From Ensifer sp. IC3342 (GTDB lineage: Bacteria; Pseudomonadota; Alphaproteobacteria; Rhizobiales; Rhizobiaceae): a stretch of DNA of 64,000 nt. Numbering within the stretch: the stretch's first letter is position 1; each line of letters starts with the position of its first letter. The translations under genes and the position numbers were made by a program. The stretch covers positions 186,001-250,000 of the forward strand of contig NZ_JADYVE010000004.1 of assembly GCF_020193655.1 (NCBI RefSeq), given 5' to 3'. Under the pieces are notes generated by a model, which was not told the origin of the DNA, did not search any database, and saw only the letters and a list, made by a program, of their open reading frames with translations. Positions 1 to 64,000 of the stretch are shown here, one piece after another.

Positions 1-1421
1 TCGGCGTCCTGCCCGGCATCGGCCCCGCGTTGACCGTGGCGCTTTTGCTGCCCGTTACCTACAAGCTCGATCCGGGCGGCTCGCTGATCATGTTCGCCGG
101 CATCTATTATGGCGGCATGTATGGCGGCTCGACCACTTCGATCCTGCTCAACACGCCGGGCGAAAGCTCGTCCATCGTCACGGCGCTCGAGGGCAACAAG
201 ATGGCGCGCGCCGGACGCGGCGGCCCGGCATTGGCGACCGCTGCGATCGGCTCCTTCGTCGCCGGCCTCATCGCCACACTCGCGCTCGCCTTCATCGCGC
301 CCTATATCGTCAAGCTCGCGCTCGTCTTCGGCCCGCGCGAATATTTCGCGCTAATGGTGCTGGCCTTCGTCACGGTGTCATCGGCTTTCGGGGACTCGAC
401 GCTTCGCGGCCTGACCTCCCTCTTCATCGGTCTGACACTCGCCTGCATCGGCATCGACCAGTTGACCGGCCAGACGCGCCTTTCCTTCGGCGTGCCCGAC
501 CTGCTCGACGGTATCGAGGTGACGACGCTTGCGGTCGCCATGTTCGCTATCGGCGAGACGCTCTACATCGCCGCCCAGGGCGATCGCGGCCCGGACAAGG
601 TCGAAGCCGTCAAGGGCTCGGTCTGGATGAGCGCTATGGATTGGGCACGCTCATGGAAGCCCTGGCTTCGCGGCACTGCCATCGGCTTTCCGATCGGCGC
701 GATGCCGGCCGGCGGCGCCGAAATCGGCACCTTTCTTTCCTATGCGACCGAAAAGCGCCTCACCAAGCATCCGGAAGAGTTCGGCAATGGCGCGATCGAA
801 GGCGTTGCCGGACCGGAAGCAGCCAACAACGCTTCGGCTGCCGGCACGTTGGTGCCGTTGCTCACTCTCGGGCTGCCGACGACGGCGACTGCGGCAATCA
901 TGCTGGCCGGCTTCCAGCAATACGGCCTCCAGCCCGGACCGCTGCTGTTTGCCACCAACCCGCAGCTCGTCTGGGGCTTGATCGCGAGCCTCCTCATCGC
1001 CAACTTCATGCTGCTGGTCCTGAACCTGCCGCTGATCGGCCTCTGGGTTAAGCTCCTGACCATCCCGAAGCCGTGGCTTTACGCAGGCATTCTCCTGTTC
1101 GCGACGCTCGGCACGATCGGCGCCAACCCGTCGGTGTTCGAACTCGGCATGCTGCTCGCCTTCGGCCTGCTTGGTTACGTCATGCGTGTCTTCGGCTATC
1201 CGATCGCGCCGGTTGTCGTCGGCCTGATCCTTGGACCGCTCGCGGAACAACAGCTTCGCCGGGCGCTCTCGATCAGCCAGGGTGACATTACCGTGCTCTT
1301 CACCTCGCCGATCGCAGCGGTGCTTCTGGTCATCGCCGCCCTTGCCCTTATCGTGCCGCTCATCCTGAGAGCGCGTGGGCGCGGCCAGGTCCTTGCGCAA
1401 CTTGCCGCCAGCGAGGACTGA
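1..1421 (+). CDS. tctA: Tripartite tricarboxylate transporter large permease TctA, 5' end outside the window
   Basis: Large integral membrane subunit of a TctABC-type secondary transporter that imports carboxylates with a periplasmic binding protein. The reading frame is open from base 3 and begins with [11 protein letters not shown], the conserved glycine/proline motif near residue 40 of the family, so only about 35-40 N-terminal residues are missing; the TTG at 30 is not the start. Further family marks are the [18 protein letters not shown] segment, the [13 protein letters not shown] segment and repeated hydrophobic helices to the C-terminus. The tctC and tctB genes are expected just upstream. 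The substrate cannot be read from the sequence. Confidence 0.93.
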
Positions 1422-1446
1422 CGCTTTCGCCTCCCAAGGCGATTCA

Positions 1447-1494
1447 AGGAGCGGGAAATGGGAGGGGCAGCCCGTTTCCCGCTCCTACTTTCTT
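1447..1494 (+). terminator. Terminator hairpin after tctA
   Basis: A perfect 12-bp stem (AGGAGCGGGAAA at 1447-1458 with TTTCCCGCTCCT at 1475-1486) lies 26 bases after the tctA stop and is followed by a pyrimidine-rich ACTTTCTT tract. Confidence 0.7.
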
Positions 1495-1640
1495 CCTCTT
1501 CCAGCCTTTGAGGCCGGCTCGCCCCATCACTGGCGGACGTGCTTTCGCTGCATGGCTGGGGTGAGGTTTTGTGCATTGCAAAAACACGTGCTCGGGCCCA
1601 TCTTTCGCTTATCAAATAGAAAACGAAAGCGAGCAAAGAG

Positions 1641-1811
1641 ATGACTGCCACCAGCAAGAACCGTATGGGTTTCATTGGCCGCGCCTTCGCCGTTCTGGGT
1701 GCCGCGAATGCTGCCGCCGCCGCCGTCGAAGGCCACCGCCGCCCGAACGCGCGCGACCTGCGCACCCTCGGTATTGACCCGGCAACCTTTCCGGACATCC
1801 GCCGCGGCTAA
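1641..1811 (+). CDS. Small arginine-rich conserved protein, 56 aa
   Basis: Short gene with a purine-rich ribosome binding site (GAGCAAAGAG directly before ATG). The protein starts MTATSKNRMGFIGRAF, has an alanine-rich middle, and ends RDLRTLGIDPATFPDIRRG. The basic C-terminus with an R-x-L-x-x-LGI pattern recalls the small DUF1127-like proteins of rhizobia but is not a clear member. A 20-bp perfect palindrome follows at 1823-1842 and may end the transcript. Function unknown; called real because of the ribosome binding site, alphaproteobacterial codon use and compact end. Confidence 0.55.
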   Translation: MTATSKNRMGFIGRAFAVLGAANAAAAAVEGHRRPNARDLRTLGIDPATFPDIRRG

Positions 1812-2144
1812 CGGCGCGTAACACAGCCAAGATCTTGGCTGTCCAACTGGCTGCCGGGTAGCCGGCCGACTACCTCTCGATCGTTCAGCGGCTTCTCGCA
1901 AGGCGCCGCTTGCTTATCCGGCCCGACAAAAGGTCGATGAAGGTGAGGCTTGCACCTTGGCGCCGCAGCCATTCAATCGTCGGTACTCAGGCACCTGCTC
2001 TCGCTACAGCGTCGGATAAATCCCGCAGAACCGGCGACCACGGCAATGATCGAGAGCTACCGCTGCCGCACGGCGAAGCCCACCGTGGGCCATGGTATCA
2101 AAGCGAGAACTTGACCCTGCACGCCTCCGTGTCATCCTGCGACG
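1812..2144. other. Intergenic region without a recognisable gene
   Basis: Holds the perfect palindrome ACAGCCAAGATCTTGGCTGT (1823-1842), which has no T tract. Open frames on both strands here have no recognisable protein similarity and no convincing ribosome binding sites. Confidence 0.5.
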
Positions 2145-2918
2145 ATGATCAGCGGTGTCCTTCTGGATCTTGCAGGCGTCATCTATGACGGCGAAGTGGC
2201 CGTGCCTGGCGCAACGGAGGCCGTCCTTCGCCTGCGCGACGTTGGCCTTCCCATCCGCTTCGTCAGCAACACCACCCGCTCGACCAAACCAGCCGTTCTT
2301 GACCGGCTTGCCCGGCTGGGCCTTTCCGTGGCAGCCGACGAAGTCTTCACGCCGGCTGAGGCGGCGCGCCAATGGCTTTCCGAACATGACCGATCGCCAC
2401 ATCTGCTCGTCCACCCCAATCTCGCGCCGGAATTCGAGGATCTGGCGAGCGATCTGCCGAAAGCCGTCGTTGTCGGTGATGCTGGTGAGGCTTTCGATTA
2501 CCGGGCGCTCAACGCTGCGTTTCGGGAATTGATTGCGGGCGCGGAATTGCTGGCGCTTGCCCCAAACCGGACTTTCATGGATTCCGACGGAAAGCTCAGC
2601 CTCGACGCCGGGGCGTTCGTAACAGGACTGGAATTCGCCAGCCAGAAGAGCGCGATCGTGCTCGGGAAGCCGTCGCAGGCCTTTCTCCGATCTGCACTCG
2701 CGACGATCAATTGTCCGGGCGCTCAGGCCGTCATGGTGGGTGACGACGCCGAAACAGATGTGGCGGGCGCGCTGCAGGCTGGCTTGGCGCACGCCCTGCT
2801 GGTGCGCACCGGCAAGTACCGCAAAGGCGACGAGAAGCGTTTCGAGCCAGCACCGACCGCGACGGTTCGAGATATTTCCGAAGCGGTCGATTGGATCATC
2901 GAAGCAAGAAAGCGGTGA
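2145..2918 (+). CDS. HAD-superfamily subfamily IIA hydrolase (LHPP/NagD-like phosphatase)
   Basis: 257-residue cytoplasmic phosphatase. Motif I is DLAGVIYDG (residues 8-16), the DxxG form found in the LHPP branch rather than the usual DxDG. Motif II is the SNTTRS segment near residue 41, motif III the lysine in LGKPSQAFL near residue 174, and motif IV MVGDDAETDVAGA near residue 195. The cap between motifs II and III is of the IIA type. Substrate unknown; relatives act on phosphohistidine/phospholysine, pyrophosphate or sugar phosphates. It converges on glnII. The ribosome binding site before the ATG is weak. Confidence 0.85.
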   Translation: MISGVLLDLAGVIYDGEVAVPGATEAVLRLRDVGLPIRFVSNTTRSTKPAVLDRLARLGLSVAADEVFTPAEAARQWLSEHDRSPHLLVHPNLAPEFEDLASDLPKAVVVGDAGEAFDYRALNAAFRELIAGAELLALAPNRTFMDSDGKLSLDAGAFVTGLEFASQKSAIVLGKPSQAFLRSALATINCPGAQAVMVGDDAETDVAGALQAGLAHALLVRTGKYRKGDEKRFEPAPTATVRDISEAVDWIIEARKR

Positions 2919-2992
2919 AGACGGGCATGGGAATCGCTGACTGTGGCAACAGCCATCAGCGTCCCTTCCTGGCGAGGATCACGCCAACCAGG

Positions 2993-3028
2993 AAAAAAGA
3001 CACGGCGCCGACATTCGCGTCGGCGCCG
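2993..3028 (-). terminator. Rho-independent terminator of glnII
   Basis: On the minus strand a 10-bp GC stem (CGGCGCCGAC with GTCGGCGCCG, 3003-3028) starts 11 bases after the glnII stop and is followed by TGTCTTTTTT. Confidence 0.85.
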
Positions 3029-3038
3029 CGGGGAGTGT

Positions 3039-4079
3039 TTATGCGACTTTCGCGACGCTGCCTTCGGTCGGAACGGTCGAGATGGTCTTCAGCACCTGCG
3101 AAGCGATCTGGTAGGGGCAGCCCTGGGAGTTCGGGCGGCGGTCTTCGAGATAGCCGCGGTAGCCGTTGTTGACGAAGCTGTGCGGGACGCGGATCGATGC
3201 ACCGCGGTCGGCAACGCCATAGCTGAACTTGTTCCACGGCGCCGTCTCATGCTTGCCGGTCAAACGCATGTGGTTGTCCGGGCCGTAAACGGCGATGTGC
3301 TCGTGCAGGTTCTTCTCGAAGGCAGCCATCAGCGCTTCGAAATAGTCCTTGCCGCCGACTTCACGCATGTAGGCGGTCGAGAAGTTGCAGTGCATGCCCG
3401 AGCCGTTCCAGTCGGTGTCACCGAGCGGCTTGCAGTGCCACTCGATGTCGATGCCGTACTTTTCCGTCAGGCGCTGCAGCAGGTAACGAGCAAGCCAGAC
3501 TTCGTCGGCAGCCTTCTTGGAGCCCTTGCCGAAGATCTGGAATTCCCACTGGCCCTTGGCGACTTCGGCATTGATGCCTTCATGGTTGATACCGGCCGCC
3601 AGGCAGATATCGAGATGCTCTTCGACGATCTGGCGTGCGATGTCGCCGACGTTCTTATAGCCGACGCCGGTGTAGTACGGGCCCTGCGGCGCCGGGTAGC
3701 CATGCTCCGGGAAGCCGAGTGGACGGCCGTCCTTGTAGAAGAAATATTCCTGCTCGAAACCGAACCAGGCGCCCTCGTCGTCGAGGATCGTCGCGCGGCT
3801 GTTCGACGGATGCGGGGTCTTGCCGTCCGGCATCATGACTTCGCACATGACCAGTACGCCGTTGGTGCGAACCGGGTCCGGATAGACCGCGACCGGCTTC
3901 AGCACGCAATCGGAGCTGCGGCCTTCGGCCTGCATCGTCGAGCTACCATCGAAACCCCACAGCGGGAGTTGCTCGAGCGTCGGGAATGCATCGAATTCCT
4001 TGATCTGCGTCTTTCCGCGCAGGTTCGGTACCGGGGTGTAGCCGTCGAGCCAGATATACTCGAGCTTATACTTTGTCAT
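3039..4079 (-). CDS. glnII: Glutamine synthetase type II
   Basis: ATP-dependent ligation of ammonia to glutamate in the eukaryote-like GSII form, the second glutamine synthetase of rhizobia. The start is the ATG at 4079 (MTKYKLEYIWLDG) after GAGAGATTCGCA; the frame stays open upstream but without similarity. The 346-residue length fits rhizobial GSII. Visible motifs are LWGFDGSSTMQAEG, GFEQEYFF, TDWNGSGMHCNFS, the ATP-site GKHETAPWNKFSYG and the arginine-rich RGASIRVPHSF. GSII is regulated by transcription through NtrC/sigma-54 and not by adenylylation, which agrees with the -24/-12 promoter at 4180-4195. A DUF2735-like gene is divergent upstream. Confidence 0.97.
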   Translation of the reverse strand: MTKYKLEYIWLDGYTPVPNLRGKTQIKEFDAFPTLEQLPLWGFDGSSTMQAEGRSSDCVLKPVAVYPDPVRTNGVLVMCEVMMPDGKTPHPSNSRATILDDEGAWFGFEQEYFFYKDGRPLGFPEHGYPAPQGPYYTGVGYKNVGDIARQIVEEHLDICLAAGINHEGINAEVAKGQWEFQIFGKGSKKAADEVWLARYLLQRLTEKYGIDIEWHCKPLGDTDWNGSGMHCNFSTAYMREVGGKDYFEALMAAFEKNLHEHIAVYGPDNHMRLTGKHETAPWNKFSYGVADRGASIRVPHSFVNNGYRGYLEDRRPNSQGCPYQIASQVLKTISTVPTEGSVAKVA

Positions 4080-4179
4080 TGCGAATCTCTCATAACGTGG
4101 TGTTGCGAGGCTTTGAGCAAATCCTAACGGAACGACACGCTTGCGAAGCGCCGACCGCCAAGGGATCCGGAACTGCATA

Positions 4180-4195
4180 AGCATTTTGCGTGCCA
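4180..4195 (-). promoter_or_regulatory. Sigma-54 (RpoN) -24/-12 promoter of glnII
   Basis: Read on the minus strand the sequence is TGGCACG-CAAAA-TGCT, matching the consensus TGGCACG-N4-TTGCW with one mismatch (ATGC for TTGC) and correct spacing between the GG and GC elements. It predicts a transcription start about 90 bases before the glnII ATG. An NtrC operator pair was not convincingly visible upstream. Confidence 0.85.
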
Positions 4196-4565
4196 GTTCG
4201 GACATTGTGCCTCGCTGGCAGCAAAAGAATTGATCGACCTGTGGATCCTTTGTCCGGGCGCGGAACCATCCACTTGCCGCTCGCGCCGTTGGAACGCTGT
4301 AATAGAGTCAAATGGTTAGTTGCTCGCGGTTCGGGCTCCGCCTCGCACCGGACCACGCCCTGCCGCCCCGCGAACCCAGATGGCATATGAATGGTGTGCC
4401 CAGCCGTAAAAATTCCGAGGGCGCCGGCTAAATTTTCATCGTGCGAAAGCGCGTGCCCACAAATACGGCACGCAATTGATTGCGTTTTCATCATTTCGCG
4501 CAAACCATGTGCAAATCAAATGCGATGCGCTATGCTCCCTCGCAGAACTCAAGGGAGACCAGACG

Positions 4566-4772
4566 ATGGCCGAGAGTTTATACCGCAGGTCGGCGACGAT
4601 TTATCCTTTCCCCGCGAAACCCTTCAGAAGGGCGGAGAATCGCCGGGAGGAGAAGCCGGATCCCGGTGCGCAGGACATTTGTGCCGCCGCCATAGACGGT
4701 TGCTGGTACCACGAAGAGGCCGTTCGCGCTGAAGCCGAAGAGCATCCAGGCATTCCGGGCAAGCTGAATTAG
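4566..4772 (+). CDS. Small protein resembling DUF2735, 68 aa
   Basis: Starts MAESLYRRSATIYPFPAKP after a strong ribosome binding site (AAGGGAGACC). The N-terminal R-x-SA-x-IY-x-FP pattern resembles DUF2735 proteins of rhizobia; my recollection is that these often lie beside glnII. The rest is charged and has no membrane segment. It is divergent from glnII across 486 bases that carry the glnII sigma-54 promoter. Function unknown; a role tied to nitrogen status is only suggested by position. Confidence 0.65.
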   Translation: MAESLYRRSATIYPFPAKPFRRAENRREEKPDPGAQDICAAAIDGCWYHEEAVRAEAEEHPGIPGKLN

Positions 4773-4842
4773 CTCGAACGCACCGCCTATTTTTTGATCA
4801 TCTGCATGAATTGCGGGCGACGCCTGCTTGTCGACGACGCAA

Positions 4843-5730
4843 CTATCCTTTGACGGCGCCCGACGTCAGACCAGCGACGATCTTGCGCTGGAAAGTCAGC
4901 ACCAGCACCAACAGCGGTAACGTTACGGTCACCGACGCGGCCATGATCTGGCCGAACGGATATTCGTAGCGGCTACTGCCGGTGAGGAGGCCGATCGCAA
5001 CCGGTACGGTCCGGTTCTCGTCGGTCAGAATAAAGGTGAGTGCGAAGAGGAATTCGTTCCACGCCAGAATGAACGAGAGTAGCCCCGTGCTGGCGATCGC
5101 CGGTCCCATCAGCGGCAGCAGCACATGGGTCAGCACCCTCAGCCGCGAACAGCCGTCGATGAGCGCCGCTTCCTCCAGCTCGGTCGGCAGATCGCGAATG
5201 AAGCTGGTCAGGATCCAGGTGGTAAACGGCAGCGTGAGGATGAGATAGGAAACGATGAGCGCCGACGGGCGATTGTAGAGCCCAAGCCAGCCTATCACTT
5301 CGAACATTCCCGAGAGCACGACCACCTGCGGGAAAATCGAGATCATCAGGACGGCGATCAAAATGATCCGGCCCGGCGAAAATTGCAGCCGCCCGAGCGC
5401 GTAAGCCGCGAGAATGCCGATCACAAGGGAAATCATCGTGCTGGCGAAAGCGACCAGACCGGAATTCACGAGCGCTCCCATGAAGACCGGATTGTGGAAC
5501 AGCTGCCGGTAATTGCTGAAGTCCAGCGACGGCAGGAGACTGAACCGGTAGAGCGCCTGGCCGGATTTCGTCGACGATACGATCGCCCAGTAATACGGGA
5601 AAAGCATGTAAACGAGCACGGCCGCTACGCCGACATAGAGACCGAAAGTCCTCAGGCGCTGGATCGTGCGATAGGTGCTGTTGGAATAGCGTTTTGCGGG
5701 GGCTGTCGCCGTCATTGCCATTTTCGTCAC
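4843..5730 (-). CDS. Sugar ABC transporter permease, MalG/UgpE type
   Basis: 295-residue inner membrane subunit with about six helices. The EAA loop that docks the ATPase is visible as ELEEAALIDGCSRLRVLTHVLLP near residue 190, written here as the key stretch EAALIDG. The start at 5730 overlaps the stop of the MalF-like gene by 4 nt (ATGA), so translation is coupled. Last gene of the operon that begins with the GH4 glycosidase gene at 11641. Confidence 0.93.
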   Translation of the reverse strand: MTKMAMTATAPAKRYSNSTYRTIQRLRTFGLYVGVAAVLVYMLFPYYWAIVSSTKSGQALYRFSLLPSLDFSNYRQLFHNPVFMGALVNSGLVAFASTMISLVIGILAAYALGRLQFSPGRIILIAVLMISIFPQVVVLSGMFEVIGWLGLYNRPSALIVSYLILTLPFTTWILTSFIRDLPTELEEAALIDGCSRLRVLTHVLLPLMGPAIASTGLLSFILAWNEFLFALTFILTDENRTVPVAIGLLTGSSRYEYPFGQIMAASVTVTLPLLVLVLTFQRKIVAGLTSGAVKG

Positions 5731-6620
5731 CCCGTTGTCCGATCGAGGCGCAGGACGCCAACAATAACAATCGCGATCAGCCCGATGATCATAAACACCC
5801 AGGTCGACGCCGCCGAGCCGAGGCCGAGGTCCTGGAAGCTGATCAGCTGGTCGCGCGCATAGATCGACATCGTCATGGTGTTTTCATTGTTGGCCGCGAG
5901 CACATAGCTCAGGTCGAACATCCTCAGCGCATCGAGCGTGCGAAACAGCATCGCAACGCCGATCGCCGGTGTGGCGAGCGGCAGCGTTATTGACCAGAAG
6001 CGCTTCCAGTGCGGCACGCCGGAGACCTCGGCGGCCTCGTATATCTCCTCCGGGATCAACTGGAGCCCTGCGAGAATGAGCAGCACCATGAACGGCGTCG
6101 TCACCCAGACATCGATGAAGATCACGGTATAGAGGATGAGCGAGGGTTCGGCGGTCCAGGCGACGCCCTTCTCGACGAGGCCCAGCGTCACGAGAAGCTT
6201 GTTGACGAGGCCGAACTGGTCGTTGAGCATCCATTCCCATATCCGGGTGGAGACGACCATCGGCATGGCCCAGGGAACAAGAATGGCCGCCCTGACGATG
6301 CCGCGGCCGACGAAAGCCCGGTGGAGCAACAGCGCGATCGCGAGCCCCAGTAGCGTCTCCAGGCCGACAGATATGACGGTGAAGAACAGCGTGTTCTTGA
6401 CCGCGCGCCAGAACACCGGATCTTCGGCGACGGCTATGAAATTGTCGATCCCGACAAAGCCGTAATTCGCCGGCGCATCGAGAAAGGCGTCGGTGAAGGA
6501 AAAGAAGATGCTCCGCGCGAGCGGCCAGATTGCGACGCCAAAGAGCGCGATTATCAGCGGCAGCAGAAACAGCCACGCGGTCCGGCTCTGCTGCCGTTGC
6601 ATCCTCTCGGCCGCACTCAC
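5727..6620 (-). CDS. Sugar ABC transporter permease, MalF/UgpA type
   Basis: 297-residue permease of the carbohydrate uptake transporter-1 class. A first helix lies at about residues 12-34 (TAWLFLLPLIIALFGVAIW) and the EAA loop includes EIYEAAEVSGVPHWKRF near residue 200. It overlaps both neighbours by 4 nt (the ATPase upstream, the MalG-like permease downstream). The substrate is presumably the one bound by the protein encoded at 8034-9299. Confidence 0.93.
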   Translation of the reverse strand: MSAAERMQRQQSRTAWLFLLPLIIALFGVAIWPLARSIFFSFTDAFLDAPANYGFVGIDNFIAVAEDPVFWRAVKNTLFFTVISVGLETLLGLAIALLLHRAFVGRGIVRAAILVPWAMPMVVSTRIWEWMLNDQFGLVNKLLVTLGLVEKGVAWTAEPSLILYTVIFIDVWVTTPFMVLLILAGLQLIPEEIYEAAEVSGVPHWKRFWSITLPLATPAIGVAMLFRTLDALRMFDLSYVLAANNENTMTMSIYARDQLISFQDLGLGSAASTWVFMIIGLIAIVIVGVLRLDRTTG

Positions 6621-7726
6621 AGCGAAGCTCCCGATGCCAGTTGCACGGCGCCGCCGTGATCGATCCGTCTCCCGTCTTCGCCGAAGAGATAGAGACTTTC
6701 AGGCTGCCAGCCGAGGCCGACCACCTCGCCCTCTGCGAATGCCGGCAGGCTTCCAGTCGAGCGCACCGTCCAGACCAGTGTCTCGCTGAGCCGCACATAG
6801 CAGACATATTCGTAACCGAGATCCTCCATGCGCTCGAAAGTTCCGCGGATCGCGCCCTTGGTCTCGGCGCTGACCAGCTTGAGGGCTTCGGGCCTGAGGC
6901 CAATCTCGACGGGGCTGTCGGCGCCAGCAAGTTCGGCGGCATGATAAAAGCCGCCGGCGCCCCGGAGCACGGTGCCCGATGAGGCGGCGCGGTCGAGCGG
7001 CGCGAAGTTCATGCGCGGACTGCCGAGAAAACCGGCGACGAATCTGTTCGCCGGCCGGTCATAAAGCTCCCTCGGCCGGCCGACCTGTTCTATCTGCCCC
7101 TGATTGAGGATGACGATCCGGTCGGCAAGCGTCATCGCCTCGGTCTGGTCATGCGTCACATAGATCATCGTCGTCTTCACGTCGGCATGCAGCTTGGCGA
7201 TCTCGAAGCGCATTTCCATGCGCAGATCGGCGTCGAGATTGGACAGCGGTTCGTCGAAGAGGAAAACCTCGGGATCACCGACAAGCGCGCGGCCGATCGC
7301 CACGCGCTGCCGCTGGCCGCCGGAAAGCTGGCGCGGGCGCCGGTCGAGCAGATGGCTGATCTTCAGCATCTCCGCGACCTTGGTCACGCGGCGGCGGATT
7401 TCGTCCTTGCCGAGGCGCGCGGTTTCGAGCGCGAAGCTGATGTTGCGCGACACGTTCATATGCGGATAGAGCGCATAGGACTGGAAGACGAAGGCAAGCC
7501 CGCGCCTAGATGCCGGCACGTCGGTCACCTGCTCGCCACCAATGAAGACGTCACCTTCGGAAACCGGGACAAGGCCGGCAATCACGCGCAAAAGCGTCGA
7601 CTTCCCGCAACCCGACGGGCCGACGAACACCATGAACTCGCCGTCCTCGATCTCCAGGTCGATCGACCGGATGACATCGTAGGCGCCAAAGCTCTTGCTG
7701 ACGTTTTTCAAGGTGACTGAAGCCAT
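6617..7726 (-). CDS. Sugar ABC transporter ATP-binding protein, MalK/UgpC type
   Basis: Nucleotide-binding subunit of about 369 residues. Walker A is [12 protein letters not shown], the signature [14 protein letters not shown], Walker [13 protein letters not shown] and the H-loop [14 protein letters not shown]; the last 130 residues form the MOP/TOBE regulatory domain of the MalK class. I chose the ATG at 7726 ([13 protein letters not shown]), which has GAGGGA seven bases upstream, over the in-frame TTG at 7741. The ATPase gene precedes the permease genes here, and a gap of about 300 bp with gene remnants separates it from the binding-protein gene. Confidence 0.93.
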
Positions 7727-7741
7727 TCCGCTGTCCCTCAA

Positions 7742-7935
7742 AGGCCTGCCGCGGCGCGGTCGGCCAGGATTTCTCTGTCGCTGCGTTCGAGCGCGATGGT
7801 CGCGGGCCAGTCGGCGGCAAACCTCCGGCCGTCGCCACGCGCTTCAACGCTTCCTTCTTACCGCTGGCGCTCAAAAGCAGCCAATGCCTGCCGCGATCTG
7901 CTCAGCAACACAGGAGCCCATTTCATCAAGCCCCC
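7742..7935 (-). pseudogene. Remnant of a NagB/6-phosphogluconolactonase-like sugar-phosphate isomerase
   Basis: Between the binding-protein and ATPase genes the minus strand encodes, in three different frames, pieces that read as one C-terminus: VAEQIAAG, then HWLLLSASGKKEALKRVA, then FAADWPATIALERSDREIL up to a TGA at 7742-7744, just before the ATPase start. The order (an LLLSxSGKKxEAL stretch, a P-A-x-x-L block, a final DRAAA) resembles the ends of glucosamine-6-phosphate deaminase/6-phosphogluconolactonase proteins. I read this as a decayed operon gene. The family call rests on recalled motifs and is tentative. Confidence 0.35.
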
Positions 7936-8033
7936 TCGAAGACAATAGGCTTCGCCATCAGGAACTCGTCGCGTCAAACTCCATGCTTGCGAAAAGGCGC
8001 CTCCGAAGAATCCCCTCGGAGATGCCACCTTGA

Positions 8034-9299
8034 TCATTCGCCGGCTTTGACGTCGCGCTGGAGGCGTCGTTCCAGGTCAGCGAGCTCCTTGGCGACATCG
8101 TCCTTGCCGGAAATGATGTCGTGAACGGCCCGGTAGAACGTGCGGGAAATCCGGTTGTAGTTCTTGCCGGTGGCAGCGGACGGACGGGCAACAGATTCCT
8201 CGAAGGCCGTCTTTGCCATGCCGAGGAAGGGAATTTTCGCCAGTACGTCGGCATCCTCGTAAAGCGCCTCGACTGTCGGGTTGTAGCCGCCTTCGATCGC
8301 GCGCATCTTCTGGTCCTCGAAGCTGACCATGTAGCGCAGCAGGTCAGCTGCAAGTTCCTGCTTCTGCGAATATTTGGAAACCCCGAGATAGGCCGTGCCG
8401 AGCGTGCCGCTCGACTTCTGCCCCTCGGCGCCGAGCGGCAGGGCGGAGACGCCGACCTTGCCGACGAGCTTCCCGCCTTCTGCCTGCGACGTGCCCCAGA
8501 CATAGGGCCAGTTGCGGTGGAATACGGCATTGCCGCTTTCGAAGAGGGCGCGCGAATTTTCCTCGTCGTAGTTGAGGACGCCTTCGGGCGAAATCGTCCC
8601 GATCCAGCCGCGCGCACGCGTCAGCGCCGCTTCCGTCACGGGGCTGTTGATGGTGACCTCGCCGTCATCGGAAATAATGGTCCCGCCGCCGGCCGAAGCG
8701 ATCCATTCCAGCGCGTCGCAGGTCAGGCCCTCGTAGCTGCGACCCTGCCAGGCATAGCCCCACATGTCGGGGTTTCCGGCCTTGCGCTCCGCGTCCTGGA
8801 TCTCCTTCGCGGTCGCGGTCATTTCATCCCAGGTCTTCGGCGGCTCCTTGCCGTATTTCTCGAGCAGGTCCTTGCGATAGAACATCAGCCCGGTATCGAT
8901 GTAGAAGGGCATCGCCAGAAGCTTGCCGTCGAGGCGCGCGGCATCCGTGGCCGAGGCGAAATGCGCCTTCACCTCGTCCTCCGGGATCATCGACGTGACG
9001 TCGAGCAGATGATCCTTGAACATGCCGAGCCAGATGACGTCGATATAAAGCACGTCGATGTCCGACGATTGGGCCGCGAAGAGTTGCTGGTAGATCGGGA
9101 TCGCATCGTCGAGGTTCTGCGGCATCCGGTTGAGCTTCACCTCGTTGCCGGTTTTCTCCGACCACTTCGCGACGGCCTTTTCACACAATTCGTAGTCGGT
9201 CGCGGAGCAGAACATCGAGACCGTTTCGGCTTTTGCCGGGAGCGCCAATGCGAAGGCCACCACGGCCATGCCTGCGAGCATTTTCAGTTTGTGTTTCAT
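8034..9299 (-). CDS. Extracellular sugar-binding protein of ABC transporter (family 1)
   Basis: 421 residues with a Sec signal peptide (MKHKLKMLAGMAVVAFALAL, cleavage after PAKA near residue 24). The mature protein has the type-1 carbohydrate-binding protein pattern, including the FAAQSSDIDVLYIDVIWLG segment and the GYAWQGRSYEGLTCDALEW segment that occurs in trehalose/maltose-type binding proteins. It should deliver an oligosaccharide to the permeases at 4843-6620. Gene order (GH4 hydrolase, kinase, binding protein) suggests a disaccharide or glycoside. Confidence 0.92.
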   Translation of the reverse strand: MKHKLKMLAGMAVVAFALALPAKAETVSMFCSATDYELCEKAVAKWSEKTGNEVKLNRMPQNLDDAIPIYQQLFAAQSSDIDVLYIDVIWLGMFKDHLLDVTSMIPEDEVKAHFASATDAARLDGKLLAMPFYIDTGLMFYRKDLLEKYGKEPPKTWDEMTATAKEIQDAERKAGNPDMWGYAWQGRSYEGLTCDALEWIASAGGGTIISDDGEVTINSPVTEAALTRARGWIGTISPEGVLNYDEENSRALFESGNAVFHRNWPYVWGTSQAEGGKLVGKVGVSALPLGAEGQKSSGTLGTAYLGVSKYSQKQELAADLLRYMVSFEDQKMRAIEGGYNPTVEALYEDADVLAKIPFLGMAKTAFEESVARPSAATGKNYNRISRTFYRAVHDIISGKDDVAKELADLERRLQRDVKAGE

Positions 9300-9332
9300 G
9301 TCGTTCCCTCATTCGTTCTCTTGTGAACGTCG

Positions 9333-10259
9333 CTATATCGCGGCCTCCCGCCGCCGATATTTCGTAAGATCTTTTTGAAAAGGCAGATTGCGGCCGCCGT
9401 AGCCTGTGACGGCGAGCGAACCGCAGATGACCGCGATTTCGATCGCACCGCGCAAGTCCGGCTCGGTGAGCAGCCCGTGGACGAAGCCTGCATTGAAGCA
9501 GTCGCCCGCGCCGGTCGTGTCGAACACGTCGACCGCCAGCGCAGGCACGCGGCAGATCTCTCCCTTCGAAGAGGCGATGGCGCCGTCCGCGCCGCACTTG
9601 ATGACGACGGTCGGACAGAACCGGGCGATCGAGGCGAGCGCGTGCTCGATGCCATCTTCGCCGGTCAACGCCTTCGCCTCGGAGGAATTCGGCAGGAAGA
9701 CGTCGATCAGCCTCAGCATCTCTTCGATGCCGGGTGTCGTTAGCTTGTAGTCCACGTGCTGCAAGTCGGAGCAGACGATTATGCCGAGATCGCGCGCCGC
9801 CTGGATGAGCGCGCGCCGCTCCTCATCGAGCGAGAAGCCCTGCAGCAGCAGGATTTGCGGCCTGATGCGATCGAGATCCTCCGGCTTCGGCAACGGGTCC
9901 GGCTGCTCGGCATAGCTGATGAAGCCGCGGTCATGCGCGAAAGAGAATGCCGCGCTCACCCGGCGCAACGGTTTGTCCAGGTGGATGAAGAGCCCATCAT
10001 CGATGTTTTCGCGCCGCGCTTCGTCGATGATCATGCGGCTGAAGATGTCGTTGCCGAAGGTGCACCACCACCCCGCCTTGGTTCCAAGCCGGGCAAGTGC
10101 CAGCGCTGTCGAATAGGCAGCACCCGGCACCCACTCGAACTCTTCGGCCCAAAGATCGGCACTGATCTTCGGCACATCCGGGAGACCGCGGAAGATCAGG
10201 TCGAAGTAGTACTCTCCGACCACCATCACGTCGTAGCGGGAGCCTAGTGTCTCACTCAC
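9333..10259 (-). CDS. PfkB-family carbohydrate kinase
   Basis: Ribokinase-fold ATP-dependent sugar kinase of about 308 residues. The C-terminal PfkB signature is FDTTGAGDCFNAGF with the catalytic Asp in GAGD; the N-terminal substrate region includes WVPGAAYSTALALARLG. I chose the GTG at 10259 because it overlaps the stop of the GH4 gene as GTGA, typical of coupled translation; a TTG two codons upstream is possible. Its place between a GH4 glycosidase and an ABC importer suggests that it phosphorylates the imported sugar or its hydrolysis product. Substrate not determinable. Confidence 0.85.
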   Translation of the reverse strand: MSETLGSRYDVMVVGEYYFDLIFRGLPDVPKISADLWAEEFEWVPGAAYSTALALARLGTKAGWWCTFGNDIFSRMIIDEARRENIDDGLFIHLDKPLRRVSAAFSFAHDRGFISYAEQPDPLPKPEDLDRIRPQILLLQGFSLDEERRALIQAARDLGIIVCSDLQHVDYKLTTPGIEEMLRLIDVFLPNSSEAKALTGEDGIEHALASIARFCPTVVIKCGADGAIASSKGEICRVPALAVDVFDTTGAGDCFNAGFVHGLLTEPDLRGAIEIAVICGSLAVTGYGGRNLPFQKDLTKYRRREAAI

Positions 10260-11641
10260 GACCAATCACCTGCATATTGCGCGTGCGCTGCAAGATATTC
10301 GTCGACCAGCGGCACGGCACGCGAATACGAGAGCACCAGCGGATGCGCCATCAGCGCCTCGACGGCGAGTTCGCGGCTCCGCTCCTTGATCGCGCGGACG
10401 GCCAGCCGCTCGTAGCGCTTGACGTTCTGGACGAGCTGCGCCTGGGCCTCGGGCATGGCGCCCATCTTGAGCGGCCTGATGCCGCTCTTGTCGACCACGC
10501 AGCTCACCTCCACGACATCGTCCGCGCGCAGGCCGTCGATCGCGCCTTCATTGCGGACGTTGAGGCCCGTGTAGCATGGCTTTCCCGTCTGCAGCGCATC
10601 GACAAGGTTGAGCGCGACCCCGGCATAGCCTTCCCCCTCTTCGCCCGTCTCGCCGGCCGCGATGCCTTCGACGAACTTGTCGGCCTCTTCCATGCTAGGC
10701 GCGTCTGACAGCGCGTAGTGCATGTAAGTCGCGTTGCGCCGCCGCTCATAGGCATAGTAGGCCGCCAGCGCTCCCTCGGCGTCGGCATCGAGATCGATCG
10801 CGCCGAGCTTGGCGATCAAGGCCGCGTTCAGGTCCTTGACCTCTTCACCACGCGTGCGCTCGTCGGACTTGAGCGCTTCGACGGCCCTTTCCGCATAGTA
10901 GTAGTAATAGAGATATTCGTTGATCCAGTTGCGCTGTTGGCGGATGAGCTTGCTATCGAACATGCGCTGCGACGTCGCGCGGATGAAGGCGTCGTCGTCA
11001 AGCAAGGGCTGGAGCACTTCCTTGCCGTCGATCTTTGCACTCCTCGTAAAGGAGAGGTGGTTCAAGCCATAGACCTCGGCATGCACGTCATTCTGCGGCA
11101 CCTTGTACCACCGCGCCAAGGCTTCCTGCGCACCGTTCGCACCATCGCAGATGCCGACGGTGCGGTGATAGCCCTCGTTCTGCAGGGCTTGCGCGACCAG
11201 GCCGGCCGGATTCGTGAAGTTGAACAGCCAGGCATCGGGACTGACCTTCTTCAGGATCTCCGCATATTTGAGGATGACCGGAATGCTGCGGAGCGCCATC
11301 GCAAAGCCACCCGGACCGGTGGTCTCCTGACCCAGCACGCCATGAGCAAGCGCGATGCGTTCGTCCTTGATCCGGCCCTCTTCGTTGCCGGGCCGGACCG
11401 TGGTCACGACGTAGCTCGCTCCTTCAAGCGCCCGCTCAGCATCCGCCGACATCGTGATCCTGACCGGGGACTGCATGCGCCGCGCCAGTTCCTGGCTGAT
11501 CCGCCCGAAGAGATCGAGCTTCTGCTCGTTGATGTCCTGCAAGCAGATCTCCGTCAGGCCGCTTCTTTCCGCGCGCCTGAGGGCAGATCCGACAAACAGG
11601 GGTGCCCGGACGCCGCCGCCGCCAATCAAGGTCAGTTTCAT
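10256..11641 (-). CDS. Glycoside hydrolase family 4 (NAD-dependent glucosidase/galactosidase-like)
   Basis: 461-residue cytoplasmic glycosidase of family GH4, which cleaves by an oxidation-elimination route using NAD and a divalent metal. The Rossmann motif is LTLIGGGGVRAP at the N-terminus. The metal-binding Cys is in VGICDGANGAQEAL and the metal-binding His in YGLNHLSF; NFTNPAGLV is also typical. GH4 contains phospho-beta-glucosidases, alpha-glucosidases and alpha-galactosidases, and I cannot separate these. First gene of the operon; a divergent GntR gene starts 219 bases away. Confidence 0.88.
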   Translation of the reverse strand: MKLTLIGGGGVRAPLFVGSALRRAERSGLTEICLQDINEQKLDLFGRISQELARRMQSPVRITMSADAERALEGASYVVTTVRPGNEEGRIKDERIALAHGVLGQETTGPGGFAMALRSIPVILKYAEILKKVSPDAWLFNFTNPAGLVAQALQNEGYHRTVGICDGANGAQEALARWYKVPQNDVHAEVYGLNHLSFTRSAKIDGKEVLQPLLDDDAFIRATSQRMFDSKLIRQQRNWINEYLYYYYYAERAVEALKSDERTRGEEVKDLNAALIAKLGAIDLDADAEGALAAYYAYERRRNATYMHYALSDAPSMEEADKFVEGIAAGETGEEGEGYAGVALNLVDALQTGKPCYTGLNVRNEGAIDGLRADDVVEVSCVVDKSGIRPLKMGAMPEAQAQLVQNVKRYERLAVRAIKERSRELAVEALMAHPLVLSYSRAVPLVDEYLAAHAQYAGDWS

Positions 11642-11674
11642 GCTTTACTCCGCCGTTCCGATTGTGATATCGCT

Positions 11675-11690
11675 ACTGGATATAACCAGT
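11675..11690. promoter_or_regulatory. Candidate operator of the divergent HutC-type regulator
   Basis: Perfect inverted repeat ACTGG-ATATAA-CCAGT in the spacer between the GH4 gene and the regulator gene, 34 bases before the GH4 start. Short arms around an AT-rich centre fit HutC-subfamily operators. Confidence 0.55.
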
Positions 11691-11860
11691 TATGTCAATT
11701 CGATCTGCGGACGCTTTTCTCGCGGTCCACAAGGCGGGGCCGAAAGGGGCCGGATGATCGAAAAAGCGCGGAGCGGAAAACGCGCCAGGCCCTTGTCTTA
11801 GACCTTGCCAGGTGCAATGCAGAAGGGCACCCGGCAACTGGCGGCTGAAACGAACGACTG

Positions 11861-12634
11861 ATGGCACGACACGCAAATCTTCCAGACGAGAATTCCATCG
11901 ATCGCAACCACCCGGATGCGCTCTACGTGCAATTGCGCAACCTGCTCAGGGGCATGATCGAAAGGCGGGAGCTAGCAGTCAACGACAAGCTTCCGTCCGA
12001 GCGAGAGCTTGTGGCGGCCTATGGTGTGAGCCGTATTACGGTGCGCCAGGCGGTGAAGGAACTCGAGAATCTCGGCTATCTGCAGACGCGACCCGGCAAG
12101 GGCATATATGTCACCGAGCCGACGCCGATTTATGAACTCGAGGTCGTGCGCAGCTTCACCCAGACGGCCTATGCCAACAATCGCAAGCCCGGCATGCGCC
12201 TTCTTGCCGGCAAGATCATCCGGGCCGACGCTGAAGTCGCGCGGCCGCTATCGTTGCCGACAGGAGCCGATGTCGTTTTCCTCGAGAGATTGCGCCTCCT
12301 CGACGACGTGCCGGTGGTCATCCAGCGGGACTGGTTTTCCGCCTCGCTCGCGCCGGGCATCCTCGACATCGACTGGACGGTCGAGAACCGGTCGCTCTAT
12401 GCGGAGTTCGAGAACCGCTACGGAATTATTCCATCGCGCGGCCAATCGACCTTGAGTGCCCGGCTCGCCACCGAGACGGAAGCGTCATTCCTTGAGCTCG
12501 ATGTTCCTGCCGCGGTGCTGACGCTGGACCAGATCGCCTACGACACGCACAACCGCACGGTCAATGTAAGCGCCGCCGCCTACCATCCGACACGCTATCC
12601 GCTGTCGTTGACCCAGTCCCACAGAAGGCTGTGA
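11861..12634 (+). CDS. GntR-family regulator, HutC subfamily (UTRA domain)
   Basis: 257-residue one-component regulator. The winged helix-turn-helix is at about residues 20-85 (LPSERELVAAYGVSRITVRQ, then a wing with GYLQTRPGKGIYV). Residues 95-250 form a UTRA ligand domain, with the typical LERLRLLDDVPVVIQRDWF stretch. Divergent from the GH4-kinase-ABC operon and most likely its local repressor, with the sugar or its phosphate as inducer (inferred). Confidence 0.9.
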   Translation: MARHANLPDENSIDRNHPDALYVQLRNLLRGMIERRELAVNDKLPSERELVAAYGVSRITVRQAVKELENLGYLQTRPGKGIYVTEPTPIYELEVVRSFTQTAYANNRKPGMRLLAGKIIRADAEVARPLSLPTGADVVFLERLRLLDDVPVVIQRDWFSASLAPGILDIDWTVENRSLYAEFENRYGIIPSRGQSTLSARLATETEASFLELDVPAAVLTLDQIAYDTHNRTVNVSAAAYHPTRYPLSLTQSHRRL

Positions 12635-12998
12635 TCCGTCCTCATTCGTCGGCCCCTTTTTTGCAACCATAGATCTGCGCATCGATCCGCGAATCTACCC
12701 ACTTGGTCTGTTCCCGCGGAAACACAAAACGCTCTCGGTCTGGTCAATATATGGCAGCGAGAACGGCAGGGAACGTTCTTCAAGTCACGCAATACCGCAT
12801 GACTTGTGAGGGGCTTGGCTGGGGAGAACTCCATGAAACGGCACCGCATCTAGTCCATCGACGCCTTGTCGCTTGCGACGATGAGCGACCGCCCGCCATG
12901 GGCGCCCTTTCCAAAAAGACCATTCCATCACCACGCCGAGGCGATCACCCCGGCGAACAGAGACGCATGTCCCGATGCACAGAAACAAGGAAACAAGT
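12635..12998. other. Leader region of the RTX gene
   Basis: No gene seen. It holds an inverted repeat CAAGTCA-N12-TGACTTG (12781-12806), about 190 bases before the RTX start, which could be a regulator site. Confidence 0.4.
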
Positions 12999-15900
12999 AT
13001 GGCGACTACCTTCGGAACTGCCGGCAACGACGTGTTGACCGGCAGCGATCTTGAGAACGATTTCATCATAGCGCTTGCCGGCGACGACATCGTCAACGGC
13101 GGGATGGGAAGCGATACGGTGACCGGAGACGAGGGAAATGACACCGTCAACGGCTCGTTCCAATACGACAACCTCATGGGCGGCGACGGCAACGACACGC
13201 TGAACGGCAACAGCGGGGACGACCTGTTGACCGGTGGCGCCGGCGCGGACAGCCTCAACGGCGGCAGCGGCAGGGACAGATTTCTCGGCTCGACGCTTGG
13301 CGACGTCTCCGGCGACGTGATCGACGGCGGCTCCGGCACGGATACCGCTCATGTCGACTATTCGGCCCACACGGCCGCCATCAATTTCACCGTCAAAGAC
13401 TGGATCACGCCGCAAACACTGATCGGCGGCCTTCAGACCAGGAATGTCGAGGCTTTCGCGATCAATGGAACGAATTTCGACGACATCATAACCGGGGGCA
13501 ACTATGCCGACATGCTGATGGGCGGGCTCGGCGCTGACAGGCTTTCAGGCGGCCGCGGAACCGACGTCCTCTTCGGCGGTGACGGCGACGACACATTGAC
13601 GGGTGGCTACGGCTTCGACGTATTGCGTGGCGACGCCGGCAATGACTTTCTTTCCGGTGAAGCCGGCATCGACGATCTCAGCGGCGGCGAAGGCGATGAC
13701 AAGATCTATGGGGGTAACGAAGCCGATTGGCTTTCTGGCGAGAACGGCAACGATCTCCTGTCGGGCGGAAACGACAACGACAATCTGCTGGGCGGTGCAG
13801 GCGCGGACAGCCTGGCAGGCGACGCCGGCAACGACACGCTCGATGGCGGCGTCGGTGACGACAAACTCGAGGGCGGCGCCGGCGACGACACACTCAACTA
13901 CACCTACGGCCAGGGCAAGGACGTAATCACCGACGTAAGCGGCAGCGACCGGCTGGTGATCCGCAACTTCACCGGAAACTTCACCGCCAAGGCATCGACC
14001 GAAATCAATACGCTTGCCGGCGGCACGACGTTCAAGGGCGTCGAGCACTACTCGATCTACGCGACCGGTTCGACGGTCAACAAGGTCGTGACCGGCAGCG
14101 GCAATGATTATGTCGACGCCGCAGCCGGTGACGACTACGTCGACGGCGGTGCCGGCAACGACACCCTTCTCGCTGGAATCGGTCGTGACACCGTCAATGG
14201 CGGCATCGGCAACGACGCCGTGACCCTCGGCGACGGCGGCGCCGACAAGGGCGACGGCGGCACCGGTACTGACACGGTCGCGGTCGACCGCCGCTCGCTG
14301 ACAACCGCTCAGACCTTCTCTGCCACCGGCGCAGCGGCAACGCTCTCCGATGGTACAAGCCTCAAGAACTTCGAGCATTATCGCGTCGAATTCGGCTCCG
14401 GTAACGACGTGGTGAAGTCCGTCGGCACCGCGCTCAGCGTCGCCTTCTACGGCTACGGCGGAAACGATACGCTGATCGGCACCAACGGCAATGACACGCT
14501 CGATGGCGGAGAGGGAAGCGACACGCTCAACTCGGGTGCTGGAAACGATGTCATCCGCGACTTCGGCGGCAAGAACTCGATCACTGGCGGCGACGGCAAT
14601 GACGTGGTCACTGTCGGCGACAGCGCGACGGGAGCGGCCAGCTACAACTCGGTCAATCTCGGAACCGGCAACGACAGCTTCACGCGCACCGCCTCGACGG
14701 GCACGCTGATCGTCGACGGTGGGACGGGCACCGATTTCGCCTCCATCAATTTCAGCAAGTACACCCAGGGCATCACCTTCAAGCTTGCGCCCTCGGTAAC
14801 GGCGACGAATGCGCCCGTCACGGTGAAAAACGTCGAACGGATCGCGCTCGTCGGCGGAACAGGCAACGACGTCTTCGTCGGCGGCAGCCTTAACGACGAT
14901 CTGCGCGGCGGCTCCGGTCACGACAGTCTCAGCGCCGGGGCGGGCAACGATCTCCTGTCCGGTGATGCGGGCAACGATACGATCCGTGGTGGAACCGGCA
15001 ACGACACCATCTACGGTGACACTGCGACCACCAGCGGCGGCAGGGATGTGATCTACGCCGAGGATGGCAATGACAAGGTCTATGCCGGTATCGGCGACCG
15101 TTCCGACGGCGGCACGGGCACGGACGTGATCAGGCTGAACTTCTCCGAGCAGACGAAGGATATCGCGTTCAACTTTACGACCGGCACGGTCAATGTCGAT
15201 ACGGCGACATCCTTCAGCGCCTTCGAAGCGCTCGACTATGTCGGCAGCAAGGGCAAGGACACGGTTACGGGCGGTACCCTCAATGACATCCTCGACGGCA
15301 TGTCCGGCAACGATGTCCTCAGGGGAGGCAACGGCAACGACACGCTCCGCGACGGCGCCGGCGACGACCAGCTCTACGGCGACGCCGAGAACGACGTTCT
15401 CACCCGCACGGTTCATTCCGGCAAGGACCTCTTCGATGGCGGCGTCGGTATCGATACGCTGAGCTTCGCGGAGGGCGCGACTTCGGTCGTGCTCGACCTG
15501 CAGGCACAGGCCAAGAATAAGGGCCTGGCGCTCGGCCTCACCGTCAAGAATTTCGAGACCATCATCGGCAGCGCAGCCGATGACGAAATTCGCGGTGATG
15601 CGACCGCCAACACCCTCTATGGCAAGGGCGCCGACGATATCCTCGATGGCCGCGACGGCAACGACACCCTGATCGGTGGCGCAGGAGACGACTGGCTGAC
15701 GGGCGGAGCCGGCAACGACCGGTTCGTCTTCGACCGCGAGGAACGTGACGGCGAAGGCGATGTCATCACCGATTTTGTCCGCGGCCAAGACAAGCTCGTC
15801 ATCGATCGCGCCGCCTTCGGCATCGCCGCCAGCGACGCGACGGTGACGCTGGTCACGGGCACGGATCCGGTCGCGACAAGCAGCAAGGGCACGTTCCTGT

Positions 15901-16025
15901 TCGAGACCGACAACGGCCGTCTCTGGTACGATGCCGACGGCAATGCCGCGACGGCGGATCTGGAACTGGTCGCAATCCTGCAGAACGTCAAGGCACTCTC
16001 GACGAGCGACTTCTCCTTCCTCTAA
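12999..16025 (+). CDS. Large RTX (hemolysin-type) calcium-binding repeat protein, probably type I secreted
   Basis: 1008 residues, acidic, made almost wholly of GGxGxDxL-type nonapeptides that form Ca-binding parallel beta-rolls. I chose the ATG at 12999 (MATTFGTAGNDVL) with AAGG eight bases upstream; an ATG at 12975 lacks a site. RTX blocks alternate with about six non-RTX modules, near residues 113, 330, 426, 580, 709 and 820, several containing a K-N-F/V-E turn followed by a new D/N-rich block. The last 100 residues (VITDFVRGQDKLVI, then NGRLWYDADG, ending STSDFSFL) look like a type I secretion signal of the serralysin kind. No signal peptide and no catalytic domain seen. Candidate exporter: 18059-21141. 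Confidence 0.92.
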   Translation: MATTFGTAGNDVLTGSDLENDFIIALAGDDIVNGGMGSDTVTGDEGNDTVNGSFQYDNLMGGDGNDTLNGNSGDDLLTGGAGADSLNGGSGRDRFLGSTLGDVSGDVIDGGSGTDTAHVDYSAHTAAINFTVKDWITPQTLIGGLQTRNVEAFAINGTNFDDIITGGNYADMLMGGLGADRLSGGRGTDVLFGGDGDDTLTGGYGFDVLRGDAGNDFLSGEAGIDDLSGGEGDDKIYGGNEADWLSGENGNDLLSGGNDNDNLLGGAGADSLAGDAGNDTLDGGVGDDKLEGGAGDDTLNYTYGQGKDVITDVSGSDRLVIRNFTGNFTAKASTEINTLAGGTTFKGVEHYSIYATGSTVNKVVTGSGNDYVDAAAGDDYVDGGAGNDTLLAGIGRDTVNGGIGNDAVTLGDGGADKGDGGTGTDTVAVDRRSLTTAQTFSATGAAATLSDGTSLKNFEHYRVEFGSGNDVVKSVGTALSVAFYGYGGNDTLIGTNGNDTLDGGEGSDTLNSGAGNDVIRDFGGKNSITGGDGNDVVTVGDSATGAASYNSVNLGTGNDSFTRTASTGTLIVDGGTGTDFASINFSKYTQGITFKLAPSVTATNAPVTVKNVERIALVGGTGNDVFVGGSLNDDLRGGSGHDSLSAGAGNDLLSGDAGNDTIRGGTGNDTIYGDTATTSGGRDVIYAEDGNDKVYAGIGDRSDGGTGTDVIRLNFSEQTKDIAFNFTTGTVNVDTATSFSAFEALDYVGSKGKDTVTGGTLNDILDGMSGNDVLRGGNGNDTLRDGAGDDQLYGDAENDVLTRTVHSGKDLFDGGVGIDTLSFAEGATSVVLDLQAQAKNKGLALGLTVKNFETIIGSAADDEIRGDATANTLYGKGADDILDGRDGNDTLIGGAGDDWLTGGAGNDRFVFDREERDGEGDVITDFVRGQDKLVIDRAAFGIAASDATVTLVTGTDPVATSSKGTFLFETDNGRLWYDADGNAATADLELVAILQNVKALSTSDFSFL

Positions 16026-16045
16026 GGTAGGACATCCCCTTGATG

Positions 16046-16077
16046 CGCCCGTCCCGAGAAAGCGGGGCGGGCGTTTT
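16046..16077 (+). terminator. Terminator of the RTX gene
   Basis: An 11-bp GC stem (CGCCCGTCCCG with CGGGGCGGGCG, one G-T pair) is followed by TTTT, 21 bases after the RTX stop. Confidence 0.85.
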
Positions 16078-16133
16078 GCCGCTTCCGGGCTGGATTAAGC
16101 GTGCCGAACGCCGGCCCCTGTCGACGCTGGCTC

Positions 16134-17072
16134 TCAGGAGCCGCGCTCCGGCCCCGGCTTTTCGATCCCCGGGATGAGGCCAATTTGCTCGGTGAGAAAG
16201 TCGACGAGCAGCCGCACCCGCGCAACACCCGCGCGTTCCGGAACGATCAGCATGCTCAGCGGAACGGACGGAAGCGAATAGTCGGACAAGATCGCCGTCA
16301 ATTGTCCGGTCGCCAGCAGGTCGTCGACCAGCCATTGATGCGCGGGCGCAATGCCGCGGCCAGCGAGAAGGGCTTCGCGCGCTGCAAGTCCGTGATCGAC
16401 CCGGAACCGTCCGCCAAAGGGCACGGAATGGGACTCTCCACTCGGACCCTGCAAGGCGAGGATGTCGCTCCCCGCCACGTTCGACATACGGATACCTTCG
16501 TGACCAACGAGATCCTGCGGGGCAGGCGGCACACCCCGCGCCGCCAGATATCTCGGCGCCGCCACCAGCAGACGCCGGGACTGACCGAGCGCTCTGAGCT
16601 TCATGGAACTGTCGGCTAACGGACCCAATCGAAGCGCGATATCCACTCCCTCGCGCACGAGGTCGATCCGCTCGTCGGTGAGACTGAGGTCGACCCCGAT
16701 ATCGGGATAGCGATCCTGAAAAGCGAAAATCAGCCGGCTGACATGTGTGATCCCGAAGGCCGCTGTACAGGATAGACGGATCGTGCCGGCTGGCGCGCCG
16801 CGCGTGCCGCGCGCCTCGTCGACAGCCTGCTCAACGAGGCGGAGGACTTGAACGCTGCTGGCGTAATAGCGGCTGCCCTCATCGGTCATGGTGACGCGCC
16901 GCGTGGTTCTGCTAAGCAGAGGTACGCCAACGGCCTCCTCGAGCTCTCTGAGATGCCGCGTGACCGTCGACTGGCCCACTCCGAATTCTCGCGCAACAGC
17001 AGACAGGCTCCCGCGTTCGGCCACCCGGACGAAGGTGCGCATGCGTTCCAGCGTGACATCGGACTTATCCAT
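16134..17072 (-). CDS. LysR-family transcriptional regulator
   Basis: 312 residues. The helix-turn-helix is at about residues 10-68 (SLSAVAREFGVGQSTVTRHL, then LLSRTTRRVTMTDEG). The remainder is a periplasmic-binding-protein-like effector domain of the CrgA/AaeR-like subgroup. It is divergent from a flavodoxin-fold quinone reductase gene with a 92-base shared spacer, a common pairing in which the regulator controls the reductase. Confidence 0.92.
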   Translation of the reverse strand: MDKSDVTLERMRTFVRVAERGSLSAVAREFGVGQSTVTRHLRELEEAVGVPLLSRTTRRVTMTDEGSRYYASSVQVLRLVEQAVDEARGTRGAPAGTIRLSCTAAFGITHVSRLIFAFQDRYPDIGVDLSLTDERIDLVREGVDIALRLGPLADSSMKLRALGQSRRLLVAAPRYLAARGVPPAPQDLVGHEGIRMSNVAGSDILALQGPSGESHSVPFGGRFRVDHGLAAREALLAGRGIAPAHQWLVDDLLATGQLTAILSDYSLPSVPLSMLIVPERAGVARVRLLVDFLTEQIGLIPGIEKPGPERGS

Positions 17073-17164
17073 AATTCGGCAAAATCATATCCATTATCTA
17101 CATCTACCGGATCATCACCGCATTGGCTAGCTAAGCATCGATTTTCCAATTGAGGGCCAATGTC

Positions 17165-18007
17165 ATGAAAGTTCTACTCGTCTTCGCCCATCCCGAACCG
17201 CATTCGCTCAATAGTGCGCTGCGCGATGTAGCCATCGCGGAACTGGAGGCCCAAGGTCACCAGGTACGCGTGTCTGACCTTTATGCCGAGCGCTGGAAAT
17301 CCGAGGTCGATCACGCCGATTTTCGATCGCTGGCTCCAAATGCGCGATTGAAGGTGGCGAAAGCTTCGGGAGAGGCCTTTGCCGCCAACGCTCTGACCGA
17401 AGACGTGAAAGCCGAGCATGAGAAGCTCCTGTGGGCAGACACCCTCATCCTGCAGTTCCCGCTGTGGTGGTATGGTATGCCGGCAATCCTCAAGGGCTGG
17501 GTGGATCGGGTGTACGCCTACGGCTTCGCCTATGGTGTCGGCGAGCACAGCGACAAATTTTGGGGCAACCGCTTTGGAGAAGGGACCCTTGCGGGCAAAC
17601 GCGCGATGTTGCTCGTGACCACCGGTGGCTGGGAGGAACATTACTCCGCCCGCGGGATCAACGGTCCGATCGACGACCTCTTATTCCCGATCAATCATGG
17701 GATTCTCTTTTATCCGGGTTACGACGTGCTCCCGCCCTTCGTCGCCTATCGCGTCGACCGTCTCGATGAGGACGGCTTTCATGCCGCGGCCGAGCGGCTG
17801 CGCGAGAGGATGCGAACGCTCGATACGACGCCACCCATTCCCTACCGGCGGCAGAACGGCGGGGACTATGTGATCCCAAGCCTTCAGCTTCGACCGGATC
17901 TGGGCGATCCGGGCGCAAACGGCTTCGCACTTCACTTGAACGGCACAGACGCAGCCGACCGGACTAAAGCGCGTCGCGTTCAATCGGACTCATGCGACGC
18001 GCTTTAA
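17165..18007 (+). CDS. NAD(P)H dehydrogenase (quinone)/flavodoxin-fold reductase
   Basis: 280-residue cytoplasmic FMN/FAD reductase of the NQO1/KefF/MdaB family. The flavin-binding N-terminus is KVLLVFAHPEPHSLNSAL; the middle has LILQFPLWWYGMPAILKGW and the cofactor loop VTTGGWEEHYSARGING. The ATG at 17165 follows GAGGG. The last 14 or so residues (from KARRVQ on) are encoded by an intergenic palindromic repeat (17965-18061) that also provides the stop codon, so the natural C-terminus was probably shorter. Probably under control of the divergent LysR protein. Confidence 0.9.
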   Translation: MKVLLVFAHPEPHSLNSALRDVAIAELEAQGHQVRVSDLYAERWKSEVDHADFRSLAPNARLKVAKASGEAFAANALTEDVKAEHEKLLWADTLILQFPLWWYGMPAILKGWVDRVYAYGFAYGVGEHSDKFWGNRFGEGTLAGKRAMLLVTTGGWEEHYSARGINGPIDDLLFPINHGILFYPGYDVLPPFVAYRVDRLDEDGFHAAAERLRERMRTLDTTPPIPYRRQNGGDYVIPSLQLRPDLGDPGANGFALHLNGTDAADRTKARRVQSDSCDAL

Positions 18008-18061
18008 ATCCTTTTTTATGCATGCGTTGTCCCGCTGCACACTTTTGGGCGACATGCATTA
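17965..18061 (+). repeat. Palindromic intergenic repeat, family B, copy 1
   Basis: 97 bp with a long palindrome TAAAGCGCGTCGCG...CGACGCGCTTTA (17965-18006) followed by a second block around CTGCACACTTTTGGGCGACA. A reverse-complement copy is at 49898-50004. The element runs into the ends of both convergent genes: it holds the 3' end of the quinone reductase gene and the stop codon of the HlyD-like gene. It is distinct from the RIME1-like family in this window. Confidence 0.85.
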
Positions 18062-19375
18062 GTCCTCCCGGAACGCGTGCCGCATCTGATCGGTGAGCGG
18101 TTTCGTCAGGTAGGAGATCACCGTGCGATCGGCGATCTTGATGAACACCTCGGCCGGCATACCGGGATAAAGCGAGAGCCCCTTGAGCTTGGCGAGGCTC
18201 TCCTGCTTCGGCCGGATGCGCAAGGGGTAGTAGCTGGCGCCGGTGCGCTCGTCGGTGACGAGGTCCGGCGCGATGGTTGCCACCTCCGCCTCGACCTCTG
18301 GCGTCGTGCGCTGATTGAAGGCGCTGAAGCGGATTTCGACCGGCTGGCCGACATGGATCTGGTCGATGTCATGGGTCGCGACCCGGGCCTCCACCGTCAG
18401 ATCGTCGGCCTCTGGCACGACGAGCATCAGCGTCTCGCCGGGATTGACCACGCCGTTTACCGTGTGAATAGCGAGCTGATAGACGCGGCCCGAAAGCGGG
18501 GCAGTAATATCGAGGCGTCGCAACTGATCGGATGCGGCGGTCCGCCGCTCCTCGTACTCGGCGACCTTCGCCTCGACATCCGTCAGATCCTTGGAGATTT
18601 CCGTCCGCCGATCCTCGTCGAGCTGGAGGATCTGCAGGTCGATCTCGCTCGACTTGCCGCGCGCCTGGGCGCGGGCGGCGATGCGCTGTCCGCGGTCACC
18701 CTCGAGTTCGGCGCGCTGGCGCTTCAGCGTCGTCACGCGCTGCATCGGCACGAGGCCCTGGCCGTAGAGCGAATCGACGCCGGTCAGTTCCTCCGCGATC
18801 AGCTTGAGCGCGTCCTCGATTGCCTTCAACTGAACGGTGAGCCCCTCGATCTCGTCGGCCAACTGAGCCTTTCGCGAGGCAAGCTGGTCCTTCATGCCGA
18901 TGAGCGCCGACCGACGGCTGGCAAAGAGCCGCTGTTCGCCATCGACGAGCTTCGTCGCCGCGGCACTGGAGATGAATGTGTCGAGATCCTTGTCGACCTC
19001 GAAAGAGTCGGCGCCGATGCGCTCCGCCTGAAGCCGGGCGCGGCGGGCATAGAGTTGCGCCAGCGTGCTTTCGACGATCGCCAGGTTGGCGCGAACTGTG
19101 GTGCCGTCGAGACGGATCAGCACCTGCCCCGCATTGACCCGATCTCCCTCCCGGACCAGGAGTTCGCCGACGATCCCCCCGGTGAGGTGCTGGACCTTTT
19201 TGACATTGTCGTCGACGACGACGACGCCCCCGGCAACGATCGCGCTCGACAATTCCGTCGTCGCCGCCCAGCCGCCGACGCCGACGACAAGGGCGATGGC
19301 CAGCGTGGAGACGGCAATCATATGGCGCCCGAGAGAACGGCGGGCGCTCGGCATCTCTTTCTTCCCGTCACTCAT
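18059..19375 (-). CDS. Type I secretion membrane fusion protein, HlyD/PrsE family
   Basis: 438-residue periplasmic adaptor with one N-terminal membrane anchor (about residues 15-38, AVSTLAIALVVGVGGWAAT). Then a lipoyl/barrel half (GGIVGELLVREGDRVNAGQV), a long coiled coil at about residues 90-280, and the second barrel half (APLSGRVYQLAIHTVNGVVN). It links the inner membrane ABC exporter, whose stop overlaps its start by 4 nt, to an outer membrane TolC protein that is not in this window. Probably exports the RTX protein encoded 2 kb away. Confidence 0.92.
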   Translation of the reverse strand: MSDGKKEMPSARRSLGRHMIAVSTLAIALVVGVGGWAATTELSSAIVAGGVVVVDDNVKKVQHLTGGIVGELLVREGDRVNAGQVLIRLDGTTVRANLAIVESTLAQLYARRARLQAERIGADSFEVDKDLDTFISSAAATKLVDGEQRLFASRRSALIGMKDQLASRKAQLADEIEGLTVQLKAIEDALKLIAEELTGVDSLYGQGLVPMQRVTTLKRQRAELEGDRGQRIAARAQARGKSSEIDLQILQLDEDRRTEISKDLTDVEAKVAEYEERRTAASDQLRRLDITAPLSGRVYQLAIHTVNGVVNPGETLMLVVPEADDLTVEARVATHDIDQIHVGQPVEIRFSAFNQRTTPEVEAEVATIAPDLVTDERTGASYYPLRIRPKQESLAKLKGLSLYPGMPAEVFIKIADRTVISYLTKPLTDQMRHAFRED

Positions 19376-21141
19376 TTCGCCACCTCCTGGCCGTCACCGA
19401 CAATCTTCAGCGGCGCCTGCCGCTCCGCCTGCTGCACGCGTTCCCTGCGCAAAACCTTGCCGAGCACCTCATCCTTCGGGCCGAAGGCCTGCATGCGGCC
19501 GTCCTGCATCATCAGGACGAGATCGGCGCTCGCGAGCGCGCTTGGCCGATGCGCGACAACGACGACGATGCCGCCGCGGGCGCGAACACTCATGATCGCT
19601 TCGCTGAGAGCCTGCTCGCCTTCGGCGTCGAGGTTGGAATTGGGCTCGTCGAGCACGACCAGGAAAGGATCTCCATAAAGCGCCCTGGCGAGGGCTATGC
19701 GCTGGCGCTGTCCGGCCGACAGCGCCGTGCCCCCCTCGCCGATCTCGGTTTCATAGCCGTTCGGAAGGCGAAGAATGAGGTCGTTGACACGCGCCGCGCT
19801 GGCAGCCGCGACGATCGCCTCGGGCGTCGCGTCCTCGGCGAAACGGCAGATATTCTGTGCAACCGTTCCGGCGAAAAGCTCCACGTCTTGCGGCAGGTAG
19901 CCGATGTGCTTGCCGAGGGCATCGCTGTCCCACTGGTCGAGAGCCGCCCCGTCAAGGCGCACGGAACCGCGATAAGCGGGCCAAACGCCAAGGATGGCAC
20001 GGGTAAGCGACGACTTGCCCGACGCGCTCGGACCTATGATGCCGAGCGCACTGCCGGCGCGAACGGTGAAACTGATGTCGGTGAAGATCAATCGCTGGGC
20101 GGCCGGCGGCCCACTCGCCAGTCCCTCGACGCTCAGGCGGTCGCGCGGGGCCGGCAGGGCCAGGGGCGCCTCGGCCTCCGGCAGCGCCTTCAGCAATTCC
20201 TTCAGCCGTTGCCAGCTCTGCCGCGCGGCGACGAGACCACGCCAGTTGCCGATGGCCAGTTCCACGGGCGCAAGTGCGCGGGCGGTCAGGATGGAACCGG
20301 CGATGATGATGCCCGGCGAGGCCTGGCCCTTGATCACCAGAACCGCGCCCGCCGCCAGTACACCCGACTGCAACGCCATGCGGAAGACCTTCGACACCGC
20401 GCCGTAACCGTTGCCGATATCGGACGTGCGACGGTTTTCCAGGCGGAACTCCTCGTTGCGCCCTTCCCAGAGGTCGGTCAAACGCCCGGCCATGCCCATG
20501 GCCTGGACGACCTCGGCATTGCGTTGCGATGCCTGGGCGAAGGCATTGCGCAAGCCCCCCGCCTCCGCCGCCTTCTTGGCCGGCGCCTGGGTGCCGCTGT
20601 TGGTGAGATAGGTCAGAAGCATGAGGATCAGCCCGCCGCCGATCGCTATGAAGCCGATGACGGGATGGAAGAGAAAGCAGATGGCGACATAGAAGGGCAG
20701 CCAGGGCAAGTCGAAAAGGGCAGCCGGACCGGCACCCGACAGGAAGGAGCGCACCTGGTCGAAATCACGTAGCGCCTGCAGACCATCCCCCTGTATTCTC
20801 AGCTTCAAGGGTGCCTTGACGAGCGCCCGGTAGATCCGCCCGCTCATCGCTTCGTCGAGGGCGCCGGCGATGCGCACCAGCATGCGGCCGCGGATCAGCT
20901 CGAACGCGCCCTGGAAGCCGTAGAGCAGCAATGCCAGGAAGGAGAGTGCGATCAGCGAGGGAATGCTACGGCTCGGCAGCACCCGGTCGTAGACTTCGAG
21001 CATGAAGAACGAGCCGGTGAGATAGAGAACGTTGACGAGCGCACTGGCGATGCCAACGCCGATGAAGGCCGCGCGGCAGTCGCGCAACGCTTCCGCGGGA
21101 TCGATGCTCTTTTGGTTTGATGCTGCTTTTGATTTAGGCAC
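19372..21141 (-). CDS. Type I secretion ABC exporter, PrtD/PrsD family
   Basis: 589 residues: a six-helix exporter domain (about 20-310) fused to an ATPase domain (about 330-570). Walker A is GPSASGKSSLTRAILG, the signature LSAGQRQRIALARAL and Walker B FLVVLDEPNSNLD. There is no N-terminal C39 peptidase or CLD domain, which fits exporters of serralysin-like and RTX substrates with uncleaved C-terminal signals. First gene of a two-gene operon with the HlyD-like adaptor. Confidence 0.93.
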   Translation of the reverse strand: MPKSKAASNQKSIDPAEALRDCRAAFIGVGIASALVNVLYLTGSFFMLEVYDRVLPSRSIPSLIALSFLALLLYGFQGAFELIRGRMLVRIAGALDEAMSGRIYRALVKAPLKLRIQGDGLQALRDFDQVRSFLSGAGPAALFDLPWLPFYVAICFLFHPVIGFIAIGGGLILMLLTYLTNSGTQAPAKKAAEAGGLRNAFAQASQRNAEVVQAMGMAGRLTDLWEGRNEEFRLENRRTSDIGNGYGAVSKVFRMALQSGVLAAGAVLVIKGQASPGIIIAGSILTARALAPVELAIGNWRGLVAARQSWQRLKELLKALPEAEAPLALPAPRDRLSVEGLASGPPAAQRLIFTDISFTVRAGSALGIIGPSASGKSSLTRAILGVWPAYRGSVRLDGAALDQWDSDALGKHIGYLPQDVELFAGTVAQNICRFAEDATPEAIVAAASAARVNDLILRLPNGYETEIGEGGTALSAGQRQRIALARALYGDPFLVVLDEPNSNLDAEGEQALSEAIMSVRARGGIVVVVAHRPSALASADLVLMMQDGRMQAFGPKDEVLGKVLRRERVQQAERQAPLKIVGDGQEVAK

Positions 21142-21483
21142 TGACTGAAATCTCCGCGCCGGCCATTCCGGCCGCTTGAACTCTGCTGCCCGATCTATCC
21201 AGAGGCAGCAATGTAGAGTTGTTCCCCGGGAAACAATAATCCCCTCGAAAGCTTAAATTATTGACTGCTGTCGGGCCGGGTTGTTTAACCCGGCACGCCG
21301 GCAAAGCGCCCCTTCGGTTCTTCTGCAAGCGATGCATCCTTCTGTACATCCCGCCGCGTACACACGCCTGCGATAAACAATACCAAACGCAAGATTGCAC
21401 GGACAGCGGCGTCGATCTTGTGCTATCGGATGAATCGCACGTCCCATCTGCCAATCCGACCTTTTCGGCACCATCGACCGAAC
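21142..21483. other. Divergent intergenic region upstream of the exporter
   Basis: No gene seen. It carries an imperfect inverted repeat TTGTTCCCCGGGAAACAA (21219-21236) and a TGCTGCC/GGCAGCA stem just before it, either of which could be regulatory. Confidence 0.4.
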
Positions 21484-22233
21484 ATGAAATACTATCTCCG
21501 CAACCTGACTGCGAAAGAACGCAATGAGGCGACCGATCGCCATCTCGCCTTCTACCTGACATTCGTCGCCGGGGCTGCCAATGCTGGCGGTTTCATGGCT
21601 GTGCATCAATATACGTCGCATATGTCGGGCATCGTCTCGGCGGTCGCGGACAACATCGTCCTTGGCAATATAGCACTGGTTGTGACCGGCCTTGCCGCGC
21701 TCTTTTCGTTCATTGCCGGCGCCGCCACCTCCGCCATCCTCATCAACTGGGGCCGGCGGCTGGAACTGCAGGCGGAATATGCGCTCCCGTTGCTGTTCGA
21801 GGCCTTTCTGCTCATCTGCTTCGCTGCAAGCGGGGCATTTTTCCACCTCAGCGAAAGTGTCGCCGTATCGGCAACGATCATGCTTCTCTGCTTCATCATG
21901 GGGCTGCAGAACGCCATCATCACCAAGCTCTCCGGGGCAAGAATCCGCACCACCCACGTGACCGGCCTGGTGACCGACACGGGCATCGAGATCGGCAAGC
22001 TGATCTATTGGAACCGCGACAGCGCCAGGAGCTCCAGACTGCATGTCCGCGCCGATCGCCGGAAATTGCGACTTCTTATGTCCTTGATCGGTCTTTTCCT
22101 GGTTGGCGGGATCTGCGGCGCTCTTCTCTTCAACAAACTGGGCGTTTCTGCGGCGCTTTTTCTTGCCGCGCCCTTGATGCTCATCGCGGCGCTCCCTGTG
22201 ATCGAGGATGTCCGGTCGGCCTTGGACCGGTAA
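21484..22233 (+). CDS. DUF1275 (YoaK) family membrane protein
   Basis: 249 residues with six to seven helices. The family pattern is near the N-terminus: LTFVAGAANAGGFM, then the TSHMSGIVSAVADNI segment, and in the second half the NAIITKLSGARIRTTHVTG segment. The start MKYYLRNLTAKER is chosen for the expected length; its ribosome binding site is weak, and an ATG at 21430 is possible. Function of DUF1275 is unknown. Confidence 0.85.
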   Translation: MKYYLRNLTAKERNEATDRHLAFYLTFVAGAANAGGFMAVHQYTSHMSGIVSAVADNIVLGNIALVVTGLAALFSFIAGAATSAILINWGRRLELQAEYALPLLFEAFLLICFAASGAFFHLSESVAVSATIMLLCFIMGLQNAIITKLSGARIRTTHVTGLVTDTGIEIGKLIYWNRDSARSSRLHVRADRRKLRLLMSLIGLFLVGGICGALLFNKLGVSAALFLAAPLMLIAALPVIEDVRSALDR

Positions 22234-22249
22234 GGGTGATCACCCCACA

Positions 22250-22288
22250 AGCGCCGCGCGTCTCAGACGCGCAAAGGACGCTGCAGCG
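22250..22288 (+). repeat. Half copy of the RIME1-like element
   Basis: Contains only the first palindrome of the family (GCGCCGCGCGTC...GACGCGCAAAGGACGCTGCAG), 16 bases after the DUF1275 stop; the AT-rich second palindrome is absent. Confidence 0.75.
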
Positions 22289-22290
22289 CC

Positions 22291-22626
22291 TCAATCCAAG
22301 GACAGCTGAACATCCGGAAACGGAGCGACTTTCGCTGCAGCCGCTTCCAACGCGAGCTGCTGGGTTTCGATGTTGCCGCCCCTGCCCCAGGTGGCGGCAA
22401 GGTTCATCAGTTCATCCATCTCCTTCCTGAGCTGGTGCCACGCCAGTATGTCTTCGGCGTGGGTCGCATTCGTGCGCGGGTCGTAGAAGCGGCTGATTTC
22501 CTCAGCGCTGTCCTTCCGGGCGGCTTCCAGACGGGCCTTCAGGACATTGACTTCATCTTTCACCAGGAAATAGCGCCGCATCACCGCAAGAAGCGCAATG
22601 TCGTTCGGATTGACGCTCAAGGACAT
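22291..22626 (-). CDS. Hypothetical protein, 111 aa
   Basis: Starts MSLSVNPNDIALLAVMRRYF directly after a GGGGGAGGG site. The protein is charged, mostly helical with heptad-like stretches (residues 25-45 and 60-80), and has no membrane segment or signal peptide. I do not recognise a family. Convergent with the DUF1275 gene; its stop abuts a half RIME element. Confidence 0.65.
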   Translation of the reverse strand: MSLSVNPNDIALLAVMRRYFLVKDEVNVLKARLEAARKDSAEEISRFYDPRTNATHAEDILAWHQLRKEMDELMNLAATWGRGGNIETQQLALEAAAAKVAPFPDVQLSLD

Positions 22627-22739
22627 CCCTCCCCCCGCCGTTTCATGACTGCCGACCACGGTCGAGCGGATCGGTCACCCGCAGCCGCCACCGGGCACGC
22701 ACCCCATCACGCGAAACTTTGACCCTTTTCCGGCAACGG

Positions 22740-22775
22740 CCGAAGAAAATCCCGGCGTGGTGACACGCCGGGATT
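22740..22775 (-). terminator. Terminator hairpin on the minus strand
   Basis: Perfect 12-bp stem AATCCCGGCGTG/CACGCCGGGATT (22748-22775); on the minus strand it is followed by TTTTCTTC. It would end transcripts from the universal stress protein gene after they pass a RIME element. Confidence 0.6.
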
Positions 22776-22793
22776 AAAAACCTGCCGCAAATC

Positions 22794-22897
22794 CTACAGC
22801 GCCGCGCGTCTCTTTAGACGCGCAAAGTCGCTGTAGGACCTTGAATCGCTGCATGATTTTGTTCTCAAATCGACTCCAATTTGAGGAATCATGCAGT
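22794..22897 (+). repeat. RIME1-like mosaic element, copy 1
   Basis: 104 bp with two palindromes: CTACAGCGCCGCGCGTC...GACGCGC...GCTGTAG, then CTGCATGATTTTGTTCTC...GAGGAATCATGCAG. Lies downstream of the universal stress protein gene. Same family at 26733, 53202, 57218 and 57755. Confidence 0.9.
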
Positions 22898-22930
22898 AGA
22901 GAAATTCGGTCGCTTTGACCGCTTCGCTCG

Positions 22931-23374
22931 CTATTTCTTTCTGTAGATGAGCACGGGAATCGTCGAATGCGTCAGCACCTTTGCGGCGACGCTACCGAGG
23001 ACCAGGGCGCCGACGCCGCCACGGCCATGCGACGCCATGATGATGAGATCGGCGCCGATATCGTCCGCTTTCTTGATGATCGCACGATAGACCTCATGGC
23101 TACGGGCGTGATCCGATTCGCACGGCACACCGGCACCCTCGGACTTTGCCACGGCGGCAGCAAGTATTTCCCCGGCATGCTGGCGGGCCAGCGCTTCATA
23201 CTCTTCCTTCGTGCTAGCGAGTTGTTCCGAGTCGGTCGAGAAGAGGTGGAACGGCTCCGTCACGGTCAGCACCGTGATCTTCGCTCCGGCTTCCTTTGCA
23301 AAGGCAATGCCGGCGTCCAGGGCGAGCGTAGCGAGCGGCGAACCGTCGGTGGGGACGAGAATGTTGCGGAACAT
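22931..23374 (-). CDS. Universal stress protein, UspA family
   Basis: 147-residue single Usp domain. It starts MFRNILVPTDGSPLA after GGGAGG. The ATP-binding loop is visible as MASHGRGGVGALVLGSVA near residues 112-130 and ends with the strand TIPVLIYRKK. Presence of the G-x2-G...GS loop suggests an ATP-binding Usp. Monocistronic with its own hairpin downstream. Confidence 0.95.
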   Translation of the reverse strand: MFRNILVPTDGSPLATLALDAGIAFAKEAGAKITVLTVTEPFHLFSTDSEQLASTKEEYEALARQHAGEILAAAVAKSEGAGVPCESDHARSHEVYRAIIKKADDIGADLIIMASHGRGGVGALVLGSVAAKVLTHSTIPVLIYRKK

Positions 23375-23480
23375 GAAAACCTCCCGTTGACTTCGCAGAT
23401 CAAGCTAACCGCATCACCGCCAGTCACATTGACCCAGATCAATATTTTAGATATCACTTAATTACTCGACATCAAGACAA

Positions 23481-23516
23481 GCAAAACGGCCCGGCGGAAC
23501 TCCCGCCGGGCCGTTT
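23481..23516 (-). terminator. Terminator of the DUF475 gene
   Basis: 14-bp stem (AAACGGCCCGGCGG with CCGCCGGGCCGTTT) located 33 bases after the stop on the minus strand, followed by TTTTGC. Confidence 0.85.
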
Positions 23517-23548
23517 CTTGACAACCATTCTAACGCTTGGCTTGGCTC

Positions 23549-24646
23549 TCACGCCTCGACGCGAAACCGCGCGCTGGGCTCATCCTCACGGGCCTCCGCG
23601 TCGCGCCGATTGTGACGGATCGACGACCAGAGCGAGAGGCCGATGAGGGCGGCGCCACCGAGACCGGTAATGACCTCGGGAATGTGGATCAGCGTCTGGA
23701 AATACATCACCACCGAAAGGATCAGGATCGCATAGAAGGCACCGTGCTCGAGATAGCGATATTCGTTGAGCGTGCCCTTCTCGACTAGCATCACGGTCAT
23801 CGAGCGAACGTACATGGCGCCGATGCCCAGGCCGATCGCGATGATGAACAGGTTCTGCGTCAAGGCGAAGGCGCCGATGACGCCGTCGAACGAAAAGCTG
23901 GCATCGAGCACTTCCAGGTAGAGGAACGCGCCGAAACCGCCCCTCGCCGCCACGCTCATCGTCTGTTGCGAAGCATCAAGCAGACCGCCGACGACCTCGA
24001 CGATGAGGAAGGTGAGCAGACCATAGATGCTGGCATAGACGAACGTGTGCACGTGCTCGGCTTCGAGCAAGGTCGAGAAAGCGAGGATCACGCTCAGGAC
24101 AAAGGCGATCTCGATGCCCTTGATCGTTGCGAAGCGCGCCATCTTGCGCTCCAGCCAGGCGATCCAATGCACATCCTTCTCCTGATCGAAGAAGTAGGTG
24201 AGACCGACCATCATCAGGAACGTTCCGCCGAAGGCGGCGATCGGCAGGTGCGCGTCGTTCATGATCCGGGCATATTCTTCGGGACGGACCGCCGCAAGGA
24301 TTACCGCATCGATCGGCCCGATATTGGCGGCTATGACGACGATCAGCAGCGGAAAGACGATACGCATGCCGAAGACGGCAATGATGATGCCCCAGGTCAG
24401 AAACCGATGCTGCCAAGCCGGCGTCATGTCCTTGAGCTTGTTGGCGTTGACGATAGCGTTGTCGAAGGAGAGCGAAATTTCGAGGACAGCGAGCACTGCA
24501 CAGATGAAGAAGATCGTCATTGTGCCGCTGAAAGTACCGGTCGCTTGCCAGCCGAGCCAGACGCCAAGCAGCAGACCGAGGGCCGTTACGATGAAGGCCC
24601 ACCTGAAATAACCGAGTGAGGTCGTGTGCGAACTGGGCTGGATCAT
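23549..24646 (-). CDS. DUF475 family (TerC-like) integral membrane protein
   Basis: About 365 residues and roughly nine helices. Two internally related acidic membrane motifs, ISLSFDNAIVNANKL near residue 55 and ASFSFDGVIGAFALT near residue 240, match the SFDN signature of the TerC/metal-export superfamily. The ATG at 24646 follows GGGGAGGATC; the longer frame upstream is not used. Probably moves a divalent metal such as manganese (inferred from the superfamily). The C-terminal tail is charged and cytoplasmic. Confidence 0.88.
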   Translation of the reverse strand: MIQPSSHTTSLGYFRWAFIVTALGLLLGVWLGWQATGTFSGTMTIFFICAVLAVLEISLSFDNAIVNANKLKDMTPAWQHRFLTWGIIIAVFGMRIVFPLLIVVIAANIGPIDAVILAAVRPEEYARIMNDAHLPIAAFGGTFLMMVGLTYFFDQEKDVHWIAWLERKMARFATIKGIEIAFVLSVILAFSTLLEAEHVHTFVYASIYGLLTFLIVEVVGGLLDASQQTMSVAARGGFGAFLYLEVLDASFSFDGVIGAFALTQNLFIIAIGLGIGAMYVRSMTVMLVEKGTLNEYRYLEHGAFYAILILSVVMYFQTLIHIPEVITGLGGAALIGLSLWSSIRHNRRDAEAREDEPSARFRVEA

Positions 24647-25076
24647 GGACGATCCTCCCCGGCACGATGTGCCTCGGTGATTGCTAACGAGAGATCTCCT
24701 GTAAGGAAAAAGCGCACAGCCGAACAGGCACATGCGTTGGGCATGAGTTGGGTTTTCATGGTAGCTAATCCGCCGGCTCATTTGCTGGCGGTACCGACAT
24801 CACGAGAGCGCCGTAAAACTCTCGCCAGAGGGGCCCGGCACCAAAGTTCCTCCCGCGGTTCGATGTCTAAAAGGCGGGACCGCCTTTTACTTAGCGATGC
24901 GAAATGTCTCGTCAAGGGTGAACGCACAGTCCGCGCCGTTTCGCCGTGTGATAAGGCGTGCACAGATGCCGCGAGTGCGCGATAATATTCGCGCCGTCCG
25001 ACGTTCCAGATGGAACCAAAGCCGGCTTGAACGGGTTTGAATTCCAGTAATAACAACCCCTGTGAGGCGACGCGCC
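24647..25076. other. Intergenic region between the DUF475 and DUF982 genes
   Basis: 430 bases without a recognisable gene. A CGAGAG/CTCTCG hairpin lies near 24803-24827 on the DUF475 leader side. The TerC family is often under a manganese riboswitch (yybP-ykoY), but I could not match its conserved loops here. Confidence 0.4.
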
Positions 25077-25328
25077 ATGCACAGTTTCTGGTGGGACAAG
25101 AGTGTCCGGTTGGAGCTCGGTGACGCAGGCAAATATCGCGACGTCAAGAGTACGCGCGAGGCCGTCGAGTGCCTGATGCTGCGGTGGCCCCATCAGGACG
25201 GGCGCGCCCTTGCCGCCGCAAAACGCGTCTGCCTGCAGGCGCTCGAGGGCAAGGTCAAAACCGAGAAAGCCCGCAGGGCATTTATCAAGGCTGCCGAAGA
25301 GGCGCATATCTCTATCCGGACCCAATAG
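25077..25328 (+). CDS. DUF982 protein, first of two
   Basis: 83 residues starting MHSFWWDKSVRLELG after GTGAGG. The DUF982 core is visible: STREAVECLMLRWP, then AAAKRVCLQAL and KARRAFIKAAEEAHI. DUF982 proteins are small soluble proteins expanded in rhizobia; function unknown. A second member follows 244 bases downstream. Confidence 0.85.
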   Translation: MHSFWWDKSVRLELGDAGKYRDVKSTREAVECLMLRWPHQDGRALAAAKRVCLQALEGKVKTEKARRAFIKAAEEAHISIRTQ

Positions 25329-25572
25329 GCATTCGCAACCCGGAAGCCTGTGGCTCCACCGCACAAGAGCATCAACCCGAAAGCCGGATTCGATCTTTCG
25401 GAACATGATGCCACAAGTCGAAATTCGCCCGGCATGATCCGGACCAGCCGGTCCGAAGGCATTAGGCCCCAACGGCCCAAACCATTCTAGCACGCGGGAT
25501 GCGCGGAAACCCATTTCGCTCGTTCCTCACCCCCGCGCCGATGCCCCCGTTCGGAGGCAAGAAAGGGAAGCA

Positions 25573-25863
25573 ATGTACGAGATCCCGTGGAAGGCGCCGG
25601 TCAGTATCAGCATGCTGGACGGGAAATGTCGCACGGTCATCGGTCCGCTCGATGCAATGAAGTGTCTGCAGAGGGAATGGCCCGTTCGCGGCGGCGCCTA
25701 TTACAGCTATGCGGTGCGCACCTGCGAGGCGGCGCTTAAACGCCAGAAAACTCCGAGCGACGCCCGCGCCGCCTTCATTTGCGCCTCGCGGGAGGCCTTT
25801 CTGACGATCCTCGCAGATCAGGCGTCGGAGGACAGGACCAATGAACCCCGCCCCCTGGAATGA
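25573..25863 (+). CDS. DUF982 protein, second of two
   Basis: 96 residues starting MYEIPWKAPVSISML after AAGGGAAGCA. It shares the DUF982 layout (GPLDAMKCLQREWPVRGG, then AVRTCEAALKRQ and DARAAFICASREAFL) with the preceding protein but is clearly diverged, so the pair is not a recent duplication. Function unknown. Confidence 0.82.
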   Translation: MYEIPWKAPVSISMLDGKCRTVIGPLDAMKCLQREWPVRGGAYYSYAVRTCEAALKRQKTPSDARAAFICASREAFLTILADQASEDRTNEPRPLE

Positions 25864-25932
25864 AGGCGTAAATCCCCTGAACGGAGCTGGATCGCGGGCG
25901 GCTTTACCGTGCTCCAACGCAGGCGGGGTCCA

Positions 25933-26715
25933 TCAGGCTGGGTGATGCAGTACACTGAGACCGCCATCCACCGTCAGGCAGGCGGCATTCATGAAGGTGC
26001 ACTCGTCGGAAACCATGAACAGAGCCGCGCGGGCGATCTCTTCGGCAGTGGCGATGCGCCCGCCCGGGTGCAGCTTCATCGTTTCCGCTTCCGCCGCGGC
26101 GGGATCGGGGAAGCTGTTCCAGTAGTCGACCACCTTCTGGGTTAGCACGTAGCCTGGGGCCAGGGCGTTCACGCGGATCCCCTTCGATGCATATTCGATC
26201 CCGAGCGACTTCGTCATGCCGATGAGTGCGTGCTTGGCAACGGGATAGGGGAAGGTGTGCGGAATAATGGTGAAGGCATGCGTCGAGGCGATGTTGAGGA
26301 TGACCCCGCCGCCCGCCTCTATCATGCCCGGGAGCGCCGCCTTGCAGCAATTCCAGGCGCCCTTGAGGTTCACGTCGAAGCAGCGCTGCCAGTCCTCCTC
26401 GCTCGTCGCCAGCGGTTCCGCGAAAACGTTGATCCCGGCGTTATTGACCAGCGCGTTAGGGCGTCCGATGGTTTTCTCCGCCGTGGCAAAGGCCGCCGCG
26501 ATTGCGGGAGCATCGGTAATGTCGGCGACCGCCGAGGAGACCGTGCCGCCGTCCGCCCGGAGTCTTTCTGTTTCCTTTTCCAAAAGCGGCCCATCACGAT
26601 CGATCAGAAAGAGACTGGCGCCCTCGCCGTGGAAGATCTCGGCCATGGCAAGGCCAATGCCCTGGGCCGCGCCCGTTATGACGATGCGTTTGCCGTCGAG
26701 GCGGTTGCCCATCAT
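25933..26715 (-). CDS. Short-chain dehydrogenase/reductase, possible galactose 1-dehydrogenase
   Basis: 260-residue classical SDR. The cofactor motif is TGAAQGIG (residues 14-21), then NNAG near residue 90, catalytic Ser in NIAST, and YPVAK near residue 155. It starts after GGAGGAAAG; ATGATG gives two adjacent starts. It lies downstream of dgoD, separated by a RIME element. In this context it could oxidise D-galactose to galactonolactone, the first step before DgoD; that role is inferred, and other sugar or polyol substrates are possible. Confidence 0.85.
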   Translation of the reverse strand: MMGNRLDGKRIVITGAAQGIGLAMAEIFHGEGASLFLIDRDGPLLEKETERLRADGGTVSSAVADITDAPAIAAAFATAEKTIGRPNALVNNAGINVFAEPLATSEEDWQRCFDVNLKGAWNCCKAALPGMIEAGGGVILNIASTHAFTIIPHTFPYPVAKHALIGMTKSLGIEYASKGIRVNALAPGYVLTQKVVDYWNSFPDPAAAEAETMKLHPGGRIATAEEIARAALFMVSDECTFMNAACLTVDGGLSVLHHPA

Positions 26716-26732
26716 CTTTCCTCCTCTTTCTA

Positions 26733-26836
26733 CTGCATGTATCCTTAAATCGGATCCGATTTAAGGATAAAAACATGCACTAATTCAAAGTGCTACAGCG
26801 TCCTTTGCGCGTCTGATAAGACGCGCGGCGCTGTAG
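26733..26836 (-). repeat. RIME1-like mosaic element, copy 2, inside an operon
   Basis: 104 bp, opposite orientation to copy 1. It lies between dgoD and the SDR gene, which point the same way, so it is transcribed and can fold into two hairpins between the cistrons. Confidence 0.9.
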
Positions 26837-26852
26837 ATCCGCCGTTGTCGCG

Positions 26853-28001
26853 TCACCATTCGGCGACGCTGCCGTCCTCGTGGCGCCAGACGGGGTTGCG
26901 CCAGCGATGGCCCTCGCGCGCGCGCTCGATGACATAGGCCTCGTCGACTTCGACACCGAGGCCTGGCCCTTGCGGGATCGACACGAAACCATCCTCGTAG
27001 CGGAACACCTCCTTGTTGGAGATGTAGTCGAGGATGTCGTTGGCCGCATTGTAATGGATGCCGAGGCTCTGCTCCTGAATGAAGGCGTTGTAGCTGACAG
27101 CATCGACCTGAAGGCACGCAGCAAGCGCGATCGGACCGAGCGGGCAATGCGGGGCGAGCGCCACGTCATAGGCCTCCGCCATCGCCGCGATCTTGCGGCA
27201 CTCGGTGATGCCGCCCGCATGCGAAAGGTCGGGCTGGATGATGTCGACATAACCGTCGGAAAGGACCGACTTGAAGTCCCAGCGGGAGTAAAGCCGCTCG
27301 CCGAGCGCGATCGGCGTCGAAGAGTGATTGGCGATCTCCTTCAGCGCCTCCCGGTTTTCCGACAGCACCGGCTCCTCGATGAACATCAGCTTGAACTGCT
27401 CGAGTTCCTTGGCGAGCACCTTGGCCATCGGCCGATGCACACGGCCATGGAAGTCGACGCCGATGCCGACATGCGGGCCGATCGCATCGCGGATGGTGCC
27501 GATGGTCGAGACGGCCTTGTCGATCTTCTCGTTGCTGTCGACGATTTGCAGCTCTTCGCAGCCGTTGAGCTTGATCGCCTTGAAGCCTCGAGCGACGACG
27601 TCTTTGGCATTGCGCGCAACGTCGCTCGGCCGGTCGCCACCGATCCAGGAATAGACCTTGATCCTGTCGCGGCACTGGCCGCCGAGCAACTGGTGGATCG
27701 GCTGGCCGAGAGCCTTGCCCTTGATGTCCCAGAGCGCCTGGTCGATGCCGGCAAGGGCGCTCATGTGCAACGCCCCACCGCGATAGAAGCCGCCGCGATA
27801 CATCACGTTCCAGTGGTCCTCGATCAGGAACGGATCCTTACCGACAAGATAGTCGGCGAGCTCGTGCACGGCCGCCTCGACGGTCAGCGCGCGGCCCTCA
27901 ACCACCGGCTCACCCCAGCCGACAATGCCCTCGTCGGTTTCGATCTTGAGAAACAGCCAGCGTGGCGGAACGATATAGGTGGTGAGCTTGGTAATCTTCA
28001 T
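26853..28001 (-). CDS. dgoD: D-galactonate dehydratase
   Basis: 382-residue enolase-superfamily enzyme that dehydrates D-galactonate to 2-keto-3-deoxygalactonate. It closely follows E. coli DgoD along its whole length, from [15 protein letters not shown] to the end [16 protein letters not shown]. Metal ligands D183 (with H185 in DFHGR), E209 (FIEEP) and E235 (LGER) and the acid/base H285 (LAPHCPLGP) are all present at the positions of the characterised enzyme. It lies between its GntR regulator gene and an SDR gene; the DgoK kinase and DgoA aldolase needed later are not in this window. Confidence 0.95.
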
Positions 28002-28047
28002 GACGTGATGTCCATTGGGGGAAGAGCAAACGGGCGGGCTGCCCGTT

Positions 28048-28827
28048 TCACGGGTTGTTCAGGAGACCGGCGCCTGCTGGCCGGTGCCGTTTGACGGCCG
28101 CCGAGAGGTCGCGTGCCGCAAGATCCAGCATGCGCATCGAACAGTCGCGCGCTGCCGACTTGTCGCGCATGCGCAACGCCTCCACGAGTTCGCCATGGAT
28201 GTCGATCGCCTCGTCCCGGCGCTCGGCGGCTTCGTTCGAAGCGTGCAGTGAGAATTTGAGCGCGGCCTGGATGATGCCGACGAGTTGCAGGAAGACTTGG
28301 TTGTGGCTCGCCTTCAGTAGGCAGGTGTGAAAGGCGACGTCGGCCTCGGTGAAACCCGCGACATCGCGCTCGCCGTCCCGCATATCACGCCAGGCGCGTT
28401 CAAGGTCGGCGATTTCCTGTACCGTCGCGCGCTCGGCGGCGAACTCCGCCGCCGCCGGCTCGATCGCCCGGCGCGCTTCCAGAATGCAGTTCAGCAAATC
28501 GAATTCGAAGATGCGCTCGCCGATCCACTCCAGAACCTGCGAATCGAGAATGTTCCACTCTTCCTTGTTGCAGACGACCGTGCCGACGCGGGAGCGGCCG
28601 CGCACCATGCCCTTCGATTCGAGGATCTTCAGCGACTCGCGGATCACGGTGCGGCTGACGCCATAGCGCTCGCACAGATCGTTTTCGCGGGGCAGGAACG
28701 TGCCGACGGGAAAGATTTCCGCGCAGATGTCAGAGGCAATGGCGCGCGTGATGTTCTTCTGGACGCGCGGCCGGCGCTGCGGCCGTTCCGCCACGATGTC
28801 CAGGTGCTCCTGCCCTTCCACTGCCAT
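28048..28827 (-). CDS. GntR-family regulator, FadR subfamily (FCD domain)
   Basis: 259 residues. Winged helix-turn-helix at about 25-90 ([20 protein letters not shown], then SRVGTVVC) and an all-helical FCD effector domain with its typical acidic/His ligands (D and H in [16 protein letters not shown]). The ATG at 28827 follows GGGGAAGG. It is first in the minus operon with dgoD and the SDR gene, and divergent from the AraFGH-like transporter. Probably represses both arms through the 28958-28974 palindrome, with a galactose/arabinose-derived acid as inducer (inferred). Confidence 0.9.
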
Positions 28828-28957
28828 CGCCTTCCCCACGCTGATCAAATCGATGCTCCATAGCGCAGATCGCTGAGGCTGGCGACAGCGCGCCGAAGCG
28901 CACGCGTTCATTATCATACATCACTATCTCATTCATCATACAAAGGCAATTGACGAA

Positions 28958-28974
28958 TATGATGATTCATCATA
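28958..28974. promoter_or_regulatory. Operator palindrome of the galactonate/arabinose locus
   Basis: Perfect 8+1+8 palindrome TATGATGA-T-TCATCATA in the 191-base divergent spacer between the regulator gene and araF. Extra half-sites (TCATCATAC at 28933-28941, ATCATAC near 28913-28919) lie upstream. The size fits FadR-subfamily sites. Confidence 0.75.
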
Positions 28975-29018
28975 CACAAATGCCAACTGCAGGAGGCAGT
29001 TCACCAGGGAGAGACATC

Positions 29019-30002
29019 ATGCGCTTCATCAAGGCAGCCATTCTGGCCGGTACCGTCGCCGTATTCGCCGCCACTTCGGCATTCGCCTCCGACGTCAAGA
29101 TCGGCTTCATCGTCAAACAGCCCGAGGAGCCGTGGTTCCAGGACGAATGGAAGTTCGCGGACGCCGCCGCCAAGGAAAAAGGCTTCACGCTGGTCAAGAT
29201 CGGCGCCGAAGACGGAGAGAAGGTTCAGTCGGCGATCGACAATCTTGGGGCCCAGGGCGCACAGGGCTTCATCGTCTGCACGCCCGACGTCAAGCTCGGC
29301 CCGGGCATCGTCGCAAAGGCGGCCGCCAACGATCTCAAGCTGATGACCGTCGACGACCGCCTGGTCAATGCCGACGGCAGCCCGATCGAAGACGTTCCGC
29401 ATATGGGCATCTCGGCCACCAAGATCGGCGAGGCCGTCGGCCAGGCGATCGTCGACGAGATCAAGAAGCGCGGCTGGGACATGAAGGAGGTAGGCGCGAT
29501 CCGTGTCTCCTACGACCAATTGCCGACTGCTGTCGACCGTGTCGAGGGCGCCCTTTCCGTTCTCAAGGCCAATGGCTTCCCGGAAGCCAACATCTTCGAC
29601 GCACCGCAGGCCAAGACCGACACAGAAGCCGCGCTCAATGCTTCGACGATCGTGCTCAACAAGAACGCCGGCATCAAGAAATGGGTCGCTATCGGCCTCA
29701 ATGACGAAGCCGTGCTCGGCGCAGTGCGCGCAACCGAATCCGTCGGCATTGCTGCCGACAGCATGATCGGCGTCGGTATCGGCGGCGCGGAGTCGGCTAT
29801 CAACGAATTCAAGAAGCCCGCCGCCACCGGCTTCTTCGGCACCGTCATCATCTCGCCGAAGCGTCACGGCTACGAAACCGCGCTCAACATGTACGAGTGG
29901 ATTGCCAACGAGAAGGAACCTGAAAAGCTGATCCTGACCGCCGGCCAGCTGGCGCTTCGCGACAACTACGAAGCCGTCCGCAAGGAACTCGGCATCGAGT
30001 AA
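29019..30002 (+). CDS. araF: Periplasmic L-arabinose/galactose-binding protein, AraF-like
   Basis: 327 residues with a Sec signal peptide (MRFIKAAILAGTVAVFAATS, cleavage after AFA). The mature start VKIGFIVKQPEEPWFQDEWK matches E. coli AraF, as do GFIVCTPDVKLG and GLNDEAVLGAVRATE. Start chosen at 29019 after AGGGAGAGAC; the frame extends upstream without similarity. In rhizobia AraF-like systems can carry both L-arabinose and D-galactose, and the linked galactonate dehydratase points to galactose here. Confidence 0.92.
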   Translation: MRFIKAAILAGTVAVFAATSAFASDVKIGFIVKQPEEPWFQDEWKFADAAAKEKGFTLVKIGAEDGEKVQSAIDNLGAQGAQGFIVCTPDVKLGPGIVAKAAANDLKLMTVDDRLVNADGSPIEDVPHMGISATKIGEAVGQAIVDEIKKRGWDMKEVGAIRVSYDQLPTAVDRVEGALSVLKANGFPEANIFDAPQAKTDTEAALNASTIVLNKNAGIKKWVAIGLNDEAVLGAVRATESVGIAADSMIGVGIGGAESAINEFKKPAATGFFGTVIISPKRHGYETALNMYEWIANEKEPEKLILTAGQLALRDNYEAVRKELGIE

Positions 30003-30024
30003 CCGTCCCTGACGGCATCAACGA

Positions 30025-30053
30025 GCCCGGTGGTACCACTCGTACCACCGGGC
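30025..30053 (+). promoter_or_regulatory. Intercistronic hairpin between araF and araG
   Basis: Perfect 12-bp stem GCCCGGTGGTAC/GTACCACCGGGC with a 5-base loop and no T tract, 22 bases after the araF stop. A hairpin here commonly stabilises the 3' end of the binding-protein message so that it exceeds the transporter subunits. Confidence 0.65.
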
Positions 30054-30073
30054 ATCTCGCTTCGGAGCAGCGC

Positions 30074-31600
30074 ATGCAGGACTTCCTCGAATTCCGATCT
30101 ATTTCCAAAGGTTATCCCGGCGTCCAGGCGCTCTCGGATGTCTCCTTTGACGTCCGCAAGGGCGCCGTCCACGGGCTCATGGGCGAGAACGGCGCGGGCA
30201 AGTCGACGCTGATCCGCGTTCTGTCCGGCGACCAATCGGCCGATGAGGGCGAGATCCGCATCAACGGCGAGGTGCAGCACTACCGCTCTGTGCGCGACGC
30301 CTTCCATGCGGGCGTCATCGTCATTCACCAGGAGCTGCAGCTCGTTCCGGAGCTGACGGTCGCCGAAAACCTTTGGCTCGGCCATTTCCCCGGCAAGGGT
30401 GGCGTAATCGACCGGCGCAAACTCAGCGGCGTCGTCTCTGAAAAGCTTGCCGAGATCGGCATCGATGTCGATCCGACCGCCAAGGTCGCGTCTCTTTCGA
30501 TCGGCGAGCGCCAGATGGTCGAGATCGCCAAGGCGGTGATGCTCGACGCGCGCGTGATCGCTCTCGACGAGCCGACCTCCTCGCTCTCCTCTCGCGAAAG
30601 CGAAATCCTCTTTGCTCTCATCGATCGCCTGCGCGCGAACGGCACCGTCATTCTTTACGTCTCGCATCGCCTCGACGAGATCTTCCGGCTTTGCGACAGC
30701 CTCACGGTGCTGCGCGACGGCAAGCTCGCCGCACATCATCCGGAGATTTCCAAGGTGACGCGCGACCAGATCATTTCGGAGATGGTCGGGCGTGAAATCG
30801 CAAACATCTGGGGCTGGCGGGGACGCAGCTTCGGTGCCGAGCGGCTGCGCGTCGAAAACATCGCGGGACCAAAACTGAAGGTCCCGTTGAGCTTCTCCGT
30901 CAGGCGCGGCGAGATCGTCGGCTTCTTCGGCCTGATCGGCGCTGGCCGCAGCGAGATGGCGCGGCTCGTCTATGGCGCCGATACGCGCAGCCAGGGCAGC
31001 GTTTCGGTCGACGGCGCGACGGTGCCGGCGGACAGCCCGCCGAAGTCGATCCGGGCCGGCATCGTTCTTTGCCCGGAGGACCGCAAGTTCGATGGCATCG
31101 TCCAGGGCCGGTCGATCGAGGAAAATATGACGATCTCCTCGCGCCGCCACTTTTCTCCCCTCGGCATCATCAACCCGAAGAAGGAAAGCGAGCTCGCCGA
31201 CAAGTTCATCGCCAAGCTTCGCGTGCGAACACCGTCCCGCCATCAGGACATCGTCAATCTCTCGGGCGGAAACCAGCAGAAGGTCATTCTCGGGCGCTGG
31301 CTGTCCGAAGAAGGCGTCAAGGTCCTCATCATCGACGAACCGACGCGTGGCATCGACGTCGGCGCGAAATCCGAGATCTACGAAATCCTCTACGGGCTTG
31401 CCGAACAGGGCATGGCGATCGTCGTCATCTCCAGCGAACTGCCGGAGGTGATGGGCATCGCGGATCGCATCATCGTCATGTGCGAGGGTCGCCTGGCGGC
31501 CGACCTGCCGCGCGCAGAATTCGATGAGCGGCTGATCCTCGCGGCAGCCCTTCCCGACATTAAGAACAGCGAAGACCTTCCCCTCTCACAGGTGCAGTGA
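30074..31600 (+). CDS. araG: Sugar ABC transporter ATPase with two ATP-binding domains, AraG-like
   Basis: 508 residues, duplicated ATPase of the carbohydrate uptake transporter-2 class. The first domain has GENGAGKSTLIRVLSG, SIGERQMVEIAKAV and IALDEPTSSL. The second has a degenerate Walker A (FGLIGAGRSEMARLVYG), the signature LSGGNQQKVILGRWL and Walker B LIIDEPTRGIDVG, the usual asymmetry of this class. The start has GGAG at a suitable distance. Partner of AraF- and AraH-like proteins in one operon. Confidence 0.93.
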   Translation: MQDFLEFRSISKGYPGVQALSDVSFDVRKGAVHGLMGENGAGKSTLIRVLSGDQSADEGEIRINGEVQHYRSVRDAFHAGVIVIHQELQLVPELTVAENLWLGHFPGKGGVIDRRKLSGVVSEKLAEIGIDVDPTAKVASLSIGERQMVEIAKAVMLDARVIALDEPTSSLSSRESEILFALIDRLRANGTVILYVSHRLDEIFRLCDSLTVLRDGKLAAHHPEISKVTRDQIISEMVGREIANIWGWRGRSFGAERLRVENIAGPKLKVPLSFSVRRGEIVGFFGLIGAGRSEMARLVYGADTRSQGSVSVDGATVPADSPPKSIRAGIVLCPEDRKFDGIVQGRSIEENMTISSRRHFSPLGIINPKKESELADKFIAKLRVRTPSRHQDIVNLSGGNQQKVILGRWLSEEGVKVLIIDEPTRGIDVGAKSEIYEILYGLAEQGMAIVVISSELPEVMGIADRIIVMCEGRLAADLPRAEFDERLILAAALPDIKNSEDLPLSQVQ

Positions 31601-31602
31601 CG

Positions 31603-32553
31603 ATGACCTCTTTGAAAAGAATCCTCCTCGGCGAACAGGGCCTCGTCGTCATCTTCGCGGTCGCGTTCGTCATCGTGTCGTTGACGGTTCCGAATTTTTT
31701 GAGCGAGCGCAATATGCTCGGTCTGCTGCAGTCCGTCGTCACGATCGGCATCATTGCCTGCACCATGATGTTCTGCCTCGCCTCGCGCGATTTCGATCTT
31801 TCCGTGGGCTCGACAGTGGCCTTTTCCGGCATGGTGGCGGTCATGGCCTCAAACGCCTCGGGCTCGATCCTGCTCGGGCTGCTGGCCGCCGCCCTTTGCG
31901 GCGGCGTTGTCGGTACTATCAACGGCGTCGTCATCGCCCGCTTCCGTATCAATGCGCTGATCACCACGCTTGCGACCATGCAGATCGTTCGTGGCTTCGC
32001 GCTGATCGCCTCGGACGGCCGCGCCGTCGGCATCAACGATCCCGGCTTCTATCAGCTGGCGCTCTCGCGCTTCCTCGGCATCCCGACTCCGATCTGGGTG
32101 ATGGGCCTGTTCTTCATCGTCTTCGGCTTCGTGCTGAACCGAACCGTCTTCGGTAAGAACACGCTGGCAATCGGCGGCAATCCGGAGGCCTCGCGTCTCG
32201 CGGGCGTCGACGTCGCCCGCATGCGCATCTGGATCTTTGCGCTGCAAGGCATCGTCTGCGCCGTGGCAGGCGTGCTGCTTGCCTCGCGCATCACCTCCGG
32301 CCAGCCCAATGCCGCGACGGGACTCGAGCTTTCGGTCATCTCGGCCTGCGTGCTCGGCGGTGTGTCGCTGGCCGGCGGTCGCGCGGCGATGACCGGCGTC
32401 ATCGTCGGCGTCCTGATCATGGGCATCGCCGAGAACGTCATGAACCTGCTCAACATCCAGGCCTTTTACCAGTACGTCGTGCGCGGCCTGATCCTGCTGC
32501 TGGCGGTCCTCCTCGACAATCTGCGCTCGGTCGCGGGCCGACAGCGCGCCTGA
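31603..32553 (+). CDS. araH: Sugar ABC transporter permease, AraH-like
   Basis: About 316 residues and eight to ten helices of the ribose/arabinose permease family; the conserved loop FGKNTLAIGGNPEASRLAGV is near residue 185. I prefer the ATG at 31603, eight bases after AGGTG; a GTG at 31597 overlapping the araG stop is also possible. Forms the membrane channel for the AraF/AraG system. Confidence 0.92.
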   Translation: MTSLKRILLGEQGLVVIFAVAFVIVSLTVPNFLSERNMLGLLQSVVTIGIIACTMMFCLASRDFDLSVGSTVAFSGMVAVMASNASGSILLGLLAAALCGGVVGTINGVVIARFRINALITTLATMQIVRGFALIASDGRAVGINDPGFYQLALSRFLGIPTPIWVMGLFFIVFGFVLNRTVFGKNTLAIGGNPEASRLAGVDVARMRIWIFALQGIVCAVAGVLLASRITSGQPNAATGLELSVISACVLGGVSLAGGRAAMTGVIVGVLIMGIAENVMNLLNIQAFYQYVVRGLILLLAVLLDNLRSVAGRQRA

Positions 32554-32558
32554 CCGGC

Positions 32559-33452
32559 ATGTCAAACGATGTCCTGCATCTCAAGAACGACGAACTCTCG
32601 ATTGAGCTGAGCCGCTTTGGCGGCTCGCTCGTCGCTGCGACCTGGCGCGGCATCCCGTTCCTGAAGCCGACTGCCGCCACCGGGATAGCGACGCAGCGTT
32701 TCGGCGCCGAGGCGAGCTTCCCGCTCGTGCCCTTCGGCAACAGGATCGAAGGCAACAGCTTCACCTTCGATGGGGAACACTTCATCCTCGAGCCGAATAC
32801 ATCCGGCGATCCACTCCGCCTGCATGGCGATGGATGGCTCAGCGAATGGGAGCTGGATTCGCACAGCGGGGAACAAGCGACACTTTCCTATGTGCGGGCC
32901 GAGCGGGTGGGAAGCCCCTATGTCTATGAGGCCGTGCAGGATGTGCGGCTTGATGGCAGCACTCTGGTTCTCTCCCTGACGGTCACGAACATGTCGGCTC
33001 GGCGATTACCCTTTGGATTGGGGCATCATCCCTTCTTTCCGCGCACGGCCGGGGCCCGGCTCCGGGCGAGGGCAAAACGCATCTGGGGCGAGAGGACCGG
33101 GCACCTGCCGGACGTTGCCGGCTCGATTCCCCGTACGCTCGATTTCTGCGACGGCAATACACTCCCTGCTCACTGGATCAACAATGCCTATGACGGCTGG
33201 GACGGAGAGGCTGTGATCGAATGGCCCGAACGTCAGCTTACTTTACGGCTTGAAACCGAGGGCGCGTTCGAGTGCTTCATGATCTATTCGCCGGGCGCGG
33301 ATGCAGACTTCTTCTGTTTCGAGCCGATGACGCATCTGCCTAATGCTCACAACATGCCGGCTGGAACCGGCGGCCTCGTGACGTTGGAGCAGGGACAAAG
33401 CCTTTCTGGAAGCGTCAGGCTTCACTTGGCCCCATTGGCCAGAGCGGGATGA
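32559..33452 (+). CDS. Aldose 1-epimerase (galactose mutarotase-like)
   Basis: 297 residues, GalM-type beta-sandwich. Active-site pieces are FPLVPFGNRIEG (substrate Asn-Arg), the His in RLHGDGW, the catalytic His pair region FGLGHHPFFPR and the Glu in FCFEPMTHLPNAHN. It interconverts sugar anomers so that the dehydrogenase receives the correct form. It begins 5 bases after the AraH-like gene, so is in its operon, and strengthens the case for galactose or arabinose as substrate. Confidence 0.92.
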   Translation: MSNDVLHLKNDELSIELSRFGGSLVAATWRGIPFLKPTAATGIATQRFGAEASFPLVPFGNRIEGNSFTFDGEHFILEPNTSGDPLRLHGDGWLSEWELDSHSGEQATLSYVRAERVGSPYVYEAVQDVRLDGSTLVLSLTVTNMSARRLPFGLGHHPFFPRTAGARLRARAKRIWGERTGHLPDVAGSIPRTLDFCDGNTLPAHWINNAYDGWDGEAVIEWPERQLTLRLETEGAFECFMIYSPGADADFFCFEPMTHLPNAHNMPAGTGGLVTLEQGQSLSGSVRLHLAPLARAG

Positions 33453-33484
33453 CGACGTGCGCGGTCTCCGCCCTCATCCCGCTC
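33442..33484 (+). terminator. Hairpin at the end of the ara-like operon
   Basis: An 11-bp stem GAGCGGGATGA/TCATCCCGCTC includes the mutarotase stop codon; there is no clear T tract after it, so termination is possible but not certain. Confidence 0.4.
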
Positions 33485-33601
33485 CAACTTATTAGAATCG
33501 ATCACATTTATGATTTGGGTCGGTTCGACCCGAAACCATCGTGATCTAAGCGCAGGCTTCGAAAAGTCAGAAATGAGCGGCCGGTCCATAACGCAGATGC
33601 G

Positions 33602-33637
33602 CAAAACAAAAGCGCCCGCTGGGAGGTGCAGGCGCTT
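33602..33637 (-). terminator. Terminator of the DUF1127 gene
   Basis: On the minus strand AAGCGCC/GGCGCTT forms a stem 47 bases after the stop, followed by TTGTTTTGC. Confidence 0.7.
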
Positions 33638-33683
33638 GATGGATCTTACTCAGTTCCGAAGTGGCGTCCCCGCCAGTCGGGCC

Positions 33684-33830
33684 TCACCGGCCGACAGCGG
33701 CGCGAGCGACGCGATGGATATCGCCGCGGGTAATGCCGAGGTCGTTGAGTTCGCGCGTCGACATACGGCCCAGTTCGGCGACCGTCTGACGGTACTTACG
33801 CCAGTTGTTAAAAGAGCGTGCTACGTTCAT
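33684..33830 (-). CDS. DUF1127 small arginine-rich protein, 48 aa
   Basis: Sequence MNVARSFNNWRKYRQTVAEL then RMSTRELNDLGITRGDIHRV. This is the DUF1127 (YjiS-like) domain: a basic amphipathic helix, then R-x-L-x-DLG-x-x-R-x-DI. The ATG at 33830 has GGGGGATC upstream; the longer upstream frame is not needed. In related bacteria such proteins affect phosphate/carbon metabolism and RNA turnover, but the role here is unknown. Confidence 0.88.
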   Translation of the reverse strand: MNVARSFNNWRKYRQTVAELGRMSTRELNDLGITRGDIHRVARAAVGR

Positions 33831-34055
33831 TTTGATCCCCCTTTCGTGGGCTTTCGAAGCCTGGCTGCCAGTCCGTGGCGCCTCGCTTGCTTCGATGCGC
33901 AACATATAGTGACTGACTTCGGGGGATTGCAGCGCTCATATGTCAGCGCACCCATGCGTCAAATGCATGGATGCCGCTGTGGATGGAGGGTCCTGCAGAG
34001 CGCGAGGGCGGGAGTTTAAGCTAGCCTAGCTGCTACGGGAGCGAGAGACCGAAAC

Positions 34056-35363
34056 TCACCGCCGACCGGCAGAGGCCGAGATTTGCGCCGCCGACCAGGG
34101 AACGGAGCCGAGCTCATCCTCGAAGAGCTCGGGCATCAGATCGGCAAGCCGGACCAGCTTGCCCGTGCGCGAGCTCTGGAGTGCCGCGATGCCGCAGAGG
34201 ACCGACATTGCCCCGGCGCGGGCGCCTGCCCGCTGCCCCAACGTGTCCTTCGCGTCTGGCTTGAACAACATGTTCCGCAGCCGATCGTCACCGCCGTAGT
34301 GCCCGCCGGGCGAATGGGGCACGGCGATGCGCTCGACTCCCGGGCGCCCTTTCGGGAAATTGCGGACAAGCAGAATGACGTCTTCCTCCGGCATCTCCCA
34401 TGGCTGGTCCTCGTACTGGCGAAGCTCGATCCTGCCCTTCGTTCCGTTGAAAGCGATGTGGTGGCCCTCGATCGGCTGGAAGGTGTTCAGCGAATAGGAA
34501 ACGTGGACATTGTTGCGGTAGCGTATGTTCGCGACCATCGTATCGGGAATATCGATGTCCTCTCGGAAGACGCAGCCGTCGCGGAAATAACCGTCGATCT
34601 CGGAGGGATCCTCGTAGAGCGCGTCGAGGAATGGATCGGCTTCGAGATCCAGGTAGAAATCGCATTCATTCTTGTGTGGACAGAGCTTGCAGCGCGGCCC
34701 CCGGAACGGGCCCTTGCGCCCGTACATCTGCAGGTCGGCAAACGCCGTGACGGCATCCGGATCACTGTCGAGATACCAGTTCAGCAGGTCGAAATGGTGG
34801 GTCGCCTTGTGCACGAAGAGGCTGCCCGACTTGTCCGTGTAGGCGTGCCAGCGACGGAAATAGTCGGCGCCGTGCCTGGTGTCGAGATACCAATGAAAGT
34901 CGACGGAGGTCACCCGGCCGATCTCGCCGGAATTCAACAGTTCCTTGATGCGCGCCGCAGTCGGCGCGAAGCGGTAGTTGAACGACACGTCCACCCGCCG
35001 GCCGGTGCGCCTCTCGGCGTCCAGAATGCGGCGGATCTTTTCAACGGTCGTCGACATCGGCTTTTCGGTGATGACATCGGCACCGGCTTCAAGCGCGCGG
35101 ACGGCGATGTCGTCATGCGTGCTGTCCGGTGTGCAGACGATCACGAGATCGGGCCGCGCTTCGGCAAGCATGGTGTCGACATTGCCGTAGATGGGCGCGT
35201 TGGTGGCAATCATCGTGCGGGCGCGTTCGGCTCTGAGCGCATTCGTGTCGGCTATGGCGACGAGATCCACCTGGCCACGCCAACCGGCGAGCAGATCCTT
35301 GCCCCACATCGTGGTGCCGCGGTTGCCGGTGCCGACCAGCGCAAAACGACGTTTGTTATCCAT
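34056..35363 (-). CDS. Gfo/Idh/MocA oxidoreductase with a cysteine-rich insert
   Basis: 435 residues, longer than most of the family. Rossmann motif FALVGTGNRGTTMW at the N-terminus, then the EKP motif in ADVITEKPMSTT near residue 97. A cysteine cluster CKLCPHKNEC lies near residue 225, with one more Cys about 35 residues later (GCVF), suggesting a bound metal. It ends the minus-strand sugar operon, 166 bases after the isomerase gene, so it may also have its own promoter. Substrate unknown; probably an NAD(P)-dependent sugar dehydrogenase. Confidence 0.85.
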   Translation of the reverse strand: MDNKRRFALVGTGNRGTTMWGKDLLAGWRGQVDLVAIADTNALRAERARTMIATNAPIYGNVDTMLAEARPDLVIVCTPDSTHDDIAVRALEAGADVITEKPMSTTVEKIRRILDAERRTGRRVDVSFNYRFAPTAARIKELLNSGEIGRVTSVDFHWYLDTRHGADYFRRWHAYTDKSGSLFVHKATHHFDLLNWYLDSDPDAVTAFADLQMYGRKGPFRGPRCKLCPHKNECDFYLDLEADPFLDALYEDPSEIDGYFRDGCVFREDIDIPDTMVANIRYRNNVHVSYSLNTFQPIEGHHIAFNGTKGRIELRQYEDQPWEMPEEDVILLVRNFPKGRPGVERIAVPHSPGGHYGGDDRLRNMLFKPDAKDTLGQRAGARAGAMSVLCGIAALQSSRTGKLVRLADLMPELFEDELGSVPWSAAQISASAGRR

Positions 35364-35529
35364 CTTCCTCACGCAATCCTGTCTGGAGTGAAGCCGCGCG
35401 ACCGGCGGCAATGGCTATCACAACATGTAAACTCAACATACATGCTAGTGGCTGAAATCCGCGAGCGTCAAGGTGTTTTCCGCCACCTTTGTCACTAACT
35501 TGTAAGACGCATGATCGAGCAACCAATTC

Positions 35530-36354
35530 TCAGCAGCAGCTACGATAACGTTCCACGCAGGTAGCGATCACCTCCTCGGCCGGCCGCTTCCACCAATTCT
35601 CGGCTGAGAAAATCTCGACCTCCTGCGCCCCATAGAAGCCCGCCGCCTCGATCCGGCGCCTGATCCCCTTCAAATCGATGACGCCGTCGCCCATCATGCC
35701 GCGATCCGTCAGCATGTCCCTGGTCGGGACCAGCCAGTCGCAGATGTGATGCGCAAGGATCGCCTTCATTTCGCCCGCCCGCGCGATCTGGTTGGCGAGA
35801 TCGGGGTCCCACCAGACGTGATAGACGTCGATCGCGACACCGACGCCCGGGCCGAGCGCCTCACACATGTCGAGCGCCTGGCCGAGCGTGTTCACGCAGG
35901 CCCGATCGGCGGCATACATCGGATGCAGGGGCTCGATGGCAAGCGGCACGCCGGCGGCGCGCGCATGCCGCTGCACCGTAGCGATGCCGTCCTCGACCAT
36001 CCGGCGGGCAGCATCGATGTTCTTCGATCCTCCGGGCAGACCGCCGACGACCAGCACCAGGCAATCGGCGCCGAGCGCGGCCGCCTCGTCGATCGCGCGC
36101 CTGTTGTCCTCGATGGCCTTCTCGCGGCCCGCCGCGTCTGCTGCCGGAAAGAAGCCGCCGCGGCAGAGGCCAGTGAGCTTCAGTCCGTTGGATTTGACGA
36201 TGCGGACCGCCTCATCGAGGCCAACCGCCGCCACCTGATCCCGCCAAGGGGCGATCGCCGTGATCCCGTGTTTCAGGCAGATGTCCACGGCTTCGGCGAA
36301 ACCACACTGCTCCCGGATCGTCGCCAGATTGATCGAAAGCCCCTCGACCTGCAT
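35530..36354 (-). CDS. Sugar phosphate isomerase/epimerase (xylose isomerase-like TIM barrel)
   Basis: 274 residues of the AP endonuclease 2/IolE-like family. Metal ligand regions are IEPLHPMYAADRACVNTL (Glu), IDVYHVWWDP (Asp/His), ILAHHICDWLVP (His) and the Glu near the end in AQEVEIFSAENWW. The start MQVEGLSINLATI follows GGGAGGAGAA. It sits between the enolase-like gene and a Gfo/Idh/MocA gene. Members isomerise, epimerise or eliminate on keto-sugars. Confidence 0.87.
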   Translation of the reverse strand: MQVEGLSINLATIREQCGFAEAVDICLKHGITAIAPWRDQVAAVGLDEAVRIVKSNGLKLTGLCRGGFFPAADAAGREKAIEDNRRAIDEAAALGADCLVLVVGGLPGGSKNIDAARRMVEDGIATVQRHARAAGVPLAIEPLHPMYAADRACVNTLGQALDMCEALGPGVGVAIDVYHVWWDPDLANQIARAGEMKAILAHHICDWLVPTRDMLTDRGMMGDGVIDLKGIRRRIEAAGFYGAQEVEIFSAENWWKRPAEEVIATCVERYRSCC

Positions 36355-36395
36355 GTTGTTCTCCTCCCAGATTTCGTTTCGCACATGGACATGCA

Positions 36396-37814
36396 CTAGC
36401 TCGCCGTCATCGACGCCCAGTCCGGCTCGACGGACGAGCCAAGGCCGTCAGATCTCAAGGCAGTTCCAAAAGTGAGTTCGCCGCCCTTGATGGCGAGCCG
36501 CGCGCGGCCGGCCGCGCCTTCGTAAAGATCCGCATGGGCGGTGAGGTAAGACGCCTGCTCGCCCGCTGGCGCTTGCGCCATACCATCGACGTAATGGTGA
36601 CCGTTGCGTTCCACATGGCCGGCGCCGACGAGTGCCGCCAGAACGAGGTCCTGCTGGAGTGCCAGGCCCGATTGCGTCGTCAGGTCCTCCGCGGACATGA
36701 AATACCGGGACGAACCCGCCTCGCGGTTCCATTTCTCGACACGCGCACGGTTGAGCAGCGCCCGGTAGAAACCCTTGCAGGATTTCGACGAGATGCCGGC
36801 ATAGCCCAGGTCGCGGGCGCGCGGAAACGCGCCGATATCGCCGTCGGACTCGTCTATTTCCAAGGGAACCCGCTCGGCGACGGCAGCGACCGATTTCGAC
36901 AACGCCTCGGCGCGCGCAATCGGCTGTTCGAAGAAAAGTGTGGACCGACACAGCCTCGCGAGAAGCGGCTCCTTCTCGATACGGTCGAGAAGATCAGCGA
37001 CCGCATCGATGTTTTCGAACTGTTCGTTGCCGTCAAGCGTCACTTGATAGTCGTCGACCGTGCGATCGAGCACAGCGGCTATGGCCTGCAAACGTTCGGT
37101 GTCTTCGGCCGGGCGCCCGGAAACCTTGATCTTGAAATAGCGATGGCCATAAGCGGCAATCACCTCCTCGAGCGTCTGCGGCAAACCGTCCTTGAGCCGC
37201 TGCGCCGGCGCGAGCTCGGCGGCCGTCAGCGCATCGGCGAGCCCGATCGTATGGCGCACGGCGAGCCGCGGCGAAGGCTCCAGCCGTGAGAAAAAGTCTG
37301 TGAGATCGAAGCCCGCAAGATCCGGTGCGGTGGCGTTGGTGATGCCGAGCAGATCGTGCCGGACGGCCTCGGCCGCACTTGCGCCCTTCATCCGGCACAC
37401 GGCATCGATGATGGCACGATCGATGAGCGCCAGGCCGTATGAAGCCACCAGCGGCGGTAGATCCTCGCCCGCAGCCGTCCCGTGATGATCGGTCTCGGCG
37501 GCGGCATGCAGTCCGAAGGGCGTCGCCGCCCCCGTAGCCCGCAAGCCTTCGATCGCCAGATGCAGCGACGCGCGAAGCTGCGCGACGTTGTCATCCGGCG
37601 AAAGGGCCGCGTTCTTGTCGAACCATTTCGGCATCATCATCTCGGCGGACCAGCCAGTGGACTCATGGCCGCTTTCGTCCGCGATCCTTACCCGAACGAA
37701 GGCCTGCGGCGCGCTCGCGACGCGCGCCGCGCCGAATCGGAAGGGGAAGCGGAAGCCAACCTGCCGCTCGAAGATGTCCGCCTCTATGAGCCTGACGATG
37801 GGAGCCTCGTTCAT
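36396..37814 (-). CDS. Enolase-superfamily (mandelate racemase/muconate lactonising-like) protein
   Basis: 472 residues, about 90 longer than standard members. The barrel signatures are HRYFKIKVSGR (K-x-K acid/base), TLDGNEQFEN (first metal Asp), LFFEQPIA (second metal Glu) and LEIDESDGDIG (third metal Asp). The N-terminal cap has an unusually long form (residues 1-210). It starts MNEAPIVRLIEADIF 10 bases after the DUF993 gene. Probably dehydrates or epimerises a sugar acid, but I know of no characterised relative close enough to name a substrate. Confidence 0.8.
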   Translation of the reverse strand: MNEAPIVRLIEADIFERQVGFRFPFRFGAARVASAPQAFVRVRIADESGHESTGWSAEMMMPKWFDKNAALSPDDNVAQLRASLHLAIEGLRATGAATPFGLHAAAETDHHGTAAGEDLPPLVASYGLALIDRAIIDAVCRMKGASAAEAVRHDLLGITNATAPDLAGFDLTDFFSRLEPSPRLAVRHTIGLADALTAAELAPAQRLKDGLPQTLEEVIAAYGHRYFKIKVSGRPAEDTERLQAIAAVLDRTVDDYQVTLDGNEQFENIDAVADLLDRIEKEPLLARLCRSTLFFEQPIARAEALSKSVAAVAERVPLEIDESDGDIGAFPRARDLGYAGISSKSCKGFYRALLNRARVEKWNREAGSSRYFMSAEDLTTQSGLALQQDLVLAALVGAGHVERNGHHYVDGMAQAPAGEQASYLTAHADLYEGAAGRARLAIKGGELTFGTALRSDGLGSSVEPDWASMTAS

Positions 37815-37824
37815 GGCGGCGGCC

Positions 37825-38988
37825 TCAGTCGACGCCGTGGACGGCAAGGACGCGCCGCATGCGCGCGACCGCCAGTTCCGGATCGGCAAGGGCGCCCGCC
37901 CTGTCCGCCAGACGGAAGAGTTCGGCAAGATGAGCAAGCGAGCGCGCGCTCTGTTGCCCACCGATCATCACGAAATGATCCTGCAGGCCGTTGAGATAGG
38001 CGAGGAAGACGACGCCGGTCTTATAGAAGCGCGTTGGCGCCTTGAAGATATGGCGCGACAACGGCACGGTCGGCTCCAGCAATTCGAAGAATTCGCCGTT
38101 CCGCCCTTCGCCGAGCGCCTGGAGGGCCGCCGAGGCCACCGGCGCGATCGCATCGAAAATGCCGAGCAGTGCGTCCGAATATCCCTTCTCGTCGCCGGCA
38201 ATGAGTTCCGCGTAGTTGAAGTCGTCGCCGGTATACATGCGCACGCCCTTCGGCAGCCGGCGCCGCATCGCGATTTCCTTTTCCTTCGAGAGCAGCGATA
38301 TCTTGATGCCGTCGACCTTTTCGGCGTGCGCCTCGAGGACCGCAAGTGAGGTCTTCATCGCCTCCATGTGGTCGGCATTGCCCCAATAGCCTTCGAGCGC
38401 CGGGTCGAACATCTCGCCGAGCCAATGGATGATCACAGGCTCCTTCACCTGCGAAAGGATGCGGTCGTAGACGCGGATATAATCTTCCGGCCCTTGCGCC
38501 GCTGCCGCGAGCGCCCGGCTCGCCATCAGGATGATCCGCCCACCTTCGGCCTCGATCGCTTCGATCTGGCTCTCATAGGCCCTGAGAATATCTTCGATCG
38601 AGACATCGGGGCCGGGCGCCAGATGATCGGTGCCGGCGCCGCAGGCGATCAGCGCCCCGGAGCGCCCGCGCGCCTCGGCAAGCGCACGGCGGATGAGTTC
38701 GCGCGCTTCCGGCCAGCCGAGGCCCATGCCGCGCTGGGCCGTGTCCATCGCCTCGGCGACACCGAGACCGAGATCCCAGAGGCGGTGGCGAAAGGCGAGT
38801 GTCCGTTCCCAATCGATCGCCGGCGTCAGCCACGGCTCATTGTCGGCGAGCGTATCGGCGACGACGTGCGCGGCGGCGAAGGCAACCCTCGGGAAATCGG
38901 TCAGCGCACGTTTTTGCAACGGAACCGGCCGTCCGACCAACTCGTAACGCGTAAGCCTGCCTTCAAGGGGGAGATCAATGCTGGTCAT
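37825..38988 (-). CDS. DUF993, dihydrodipicolinate-synthase-like TIM barrel protein
   Basis: 387 residues. The family features are LIACGAGTDHLAPG, then VKEPVIIHWLGEMFDP and the lysine in VDGIKISLLSKEKE, which is placed like the Schiff-base lysine of class I aldolases (inference). The start lies 3 bases after the preceding oxidoreductase stop. DUF993 has no firmly known reaction; a retro-aldol or dehydration step on a keto-sugar acid is plausible in this operon. Confidence 0.85.
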   Translation of the reverse strand: MTSIDLPLEGRLTRYELVGRPVPLQKRALTDFPRVAFAAAHVVADTLADNEPWLTPAIDWERTLAFRHRLWDLGLGVAEAMDTAQRGMGLGWPEARELIRRALAEARGRSGALIACGAGTDHLAPGPDVSIEDILRAYESQIEAIEAEGGRIILMASRALAAAAQGPEDYIRVYDRILSQVKEPVIIHWLGEMFDPALEGYWGNADHMEAMKTSLAVLEAHAEKVDGIKISLLSKEKEIAMRRRLPKGVRMYTGDDFNYAELIAGDEKGYSDALLGIFDAIAPVASAALQALGEGRNGEFFELLEPTVPLSRHIFKAPTRFYKTGVVFLAYLNGLQDHFVMIGGQQSARSLAHLAELFRLADRAGALADPELAVARMRRVLAVHGVD

Positions 38989-38991
38989 CGC

Positions 38992-40140
38992 TCAAAACTC
39001 CAGTGCCGGTACATCGAGCCAGCGGCGCTCGGCCCAGGATTTCAGTCCGAGTTCCGCAAGCTGCACGCCCTTGGCGCCGGCCTCCAGACCGTAGGGCCAG
39101 GGGCCGTCCTCGGCGACATGGCGCAGGAACATTTCCCATTGCGCCTTGAAACCGTTGTCGAACACTTGCGTGTCCGGCACCTCGTCCCAGGTCTTGTAGA
39201 AATCGATGGTCTGCGGCTCATCCGGGTTCCAGACCGGCTTCGGCGTGTTGACGCGGTGCTGGGTCCAGCATTTCGTCAAGCCGGCGACGGCGGAACCGTG
39301 TGTGCCGTCGACCTGGAAGGTCACGAGATCGTCGCGGCGCACCCGCACGGTCCAGGAGGAATTGATCTGCGCGATGATGCCGCCATCGAGTTCGAAGGTT
39401 GCGTAGGCCGCATCGTCCGTATCGCAGTCATAGGTCCTGCCCTGCTCGTCGACGCGGCTTGGAATATGAGTGGCGCCGAGGCAGGAGACAGCGTGGACCT
39501 CGCCGAAGAGGTTGTCCAGCACGTAGCGCCAGTGGCAAAGCATATCGAGAATGATGCCGCCGCCGTCGCCCTTGCGGTAGTTCCACGATGGGCGCTGGGC
39601 AGGCACGCCCCAATCGCCTTCAAAGACCCAGTAGCCGAATTCGCCGCGCACCGAGAGGATCTTTCCGAAGAAGCCCGAGTCCCTGAGCAGCGCCAGCTTG
39701 CGCAGCCCGGGCAGGAACAGCTTGTCCTGCACGACGCCGTGCTTGAGGCCGGAGGCGCGCGCCTTGCGGGCAAGCTTAACGGCTATGCTGAGATCATCGG
39801 AAATCGGCTTCTCACAATAAACATGCTTGCCGGCATCGAGCGCCCTGCCGATGAGCTCGGCGCGCATCAGCGTCGTGCCGGCGTCGAAAAAGATCTGATC
39901 GTTGGGATCGGCCAGCGCCGCATCGAGATCGGTCGACCAGCGAGCGATGTTATGGCGCTTGGCCAGTTGCTCGATCTTGTCGCGGTTGCGGCCGACGATG
40001 ATCGGGTCGATCTCCAGCCGTTCACCGGACTTAAGCGTGATCCCACCCTGATCGCGAATGGCCAGTATCGAGCGCACCAAGTGCTGGTTGTAGCCCATGC
40101 GGCCGGTGACGCCGTGCAATATGATCCCCAAACGTGGCAT
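38992..40140 (-). CDS. Gfo/Idh/MocA family oxidoreductase, first gene of the TetR-controlled minus operon
   Basis: 382 residues. Unusual N-terminus MPRLGIILHGVTGRMGYNQH, in which the Rossmann glycines are G-V-T-G-R-M-G rather than GxGxxG. EKP motif in HVYCEKPISDD; the substrate domain has GGGIILDMLCHWRYVLD. The ATG at 40140 follows GGGAGGAGACC; the longer frame above it runs through the operator and is discounted. Probably NAD(P)-dependent sugar or inositol oxidation. Confidence 0.87.
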   Translation of the reverse strand: MPRLGIILHGVTGRMGYNQHLVRSILAIRDQGGITLKSGERLEIDPIIVGRNRDKIEQLAKRHNIARWSTDLDAALADPNDQIFFDAGTTLMRAELIGRALDAGKHVYCEKPISDDLSIAVKLARKARASGLKHGVVQDKLFLPGLRKLALLRDSGFFGKILSVRGEFGYWVFEGDWGVPAQRPSWNYRKGDGGGIILDMLCHWRYVLDNLFGEVHAVSCLGATHIPSRVDEQGRTYDCDTDDAAYATFELDGGIIAQINSSWTVRVRRDDLVTFQVDGTHGSAVAGLTKCWTQHRVNTPKPVWNPDEPQTIDFYKTWDEVPDTQVFDNGFKAQWEMFLRHVAEDGPWPYGLEAGAKGVQLAELGLKSWAERRWLDVPALEF

Positions 40141-40191
40141 GCGGTCTCCTCCCTGCCAGGCCTCACGGGAGCGGACCAGCCCTCCCAAGCC

Positions 40192-40209
40192 AGTAACTAA
40201 ACAGTTACT
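40192..40209 (-). promoter_or_regulatory. TetR operator 1 with promoter of the minus operon
   Basis: Perfect inverted repeat AGTAACT-AAAC-AGTTACT. On the minus strand a TTGACA (40233-40238) lies 23 bases upstream, so the operator covers the -10 to +1 area. The same arrangement with a related sequence is upstream of the plus operon at 41034-41079. Confidence 0.82.
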
Positions 40210-40262
40210 TTGTGGCAGAGAAAAAGCACGCCTGTCAACACAAAAAACGACATGTTGAAGAT

Positions 40263-40940
40263 TCAGCGCCTGATCGAAGCCAAAGTCACGTGAACGATGT
40301 GACGCTCCCAGCCCTCGAGATTGGGGCGTTCCGCGAGATCGCGGCCAAAGATCGTCGACAGCGTGTACTGGTTCGAGAGATAGAAATAACCGAGCGCCGC
40401 CATCGTCAGATAGAGGTGCAGTGGATCGACATCCTCCCGGAAGAGGCCCTTTGCCCTGCCCCGGTCCAGCAACTCGGAGAGCTTGCCCATGAGTTGCGAA
40501 TGCAGTTCCTTGAGCCGCGTCGACTGACGCAGCCAGCGGGCGCGATGAAGGTTCTCGGTACCGAGCAGACTCAGAAACTCCGGGTGCTCAAGGAAGTACC
40601 TCCATGTGAACATCGCCAGCTCGGCAATACCCTGCTCCGGTTCCAAGTCGCTGAGATTGATAGCTTTTTCTGCTGTCCTTATGCCGATATAGGCCTCCTC
40701 CAGGACCGCGAGGTAGAGCTGCTCCTTGTCGCCGAAGTAATGGTAGAGCATGCGCTTGTTGATACCGGCCCGCTCGGCTATGGCATCGACTCGCGCCCCG
40801 CCCATGCCGTTTTCCGCAAATTCCTTGGTGGCGGCCGCAAGGATAGATGCGCGCGTCCGTTCGGGATCGCGCTGCGCGGAGCGCTCAGCACGCTCGCCGT
40901 TTCCATTCGTTCCTCTCGCGCCCGCTTGCGCCTTCTCCAT
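40263..40940 (-). CDS. TetR/AcrR-family regulator
   Basis: 225 residues. The TetR helix-turn-helix is at about residues 28-75 (ILAAATKEFAENGMGGARVD, then RAGINKRMLYHYFGDKEQLY). The remaining all-helical domain is of the TetR_C type. The ATG at 40940 follows GGAGGTGAT; another ATG at 40976 is less likely. It stands between two operons that share an 18-bp operator, and is therefore the likely repressor of both. A palindrome AAAGTACTTT (40993-41002) near its own start might serve autoregulation. Confidence 0.92.
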   Translation of the reverse strand: MEKAQAGARGTNGNGERAERSAQRDPERTRASILAAATKEFAENGMGGARVDAIAERAGINKRMLYHYFGDKEQLYLAVLEEAYIGIRTAEKAINLSDLEPEQGIAELAMFTWRYFLEHPEFLSLLGTENLHRARWLRQSTRLKELHSQLMGKLSELLDRGRAKGLFREDVDPLHLYLTMAALGYFYLSNQYTLSTIFGRDLAERPNLEGWERHIVHVTLASIRR

Positions 40941-41033
40941 TACATCACCTCCGGCACCGCTTGCCTTTGGCGGCATTCGATGCGACCTCGTAAAAGTACT
41001 TTACAAGATAATGACAGCATTTCACACAACTGC

Positions 41034-41079
41034 TTGACACGATCTTTGCTTGTCCCTAGTTTGTAACCAATTAGTTATT
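41034..41079 (+). promoter_or_regulatory. Promoter and TetR operator 2 of the plus operon
   Basis: TTGACA (41034-41039), 17 bases, then TAGTTT (41057-41062). The operator TGTAACCAATTAGTTATT (41062-41079) overlaps the -10 and start; it matches operator 1 at 13 of 18 positions, with TAAC/GTTA arms at the same spacing. Confidence 0.78.
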
Positions 41080-41149
41080 TATTGCAAGAGGTCTCAACAA
41101 GACGATGACACGGAGCGTTGTGGAGGCGCTCCCGAGGGAGGAGGAACAA

Positions 41150-42436
41150 ATGACGCATCGCATCAGCAGACGCAGTGTGCTTACAGGAGGAGCAGCACTT
41201 CTTTCATATGCGGCTTTCGCGCCGCGCGCCTTTTCCGAGGAGGCGCGGTTGCGCCTGCTCTGGTGGGGATCGCAGACCCGGGCCGACCGCACCAGCAAGG
41301 TCAGCGAGCTTTTCAAGAAGGCGAATGCCGGGGTTTCCATCAACGGCGAATTCCTCGGCTGGAGTGACTACTGGCCGCGCCTGGCGACGCAGGTCGCAGG
41401 GGGCAACGCGCCCGACGTCATCCAGATGGATTACCGCTATATCGTTGAATATGCCCGGCGCGGGGCGCTCGCGCCGCTCGACAGCTATCTCGGCTCCGTG
41501 CTGGAGGTCGAGGATTTCGATCAGGTGCAGATCAAGGGCGGCAGCGTCGACGGCAAACTCTACGGCATCAGCCTCGGCGCCAATTCGACGGCGATGATGG
41601 TCAACACTGTCGCCTTCGAGGAAGCCGGCGTCGACCTGCCGACGCCATCGACCACCTGGGACGAGCTCGCCCGCATGGGTATCGAGATCACCAAGGCCGG
41701 CAAACGCAAGGGCTATTACGGTCTCTCCGACGGCAGCGGCGTCGAGCCGCTCCTCGAAAACTGGCTTCGCCAGCGCGGCAAGGCCCTCTTCACCGCGGAT
41801 GGCAAGATCGCCTATGACGCGAACGACGGGGCCGAATGGTTTGCCATGTGGCAGAAGATGCGCGATGACAAGGCCTGCGTGCCGGCGGACATTCAGGCAC
41901 TCGACCAGTTCAACATCGAGACGAGTCCCTTGTCGCTCGGAAAGGCGGCAACGTCCTATGCCCATTCCAACCAGCTCGTCGGCTATCAGGCGATCAACAA
42001 AGACAAGATCGTGCTGAGAAGCCATGCGTTGATCAGCAAGGATGCCAAGGGCGGCCACTACCGCAAACCGTCGATGTTCTTCTCGGTATCGGCCAAGAGC
42101 AGCGATCCGGAACTCTGCGCCAAATACGTCAACTTCTTCGTCAAGGATCCGGAAGCGGCCAAGATCCTCGGCGTCGAACGCGGCGTGCCGGAATCGGCCT
42201 CCGTGCGCGAGGCGCTCGCGCCGTCGCTCGATGACCTCGGGCGGGCAGCACTCGAATATGTCTCCGGGCTCGGAGCGCTCGCCGGCGACCTGCCGCCGCC
42301 GCCGCCCTCGGGCGCCGGCGAGGCGGAGCTGGCTCTGCGCAGTGTCGCCGAGCAGGTGGCGTTCGGGCAGCTCGACGCCAAGCAGGGCGGCGAGACGCTA
42401 GTGAACGAGATCACACAGATCCTGTCGCGAGGTTAA
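41150..42436 (+). CDS. Tat-exported extracellular sugar-binding protein of ABC transporter
   Basis: 428 residues. The N-terminus has a twin-arginine signal (SRRSVLTGGAALLSYAAF, cleavage near SEEA). The mature protein LRLLWWGSQTRADRT follows the type-1 sugar-binding fold, with GGNAPDVIQMDY and SYAHSNQLVGYQ. It is a paralogue of the protein encoded at 57876-59162, also 428 residues. First gene of an operon with two permeases, two oxidoreductases and an ATPase. Confidence 0.92.
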   Translation: MTHRISRRSVLTGGAALLSYAAFAPRAFSEEARLRLLWWGSQTRADRTSKVSELFKKANAGVSINGEFLGWSDYWPRLATQVAGGNAPDVIQMDYRYIVEYARRGALAPLDSYLGSVLEVEDFDQVQIKGGSVDGKLYGISLGANSTAMMVNTVAFEEAGVDLPTPSTTWDELARMGIEITKAGKRKGYYGLSDGSGVEPLLENWLRQRGKALFTADGKIAYDANDGAEWFAMWQKMRDDKACVPADIQALDQFNIETSPLSLGKAATSYAHSNQLVGYQAINKDKIVLRSHALISKDAKGGHYRKPSMFFSVSAKSSDPELCAKYVNFFVKDPEAAKILGVERGVPESASVREALAPSLDDLGRAALEYVSGLGALAGDLPPPPPSGAGEAELALRSVAEQVAFGQLDAKQGGETLVNEITQILSRG

Positions 42437-42440
42437 GGGG

Positions 42441-43397
42441 ATGGCGGCCGTGCAGGATACCGCTGTCGTCGTCGGTGCGGGCGCCAACGGGCGCCCCGCC
42501 GCACAGGGCCGATGGGCCTCCATCTGGGCGAAGCACGGAGCCGGTTACATGTTCCTGTTGCCGTGGCTCATCGGCTTCTTCGGCCTGACGCTCGGGCCTG
42601 CGGTTGCCTCGCTCTATCTCTCCTTCACGAGCTTCGACCTGATCCGCGCTCCGGAATGGGTCGGGACGGCCAACTACGTGCGCATCGCGACCGCCGATCC
42701 GAAATTCGCCGCCGCGATGCAGGTGACCTTCCTCTATGTCATGCTTTCGGTGCCGTTCAAGCTCACCTTCGCGCTGCTCGTCGCCATCCTTCTCGATCGC
42801 GGCGTCCGGGGACTCACCGTCTATCGCGCGATCTTCTATCTGCCTTCGCTGCTCGGCGGCAGCGTTGCGATCGCCGTGCTCTGGCGGCAGCTTTTTGCGG
42901 GCGACGGCCTCATCAATAGCCTGCTTGCCCAGTTCGGCATCGAGGGCCCGAGTTGGATCTCGCATCCGGACTATTCGATCTGGACGCTCGTCGTCTTGAG
43001 CGTCTGGCAATTCGGCTCGCCGATGATCATCTTCCTTGCCGGCCTTCGCCAGATTCCGACCGACATGTATGAGGCCGCAAGCCTCGACGGCGCGTCAAAG
43101 TTCCGGCAGTTCTGCAAGATCACACTGCCGCTGCTCACCCCGGTTATCTTCTTCAATGCGGTGGTTCAAACGATCGATGCCTTCAAGGCCTTCACCCCGG
43201 CCTTCATTATTTCCGGCGGCACCGGCGGACCGATCAACTCGACGCTCTTCTATACGCTCTATCTCTACCAGGAAGCCTTCGGCAATTTCCGCATGGGCTA
43301 TGCCTCGGCCTTGGCCTGGATCCTGGTGGTGATCATCGCGCTTTTCACCGCCTTTTCCTTCGTGACCTCTCGCTACTGGGTGCACTACGATGACTGA
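42441..43397 (+). CDS. Sugar ABC transporter permease, MalF/UgpA type
   Basis: 318 residues with six helices; first helix at about 35-58 (YMFLLPWLIGFFGLTLGPA) and EAA loop MYEAASLDGASKFRQF near residue 215. It starts 4 bases after the binding-protein stop and overlaps the next gene by 8 bases. Inner membrane. Confidence 0.94.
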   Translation: MAAVQDTAVVVGAGANGRPAAQGRWASIWAKHGAGYMFLLPWLIGFFGLTLGPAVASLYLSFTSFDLIRAPEWVGTANYVRIATADPKFAAAMQVTFLYVMLSVPFKLTFALLVAILLDRGVRGLTVYRAIFYLPSLLGGSVAIAVLWRQLFAGDGLINSLLAQFGIEGPSWISHPDYSIWTLVVLSVWQFGSPMIIFLAGLRQIPTDMYEAASLDGASKFRQFCKITLPLLTPVIFFNAVVQTIDAFKAFTPAFIISGGTGGPINSTLFYTLYLYQEAFGNFRMGYASALAWILVVIIALFTAFSFVTSRYWVHYDD

Positions 43398-44277
43398 CGC
43401 GACCATGAGCTCCGTAACCGCCCCGTCATCGGCACCGCTCGGCCGCCGCGGCCCATTGGGGTCGGTCCTTGTGCACGCCGGCCTGGTCGCCGCCTCGATC
43501 GCGATGCTCTACCCGCTCCTGTGGATGATTTCCGCGTCGGTGCGGCCGGAGGACGAGATCTTCGCCTCGACGTCGCTCTGGCCGTCGTCGATCGACTTCG
43601 CATCCTATTTGCGTGGCTGGTTCGGCCTCGACGTCAGTTTCGGCCGCTTCTTCTGGAATTCTCTCGTCGTGTCCGTGCTGACAGTGATCGGCAATGTCGT
43701 CGCCTGTTCGCTTGCGGCCTACGCCTTCGCGCGACTTCGCTTCGCAGGGCGCAATTTCTGGTTCGCGATCATGCTGGGGACGCTGATGATCCCCTATCAC
43801 GTGACGCTTATCCCCCAATATGTGCTCTTCCTCAATCTCGGCTGGGTGAATACCTTCCTGCCGCTCGTGGTGCCGAAATTCCTGGCCAGCGACGCCTTCT
43901 TCATCTTCCTGATGGTCCAGTTCTTCCGCGGCATCCCGCGCGAACTCGACGAGGCGGCGATGATGGACGGCTGCGGTCCGTGGCGCATCTACTGGAAGAT
44001 CATGCTGCCGCTTTCCCTGCCGGTGCTTGCGACGGCCGCGATCTTCTCCTTCATCTGGACCTGGGACGATTTCTTCGGACCGCTGATCTACCTGAACGAC
44101 ATGAATACCTACACGATCCAGCTCGGCCTCCGGACCTTCGTCGACTCGAGCAGCACATCCGACTGGGGCGGACTCTTCGCGATGTCGACGCTGTCGCTTG
44201 TGCCCGTGTTCTTCTTCTTCCTGTTCTTCCAGCGCCTTCTGATCGAAGGCATCGCCACCACCGGCATGAAGCGCTAA
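43390..44277 (+). CDS. Sugar ABC transporter permease, MalG/UgpE type
   Basis: 295 residues, six helices, EAA loop ELDEAAMMDGCGPWRIYW near residue 190 and a C-terminal end FFQRLLIEGIATTGMKR typical of the class. It overlaps the MalF-like gene by 8 nt. Confidence 0.94.
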   Translation: MTDATMSSVTAPSSAPLGRRGPLGSVLVHAGLVAASIAMLYPLLWMISASVRPEDEIFASTSLWPSSIDFASYLRGWFGLDVSFGRFFWNSLVVSVLTVIGNVVACSLAAYAFARLRFAGRNFWFAIMLGTLMIPYHVTLIPQYVLFLNLGWVNTFLPLVVPKFLASDAFFIFLMVQFFRGIPRELDEAAMMDGCGPWRIYWKIMLPLSLPVLATAAIFSFIWTWDDFFGPLIYLNDMNTYTIQLGLRTFVDSSSTSDWGGLFAMSTLSLVPVFFFFLFFQRLLIEGIATTGMKR

Positions 44278-44299
44278 TCGAAGGAGCTGGAGTTTACCC

Positions 44300-45316
44300 A
44301 TGGACGAATTGCGTTTTGCCGCGGTCGGGCTCAACCACAACCACATCTACGGCCAGGTCAATTGCCTTCTAAGAGCCGGCGCCCGCCTTGTCGGCTTCCA
44401 CGAACCGGACGATGTTTTGGCCGCGGAGTTCTCGACCACGTACAAGGATGTGCCGCGTATTGGGACACTCGACCGGATACTCGAAGACGAGAGCATCGGC
44501 CTCATCACATCGGCTTCCGTTTCTGCCGAGCGGGCGGAACTTGCGATTCGCGCCATGCGCCACGGCAAGGACGTGCTCGTCGACAAGCCGGGCATGACGA
44601 GCCTCGACCAGTTCGCCAAGGTGCGCCGCGTCCAGGCCGAAACGGGGCGCATTTTCTCGATCCTCTATTCCGAGCATTTCGAGAGCCCGGCGACCGTGAA
44701 AGCCGGTGAGCTGGTCGCCGCCGGCGCCATCGGCGAGGTCGTGCACATGGTCGGCCTCGGACCGCACCGGCTGCGCAAGGAAAGCCGCCCCGGCTGGTTC
44801 TTCCGCCGTTCGGAATATGGCGGCATCTTGACCGACATCGCGTCGCACCAGTGCGAGCAGTTCCTCTTCTTCGCGGGCGCCAGCGATGCCACCATTCTCT
44901 CGGCAAGTGTCGACAACCGGAGCGTTCCCGACAGCCCGGAACTGCAGGATACGGGGAACATCCATCTTTCGATGGGCCGGGCCACCGGCATGATCCATGT
45001 GAACTGGCTCACCCCGGACGGCATGCCGACCTGGGGCGACGGCCGGCTCTTCATCGTCGGCACGACCGGCACGATCGAGGTTCGCAAGACGGTGGACCTC
45101 GCCGGGCGCGCAGGGGGCAACCACCTGCTTCTTGCCGACCGCAACGGCGTCGAGCACATCGATTGCTCGGGCGTCGACCTTCCGTTCGGCCGACAGCTCC
45201 TCGCCGACATCCGCGACAGAACCGAAACCGCCATGCCGCAGGAACGCTGCTTCAAGGCCATGGAGCTTGCTCTTTCGGCGCAAGTGATCGCCGAACGTAA
45301 CCAGGAAAAGCACTGA
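44300..45316 (+). CDS. Gfo/Idh/MocA family oxidoreductase with DKP in place of EKP
   Basis: 338 residues. Start MDELRFAAVGLNHNHIYGQV after AAGGAGCTGGAG; the Rossmann turn is G-L-N-H-N-H, not GxGxxG. The usual EKP lysine motif reads DVLVDKPGMTS, and the substrate-domain His is in DIASHQCEQFLFF. The missing glycines and the DKP variant suggest an unusual subfamily that may still bind NAD(P) or may act differently. Lies between transporter subunits and a canonical paralogue. Confidence 0.87.
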   Translation: MDELRFAAVGLNHNHIYGQVNCLLRAGARLVGFHEPDDVLAAEFSTTYKDVPRIGTLDRILEDESIGLITSASVSAERAELAIRAMRHGKDVLVDKPGMTSLDQFAKVRRVQAETGRIFSILYSEHFESPATVKAGELVAAGAIGEVVHMVGLGPHRLRKESRPGWFFRRSEYGGILTDIASHQCEQFLFFAGASDATILSASVDNRSVPDSPELQDTGNIHLSMGRATGMIHVNWLTPDGMPTWGDGRLFIVGTTGTIEVRKTVDLAGRAGGNHLLLADRNGVEHIDCSGVDLPFGRQLLADIRDRTETAMPQERCFKAMELALSAQVIAERNQEKH

Positions 45317-45317
45317 T

Positions 45318-46391
45318 ATGAGCGTAAAGACAGTTGCCATCATCGGCTGCGGGATCGGGCGGTCGCACATCGTCGAAGGCTATCTGCCACATCCGGACAA
45401 GTTCCGGGTCACGGCACTCTGCGACCTCAACGAGCAGCGCCTGAACGACGTGGGCAACGAGTTCGGCATCGAAAAGCGAACGACCTCGTTCAAGGAACTG
45501 CTTGCCGACGACAGCATCGACATCATCGATATCTGCACGCCGCCCGGCATTCACCTCGAACAGGTGCTCGACGCGCTGGCCTCGGGTAAGCATGTGATCT
45601 GCGAGAAGCCACTCACCGGTTCGCTCAAGGGCGTCGACCGGATCATAGAGGCGGAGAAGCACGCCAAAGGCGTATTGATGCCGATCTTCCAGTACCGCTA
45701 CGGCGACGGCATCGAGAAGGCGAAGCGCATCATCGAGGCCGGCATTGCCGGCAAACCCTATGTGGGCTCGGTCGAAACCTTCTGGCTGCGCACGCCGGAA
45801 TATTACGCGGTTCCCTGGCGTGGCAAATGGGAGACCGAACTCGGCGGCGTGCTGGTGACGCATGCTCTGCATCTGCACGACATGATGCTGCATCTCCTCG
45901 GACCGGTCGCAAGGGTGTTCGGGCGCGTCGCGACACGGGTCAACGATATCGAGGTCGAAGACTGCGCCTCGGCAAGCCTGCTCATGCAGAACGGCGCCTT
46001 CGTATCGCTCTCCTGCACGCTCGGCTCGCAGGAGCAGATAAGCCGCCTTCGCCTGCACTTCGAGAACGTTACTTTCGAAAGCAGCCATGAACCCTACGCG
46101 CCGGGCAAGGATCCCTGGAAGATCATTGCCGCCAACGAAGCCGTTCAGGCTGAGATCGACGAAGTGATCGGCGACTGGCGTCCGGTTTCGCCGCGTTTCA
46201 CGACGCAGATGGCCCATTTCCACGCCTTTCTCAGCGGCAACGGGCCGCTTCCGGTCACCACAAAGGACGCACGGCAAGCGTTGGAATTGGTGACGGCGAT
46301 CTATCAGTCCGCCGATACGGGTCGCGAGATAACGCTTCCGATCGGGCCGGAGAGTCCGAAATACGCCAACTGGCGCGCGAATACGAGGTAA
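45318..46391 (+). CDS. Gfo/Idh/MocA family oxidoreductase
   Basis: 357 residues. Rossmann start VAIIGCGIGRSHIVEGYL, EKP motif HVICEKPLTGS, and the substrate-domain His in LGGVLVTHALHLHDMML. It begins one base after the stop of the preceding oxidoreductase gene (TGATATG). Two adjacent oxidoreductases in a transporter operon suggest successive or alternative oxidation of the imported sugar. Confidence 0.9.
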   Translation: MSVKTVAIIGCGIGRSHIVEGYLPHPDKFRVTALCDLNEQRLNDVGNEFGIEKRTTSFKELLADDSIDIIDICTPPGIHLEQVLDALASGKHVICEKPLTGSLKGVDRIIEAEKHAKGVLMPIFQYRYGDGIEKAKRIIEAGIAGKPYVGSVETFWLRTPEYYAVPWRGKWETELGGVLVTHALHLHDMMLHLLGPVARVFGRVATRVNDIEVEDCASASLLMQNGAFVSLSCTLGSQEQISRLRLHFENVTFESSHEPYAPGKDPWKIIAANEAVQAEIDEVIGDWRPVSPRFTTQMAHFHAFLSGNGPLPVTTKDARQALELVTAIYQSADTGREITLPIGPESPKYANWRANTR

Positions 46392-46419
46392 CGGCAAAGG
46401 CCGCAGGGAGGAATTCGAA

Positions 46420-47499
46420 ATGGCAACCAGCGTCGTTCTTCAGAAAGTCGAGAAGCGCTATGGCGCGCTCGATGTGATCCACGGCATCGACCTCACCATC
46501 GACCCCGGCGAGTTCGCCGTCTTCGTCGGCCCGTCCGGTTGCGGCAAGTCGACCCTGCTGCGCATGATCGCCGGTCTGGAGGAGATTTCCGGCGGCACGC
46601 TCATGCTTGACAACGACCGGATGAACGAGGTGGCGCCGGCCAAGCGCGGCATCGCCATGGTATTCCAGTCCTATGCGCTCTACCCGCACATGTCCGTCTA
46701 TAAGAACCTCGCCTTCGGTCTAGAGACGGCGGGCTACAGGAAGGCGGAGATCGAGCCGAAGGTGCGTCGCGCCGCCGAGATCCTGCAGATCGAGAAGCTG
46801 CTCGACCGCAAGCCGAAGGCGCTCTCCGGCGGACAGCGCCAGCGCGTGGCGATCGGCCGGGCGATCGTGCGCGAGCCGCGCATCTTCCTCTTCGACGAGC
46901 CGCTTTCCAACCTCGATGCGGAACTCCGCGTACAGATGCGCGTCGAAATCTCGCGGCTTCACCGCGATCTCGGCAACACGATGATCTATGTGACCCACGA
47001 TCAGGTGGAAGCCATGACGATGGCCGACAAGATCGTCGTCCTGAACTCCGGGCGGATCGAGCAGGTGGGAGCGCCGCTCGATCTTTACAACCACCCGGTC
47101 AACCGCTTCGTTGCCGGGTTCATCGGCAGCCCGAAGATGAACTTCCTCAAGGCGCGCATCGCTGCCGTCGGTGAAGCGGAAACAGCGATCCAGGTTTGCG
47201 GCGGCACGATCCGCCTGCCGCGCGCCCTGAACGGCGCAACGGCGGGACAGGAGGTGACCTTCGGCATTCGGCCGGAACATCTTTCCGCGCACGACGATGG
47301 CATCGCGCTCGCGCCGATCAATGTCGAGCTCGTTGAAAACCTCGGCGGCGAAACCATGCTCTACGGCATCACCCCTGACGGCCAGCACATCACGGTCGCG
47401 CTCGAAGGTCAGCAGAAAGTGGAGCGCGGCACCAATCTCGCCGTCCACTTCGATTCGTCGCGCTGCCACGTGTTCGGCGCCGACGGCAAGGCGATGTGA
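46420..47499 (+). CDS. Sugar ABC transporter ATP-binding protein, MalK/UgpC type
   Basis: 359 residues: Walker [13 protein letters not shown], signature [14 protein letters not shown], Walker [14 protein letters not shown]-loop YVTHDQVEAMTMAD, then a TOBE domain ending near FGIRPEHLS. The start has GGGAGGAATT. Completes the importer encoded from 41150. Confidence 0.94.
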   Translation: MATSVVLQKVEKRYGALDVIHGIDLTIDPGEFAVFVGPSGCGKSTLLRMIAGLEEISGGTLMLDNDRMNEVAPAKRGIAMVFQSYALYPHMSVYKNLAFGLETAGYRKAEIEPKVRRAAEILQIEKLLDRKPKALSGGQRQRVAIGRAIVREPRIFLFDEPLSNLDAELRVQMRVEISRLHRDLGNTMIYVTHDQVEAMTMADKIVVLNSGRIEQVGAPLDLYNHPVNRFVAGFIGSPKMNFLKARIAAVGEAETAIQVCGGTIRLPRALNGATAGQEVTFGIRPEHLSAHDDGIALAPINVELVENLGGETMLYGITPDGQHITVALEGQQKVERGTNLAVHFDSSRCHVFGADGKAM

Positions 47500-47706
47500 G
47501 CGCGGCACCGGCACCGCGCCATGGAACAAACGACGGGCTACGGGGCCGGTCCAATGTTTACTGCTTGCTCATGGGCCAATGTGGGGCCATTCTGAAGGCG
47601 TATCCCGGCTGTAAGGCCGTACGCTATTTCGCCCTGGGACGCCAGCTCGACCTCGAAGCACTTAAGTGCTGCCTTTCTCGACTGACCCGGGGCGAGGAGG
47701 TTATCC

Positions 47707-48387
47707 ATGTCTGCGCCCCATACCGACCATCCGTTGCAACCGGGCGACCGGGCGCCGAACGTCGTGCTGGATGCCATCTCGCGCGAGGGAACGATCGCAC
47801 TTGATGATTTTCGCGGCCGCAGCCCGTTGTTGATCGGTTTGTTTCGAGGCCTGCTGTGTCCGTTCTGCCGACGCCATGTCGCGGCGATGGCACAGCTCAA
47901 CCCGGCATTGCGTGAGAAAGGCGTGAATTCTCTCGCGGTGGTGAACACCCCGGTCGAACGCGCGCGACTCTATTTCCGTTACCATCCGATACCCGGTCTT
48001 CTCGCTGCATCCGATCCGGAGCGAGCTTCACACCGCGCCTTCGGCTTACCTCTCATCGAGTTCACGGAGAGTGAAACCGACTGGCCATACAAGGTCGGAA
48101 TGGATGTGGTCACGACAATGCGGGTCGACCGCCCCGGGGAATTGCCTGAACCGATGAATCCGGACGCAGCAGGCGACCTTCTCAACAAGAAGGATGGGTA
48201 CGAAATCACAGAAGCCGATCAGCAGGTGAGGATTCCCGGCCATATGCAGCTCGTCGGCCATTTCCTGCTCGATCGAGAGGGTGTGGTGCGCTGGAGTTTT
48301 ACAGAAGTTGAAGAGGAAGGCCGAAATGTATGCCGAGCGCTCAATCCCGAAGAGTTGATGTCGGCAGCTTCCGAAGTCGCCCCTTAA
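47707..48387 (+). CDS. Peroxiredoxin-like (AhpC/TSA thioredoxin-fold) protein
   Basis: 226 residues. The thioredoxin fold has the redox pair CPFC at residues 51-54 (FRGLLCPFCRRHVAAM) instead of the single peroxidatic Cys motif PxxxT/SxxC of true peroxiredoxins. Start after GAGGAGG. Likely a cytoplasmic thiol-dependent reductase or peroxidase. Close upstream of the ECF41 unit and perhaps linked to oxidative stress, but no shared operon is visible. Confidence 0.82.
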   Translation: MSAPHTDHPLQPGDRAPNVVLDAISREGTIALDDFRGRSPLLIGLFRGLLCPFCRRHVAAMAQLNPALREKGVNSLAVVNTPVERARLYFRYHPIPGLLAASDPERASHRAFGLPLIEFTESETDWPYKVGMDVVTTMRVDRPGELPEPMNPDAAGDLLNKKDGYEITEADQQVRIPGHMQLVGHFLLDREGVVRWSFTEVEEEGRNVCRALNPEELMSAASEVAP

Positions 48388-48512
48388 CAGCGAAACGCGC
48401 CCGGTAACCACGCCGGTAGTGATTACGCAGGCCCTCGGGATACTCAAGCGCCTCGGCCAAAGGCTCCTGCCCGCAGAAAACCATGCCCACGGTAAGAAAT
48501 TTTCTGCGCTCA

Positions 48513-48539
48513 TGTCACACTCGCAGATCCTGTCTCGTC
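48513..48539 (+). promoter_or_regulatory. ECF41 sigma factor promoter
   Basis: TGTCACA (48513-48519), 16-base spacer, CGTC (48536-48539): an exact match to the promoter TGTCACA-N16-CGTC described for ECF41 sigma factors. It lies 34 bases before the AhpD-like gene, which is followed by the ECF41 gene, so the unit is probably autoregulated. Confidence 0.88.
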
Positions 48540-48572
48540 ATGGTGTCGGAACCAACAGAAGGAAACTGAACC

Positions 48573-49043
48573 ATGACTGCCAAACTTGATCCCTTCGCCG
48601 CTGCCCCGTCGCTGATGAAGAGCTGGATGAGCACATCGGTCGCCGCCGCCTCGAGCCTCGAGCCAAGTCTCATCGAATTGGTGAAGATCCGCGCCTCGCA
48701 GATCAACGGCTGCGCCAACTGCATCAACATGCATACGGTGGAAGCGCGGGCAAAAGGCGAAACGGAGCAGCGCATCTATCTGCTGTCGGCATGGCGTGAA
48801 GCCCCCTGCTATTCCGCTCGCGAGCGCGCCGCGCTAGGCTGGACCGAGGCACTGACGCGGCTGTCAGAAGGCCATGCGCACGAAAGCGCCTATGAGGCCT
48901 TGAAGGCTCAGTTCACCGAGGAGGAGCAGGTGAAGCTCACGCTCATGATCAACGTCATCAACGGGTGGAACCGCCTTGCAGTTGGCTTCGGCCTGTGGGT
49001 CGATCCGGCCGCGGCAAAGGCCGCTGCCCAGGCGGCCGCCTGA
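48573..49043 (+). CDS. Carboxymuconolactone decarboxylase/AhpD-like alkylhydroperoxidase
   Basis: 156 residues, all helical. The active site CANCINMH gives C47, C50 and H54, the AhpD redox motif CxxC-x3-H; KIRASQ precedes it as in the family. ECF41 genes are commonly linked to such proteins (or to oxidoreductases or epimerases), and here the sigma gene overlaps its stop codon by one base. Confidence 0.92.
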   Translation: MTAKLDPFAAAPSLMKSWMSTSVAAASSLEPSLIELVKIRASQINGCANCINMHTVEARAKGETEQRIYLLSAWREAPCYSARERAALGWTEALTRLSEGHAHESAYEALKAQFTEEEQVKLTLMINVINGWNRLAVGFGLWVDPAAAKAAAQAAA

Positions 49044-49900
49044 TGATGGACGCCAGGCACGAGGACACAGCGGCGGGATTCGATCCGCTGCGCCCCAAGC
49101 TCATGCGCGTCGCCTATCGCATGCTCGGCTCCGTCGCCGACGCGGAAGATATGGTGCAGGAGGCCTTCATCCGCTGGATGGGGGCCGACCGCGCGGCGGT
49201 GCGTGAACCAGAGGCGTTTTTGCGCCGTACGGTCACGCGGCTCTGCCTTGATCAGCTCAAATCAGCACGACGCCAGCGCGAGACGTATGTCGGTCCTTGG
49301 CTTCCCGATCCGGTCGTGGAAGAGGAGCAGGAGGAAGACGTCACCCTGCCTTTGATGCTTGCCCTGGAACGCCTATCTCCACTTGAGCGGGCGGCCTTCC
49401 TGCTGCACGACGTTTTTGGGCTGGGATTTGAAGAGGTCGCGGCGACCATCCAGCGCGACCCGGCTGCCTGCCGCCAGCTCGCCAGCCGCGCGCGCACCCA
49501 TGTCCGCGAGGCGAGACCTCGCTTCCAGATCGAGAAACAGAAAAGCCTCGAGATCGCGGAAGCCTTCTTTACCGCCTCGCGCAGCGGCGACATGAAGGCG
49601 CTCGGTGCGATGTTGGCGGCCGATGTCAGCATCCATGCCGACGGCGGCGGCAAGCGTCCCGCGGCGATGAAGCCGATCTTCGGATTCGATGCCGTGATGA
49701 AGGTCCACGAGAGCCTGGCAGGTCTGTTCCAGAAGAGCGGCTCGAAACTTGTTCGAGCCGGTTTCATCAACGGACTGCCCGGTTTCGTCACGCTGGAAGC
49801 CGACGGAGAACTCCAGACGACCGCGCTCGAAATCGAGGACGGCAAGGTCGCCGCAATCTATGTAATGCGGAACCCCGACAAGCTGAGGCATCTGCATTAA
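49043..49900 (+). CDS. ECF41-type RNA polymerase sigma factor with SnoaL-like C-terminal domain
   Basis: 285 residues. Sigma region 2 at about 14-75 (RVAYRMLGSVADAEDMVQEA), region 4 at about 105-160 (LSPLERAAFLLHDVFGLGFE). A SnoaL-like domain at 170-285 replaces an anti-sigma factor. All three ECF41 marks are present: WLPDP in the linker (86-90), DGGGK (200-204) and NPDKL (277-281). The start at 49043 (or 49046) overlaps the AhpD-like stop. The extension is known to modulate activity in this group without a separate anti-sigma. Its stop codon abuts a family B repeat. Confidence 0.94.
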   Translation: MMDARHEDTAAGFDPLRPKLMRVAYRMLGSVADAEDMVQEAFIRWMGADRAAVREPEAFLRRTVTRLCLDQLKSARRQRETYVGPWLPDPVVEEEQEEDVTLPLMLALERLSPLERAAFLLHDVFGLGFEEVAATIQRDPAACRQLASRARTHVREARPRFQIEKQKSLEIAEAFFTASRSGDMKALGAMLAADVSIHADGGGKRPAAMKPIFGFDAVMKVHESLAGLFQKSGSKLVRAGFINGLPGFVTLEADGELQTTALEIEDGKVAAIYVMRNPDKLRHLH

Positions 49901-50004
49901 TGCATGTCGCCCAAAAGTGTGCAGCGGTTTTGGGGCAACGACATGCGAAAAAAGAAAGATCTAAAGCGCGTCGCGTGAATACGTTTTGAACGCGACGCGC
50001 TTTA
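49898..50004 (-). repeat. Palindromic intergenic repeat, family B, copy 2
   Basis: 107 bp, reverse complement of the element at 17965-18061 with a 10-base longer centre. Like copy 1 it fills the space between two convergent genes and begins at the stop codon of one of them. Confidence 0.85.
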
Positions 50005-50007
50005 GGC

Positions 50008-51024
50008 TCACGACGGTCGATTTCGCTCGCGCCAGGAAGCCGGGCTGAGGGAGGTCACCCGTCGGAATTCCCGGTTGAAGTTCGATTTCGTTTGAAAGCC
50101 GGATTCGAGCATCGCGGCGGTTACCGACAGGTCGGTCTCCCTGAGGAGCCGGCAGGCTTCGGCAATTCGGAAATCGTTGATGTACTGGGAGACGTTCTTG
50201 CGCGCCAATCGATTGACTGCTCCGGATATCTGTCGAGCCGGCACGCCCGCTCGCCGCGCCAGCCGCGACAAGGTCAGGTTTTCGTCACGGGACAATCGCT
50301 GCTCTGCCAGCAAATGATCGATGCGATCCAAGACCTCACGATCCTTCGCCGCCAGGGATGAAGCATGATCAATGTTTGCAGGTGAAGTCGGTAGCGGCCG
50401 CGCGCGGGCTGCGACGATTGCGGTAAGGCCCAGAAAAAGCAGTCCCAGAAGATTCGCATTGCTCGCGACGAGAGCGGCATTGGTCCCCTCGGCCCATTGG
50501 AAATCGAGAAAGATCGCGAGGTCGAACAGGGCTGACACACAGAGCGCTGCGGCAGCAATGAGGAGGGCGCGGTGCGCAGCGGGAGCACTGTCGAAACGTG
50601 CTTCATCCAAGCCGTCGGGACCGGCACGGCCGAGCTTCACTAGAGCCAGCGCGTATCCGACAAACAGCACTATCAAGGCACCATCGATCAGAGCCGGCCA
50701 CAGCAACAGCAGTACAATTATCCCAAGCGGCGGCGTGGCATGAAGCCAACGGGCACTGCCGCCGACCTCCTCCCGGTGGATCAGGCTGCGGAAACTTGCC
50801 AGCACCAGAGGTGGCAGACAACTCGCCAATACCGGCATCACGTATCGCAGTCTCTCCAGGTCATAACCCCACCGCAGGCCGACGATGATCGATTGTACGG
50901 CGCACAGGAAAACCAAGGCGAGGAACGGCCGAAGTCCTTTGCGCGGCTCGTCGCTGCGCAGCATCGCAGCGAGAAAAATCAGAAGCAGTAATGCGACGAC
51001 GAAGGGCAGCGGCACGAAAATCAA
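50008..51024 (-). CDS. AraC-family regulator with N-terminal membrane domain
   Basis: 338 residues. Residues 1-215 contain about seven hydrophobic helices, and residues 235-335 the double helix-turn-helix (LTLSRLARRAGVPARQISGA, then VTAAMLESGFQTKSNFNREF). This architecture is of a membrane-bound sensor-regulator. It is divergent from an exported alpha/beta hydrolase gene across 141 bases, which it may control. Signal unknown. Confidence 0.88.
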   Translation of the reverse strand: MIFVPLPFVVALLLLIFLAAMLRSDEPRKGLRPFLALVFLCAVQSIIVGLRWGYDLERLRYVMPVLASCLPPLVLASFRSLIHREEVGGSARWLHATPPLGIIVLLLLWPALIDGALIVLFVGYALALVKLGRAGPDGLDEARFDSAPAAHRALLIAAAALCVSALFDLAIFLDFQWAEGTNAALVASNANLLGLLFLGLTAIVAARARPLPTSPANIDHASSLAAKDREVLDRIDHLLAEQRLSRDENLTLSRLARRAGVPARQISGAVNRLARKNVSQYINDFRIAEACRLLRETDLSVTAAMLESGFQTKSNFNREFRRVTSLSPASWRERNRPS

Positions 51025-51165
51025 GGTCTGTCCTTTGGGCGGAGATCAACGGCCGGATGTTGGCCGAAATCGTGATTCGGGACGACCTGAATCGTGATCG
51101 AGGAAGCGCAGGAGCGGGATATGCGGCAATCATTCGCCCCTCCCTTCAACCTCGTGAGGCTTATA

Positions 51166-52233
51166 ATGACCCCATCCCATGTTCTTGCCGCCGTTGCCCT
51201 CTCCGTCGCATTCGCGGCACCTTGCCACGCGATCGAAGCCGGTGTGCGCGAAGTCAACCTCTACCCGCCCGAAGGCGGGCGAAACCTCCAGGTCACCGTC
51301 TGGTATCCTGCCGGACCTGGCGGCGAACCCGTTCTCGTGGGTGAAAACCAGGTATTCAAAGGCACGCCAGCGCACAGGAACGCACCGCTCCTCGCAGGGC
51401 GCTACCCGCTGGTTGTGCTGTCGCATGGATCGGGCGGTCGCATTCAGGGCATGAGTTGGCTCGCTGCCGAACTGGCGAAGGCCGGATTCGTCGTTGCCGG
51501 ACCTAATCATCCCGGCAGTACCAGCGGCAACTCGACCCCCGCGGATACGCCGAAGCTTTGGGAGCGCACGCAGGATCTATCCTCCGTGGTCGACATGCTC
51601 ACCAGCGATCCGCAATGGAGCCCTGTCGTCAACGCTGATCGCGTTGGCGTTGTCGGCTTCTCGCTCGGAGGCGCGGCCGCCATGGAGATCGCAGGCGCCC
51701 GGGCAAATCTCGAAGACTATGCCCGCTATTGCGATACCTATAAAAAATGGGATTGCGCCTGGTATGCGGGCGGTAAAGGCTACGTCGACGATAAACCAGT
51801 CGAGGTCGACAAAGTCGACCTGCGCAAAATCGACCGGGCGCGTTTCGAGCAGTCGAACCTCGACCGGCGCATCAAATCAGCGGTTCTGATCGACCCGGGT
51901 CTCGCGCAAGCCTATGACGTTCAGAGCCTGAAAGAGATCGCGATCCCGATGACTTTCATCAATCTCGGCAGCAGCGCGACGATTCCCGCGGGGGTGATCG
52001 CGTCGGGGCTGGCGGCGCTGTCGCCTTATGGATCCTACGCCGCCGTTGCCGGGGCCGATCATTTCAGCTTCCTGCCTGAATGCAAGGAAGGTGGGGCCGA
52101 GTTGCTGAAATCGTTCGGGGAGGTCGATCCAATTTGCAGTGATGGCGATGGCCGATCACGTGCTGATATCCATTCCGCGTTGATTAAGCTCGTGCGGGAC
52201 GCCTTGCAGCGAACCCTCAAAGAGCGTTCGTGA
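51166..52233 (+). CDS. Exported alpha/beta hydrolase (platelet-activating-factor acetylhydrolase/dienelactone hydrolase-like)
   Basis: 355 residues with a Sec signal peptide (MTPSHVLAAVALSVAFAAPC, cleavage after CHA). The oxyanion stretch is VVLSHGSGG, the nucleophile Ser is in GVVGFSLGGAAAM, and the His is probably in AGADHFSFLPEC. The start MTPSH follows GTGAGGC; the frame extends upstream without a signal peptide. Periplasmic esterase or lipase of unknown substrate. Confidence 0.88.
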   Translation: MTPSHVLAAVALSVAFAAPCHAIEAGVREVNLYPPEGGRNLQVTVWYPAGPGGEPVLVGENQVFKGTPAHRNAPLLAGRYPLVVLSHGSGGRIQGMSWLAAELAKAGFVVAGPNHPGSTSGNSTPADTPKLWERTQDLSSVVDMLTSDPQWSPVVNADRVGVVGFSLGGAAAMEIAGARANLEDYARYCDTYKKWDCAWYAGGKGYVDDKPVEVDKVDLRKIDRARFEQSNLDRRIKSAVLIDPGLAQAYDVQSLKEIAIPMTFINLGSSATIPAGVIASGLAALSPYGSYAAVAGADHFSFLPECKEGGAELLKSFGEVDPICSDGDGRSRADIHSALIKLVRDALQRTLKERS

Positions 52234-52244
52234 GCCGGCCAGCC

Positions 52245-53129
52245 TCAGAGCAGGCGATCCTCGAAGCGATGGACGGCGGCTCCGGCCACGGGACTGCGGG
52301 CCGAGAAAATGCCGCCGGCCCGACTGTCCTCCGCGGCACCCGCCGGACGCAAGGATGTGACGAAGAGCGTCTTCCGATCCGATCCGGCGAAGCAGGGCAT
52401 TGTGGGCGCCGGCACCGGGAAGCGATGCGTCTTGACCAGCTCGCCTTCGGCGGAGAAGCAGTTGAGGACGCCGGCCGAAATGCCGGCGCTCCAGTAACCG
52501 CCCTCAGCGTCGGTTGCGGCTCCATCGGGACGGCCGCTCGCCTCGTCGAGAACGGCGAGCCGTCTCCGGTCGGAGATCGCCCCCGTCGCCCGGTCGAATT
52601 GCCAACGGTCGATCCAGGGTCCGCGCGAATCCGAATGAAAGAGAACGGAATCGTCTGCGCTCCAGGCGAGACCATTGGAGCAGATGATGCCGCCGACCTT
52701 GCGCTCCACCGTGCCGTTCGCCGAAACGCGGTAAAGCGAAGCGACCGGCTGCCGGTCGGCCGCCTCATGCATCGTTCCCACCCAGAACGCACCATCCGGC
52801 CCGACCTTGCCGTCGTTCAGGCGCGTGTCTCGTGTTTCGACCTCGATCGAGGCGATCTCCTTCGCGATCGTGCCGCTATCCGCATCGAACAGCACAACGC
52901 GGTCCCGTTGCGCGAGCACAAGCCGTCCAGACTGCGCAAGGCCAATGCTGCACGCACCGTGCTCGAAGGTCCACGCGATATGGCCCGACCCGGTAAGATC
53001 GGCACGATGGAGCACGCCCTTGCCGATATCGACGAAAAACAGGCAGTTTCGGCCGTCGTCGTAAACCGGGCTTTCAGCCACCGCGCAGCGCAAATCCAGT
53101 ACGCACTCAAATGTCAAGTCGAAAGACAT
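52245..53129 (-). CDS. SMP-30/gluconolactonase-family sugar lactonase
   Basis: About 294 residues of a six-bladed propeller. Metal-binding residues are visible: Glu in AVAESPVYD, Asn in RLNDGKVGPDG, Asn in CSNGLAWS and Asp in GRPDGAATD. It opens sugar-acid lactones made by a sugar dehydrogenase. The start is uncertain (MSFDLTF at 53129 is chosen; starts at 53156 or 53186 are possible, none with a good ribosome binding site). Linked to DHDPS-like and IlvD/EDD enzymes, so part of an oxidative sugar-acid pathway. Confidence 0.87.
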   Translation of the reverse strand: MSFDLTFECVLDLRCAVAESPVYDDGRNCLFFVDIGKGVLHRADLTGSGHIAWTFEHGACSIGLAQSGRLVLAQRDRVVLFDADSGTIAKEIASIEVETRDTRLNDGKVGPDGAFWVGTMHEAADRQPVASLYRVSANGTVERKVGGIICSNGLAWSADDSVLFHSDSRGPWIDRWQFDRATGAISDRRRLAVLDEASGRPDGAATDAEGGYWSAGISAGVLNCFSAEGELVKTHRFPVPAPTMPCFAGSDRKTLFVTSLRPAGAAEDSRAGGIFSARSPVAGAAVHRFEDRLL

Positions 53130-53201
53130 GTTTGGAACCATCATTCTGACAGCCATCGACTGGAGAGAGACGAGAATTTCTCGCAAGCCGAAGGTTTCTT
53201 A

Positions 53202-53302
53202 CTGCATGATTCTTAAATCGGAATCGATTTAAGAACAAAATTATGCAGAAATTCAAAGTTCTACAGCGACCTTTGCGCGTCTGGAGACGCGCGGCGCTGT
53301 AG
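53202..53302 (-). repeat. RIME1-like mosaic element, copy 3
   Basis: 101 bp with the CTGCAT...ATGCAG and CTACAGCGACC...GGCGCTGTAG palindromes, between the lactonase gene start and the DHDPS-like gene, so in a divergent promoter region. Confidence 0.9.
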
Positions 53303-53393
53303 GCATTTATCGGTTGACGTTTTCTCTAACGTTGCTATTGCCCTTGCTCAACTTGTAAATTAAAAATACAAGAAATTTGGCAAGGAGATTTCC

Positions 53394-54350
53394 ATGAAAA
53401 CGACTCCCGTAGATGTCGCCGACCTCGCCTCTTCCGTCCTTTCCGTGCCGCCGCTGGCGCGTCAGGCGAATGGCGAGCCGAGCAAGACGGAAAATCGGAG
53501 ACAAGTCGATTGGCTGCTCTCGGGAGGGGTGACCACCTATCTCTACGGCGGAAACGCCAATCTCTACAATTTCGGCGTAACGGGATTCGGCAGCCTTCTC
53601 GACATGCTCGAGGACATTGCCCCGCCGGACGGGTGGATGATCCCCTCGATCGGCGCCGACTTCGGCAAGGCGATGGACCAGGCGACGATCCTGCGCGGGC
53701 GGAATTTCCCGACCGCCATGGTGCTCCCGCTCACCTTCCCCGCGACTTCGGCGGGCCTGGTCTCCGGATTCGCCAAGCTGGCGGACGCCGCCGGCAGGCC
53801 GTTGATCGCCTATATCAAGAATGACGGCTTCCTCGATGCCGGCGATGTCGCACGTCTCTTCCGCGATGGCGCGATCTCGGCCTTGAAATACGCCGTCGTG
53901 CGGCCCGACCCGAAGAACGACGCCTATCTTTCCGCCATCCTCGATGCCGTCGGCTCGGGCGAGCGGATCGTCAGCGGTATCGGCGAGCGTCCAGCAATCG
54001 ATCACGTCGAAATGGGCCTCACCGCCTTCACGTCAGGCTCGGTGTGCATTGCTCCGCACCTGTCGACCGCGATCCTGAAGGCGTGCCAATCCGGTGAGTT
54101 CGCTGCAGCAAGGACGCTTCGCGAAAACTTCCTTCCGCTCGAGGATCTGCGCGACGCGCATTCGCCGATCCGCGTCCTGCACGAGGCGGTCCGGCTTGCG
54201 GGTATCTGCGATACCGGCCCGATCGGCGAATTCCTGTCGAATCTCGACAATGCCGGACAGATCGATGCCATCGCCGCGGCAGCGCGCGCGCTCAAGGCGA
54301 AGAGCGAGGCCGCGGCCCGCGAGGCCCGGCCACTGTCGGCGAGCGCCTGA
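53394..54350 (+). CDS. Dihydrodipicolinate-synthase-family aldolase/dehydratase
   Basis: 318-residue class I aldolase fold. The Schiff-base lysine is K165 (SALKYAVVRP) and the proton-relay tyrosine Y140 (PLIAYIKN). The usual GTTGE loop is replaced by YGGNANLYN (51-59). With the lactonase and IlvD/EDD dehydratase nearby it probably cleaves or dehydrates a 2-keto-3-deoxy sugar acid (for example ketodeoxyarabonate or 5-keto-4-deoxyglucarate); substrate inferred. Confidence 0.87.
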   Translation: MKTTPVDVADLASSVLSVPPLARQANGEPSKTENRRQVDWLLSGGVTTYLYGGNANLYNFGVTGFGSLLDMLEDIAPPDGWMIPSIGADFGKAMDQATILRGRNFPTAMVLPLTFPATSAGLVSGFAKLADAAGRPLIAYIKNDGFLDAGDVARLFRDGAISALKYAVVRPDPKNDAYLSAILDAVGSGERIVSGIGERPAIDHVEMGLTAFTSGSVCIAPHLSTAILKACQSGEFAAARTLRENFLPLEDLRDAHSPIRVLHEAVRLAGICDTGPIGEFLSNLDNAGQIDAIAAAARALKAKSEAAAREARPLSASA

Positions 54351-54459
54351 AATGGTAGAGGAGATGGCGCGGGTAAGGCGCCGAACTCTTGGGCGACAGG
54401 CGCTGGCATGGGATCGGATAAGCTCCGAATTCCAAAAATCGGCGACACGGGTGTCGATA

Positions 54460-54636
54460 CCCCCCTCTGCCCTGCCGGGCATCTCCCCCACAACGGGGGA
54501 GATTGAGGAGGCACCGTATTCCACCACGGCCACTTCACGCCGCGAGGTTAACTCTGCCGAAGTGAGGGAATGGGGAGCCCGCACCTTGCCGATCTCCCCC
54601 CTTGTGGGGGAGATGCCTGGCAGGGCAGAGGGGGGT
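54460..54636. repeat. Inverted-repeat element with 45-bp arms (C-motif type)
   Basis: Left arm CCCCCCTCTGCCCTGCCGGG...(54460-54505) and right arm ...CCTGGCAGGGCAGAGGGGGG (54591-54636) are near-perfect inverted copies around about 85 bases. Each arm also has its own ATCTCCCCC/GGGGGAGAT hairpin. A third repeat family, of a type widespread in Rhizobiales, between two convergent genes. Confidence 0.82.
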
Positions 54637-54690
54637 TCAGGCCCGGGCGACTCGGAAAGTCGACGTGCGAAACCCGGCGATTGCCGTTCT

Positions 54691-55434
54691 CTAGAGTTCA
54701 CCGTGAGATCCGGTGATGCGGGCCCGCGATTCAGTCAGGTGATAGCGCATGTAAAGACGTGCGAGCTCGCGGTTCTGGCCGGAGATCGCCGTGAATATCT
54801 TGCGGTGCTCTTCGAGAACCCGGCGCCGCCGGTCCTCCGAGCCCTGCCGCGTCAGGCTGAGCGCCATGCGCATCGAGCCGCGCAGAATATCGCCAAGCTC
54901 TTCCAGGAGGCGCGGGAAAAGCTCATTGCCCGCGGCCGCGGCAATGGCAAGATGGAAGGCGAAATCTTCCTCCCAACCCGTCTCGCCGCGGGCAAAGGCG
55001 CCCTCCAGCGCCGCCAGCGCCTCGCCGATCTGGTGGAGCTGTGCCTTGGTGCGGCGCATCGCGGCCAGTCCCGCACATTCGGTTTCGAGCGCCAGCCGCG
55101 GTTCGAAGGCCCTGAGGTAGCTGGCGATCTCCGCCGAGGCCGCAAAATCGGTCAGCTTGTTGGACGGGCGCGACTTGACGAAGGTACCGATGCCCTGCCG
55201 CGAAACCACGAGGCCGTCCGCCTGCAGCCGCATCAGCGCCTCGCGAACGACCGGCCTGGAAACCTGGAAGTCGCGGCAGATCCGGGCTTCCGACGGCAAT
55301 TTCGCCCCCTCGGCCATCTGGCCGCTCGCGATCTGCTCGAGGATCTGGCCGTAAAGAACATCGGCGAGCCGCTCTCGCCGCGCCGGTTTCAGTTTCAACA
55401 TCACGTCGTTCAAGGGTCCGCCTTCACCTGTCAT
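54691..55434 (-). CDS. GntR-family regulator, FadR subfamily (FCD domain)
   Basis: 247 residues. Winged helix-turn-helix at about 15-80 (LPSEARICRDFQVSRPVVRE, then RQGIGTFVKSRP) and FCD domain with the D-x3-H pair in EEDFAFHLAIAAAAGN. The start is not certain (ATG 55434 or 55401). It is divergent from the IlvD/EDD dehydratase gene across 56 bases and probably regulates it. Confidence 0.9.
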   Translation of the reverse strand: MTGEGGPLNDVMLKLKPARRERLADVLYGQILEQIASGQMAEGAKLPSEARICRDFQVSRPVVREALMRLQADGLVVSRQGIGTFVKSRPSNKLTDFAASAEIASYLRAFEPRLALETECAGLAAMRRTKAQLHQIGEALAALEGAFARGETGWEEDFAFHLAIAAAAGNELFPRLLEELGDILRGSMRMALSLTRQGSEDRRRRVLEEHRKIFTAISGQNRELARLYMRYHLTESRARITGSHGEL

Positions 55435-55490
55435 TTTTCTGAACAGGTGCAATTTAGCCGACCCGCCCGGGAATGCAAAGGAGGTGACCT

Positions 55491-57215
55491 ATGACCGGAC
55501 GCAAGAAACCGGAGGAATTTCGAAGCTTTCGCTGGTTCGGCGTCAAGGACCTGCGCTCCTTCGGCCACAGGTCCCGGCTTTACCAGATGGGTTATGACAA
55601 TGCGGAAATCGCCGGCAAGCCCGTTATCGCGATTATCAATACCTGGAGCGACATCAATCCGTGCCATGCGCATCTGCGCACCCGCGCCGAGGAGGTGAAG
55701 CGTGGCGTGTGGCAGGCCGGGGGCTTTCCGATCGAGCTGCCGGCCATGTCGCTGGCGGAAACCTACGTGAAGCCGACGACCATGCTTTATCGCAACTTCC
55801 TCGCGATGGAAGTGGAGGAGCTCATCCGGTCGCATCCGGTCGACGGCGTCGTGCTGCTTGCCGGCTGCGACAAGACCACGCCAGCGACGATCATGGGCGC
55901 GATCCAGGTCGACCTTCCGACGATCTTCGTGCCGGCGGGACCGATGCTGCGCGGCAACTATCGCGGCCAGGCCCTGGGTTCGGGCTCCGATGTCTGGAAG
56001 TACTGGGCGGAAAAGGAGGCCGGGCGCATTACCGAGCACGAATGGGGCGTGATGGAGCGCGGCATCGCCCGTTCCTTCGGCACCTGCATGACTATGGGCA
56101 CCGCCTCGACGATGACGGCGCTTGCCGACACGCTTGGTCTCTCACTGCCCGGCGCCTCGGCCATCCCGGCCGCCGATGCCGGCCATTCGCGCATGGCGGC
56201 GCTTTCCGGCACGCGCATCGTTGAGATGGTCTTTGAGGAGCTGAAGCCCTCCGACATCCTGACGGCCAAAGCGTTTGAAAACGCATTGACGGTGCATATG
56301 GCGATGGCCGGCTCGACCAATGCGATGATTCACCTGATTGCCATGGCACGGCGGTGCGGCGTCGAGCTGACCTTGGACGATTTCGATTGCATGTCTGAGA
56401 GGGTCCCGGTCCTCTGCAATATTCGCCCGACGGGCGAATTCCTGATGGAGGACTTTTATTATGCCGGCGGGCTGCCGGCGCTGTGGAAGCAGCTCAAGCC
56501 CTTGCTGCATCTCAAAGAGCGCAACGTCATCGGCAATATCGGGAAAGTGATCCACGAAGCCGAGGTTCATCTGCCGGACGTGATCCGGCCGCTCGATAAC
56601 CCCGTTGCCGCACGCGGCGGCACGGCGATCCTGAAAGGAAACCTCGCGCCCCGGGGCTGCGTGATGAAGCCCGCCGCGGCCGACCCTGCCCTTCTCAAGC
56701 ATCGCGGGCCAGCGCTTGTCTTCGACGATTACGAGACGATGATGAAGGCGGTGAACGACGAGGATCTCGACGTCACCGCCGACACGGTCCTGATCCTGCG
56801 CAACGCCGGTCCCGTCGGCGGACCGGGCATGCCGGAATGGGGAATGCTGCCCATCCCGAAGAAGCTTCTGAAACAGGGGGTGCGCGACATGGTGCGCATT
56901 TCGGACGCTCGCATGAGCGGTACCAGCTACGGCGCCTGCATTCTGCACGTCGCACCGGAGTCTTACGTCGGCGGGCCGCTGGCCGCCGTCCGCAATGGCG
57001 ACATTATCGCCCTCGACGTCGCCAATCGGACGCTGACGCTAGAGGTCAGCTCAGCGGAGATCGAGCGCCGGCTTTCCGAATGGCGACCGCCGGAGCGCGA
57101 TTATTCGAGAGGTTTTCTGAAGATGCATGCGGAGCATATCCAGCAGGCCCCCGAAGGCTGCGACTTCACCTTCCTGCAGTCTCCCCATAAGCTGCCCGAA
57201 CCGGAAATTCATTGA
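55491..57215 (+). CDS. IlvD/EDD-family sugar-acid dehydratase (L-arabonate dehydratase-like)
   Basis: 574-residue iron-sulfur dehydratase. Candidate cluster ligands are C58 (DINPCHAH), C126 (AGCDKTTP) and C199 (GTCMTMGTAST), as in the characterised Rhizobium leguminosarum L-arabonate dehydratase, to which it is similar throughout (NTWSD, PMLRGNYRG, DMVRISDARMSGTSYG). It converts an aldonate to a 2-keto-3-deoxy acid. Neighbouring lactonase and DHDPS-like genes and the broken uronate dehydrogenase suggest a pentonate or aldarate; substrate is not fixed by sequence. Confidence 0.92.
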   Translation: MTGRKKPEEFRSFRWFGVKDLRSFGHRSRLYQMGYDNAEIAGKPVIAIINTWSDINPCHAHLRTRAEEVKRGVWQAGGFPIELPAMSLAETYVKPTTMLYRNFLAMEVEELIRSHPVDGVVLLAGCDKTTPATIMGAIQVDLPTIFVPAGPMLRGNYRGQALGSGSDVWKYWAEKEAGRITEHEWGVMERGIARSFGTCMTMGTASTMTALADTLGLSLPGASAIPAADAGHSRMAALSGTRIVEMVFEELKPSDILTAKAFENALTVHMAMAGSTNAMIHLIAMARRCGVELTLDDFDCMSERVPVLCNIRPTGEFLMEDFYYAGGLPALWKQLKPLLHLKERNVIGNIGKVIHEAEVHLPDVIRPLDNPVAARGGTAILKGNLAPRGCVMKPAAADPALLKHRGPALVFDDYETMMKAVNDEDLDVTADTVLILRNAGPVGGPGMPEWGMLPIPKKLLKQGVRDMVRISDARMSGTSYGACILHVAPESYVGGPLAAVRNGDIIALDVANRTLTLEVSSAEIERRLSEWRPPERDYSRGFLKMHAEHIQQAPEGCDFTFLQSPHKLPEPEIH

Positions 57216-57217
57216 CT

Positions 57218-57321
57218 CTACAGCGCCGCGCGTCCAAGCGGACGCGCAAAGGTCGCTGTAGCACTTTGGATTGCTGCATTATTTCGTCCTTAAATCGATT
57301 CCGATTTAAGGAATCATGCAG
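57218..57321 (+). repeat. RIME1-like mosaic element, copy 4
   Basis: 104 bp starting two bases after the dehydratase stop codon and ending 13 bases before the ATG of the uronate dehydrogenase pseudogene. Same orientation as copy 1. Confidence 0.9.
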
Positions 57322-57334
57322 AGAGGTGGGACGG

Positions 57335-57740
57335 ATGATGACGCGGCTGTTGGTGACAGGAGCGGGTGGTGCTCTCGGCCGGCTTGTCTCAGGAAGCGGC
57401 AGCTGCTTCCCCGAGCCGAAGAACCAGCGCATGCTTTCCACCTGGCTGAGCCCGCGTGATTTCCTGTCGCTGGTGCGCCGGCTTCTCGATGCTCCGGCCA
57501 TCGGCTATCTGGTGCTCTACGGCGCCTCGGCAACCGGGATGCATGGTGGTCGACGCGCACGCCGATTTCCTCGGCCGGCAACCGATGGACAGCAGCGAGG
57601 CTTTTCGCCAGGCAATCGAGCGGCTCGAGCCCGGCCCCGCGGAAGGCAACACGTACCAGGGCGGTCGCCTCGCGACGGTCAAGGCCTACCCCCGGGGATT
57701 AGGCCCAGGACCTACTGTGTATAGGGTCGGACGGCAATGA
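57335..57740 (+). pseudogene. udh: Uronate dehydrogenase pseudogene with internal deletion and frameshift
   Basis: After a good ribosome binding site (GAGAGGTGGG) the frame gives MMTRLLVTGAGGALGRLV, the Rossmann start of uronate dehydrogenase, then jumps straight to GSCFPEPKNQRMLSTWLSPR and DFLSLVRRLLDAPAIGYL, which match the C-terminal third of Agrobacterium Udh. About 150 residues, including the YxxxK active site, are missing. Near 57540 the frame changes, and ADFLGRQPMDSSEAFRQAIE continues in another frame to a stop at 57740. Clearly inactive. Bracketed by two RIME elements in opposite orientation. Confidence 0.85.
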
Positions 57741-57754
57741 GCCGTCCGCGCCTA

Positions 57755-57858
57755 CTGCATGTTTCGTTAAATCGTAGCCGATTTAAGGATAAAAACATGC
57801 AGCAATTCAAAGTGCTACAGCGTCCTTTGCGCGCCTGATGAGACGCGCGGCGCTGCAG
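57755..57858 (-). repeat. RIME1-like mosaic element, copy 5
   Basis: 104 bp, opposite orientation to copy 4, ending 18 bases from the stop of the solute-binding protein gene. Confidence 0.9.
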
Positions 57859-57875
57859 GGCCTGCACTCAGGCAT

Positions 57876-59162
57876 TCAGCCGGCGCGGACGGTCGCTTTC
57901 CCCTCCTCGACGAGACGGGTCGCAGCATCAGCGACCGATATGCGCTCGAAGGCGAGCTCGTCGGCAATCGGGCGAAATACGCGATGATCGAACTCGGTCG
58001 CTCCGAGCGGTGCCGGAGGCGGATAGCTGCCGACCTGGTCCTTCAGCGCGTTGATGTATTTCACCGTTTCGGCTTCCGTCGGGTTGAGCTGCGGCAGTAT
58101 GGCCTCGCGAACTTTCGGCGACATGGGCACGCCGCGTTCGACCCCGAGGATCTTGCCGGCCTCGACGTCGTTGACGAAGAAGCTGATGAACTTCGCGGCT
58201 TCCTCGCCATGCTCCGTTGTGGCGCCGACGCTCCAGATCAGCGCAGGGCGATAATAGTGGCCGGAGGGGCCACCTTTCTCGCCTCGCGGCAGCATGCCGA
58301 TGCCAAGCTTGCTCTTCATGATGAGCTGGTAGCCGATCATCTGGTTCGAATAGGCCATGCCGATCGCCGAATAGCCGAGCGCCAGGCAGTTGGTGTCGAT
58401 CGTATTCTGGTCGAGCGTCTGGATGTCCGCCCCCACGGTGCCGCCCCGCTTGCGCAGATCCTCCCAGTAGGCATACCACTCCTTGGCCTCTTCGACGCCG
58501 AAGCCCAATCCGCTTTCGTTGAAAAGACTGCTGCCGCGTTGCCTGAGCCAGGCATCGAAGACATAGGTGTAGCGAGCTGCATACGGCCCGCCGCCCTTGC
58601 CGGTGGCCTTCGCCATCTCGATCGCGATGTCGGCGTATTCCGACCAGGTGGTGTCGAGCCCCGGAGGAGTGACGCCTGCTTTTGCGAAGACGTCGGCATC
58701 GTAAAACAGCGCAAAGGAGTTGAGTCCGAGGCCAATACCCCAGAGCTTGCCATCCACGGTCGTCAGCTTCAGCACGTCCTCGCCGAAATCTTTCACATTC
58801 AGCACCGACGCGATGAATGGATCGAGGGCGAGGCAGGCGCCGCGCTTCGAGTAGTCCGAAATCGTATTGGGCTCGAGCTGGAAGACGTCGGCGATGGAGC
58901 GACCAGCCATCTGCGTCGCGAGCTTTGTCCAGTAGCCGTCGCCGCTCAGGCTCTCGCCGACAACGGTGACGCCGGGGTTCTTCTCCTGGAAGAGCTTGGC
59001 AACGCTCAATGTTCGCTTCGAGCGATCGTTGGAGCCCCACCACATGGCGCGCAGATTGACGTTTTCTGCCGCAAAGGTTGGCCGGAGGCCGCCGGGGCCG
59101 AGCGCCAAGCCGGCAGTTGCGCCTGCCGCGCCGAGCATGAATGTGCGTCGATTGAGTCGCAT
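57876..59162 (-). CDS. Orphan extracellular sugar-binding protein of ABC transporter
   Basis: 428 residues with a Tat-like signal (NRRTFMLGAAGATAGLALG, cleavage near FAAE). The mature start LRAMWWGSNDRSKRTL and the SDYSKRG and GMAYSNQMIGYQ segments show it to be a paralogue of the 41150-42436 protein. No permease or ATPase genes accompany it in the window. It is divergent from lacI, with palindromes between them. It may feed a transporter outside the window or share the 42-47 kb importer. Confidence 0.9.
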   Translation of the reverse strand: MRLNRRTFMLGAAGATAGLALGPGGLRPTFAAENVNLRAMWWGSNDRSKRTLSVAKLFQEKNPGVTVVGESLSGDGYWTKLATQMAGRSIADVFQLEPNTISDYSKRGACLALDPFIASVLNVKDFGEDVLKLTTVDGKLWGIGLGLNSFALFYDADVFAKAGVTPPGLDTTWSEYADIAIEMAKATGKGGGPYAARYTYVFDAWLRQRGSSLFNESGLGFGVEEAKEWYAYWEDLRKRGGTVGADIQTLDQNTIDTNCLALGYSAIGMAYSNQMIGYQLIMKSKLGIGMLPRGEKGGPSGHYYRPALIWSVGATTEHGEEAAKFISFFVNDVEAGKILGVERGVPMSPKVREAILPQLNPTEAETVKYINALKDQVGSYPPPAPLGATEFDHRVFRPIADELAFERISVADAATRLVEEGKATVRAG

Positions 59163-59252
59163 GCGAATCCTCCCTCTCGTTATCTGCCTCGCGCTCTCCT
59201 CAGGCGTCCGGCGGACCAAAGTTCGGCGACAAGATTATGCAAAAATCGAAAT

Positions 59253-59287
59253 CTTGCAAGAAATTGTTCATTCCTTGCAAATTTGCA
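59253..59287. promoter_or_regulatory. Candidate LacI operators
   Basis: Two perfect palindromes, CTTGCAAG (59253-59260) and TGCAAATTTGCA (59276-59287), share a TTGCAA-type core and lie in the 147-base spacer between the binding-protein gene and lacI. Confidence 0.6.
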
Positions 59288-59309
59288 TTATTTGCGTAAC
59301 ATTTGCGAT

Positions 59310-60332
59310 ATGAATGACACGCCCAAACGATTCCGCCAATCCGACATCGCCGCCCGCGCCGGGGTTTCGGTTTCCACCGTCTCGCGCGTACTCGCGAACG
59401 AACCCGGCATCAGCGAAGACGTCCGCCGACAGATCCTCAAGGTTGCGAGCGACCTCGGCTATCCTCTGAAGGCCGGCCCGAAGACGACCCCCGGGACCTT
59501 GGCGCTAATCGCGAGCAATGGCGTCACGGGGGTGTTGAGCATTTTTTACGAGGGTATTGTCGAGGGCTTGCGTTCAGAGGCTGCCCTGCAGGGCATCCCC
59601 TTTGACATCCGCCTCGTCAGCGAGGCCAAGGCGACACCCGAGACCGTCCGGGATCTGATGGAATCCGTCGGCGCGCAAGGACTGTTTCTGGTTGGCATCG
59701 ACCCCGGTCAAGCACTCAGCGCGTGGCTGATCGAAAGCCGCACGCCCGTGATACTCGTCAACGGCACCGACCCTCAACTGCGCTTCGACGGCGTCTCGCC
59801 GTCGAACTTCTTCGGCGCCCATGCGGCGACGCAGCGGCTGATCGATGCCGGCCACCGCCGCATCCTTCACCTGACCGGATCGCATCGGCAGACGATCCGC
59901 GAACGCATACGCGGTTTCGAAACGGCCGTTGCTTCGGTCGGAGGCGAGGCGCGTGTCATCCGCTTGCCGTTCGAGACCAATGCGAGCGTCGAGGCACATG
60001 CGGCGACACTTGCCGCACTCAAGGAGGACCCCGGTTTCTCGGCTGCCTTCTGCATGAACGACTTTGTCGCCGTAGGCGTCCTCGAAGCGGTGACCGAGCT
60101 TGGCCTCAGGGTGCCCAAGGATTTCGCAATCGTCGGCTTCGACGACCTGCCCTGCGCCGAGATGGCCAGCCCGCGTCTGGCGACGATGCGCGTCGATCGC
60201 GTGGCCCTCGGTCGCGAGGCGGTCGCCATGATGCATTTCCGCTTCCGCCACCCGGGAGCTCCCGCCCGGCACGTGTCCCACGCCGTCATCCCGGTCCATG
60301 GCGGCACACTAAACGAAGGACAGCGCTCATGA
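59310..60332 (+). CDS. LacI-family transcriptional regulator
   Basis: 340 residues. The N-terminal helix-turn-helix and hinge are DIAARAGVSVSTVSRVLANE, followed by a ribose-binding-protein-like effector domain (VLSIFYEGIVEGLRSEA, HRRILHLTGSH, AIVGFDDLPCAEM). The start is the ATG at 59310. The stop overlaps the DUF2264 start by 4 nt (ATGA), so the regulator is co-transcribed with the enzymes it probably controls. Confidence 0.93.
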   Translation: MNDTPKRFRQSDIAARAGVSVSTVSRVLANEPGISEDVRRQILKVASDLGYPLKAGPKTTPGTLALIASNGVTGVLSIFYEGIVEGLRSEAALQGIPFDIRLVSEAKATPETVRDLMESVGAQGLFLVGIDPGQALSAWLIESRTPVILVNGTDPQLRFDGVSPSNFFGAHAATQRLIDAGHRRILHLTGSHRQTIRERIRGFETAVASVGGEARVIRLPFETNASVEAHAATLAALKEDPGFSAAFCMNDFVAVGVLEAVTELGLRVPKDFAIVGFDDLPCAEMASPRLATMRVDRVALGREAVAMMHFRFRHPGAPARHVSHAVIPVHGGTLNEGQRS

Positions 60333-62182
60333 TCAATGATCCTGCCACCGCCAATCCGCTTGGCTCCAATCCGCTGGCAACGCGCAGTGACATGCAGCGC
60401 GCCCTGACCGACCTCTTCAATCCGCTGCTGCCATACTTTTCCGAAGGAAGCGCCCGCGTTCGCCTCGACGCCGCCGCCGCCCATTTCGATCGCGCCGCGG
60501 CTGATCTCGAAGGTTTTGCAAGGCCCCTTTGGGGACTGGCACCTTTCGGCGCCGGCGGCGGCCACTTCGCCCACTGGGACCGTTATGCGGACGGGATCGC
60601 CAGCGGTACCGACCCGAACCACCCGGAATACTGGGGCGCGGTCAACGGTCGGGACCAGCGCATGGTCGAGCTCGCCGCGTTGGGCTTCGCGCTTGCCCTG
60701 GTGCCTGAAAAACTGTGGGATCCGCTAACCTCTCGGGCGAAAGACAACCTCGTCGCCTATCTAACCCATGCCCGGCAGTTCGACTATGCCGACAACAATT
60801 GGAAGTTCTTCCGCATATTCGTCGATGTCGCTCTGGATCGTCTGGGCATCGAATACGGCCGCAGCCTGACCAAGCAGTATCTCACCGAACTCGAAGGCTT
60901 CTATATTGCTGATGGTTGGTATCGCGACGGCAATGTCCGGCGCATCGATCACTACATCCCCTTTGCCATGCACTTTTACGGCCTGATCTATTCGCGGCTC
61001 GTCGATGACGATTATGCCAGGCGCTACCGCGAGCGAGCCCTGGCCTTCGCGCAGGATTTCCGCCACTGGTTCGGGCAGGACGGCGCGACCCTCCCCTTCG
61101 GCCGCAGCCTCACCTACCGTTTCGCCTGCGCGGGCTTCTGGTCGGCGCTCGCCTTTGCCGACCTGGAGGCGCTGCCCTGGGGCGAGATCAAGGGCCTTTG
61201 CCTGCGCCACCTGAGATGGTGGGCGGACAAGCCGATGACCCACCGGGACGGCGTGCTGTCGATCGGTTACGGCTATCCGAACCTCCTGATGTCGGAAAAC
61301 TACAATTCGGCGGGCTCGCCCTATTGGGCGTTCAAGGCCTTCCTGCCACTCGCGATCGGCGAAGACCACCCGTTCTGGACGAGCACCGAAACGCCTGCGG
61401 CGCCGCTCGAGGAGACGGTCCCGCTTCGTCATCCGGGCATGGTGATGATGCCTTGCAAGGGCGACGTGGTCGCGCTTTCTTCCGGACAGGAAAACCGGCA
61501 GATGCGGTTCGGTTCGGAGAAGTATGCGAAATTCGCCTATTCGACGCGCTATGGCTTCAGCGTCGAGAGCGACGAACGGGCCTTTGCCGGCGGCGCCTTC
61601 GATTCCATGCTGGCCTTCAGCGGCGACGGCATTCACTACCGGGTGCGAGAGGCGAATGAAGTAGCGCGGCTTGCCGGCGATGTGCTCTATTCGAAATGGT
61701 CGCCTTGGCCGGACGTGGTCGTCGAAACCTGGCTGCTGCCGTCGGCGCCATGGCATGTGCGGGTGCATCGGGTCACGACGCCGAGAGAACTCGAAACCGC
61801 CGAGGGCGGTTTCGCCATCGCCAGACGGGACTTCGAGGCTGACACGCTCTTCTCGGCGCCCGGCACCGCCCATGCCATCGGCGCGGAGGATTTCACCGGG
61901 ATATGCGATCTGGGCTCGTCTGTTGCGCGCGAAGGCCTCGCTCAGAAGGCTCCGCCAAATACCAACCTGATCTTCGCAAAGACGCTGGTGCCACAACTGC
62001 GTGCCACCATACCGGCCGGCGAGACCATTTTGCGCTGTGCCGTGTTGGCCGTTCGCGACACCTCTGCCGTTTCAGGTGATTGGACGAGGCCGCCGGCCGC
62101 CCCGAACATTGACGCGTTGCGTATCCTCGCGAGGCAAGGCGAGAGCGTGAGTGCAATGGATGCACCAGGACGAATCCCATGA
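60329..62182 (+). CDS. DUF2264 protein, probable glycoside hydrolase
   Basis: 617 residues with an alpha/alpha-barrel-like first two thirds and a beta-sandwich C-terminus. Signature stretches are LWGLAPFGAGGGHF, DNNWKFFRIFVDVALD, SLTYRFACAGFWSALAF and SENYNSAGSPYWAFKAFLPL. There is no signal peptide, so it acts in the cytoplasm on imported oligosaccharide. To my recollection DUF2264 includes the GH154 family with beta-glucuronidase activity; that link is from memory. The start MINDPATANPLG overlaps the lacI stop by 4 nt. Confidence 0.87.
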   Translation: MINDPATANPLGSNPLATRSDMQRALTDLFNPLLPYFSEGSARVRLDAAAAHFDRAAADLEGFARPLWGLAPFGAGGGHFAHWDRYADGIASGTDPNHPEYWGAVNGRDQRMVELAALGFALALVPEKLWDPLTSRAKDNLVAYLTHARQFDYADNNWKFFRIFVDVALDRLGIEYGRSLTKQYLTELEGFYIADGWYRDGNVRRIDHYIPFAMHFYGLIYSRLVDDDYARRYRERALAFAQDFRHWFGQDGATLPFGRSLTYRFACAGFWSALAFADLEALPWGEIKGLCLRHLRWWADKPMTHRDGVLSIGYGYPNLLMSENYNSAGSPYWAFKAFLPLAIGEDHPFWTSTETPAAPLEETVPLRHPGMVMMPCKGDVVALSSGQENRQMRFGSEKYAKFAYSTRYGFSVESDERAFAGGAFDSMLAFSGDGIHYRVREANEVARLAGDVLYSKWSPWPDVVVETWLLPSAPWHVRVHRVTTPRELETAEGGFAIARRDFEADTLFSAPGTAHAIGAEDFTGICDLGSSVAREGLAQKAPPNTNLIFAKTLVPQLRATIPAGETILRCAVLAVRDTSAVSGDWTRPPAAPNIDALRILARQGESVSAMDAPGRIP

Positions 62183-63189
62183 CGCGCCCCGCAATTGCTT
62201 TTGCGATGCAGCCGGAGAGGACGCGGCTCGTTCTCACACCCGAGCTTCTTACCAGGTTCGACAGTCTCGGGCGCGTTCTGGATCAACGTCCGATAACGGA
62301 GTTCGGCGATGGCCGTGCAAATCGGCTGATGGCTGAAACGGAGATCCTGGTCACCGGATGGGGTGCCCCCTTGTTCGACAGAGCGGCGCTTGCGGCGGCA
62401 CCACACCTCCGCCTCATCGTGCACGCGGCCGGAACGATCAAGGGGTTGATCGACGATTGCGTCTTCGATGCAGGCGTGGCGGTCAGCCATGCGGCCGAAG
62501 CCAACGCCGTGCCGGTCGCGGAGTTTACGCTGGCAGCGATTATCTTTGCCGGCAAGCAGGTGTTTCGCTTCCGCGATCTCTACGCCGCCGACCGCGATCG
62601 CACCCGCACAAATCTCCTGCAGGGGCAGCCGATTGGAAACTATCGCCGCACAATCGGGATTGTCGGTGCATCGAAGATCGGCAGGCGAGTGATCGAGCTT
62701 CTTCGTCCCTTCGACTATCAGGTGCTGCTCTATGACCCGCTGCTCGGGCAGGATGCCGCTTCCGCCCTCAATGTCGAAAAGGTCGATCTTGATACTTTGA
62801 TGGCGCGCGCGGACATCGTATCGCTGCACGCACCGTCGCTCCCCGAGACACGGCACATGATCGACGGGCGGCGGCTGTCGCTCATGAAGGACGGCGCGAC
62901 GCTGGTCAACACGGCGCGAGGTGCGCTCGTCGACGAGGCCGCGCTTATCGAGAAGCTGAAGACCGGCACGATCAATGCCATCATCGACGTCACCGATCCC
63001 GAAGTGCCTGAAAGGAACTCTCCGCTCTACGACCTGCCGAACGTCTTCCTGACCCCGCACATTGCCGGTGCTGTCGGTCTCGAACGGACGCGCCTTGGCG
63101 AGATGGCTGCTGATGAGATTGCCCGGTTCATCGAAGGCAGGCCGCTGCTTTACGAGATTCGCAAGGCCGACCTGGAGCGCATGGCATGA
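62179..63189 (+). CDS. D-isomer specific 2-hydroxyacid dehydrogenase
   Basis: 336 residues. NAD-binding motif GIVGASKIGRRV near residue 158 (third glycine pattern G-x-x-x-x-x-G in place of GxGxxG), catalytic Arg in NTARGALVDE, Glu in DVTDPEVPE and His in LTPHIAGAVG. Reduces a 2-keto acid or oxidises a 2-hydroxy acid, here perhaps a uronate or ketodeoxy-acid product. Overlaps both neighbours by 4 nt. Confidence 0.9.
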   Translation: MTRPAIAFAMQPERTRLVLTPELLTRFDSLGRVLDQRPITEFGDGRANRLMAETEILVTGWGAPLFDRAALAAAPHLRLIVHAAGTIKGLIDDCVFDAGVAVSHAAEANAVPVAEFTLAAIIFAGKQVFRFRDLYAADRDRTRTNLLQGQPIGNYRRTIGIVGASKIGRRVIELLRPFDYQVLLYDPLLGQDAASALNVEKVDLDTLMARADIVSLHAPSLPETRHMIDGRRLSLMKDGATLVNTARGALVDEAALIEKLKTGTINAIIDVTDPEVPERNSPLYDLPNVFLTPHIAGAVGLERTRLGEMAADEIARFIEGRPLLYEIRKADLERMA

Positions 63190-63956
63190 GCACGTTCGAG
63201 CCCGGGCTCTGCACGGTCACGTTTCGCAACCTGCCCGCGGACAGGATCGTGGAACTGGCGATGGAAGCAGGGCTTGCGGCGATCGAATGGGCGGGCGACG
63301 CCCATGTCCCTCCGGGGGACGAGCCGATCGCCCGCGACGTCAGACGCCTCTCTGAAAAGGCGGGCTTGGCAACGTCCTATGGTTCCTATGTTGCGCCGCC
63401 TACCGATGACCTTTCCGAGTTCCGACGCGCTCTCGATAGCGCAATCGCACTTGGAGCGTCGAATATCCGCATCTGGCCCGGCGCGCGCCAGCGCGATTCC
63501 AAGGACTACAGTGCCAGTGAAAGACGCGCCGCAGCGGCTGCAATCTGCGACATGGGTGCCGAAGCCGCGCGGTACGGGGTCACCGTGTCATTGGAATATC
63601 ATCCACAATCCTTGACGGATGAGACCGATTCTGCGCGGCGCTTGATCGATGCGGTCGCGCACAACAATGTCTATCTTTACTGGCAGCCGCGGCCCGGGCT
63701 TCCGCTTGACGAAGCGCTGGCCGAGACCGCTCAAATCGGCCAGCATGTCTCCCATGTCCATGTCTTCGCCTGGGATGCCGATCGCAACCGCTTTCCGCTG
63801 ACGTCGGCGGCCGATTACTGGCGGGCGGTTCTCGCCGCCATGCCTGCATCCCGCTGGAATGAGCGACGCTTTGCAATGCTCGAATTCGTGGCAAATGACG
63901 ATCCTGCGGCATTCTTCGAAGACGCCGCAACGCTCAAGCAAATCCTCAAAAGGTAA
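63186..63956 (+). CDS. Sugar phosphate isomerase/epimerase (xylose isomerase-like TIM barrel)
   Basis: 256 residues. Metal ligands are suggested in IEWAGDAHVP, VSLEYHPQSL (Glu), LYWQPRPGLP, VSHVHVFAWD (His) and MLEFVANDDP (Glu), typical of the AP endonuclease 2 family. It overlaps the dehydrogenase stop by 4 nt and is the last gene seen; the operon may continue beyond the window. Substrate unknown, probably a keto-sugar acid made from the DUF2264 product. Confidence 0.87.
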   Translation: MSTFEPGLCTVTFRNLPADRIVELAMEAGLAAIEWAGDAHVPPGDEPIARDVRRLSEKAGLATSYGSYVAPPTDDLSEFRRALDSAIALGASNIRIWPGARQRDSKDYSASERRAAAAAICDMGAEAARYGVTVSLEYHPQSLTDETDSARRLIDAVAHNNVYLYWQPRPGLPLDEALAETAQIGQHVSHVHVFAWDADRNRFPLTSAADYWRAVLAAMPASRWNERRFAMLEFVANDDPAAFFEDAATLKQILKR

Positions 63957-64000
63957 GGACGTCTCGGGGCGACGGTCCGGGCTCGTGGAACTCTTTCCCG

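Follow-up and report, generated by a model that had tools for sequence, protein, structure and literature searches.

Two divergent gene arms surround a TetR-family gene in the window, the stretch of 64,000 nucleotides from Ensifer sp. IC3342 that was analysed here, and they raise the question of whether both belong to one regulon and which compound they serve. The two operons probably serve the uptake and breakdown of a sugar acid. For four of the encoded enzymes (GfoB, GfoC, the DUF993 protein and the TIM barrel), close relatives of solved structure bear PDB names that give no established reaction; the regulon, its operator and the swapping of its transporters place these enzymes in one context and narrow their likely substrates to a short list.

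The initial annotation recognised no described pathway in this gene set, and searches of main texts (supplements aside) on DUF993, on the S. meliloti locus names and on the product names found no description either. With the same scope, DUF993 by name retrieved nothing, and the S. meliloti pSymA paralogue genes SMa1398-1409 retrieved only an unrelated match. In the available text of PMC12542648, proteins from both arms of the S. meliloti version, five in all, were seen only in TY medium and reached lower levels in phbC phaR than in phbC; this co-variation is one of many in its protein module, may be indirect and draws in part on imputed values. SMc04134 appears as a network node in the accessible portion of PMC11387232.

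Organization of the locus

Twelve genes, including those of TetR and of four Gfo/Idh/MocA oxidoreductases, lie within 34056-47499. The left arm occupies the minus strand (GfoA to TetR) and the right arm the plus strand (SBP to ATPase), and the divergent region common to both is the intergenic stretch between TetR and SBP. The TetR gene thus lies on the left-arm strand, with 122 bp separating it from GfoB.

34056-35363, minus strand: GfoA, Gfo/Idh/MocA oxidoreductase, last gene of the left arm (profile match)
35530-36354, minus strand: Iso, AP_endonuc_2 metal-dependent TIM barrel (profile match; PDB relatives 3ju2 and 3qc0)
36396-37814, minus strand: Eno, enolase-superfamily protein of the MLE type, 472 aa
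37825-38988, minus strand: DUF993 protein (617 bits to the DUF993 family), DHDPS fold
38992-40140, minus strand: GfoB, Gfo/Idh/MocA oxidoreductase, directly downstream of the left operator (PDB 3oqb relative)
40193-40208, no strand: putative left TetR operator GTAACTAAACAGTTAC, exact palindrome
40233-40238, minus strand: TTGACA, -35-like box of the left operon
40263-40940, minus strand: TetR-family regulator (TetR_N and TetR_C_29)
41034-41039, plus strand: TTGACA, -35-like box of the right operon
41063-41078, no strand: putative right TetR operator GTAACCAATTAGTTAT, one mismatch from a perfect palindrome
41150-42436, plus strand: SBP, solute-binding protein with a twin-arginine signal (YesO and TogB are its best solved relatives of known function)
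42441-43397, plus strand: PermA, ABC permease
43390-44277, plus strand: PermB, ABC permease
44300-45316, plus strand: GfoC, Gfo/Idh/MocA oxidoreductase (PDB 3u3x relative)
45318-46391, plus strand: GfoD, Gfo/Idh/MocA oxidoreductase (nearest solved chains 3q2k/3q2i)
46420-47499, plus strand: MalK/UgpC-type ABC ATPase

Profile searches recovered every gene named in the initial annotation, which had also described the binding protein as Tat-exported and the enolase-superfamily protein as enlarged. A twin-arginine signal is visible by eye in the SBP N-terminus, MTHRISRRSVLTGG, and Eno is approximately 100 residues longer than its solved MLE-subgroup relatives; its ORF measures 521 aa, compared with 472 aa for the conserved protein, because the ORF runs into DUF993. 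As had likewise been stated, the profile searches found no glycosidase family in the regulon. Beside this, DUF2264, a Pfam family that we take to be GH154, is encoded elsewhere in the window by a linked LacI operon. The linked features are as follows.

57876-59219, minus strand: satellite SBP outside the regulon, 41% identical to the regulon SBP
59325-63956, plus strand: satellite operon LacI - DUF2264 - D-2-hydroxyacid dehydrogenase - AP_endonuc_2 TIM barrel

No permease gene lies close beside the satellite SBP in the window, and a window scan allowing up to 2 mismatches in 12 revealed no TetR operator in the satellite operon.

A common candidate operator before both arms

One copy of a candidate operator, GTAACY-N4-RGTTAY, precedes each arm (40193-40208 and 41063-41078) just downstream of a TTGACA box, and the composite of TTGACA and operator occurs only twice in the 7.42-Mb genome. 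This predicted operator is a new element from the present analysis. A genome-wide scan at up to 2 mismatches gave 36 places, compared with 207 for a reversed control, and among these 36, inspection by eye found no convincing regulon member beyond the two in the window. Across loci, exact matches numbered 55 sites against a mean of 0.20. These exact counts carry the argument, because one control with a permuted half-site (GATCA) already yielded 57 sites across 42 loci when up to 1 mismatch was allowed, which makes 1-mismatch counts alone weak. At up to 1 mismatch, the operator was absent from 21 of the 80 named loci (7 of these being contigs shorter than 19 kb, and eight being of the Bradyrhizobium type) and from the TetR-bearing plasmid loci L135 and L146. 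A GTAAC-type element was likewise absent from nine Bradyrhizobium-type loci, in which no other common palindrome was seen by eye.

The linkage of the two arms, scored with DUF993 as the left marker and GfoC as the right, was found in 31 of 33 genomes of the genus, and the other two had neither arm. The comparison across genomes that had been proposed at the outset therefore revealed no one-arm-only linkage in the genus, nor did it in the 27 long loci holding a regulon-type SBP and PermA. Given the operator shared by both arms and their joint presence or absence, the assignment of the locus to a single TetR regulon made up of two operons, as first suggested by the initial annotation, is well supported; the conservation of orthologues of both arms, together with the same kind of operator on both, also argues that the locus is more than a chance arrangement. 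Whereas the operator positions are read directly from the DNA, we infer TetR binding and ligand release: one TetR repressor would keep both operons shut via the near-identical operators just downstream of the -35 boxes, and would be released when a pathway ligand appears.

A separate promoter had been considered possible for one oxidoreductase gene, and GfoA may indeed be driven by its own, since a gap of approximately 166 bp with a conserved TTGAC box, kept in 10 of 12 aligned Sinorhizobium sequences, separates it from Iso, and no TetR operator was seen before GfoA in the alignment or in the window scan described above. The gap is short in the Rhizobium sequences aligned.

A core module with exchangeable transporters

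The conserved unit is smaller than the locus: TetR-GfoB-DUF993-(Eno)-TIM barrel recurs across Alphaproteobacteria, paired with three transporter classes (MalFGK-type ABC, TTT and NMT1-type ABC, the last in 16 of 66 long loci), and operators precede transporter genes of different classes. An AP_endonuc_2 TIM barrel accompanies DUF993 in all 66 long loci. A GfoC relative (48-59%) is separated from DUF993 by 83 kb, or sits on a different contig, in three order-level genomes. Both arms are linked within the genus, but elsewhere the left-arm core occurs with other transporters, so the ten-gene pathway originally proposed is better described as a core module to which each lineage adds its own import arm. 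DUF993 is present in 35 of 385 sampled Alphaproteobacteria genomes (about 1 in 11), so assigning its reaction would annotate a widespread pathway.

Enzymes of the module

The DUF993 protein has the TIM-barrel fold of DHDPS, a class I aldolase (Foldseek, VIA-align), and its S. meliloti orthologue SMc04132 is PDB 4dnh. Lys229, which is invariant in 33 sequences and located on strand 225-231 (strand 6), aligned to the DHDPS Schiff-base Lys in a weak alignment (local hhalign, probability 0.6%). Global hhalign found nothing, and the DUF993 protein had no Pfam DHDPS match. Because sequence-only alignment is this weak, sequence-only homology was dropped, and the kinship rests on structure comparison. 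In DHDPS, the named motifs are GTTGE and the catalytic Tyr. Given that the pyruvate-binding GxxGE motif and this Tyr were not found in DUF993 despite the same fold and lysine, we did not file it as a pyruvate-dependent aldolase.

Eno keeps a KxK ... D-E-D/E ... K pattern, in which the KxK lies on strand 2, the three acidic residues are the metal ligands and the last Lys is on strand 6, and shares this active-site pattern with the MLE subgroup (muconate cycloisomerase, dipeptide epimerase and OSBS); no PDB sequence matched it at E 0.001. In Iso, whose S. meliloti orthologue SMc04130 is PDB 3ju2, residues E155, D190, H217 and E259/E261 (numbered from the ORF start at 36396) are near-invariant in 78 sequences. 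Among the oxidoreductases, GfoA bears a C-x2-C-type insert by eye. Chains of DgpA and of glucuronide-3-dehydrogenase are matched by GfoA at 67/50 bits and by GfoD at 79/57 bits. The solved chains nearest to GfoD, 3q2k/3q2i, are presumably WlbA uronate 3-dehydrogenases. GfoC relatives have hexuronate genes as neighbours, and one from Rhizobium leguminosarum has genes for urea carboxylase and methylmalonyl-CoA mutase nearby, without uronate genes or an evident connection.

Proposed pathway and substrate

We infer the following order of steps and products. The right operon would import the substrate via the Tat-exported SBP and a MalFGK-type ABC transporter, and GfoA, GfoC and GfoD may tune the incoming sugar's oxidation state or position. 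GfoB would use NAD(P) to turn a secondary hydroxyl into a ketone, whereupon DUF993 would form a Schiff base via Lys229 and cleave a C-C bond. Iso, the metal TIM barrel, would isomerise a product, and Eno, as a Lys/Lys general-base enzyme, would handle a carboxylate intermediate in the lineages needing it.

As for the substrate class, a carboxylated sugar, either a uronic acid or a (possibly unsaturated) uronide, is moderately supported because several weak lines converge on it: the YesO/TogB relatives, the hexuronate neighbours of GfoC, the MLE-type site of Eno and the linked DUF2264 operon. Candidate substrates would be pectin or glucuronoside fragments, with breakdown to a C3 acid that would exit via glycerate. 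The regulon SBP is distantly related to YesO (207 bits) and TogB (124 bits), and YesOPQ and TogB are pectin-oligosaccharide importers according to the available parts of PMC7596534 and PMC8839585. DUF2264, whose operon was present in 10 of 80 loci, matches 9o4u/9nwf, which the accessible text of PMC12269599 assigns to GH154, and its solved relatives there include glucuronate dehydratases. Overall, uronate-linked associations were observed for SBP, GfoC, KduI and DUF2264, alongside the one GfoC relative in a non-uronate context. Classical unsaturated-uronide catabolism needs GH88/105, KduI, KduD and KDG kinase; none of these is in the regulon, which also holds no uronate equivalog (NCBIfam). 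NMT1-type transporters are, to our knowledge, not known for uronides. Taken together, we consider the chances evenly balanced that the overall model is correct, namely a TetR-held two-operon regulon with import, an oxidise-cleave-isomerise core and a carboxylated-sugar substrate.

We propose more tentatively, at somewhat less than an even chance, that DUF993 represents a new class of Schiff-base C-C lyase that cuts the product of GfoB, a keto-uronide or related keto acid; that DUF993, GfoB and the TIM barrel form a portable oxidise-cleave-isomerise module of an undescribed kinase-free sugar-acid pathway; and that, across many Alphaproteobacteria, this module is under a single TetR/operator pair (GTAACY-N4-RGTTAC) despite swapped importers and dehydrogenases, CoA-linked paralogue clusters included.

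Alternative substrates

An unlikely alternative is cleavage of a 3-keto-glycoside as in levoglucosan or C-glycoside catabolism, where one Gfo enzyme would oxidise C3, the TIM barrel would beta-eliminate and a second Gfo enzyme would reduce the free 3-keto sugar. The levoglucosan path uses similar enzyme types, namely the dehydrogenase LgdA, LgdC as a reductase of the Gfo/Idh/MocA family and two proteins with a sugar phosphate isomerase annotation (available text of PMC7676230), and the matches of GfoA and GfoD to DgpA and glucuronide-3-dehydrogenase point the same way. However, the levoglucosan dehydrogenase model gave 33-96 bits against a cut-off of 650, and the regulon has a single such TIM barrel, tied to DUF993 in every long locus, whereas the lgd path as described there has no DUF993. 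Oxidation at C3 can coexist with the uronide reading, as a uronide may be opened by 3-oxidation.

We regard as improbable a regulon for cyclitols (inositol, methyl-inositol or quinate-like compounds), in which Gfo enzymes would make inososes or diketo-inositols, DUF993 would open the ring and the TIM barrel would act as the keto-gluconate epimerase IolO or the dehydratase IolE. By NCBIfam, three of the four Gfo proteins are best named iolG and Iso is best named IolO, and the closest function-known solved relative of GfoB is scyllo-inositol/L-glucose dehydrogenase (57 bits). Nevertheless, the iolG model TIGR04380 scored 93.6, 60.4, 38.3 and 102.7 against a cut-off of 355 bits, and IolO 28.6 against 300; the inositol route entertained in the initial annotation thus lacks support in its original form, and the inositol and levoglucosan equivalogs were rejected alike. 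In addition, the profile searches found no IolB/C/D family in the regulon, and Eno with its carboxylate chemistry, the SBP and the DUF2264 links would stay unexplained.

That each arm serves a compound of its own and the regulator is all they have in common, as the foreign transporters beside the left core and the distant GfoC relatives might suggest, is very improbable, since gain and loss of the arms went hand in hand in the genus (both in 31 of 33 genomes, neither in 2) and operators stand before transporter genes of different classes.

Comparison with known systems

The importer resembles YesOPQ/TogB in its SBP family and as an ABC sugar importer, and differs in its Tat-type SBP signal and in a regulon without pectinase genes. 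The regulon shares the Gfo dehydrogenase and TIM-barrel isomerase families with myo-inositol (iol) catabolism, but no iol equivalog reaches its cut-off. Gfo/Idh/MocA-type enzymes and "sugar phosphate isomerase" proteins likewise recur in the lgdA-lgdB1-lgdB2-lgdC path, which, in the available description, comprises four enzymes with neither DUF993 nor an enolase. DUF993 shares with DHDPS/NAL members the fold and a lysine at the Schiff-base place; unlike them, it has 387 aa (approximately 295 in DHDPS/NAL) and, where they have the GTTGE loop (by strand order), an invariant MDTAQRG (81-87) after strand 2, and its His188 takes the place of the catalytic tyrosine in the alignment.

The DUF993 paralogue clusters of the S. 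meliloti pSymA type differ from the regulon in an SDR (annotated as 3-ketoacyl-ACP reductase) before DUF993, in the place of GfoB; in CoA-transferase, enoyl-CoA hydratase, acyl-CoA dehydrogenase and mostly glycerate kinase; and, where the upstream region was inspected, in an RbsABC-type importer, before which no operator was found at up to 1 mismatch. Glycerate kinase is annotated in 7 of 17 plasmid loci and was found in only 2 of the 80 loci from genome contigs (L082 and L123), so it was rejected as a general partner for the present cluster, and degradation to a C3 acid that would leave by glycerate is supported mainly for the paralogue clusters. These clusters nonetheless keep DUF993, with Iso annotated beside it in L148, L149 and L150 and matched in L042, and they share with the regulon a related TetR in both extended records and the operator at up to 1 mismatch in all six loci, five of them with an exact match.

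Gene content of the regulon

Family matches and reading of the open reading frames in the window bore out twelve genes at the positions assigned in the initial annotation, which had described a two-operon TetR regulon oxidising a carbohydrate. Internal Met codons indicated likely starts for six of them, with a purine-rich box, recognised by eye, ahead of three.

Likely gene starts (Gfo, Gfo/Idh/MocA oxidoreductase; Iso, TIM-barrel protein; Eno, enolase-superfamily protein; SBP, solute-binding protein)
35363, minus strand, GfoA (internal Met codons)
36354, minus strand, Iso (internal Met codons)
37814, minus strand, Eno (internal Met codons)
40140, minus strand, GfoB (internal Met codons and box)
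40940, minus strand, TetR (internal Met codons and box)
41150, plus strand, SBP (internal Met codons and box)

The nearest named relatives of the locus are those of Sinorhizobium and Ensifer. In S. meliloti, Iso corresponds to SMc04130 (PDB 3ju2) and DUF993 to SMc04132 (PDB 4dnh); by gene order, SMc04133 would be GfoB, SMc04135 the SBP and SMc04138/39 GfoC/GfoD. Immediately left of the regulon lie a ribose-type ABC importer and then an aldose 1-epimerase (28950-33452). A carboxymuconolactone-decarboxylase-like gene overlaps a sigma-70-type regulator ORF at 48573-49900, and a DHDPS-family protein (25.5 bits) is encoded near an ILVD/EDD dehydratase at 53394-57215, perhaps as a separate sugar-acid dehydratase/aldolase set.

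Operators and linkage of the two arms

Alignment of the two intergenic regions of the window with those of 11 Sinorhizobium relatives revealed a single inverted repeat common to both: GTAACY-N4-RGTTAC ahead of GfoB and GTAACC-N4-AGTTAT, the same repeat but for its final T, ahead of the SBP gene. A loose form of this pattern matched 8 times in the 64-kb window, both strands counted (shuffles: mean, 0.58; largest, 4), and the perfect 18-mer AGTAAC-N6-GTTACT occurs in one place in the whole 7.42-Mb assembly. The composite TTGACA-N20..28-GTAACY-N4-RGTTAY is found exactly twice in the assembly, at the two arms (reversed control, 0); since it was built from these two sites themselves, its genome-wide uniqueness counts, not its presence.

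Conserved linkage of the arms, by which the initial annotation had proposed to judge its reading, held in the genus: GfoC orthologues (at least 85% identity) occur in 31 of 33 genomes, always on the contig of type-I DUF993 and about 6.4 kb from it, and the remaining two genomes lack both genes. From operators and linkage together, a single TetR regulon of two operons is very likely. According to PMC12542648, SMc04132, SMc04133, SMc04135, SMc04138 and SMc04139 were detected in TY medium only, with log2 changes (phbC phaR vs phbC) of -1.69, -3.65, -1.23, -1.31 and -1.07, respectively; there the proteins of both arms co-vary, in a module that has many unrelated proteins and with values that include imputation.

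The exact operator is present in 46 of 80 named loci, and 59 have it with at most one mismatch; 59 permuted half-sites averaged 0.20 exact sites and gave at most 4. Among long loci, a site was found in 27/27 with a MalFGK-type arm, 10/11 TTT-only, 5/14 NMT1-only and 10/14 in which no transporter was seen. Sites precede varied transporter genes (SBP, TctC, NMT1-type protein; in Caulobacter, TonB receptor and MFS carrier) and, where they exist, also GfoB or genes adjoining it. None was found in six LacI-bearing DUF993 loci (L032, L138, L139, L141, L143, L144). Plasmid loci L135 and L146 carry TetR, yet the operator was not found there, nor was the GTAAC operator found in Bradyrhizobium-type loci L117, L118, L120, L121, L122, L126, L127 and L128; both absences count against the TetR-operator pairing. 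The TetR of the eight Bradyrhizobium-type loci may read a different site; besides TetR they retain Eno, GfoB, DUF993 and Iso, and most of them have an NMT1-type ABC transporter.

A constant core with variable transporters

Gene counts, made with thresholds of our own, cover the 66 of the 80 loci that exceed 19 kb. Iso is present in all 66 (in 59 on the same strand, at most 1.8 kb downstream) and GfoB in 65, in each directly upstream of DUF993; a TetR relative lies somewhere in 60, Eno in 30 and GfoA in 19. Transporters vary: MalFGK-type in 27, NMT1-type in 16, TTT in 13 and none by these thresholds in 14, one of which (L088) has a lone TctC; MalFGK is doubled with TTT in two loci and with NMT1 in two. 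DUF993 is carried by 35 of 385 sampled Alphaproteobacteria, and the actinobacterium Glaciihabitans has the order Gfo-DUF993-TIM barrel-glycerate kinase. Taken together with the paralogue clusters below, these loci suggest that several routes share DUF993 and the TIM barrel as their fixed part.

A PhyH-type dioxygenase gene in L111, L119 and L125 and a second DHDPS-family protein in eight named loci suggest other entry compounds. The same genome has another DUF993 gene (G000:C93:132143-133288; L002, L032), 59% identical, which has no operator and is flanked by genes for a LacI regulator and an M3 peptidase.

Because the gene order is constant, a reasonable if tentative guess is that GfoB would oxidise first, DUF993 would then cleave a C-C bond and Iso would isomerise last.

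Substrate class and the satellite operon

The closest solved relatives of the regulon SBP are YesO (4r6k, 5z6b), with TogB (2uvg-2uvj) further down the list; YesO is reported to bind DeltaGalUA-Rha-Gal, and TogB structures hold galacturonic acid oligomers (PMC7596534, PMC8839585). Two GfoC relatives of 46-51% adjoin uxaC and uxuA, one at 47% does not, and KduI/IolB and GH39 accompany one Eno relative.

The satellite operon (57876-63956, including its SBP), 44 bp beyond which the window stops, reads LacI-DUF2264-D-2-hydroxyacid dehydrogenase-TIM barrel and is divergent from an orphan SBP 41% identical to that of the regulon. As no close PermA/PermB-like permease gene lies beside this SBP in the window, L203 or six Rhizobium-type loci, it may share the permeases of the regulon. 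Of the 80 named loci, 10 have DUF2264 in the flanks of DUF993: six Rhizobium-type loci (with SBP and LacI), three loci from Agrobacterium or Rhizobium nepotum, and L078. A similar LacI operon adjoins the TetR regulon in six Rhizobium-type loci. Solved DUF2264 relatives 9o4u and 9nwf are named glucuronate dehydratases, of which the Bacteroides enzyme was shown to yield a Delta4,5-unsaturated uronide (PMC12269599); 8oi4, named beta-galactosidase, matches equally well.

The regulon is without the classical enzymes for unsaturated uronides. Each of the SBP, DUF2264, GfoC and Eno associations is indirect; together they favour a uronide, and we put the odds that the substrate is a carboxylated sugar slightly above even.

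Comparison with related systems

S. meliloti pSymA, Paracoccus, Sagittula and Roseateles carry a paralogue type of DUF993, clustered with SDR, CoA-transferase, enoyl-CoA hydratase, acyl-CoA dehydrogenase and mostly also glycerate kinase. The operator (at most one mismatch) is present in all six such clusters (L042, L137, L145, L148, L149, L150) and a related TetR in both records that were extended, in which no operator precedes the RbsABC genes. These clusters look like a CoA-linked route sharing the DUF993/TIM-barrel end. The regulon itself, if the slightly favoured substrate class is right, would be a sugar-acid catabolic system of a familiar kind, with one enzyme family without an assigned reaction at its centre.
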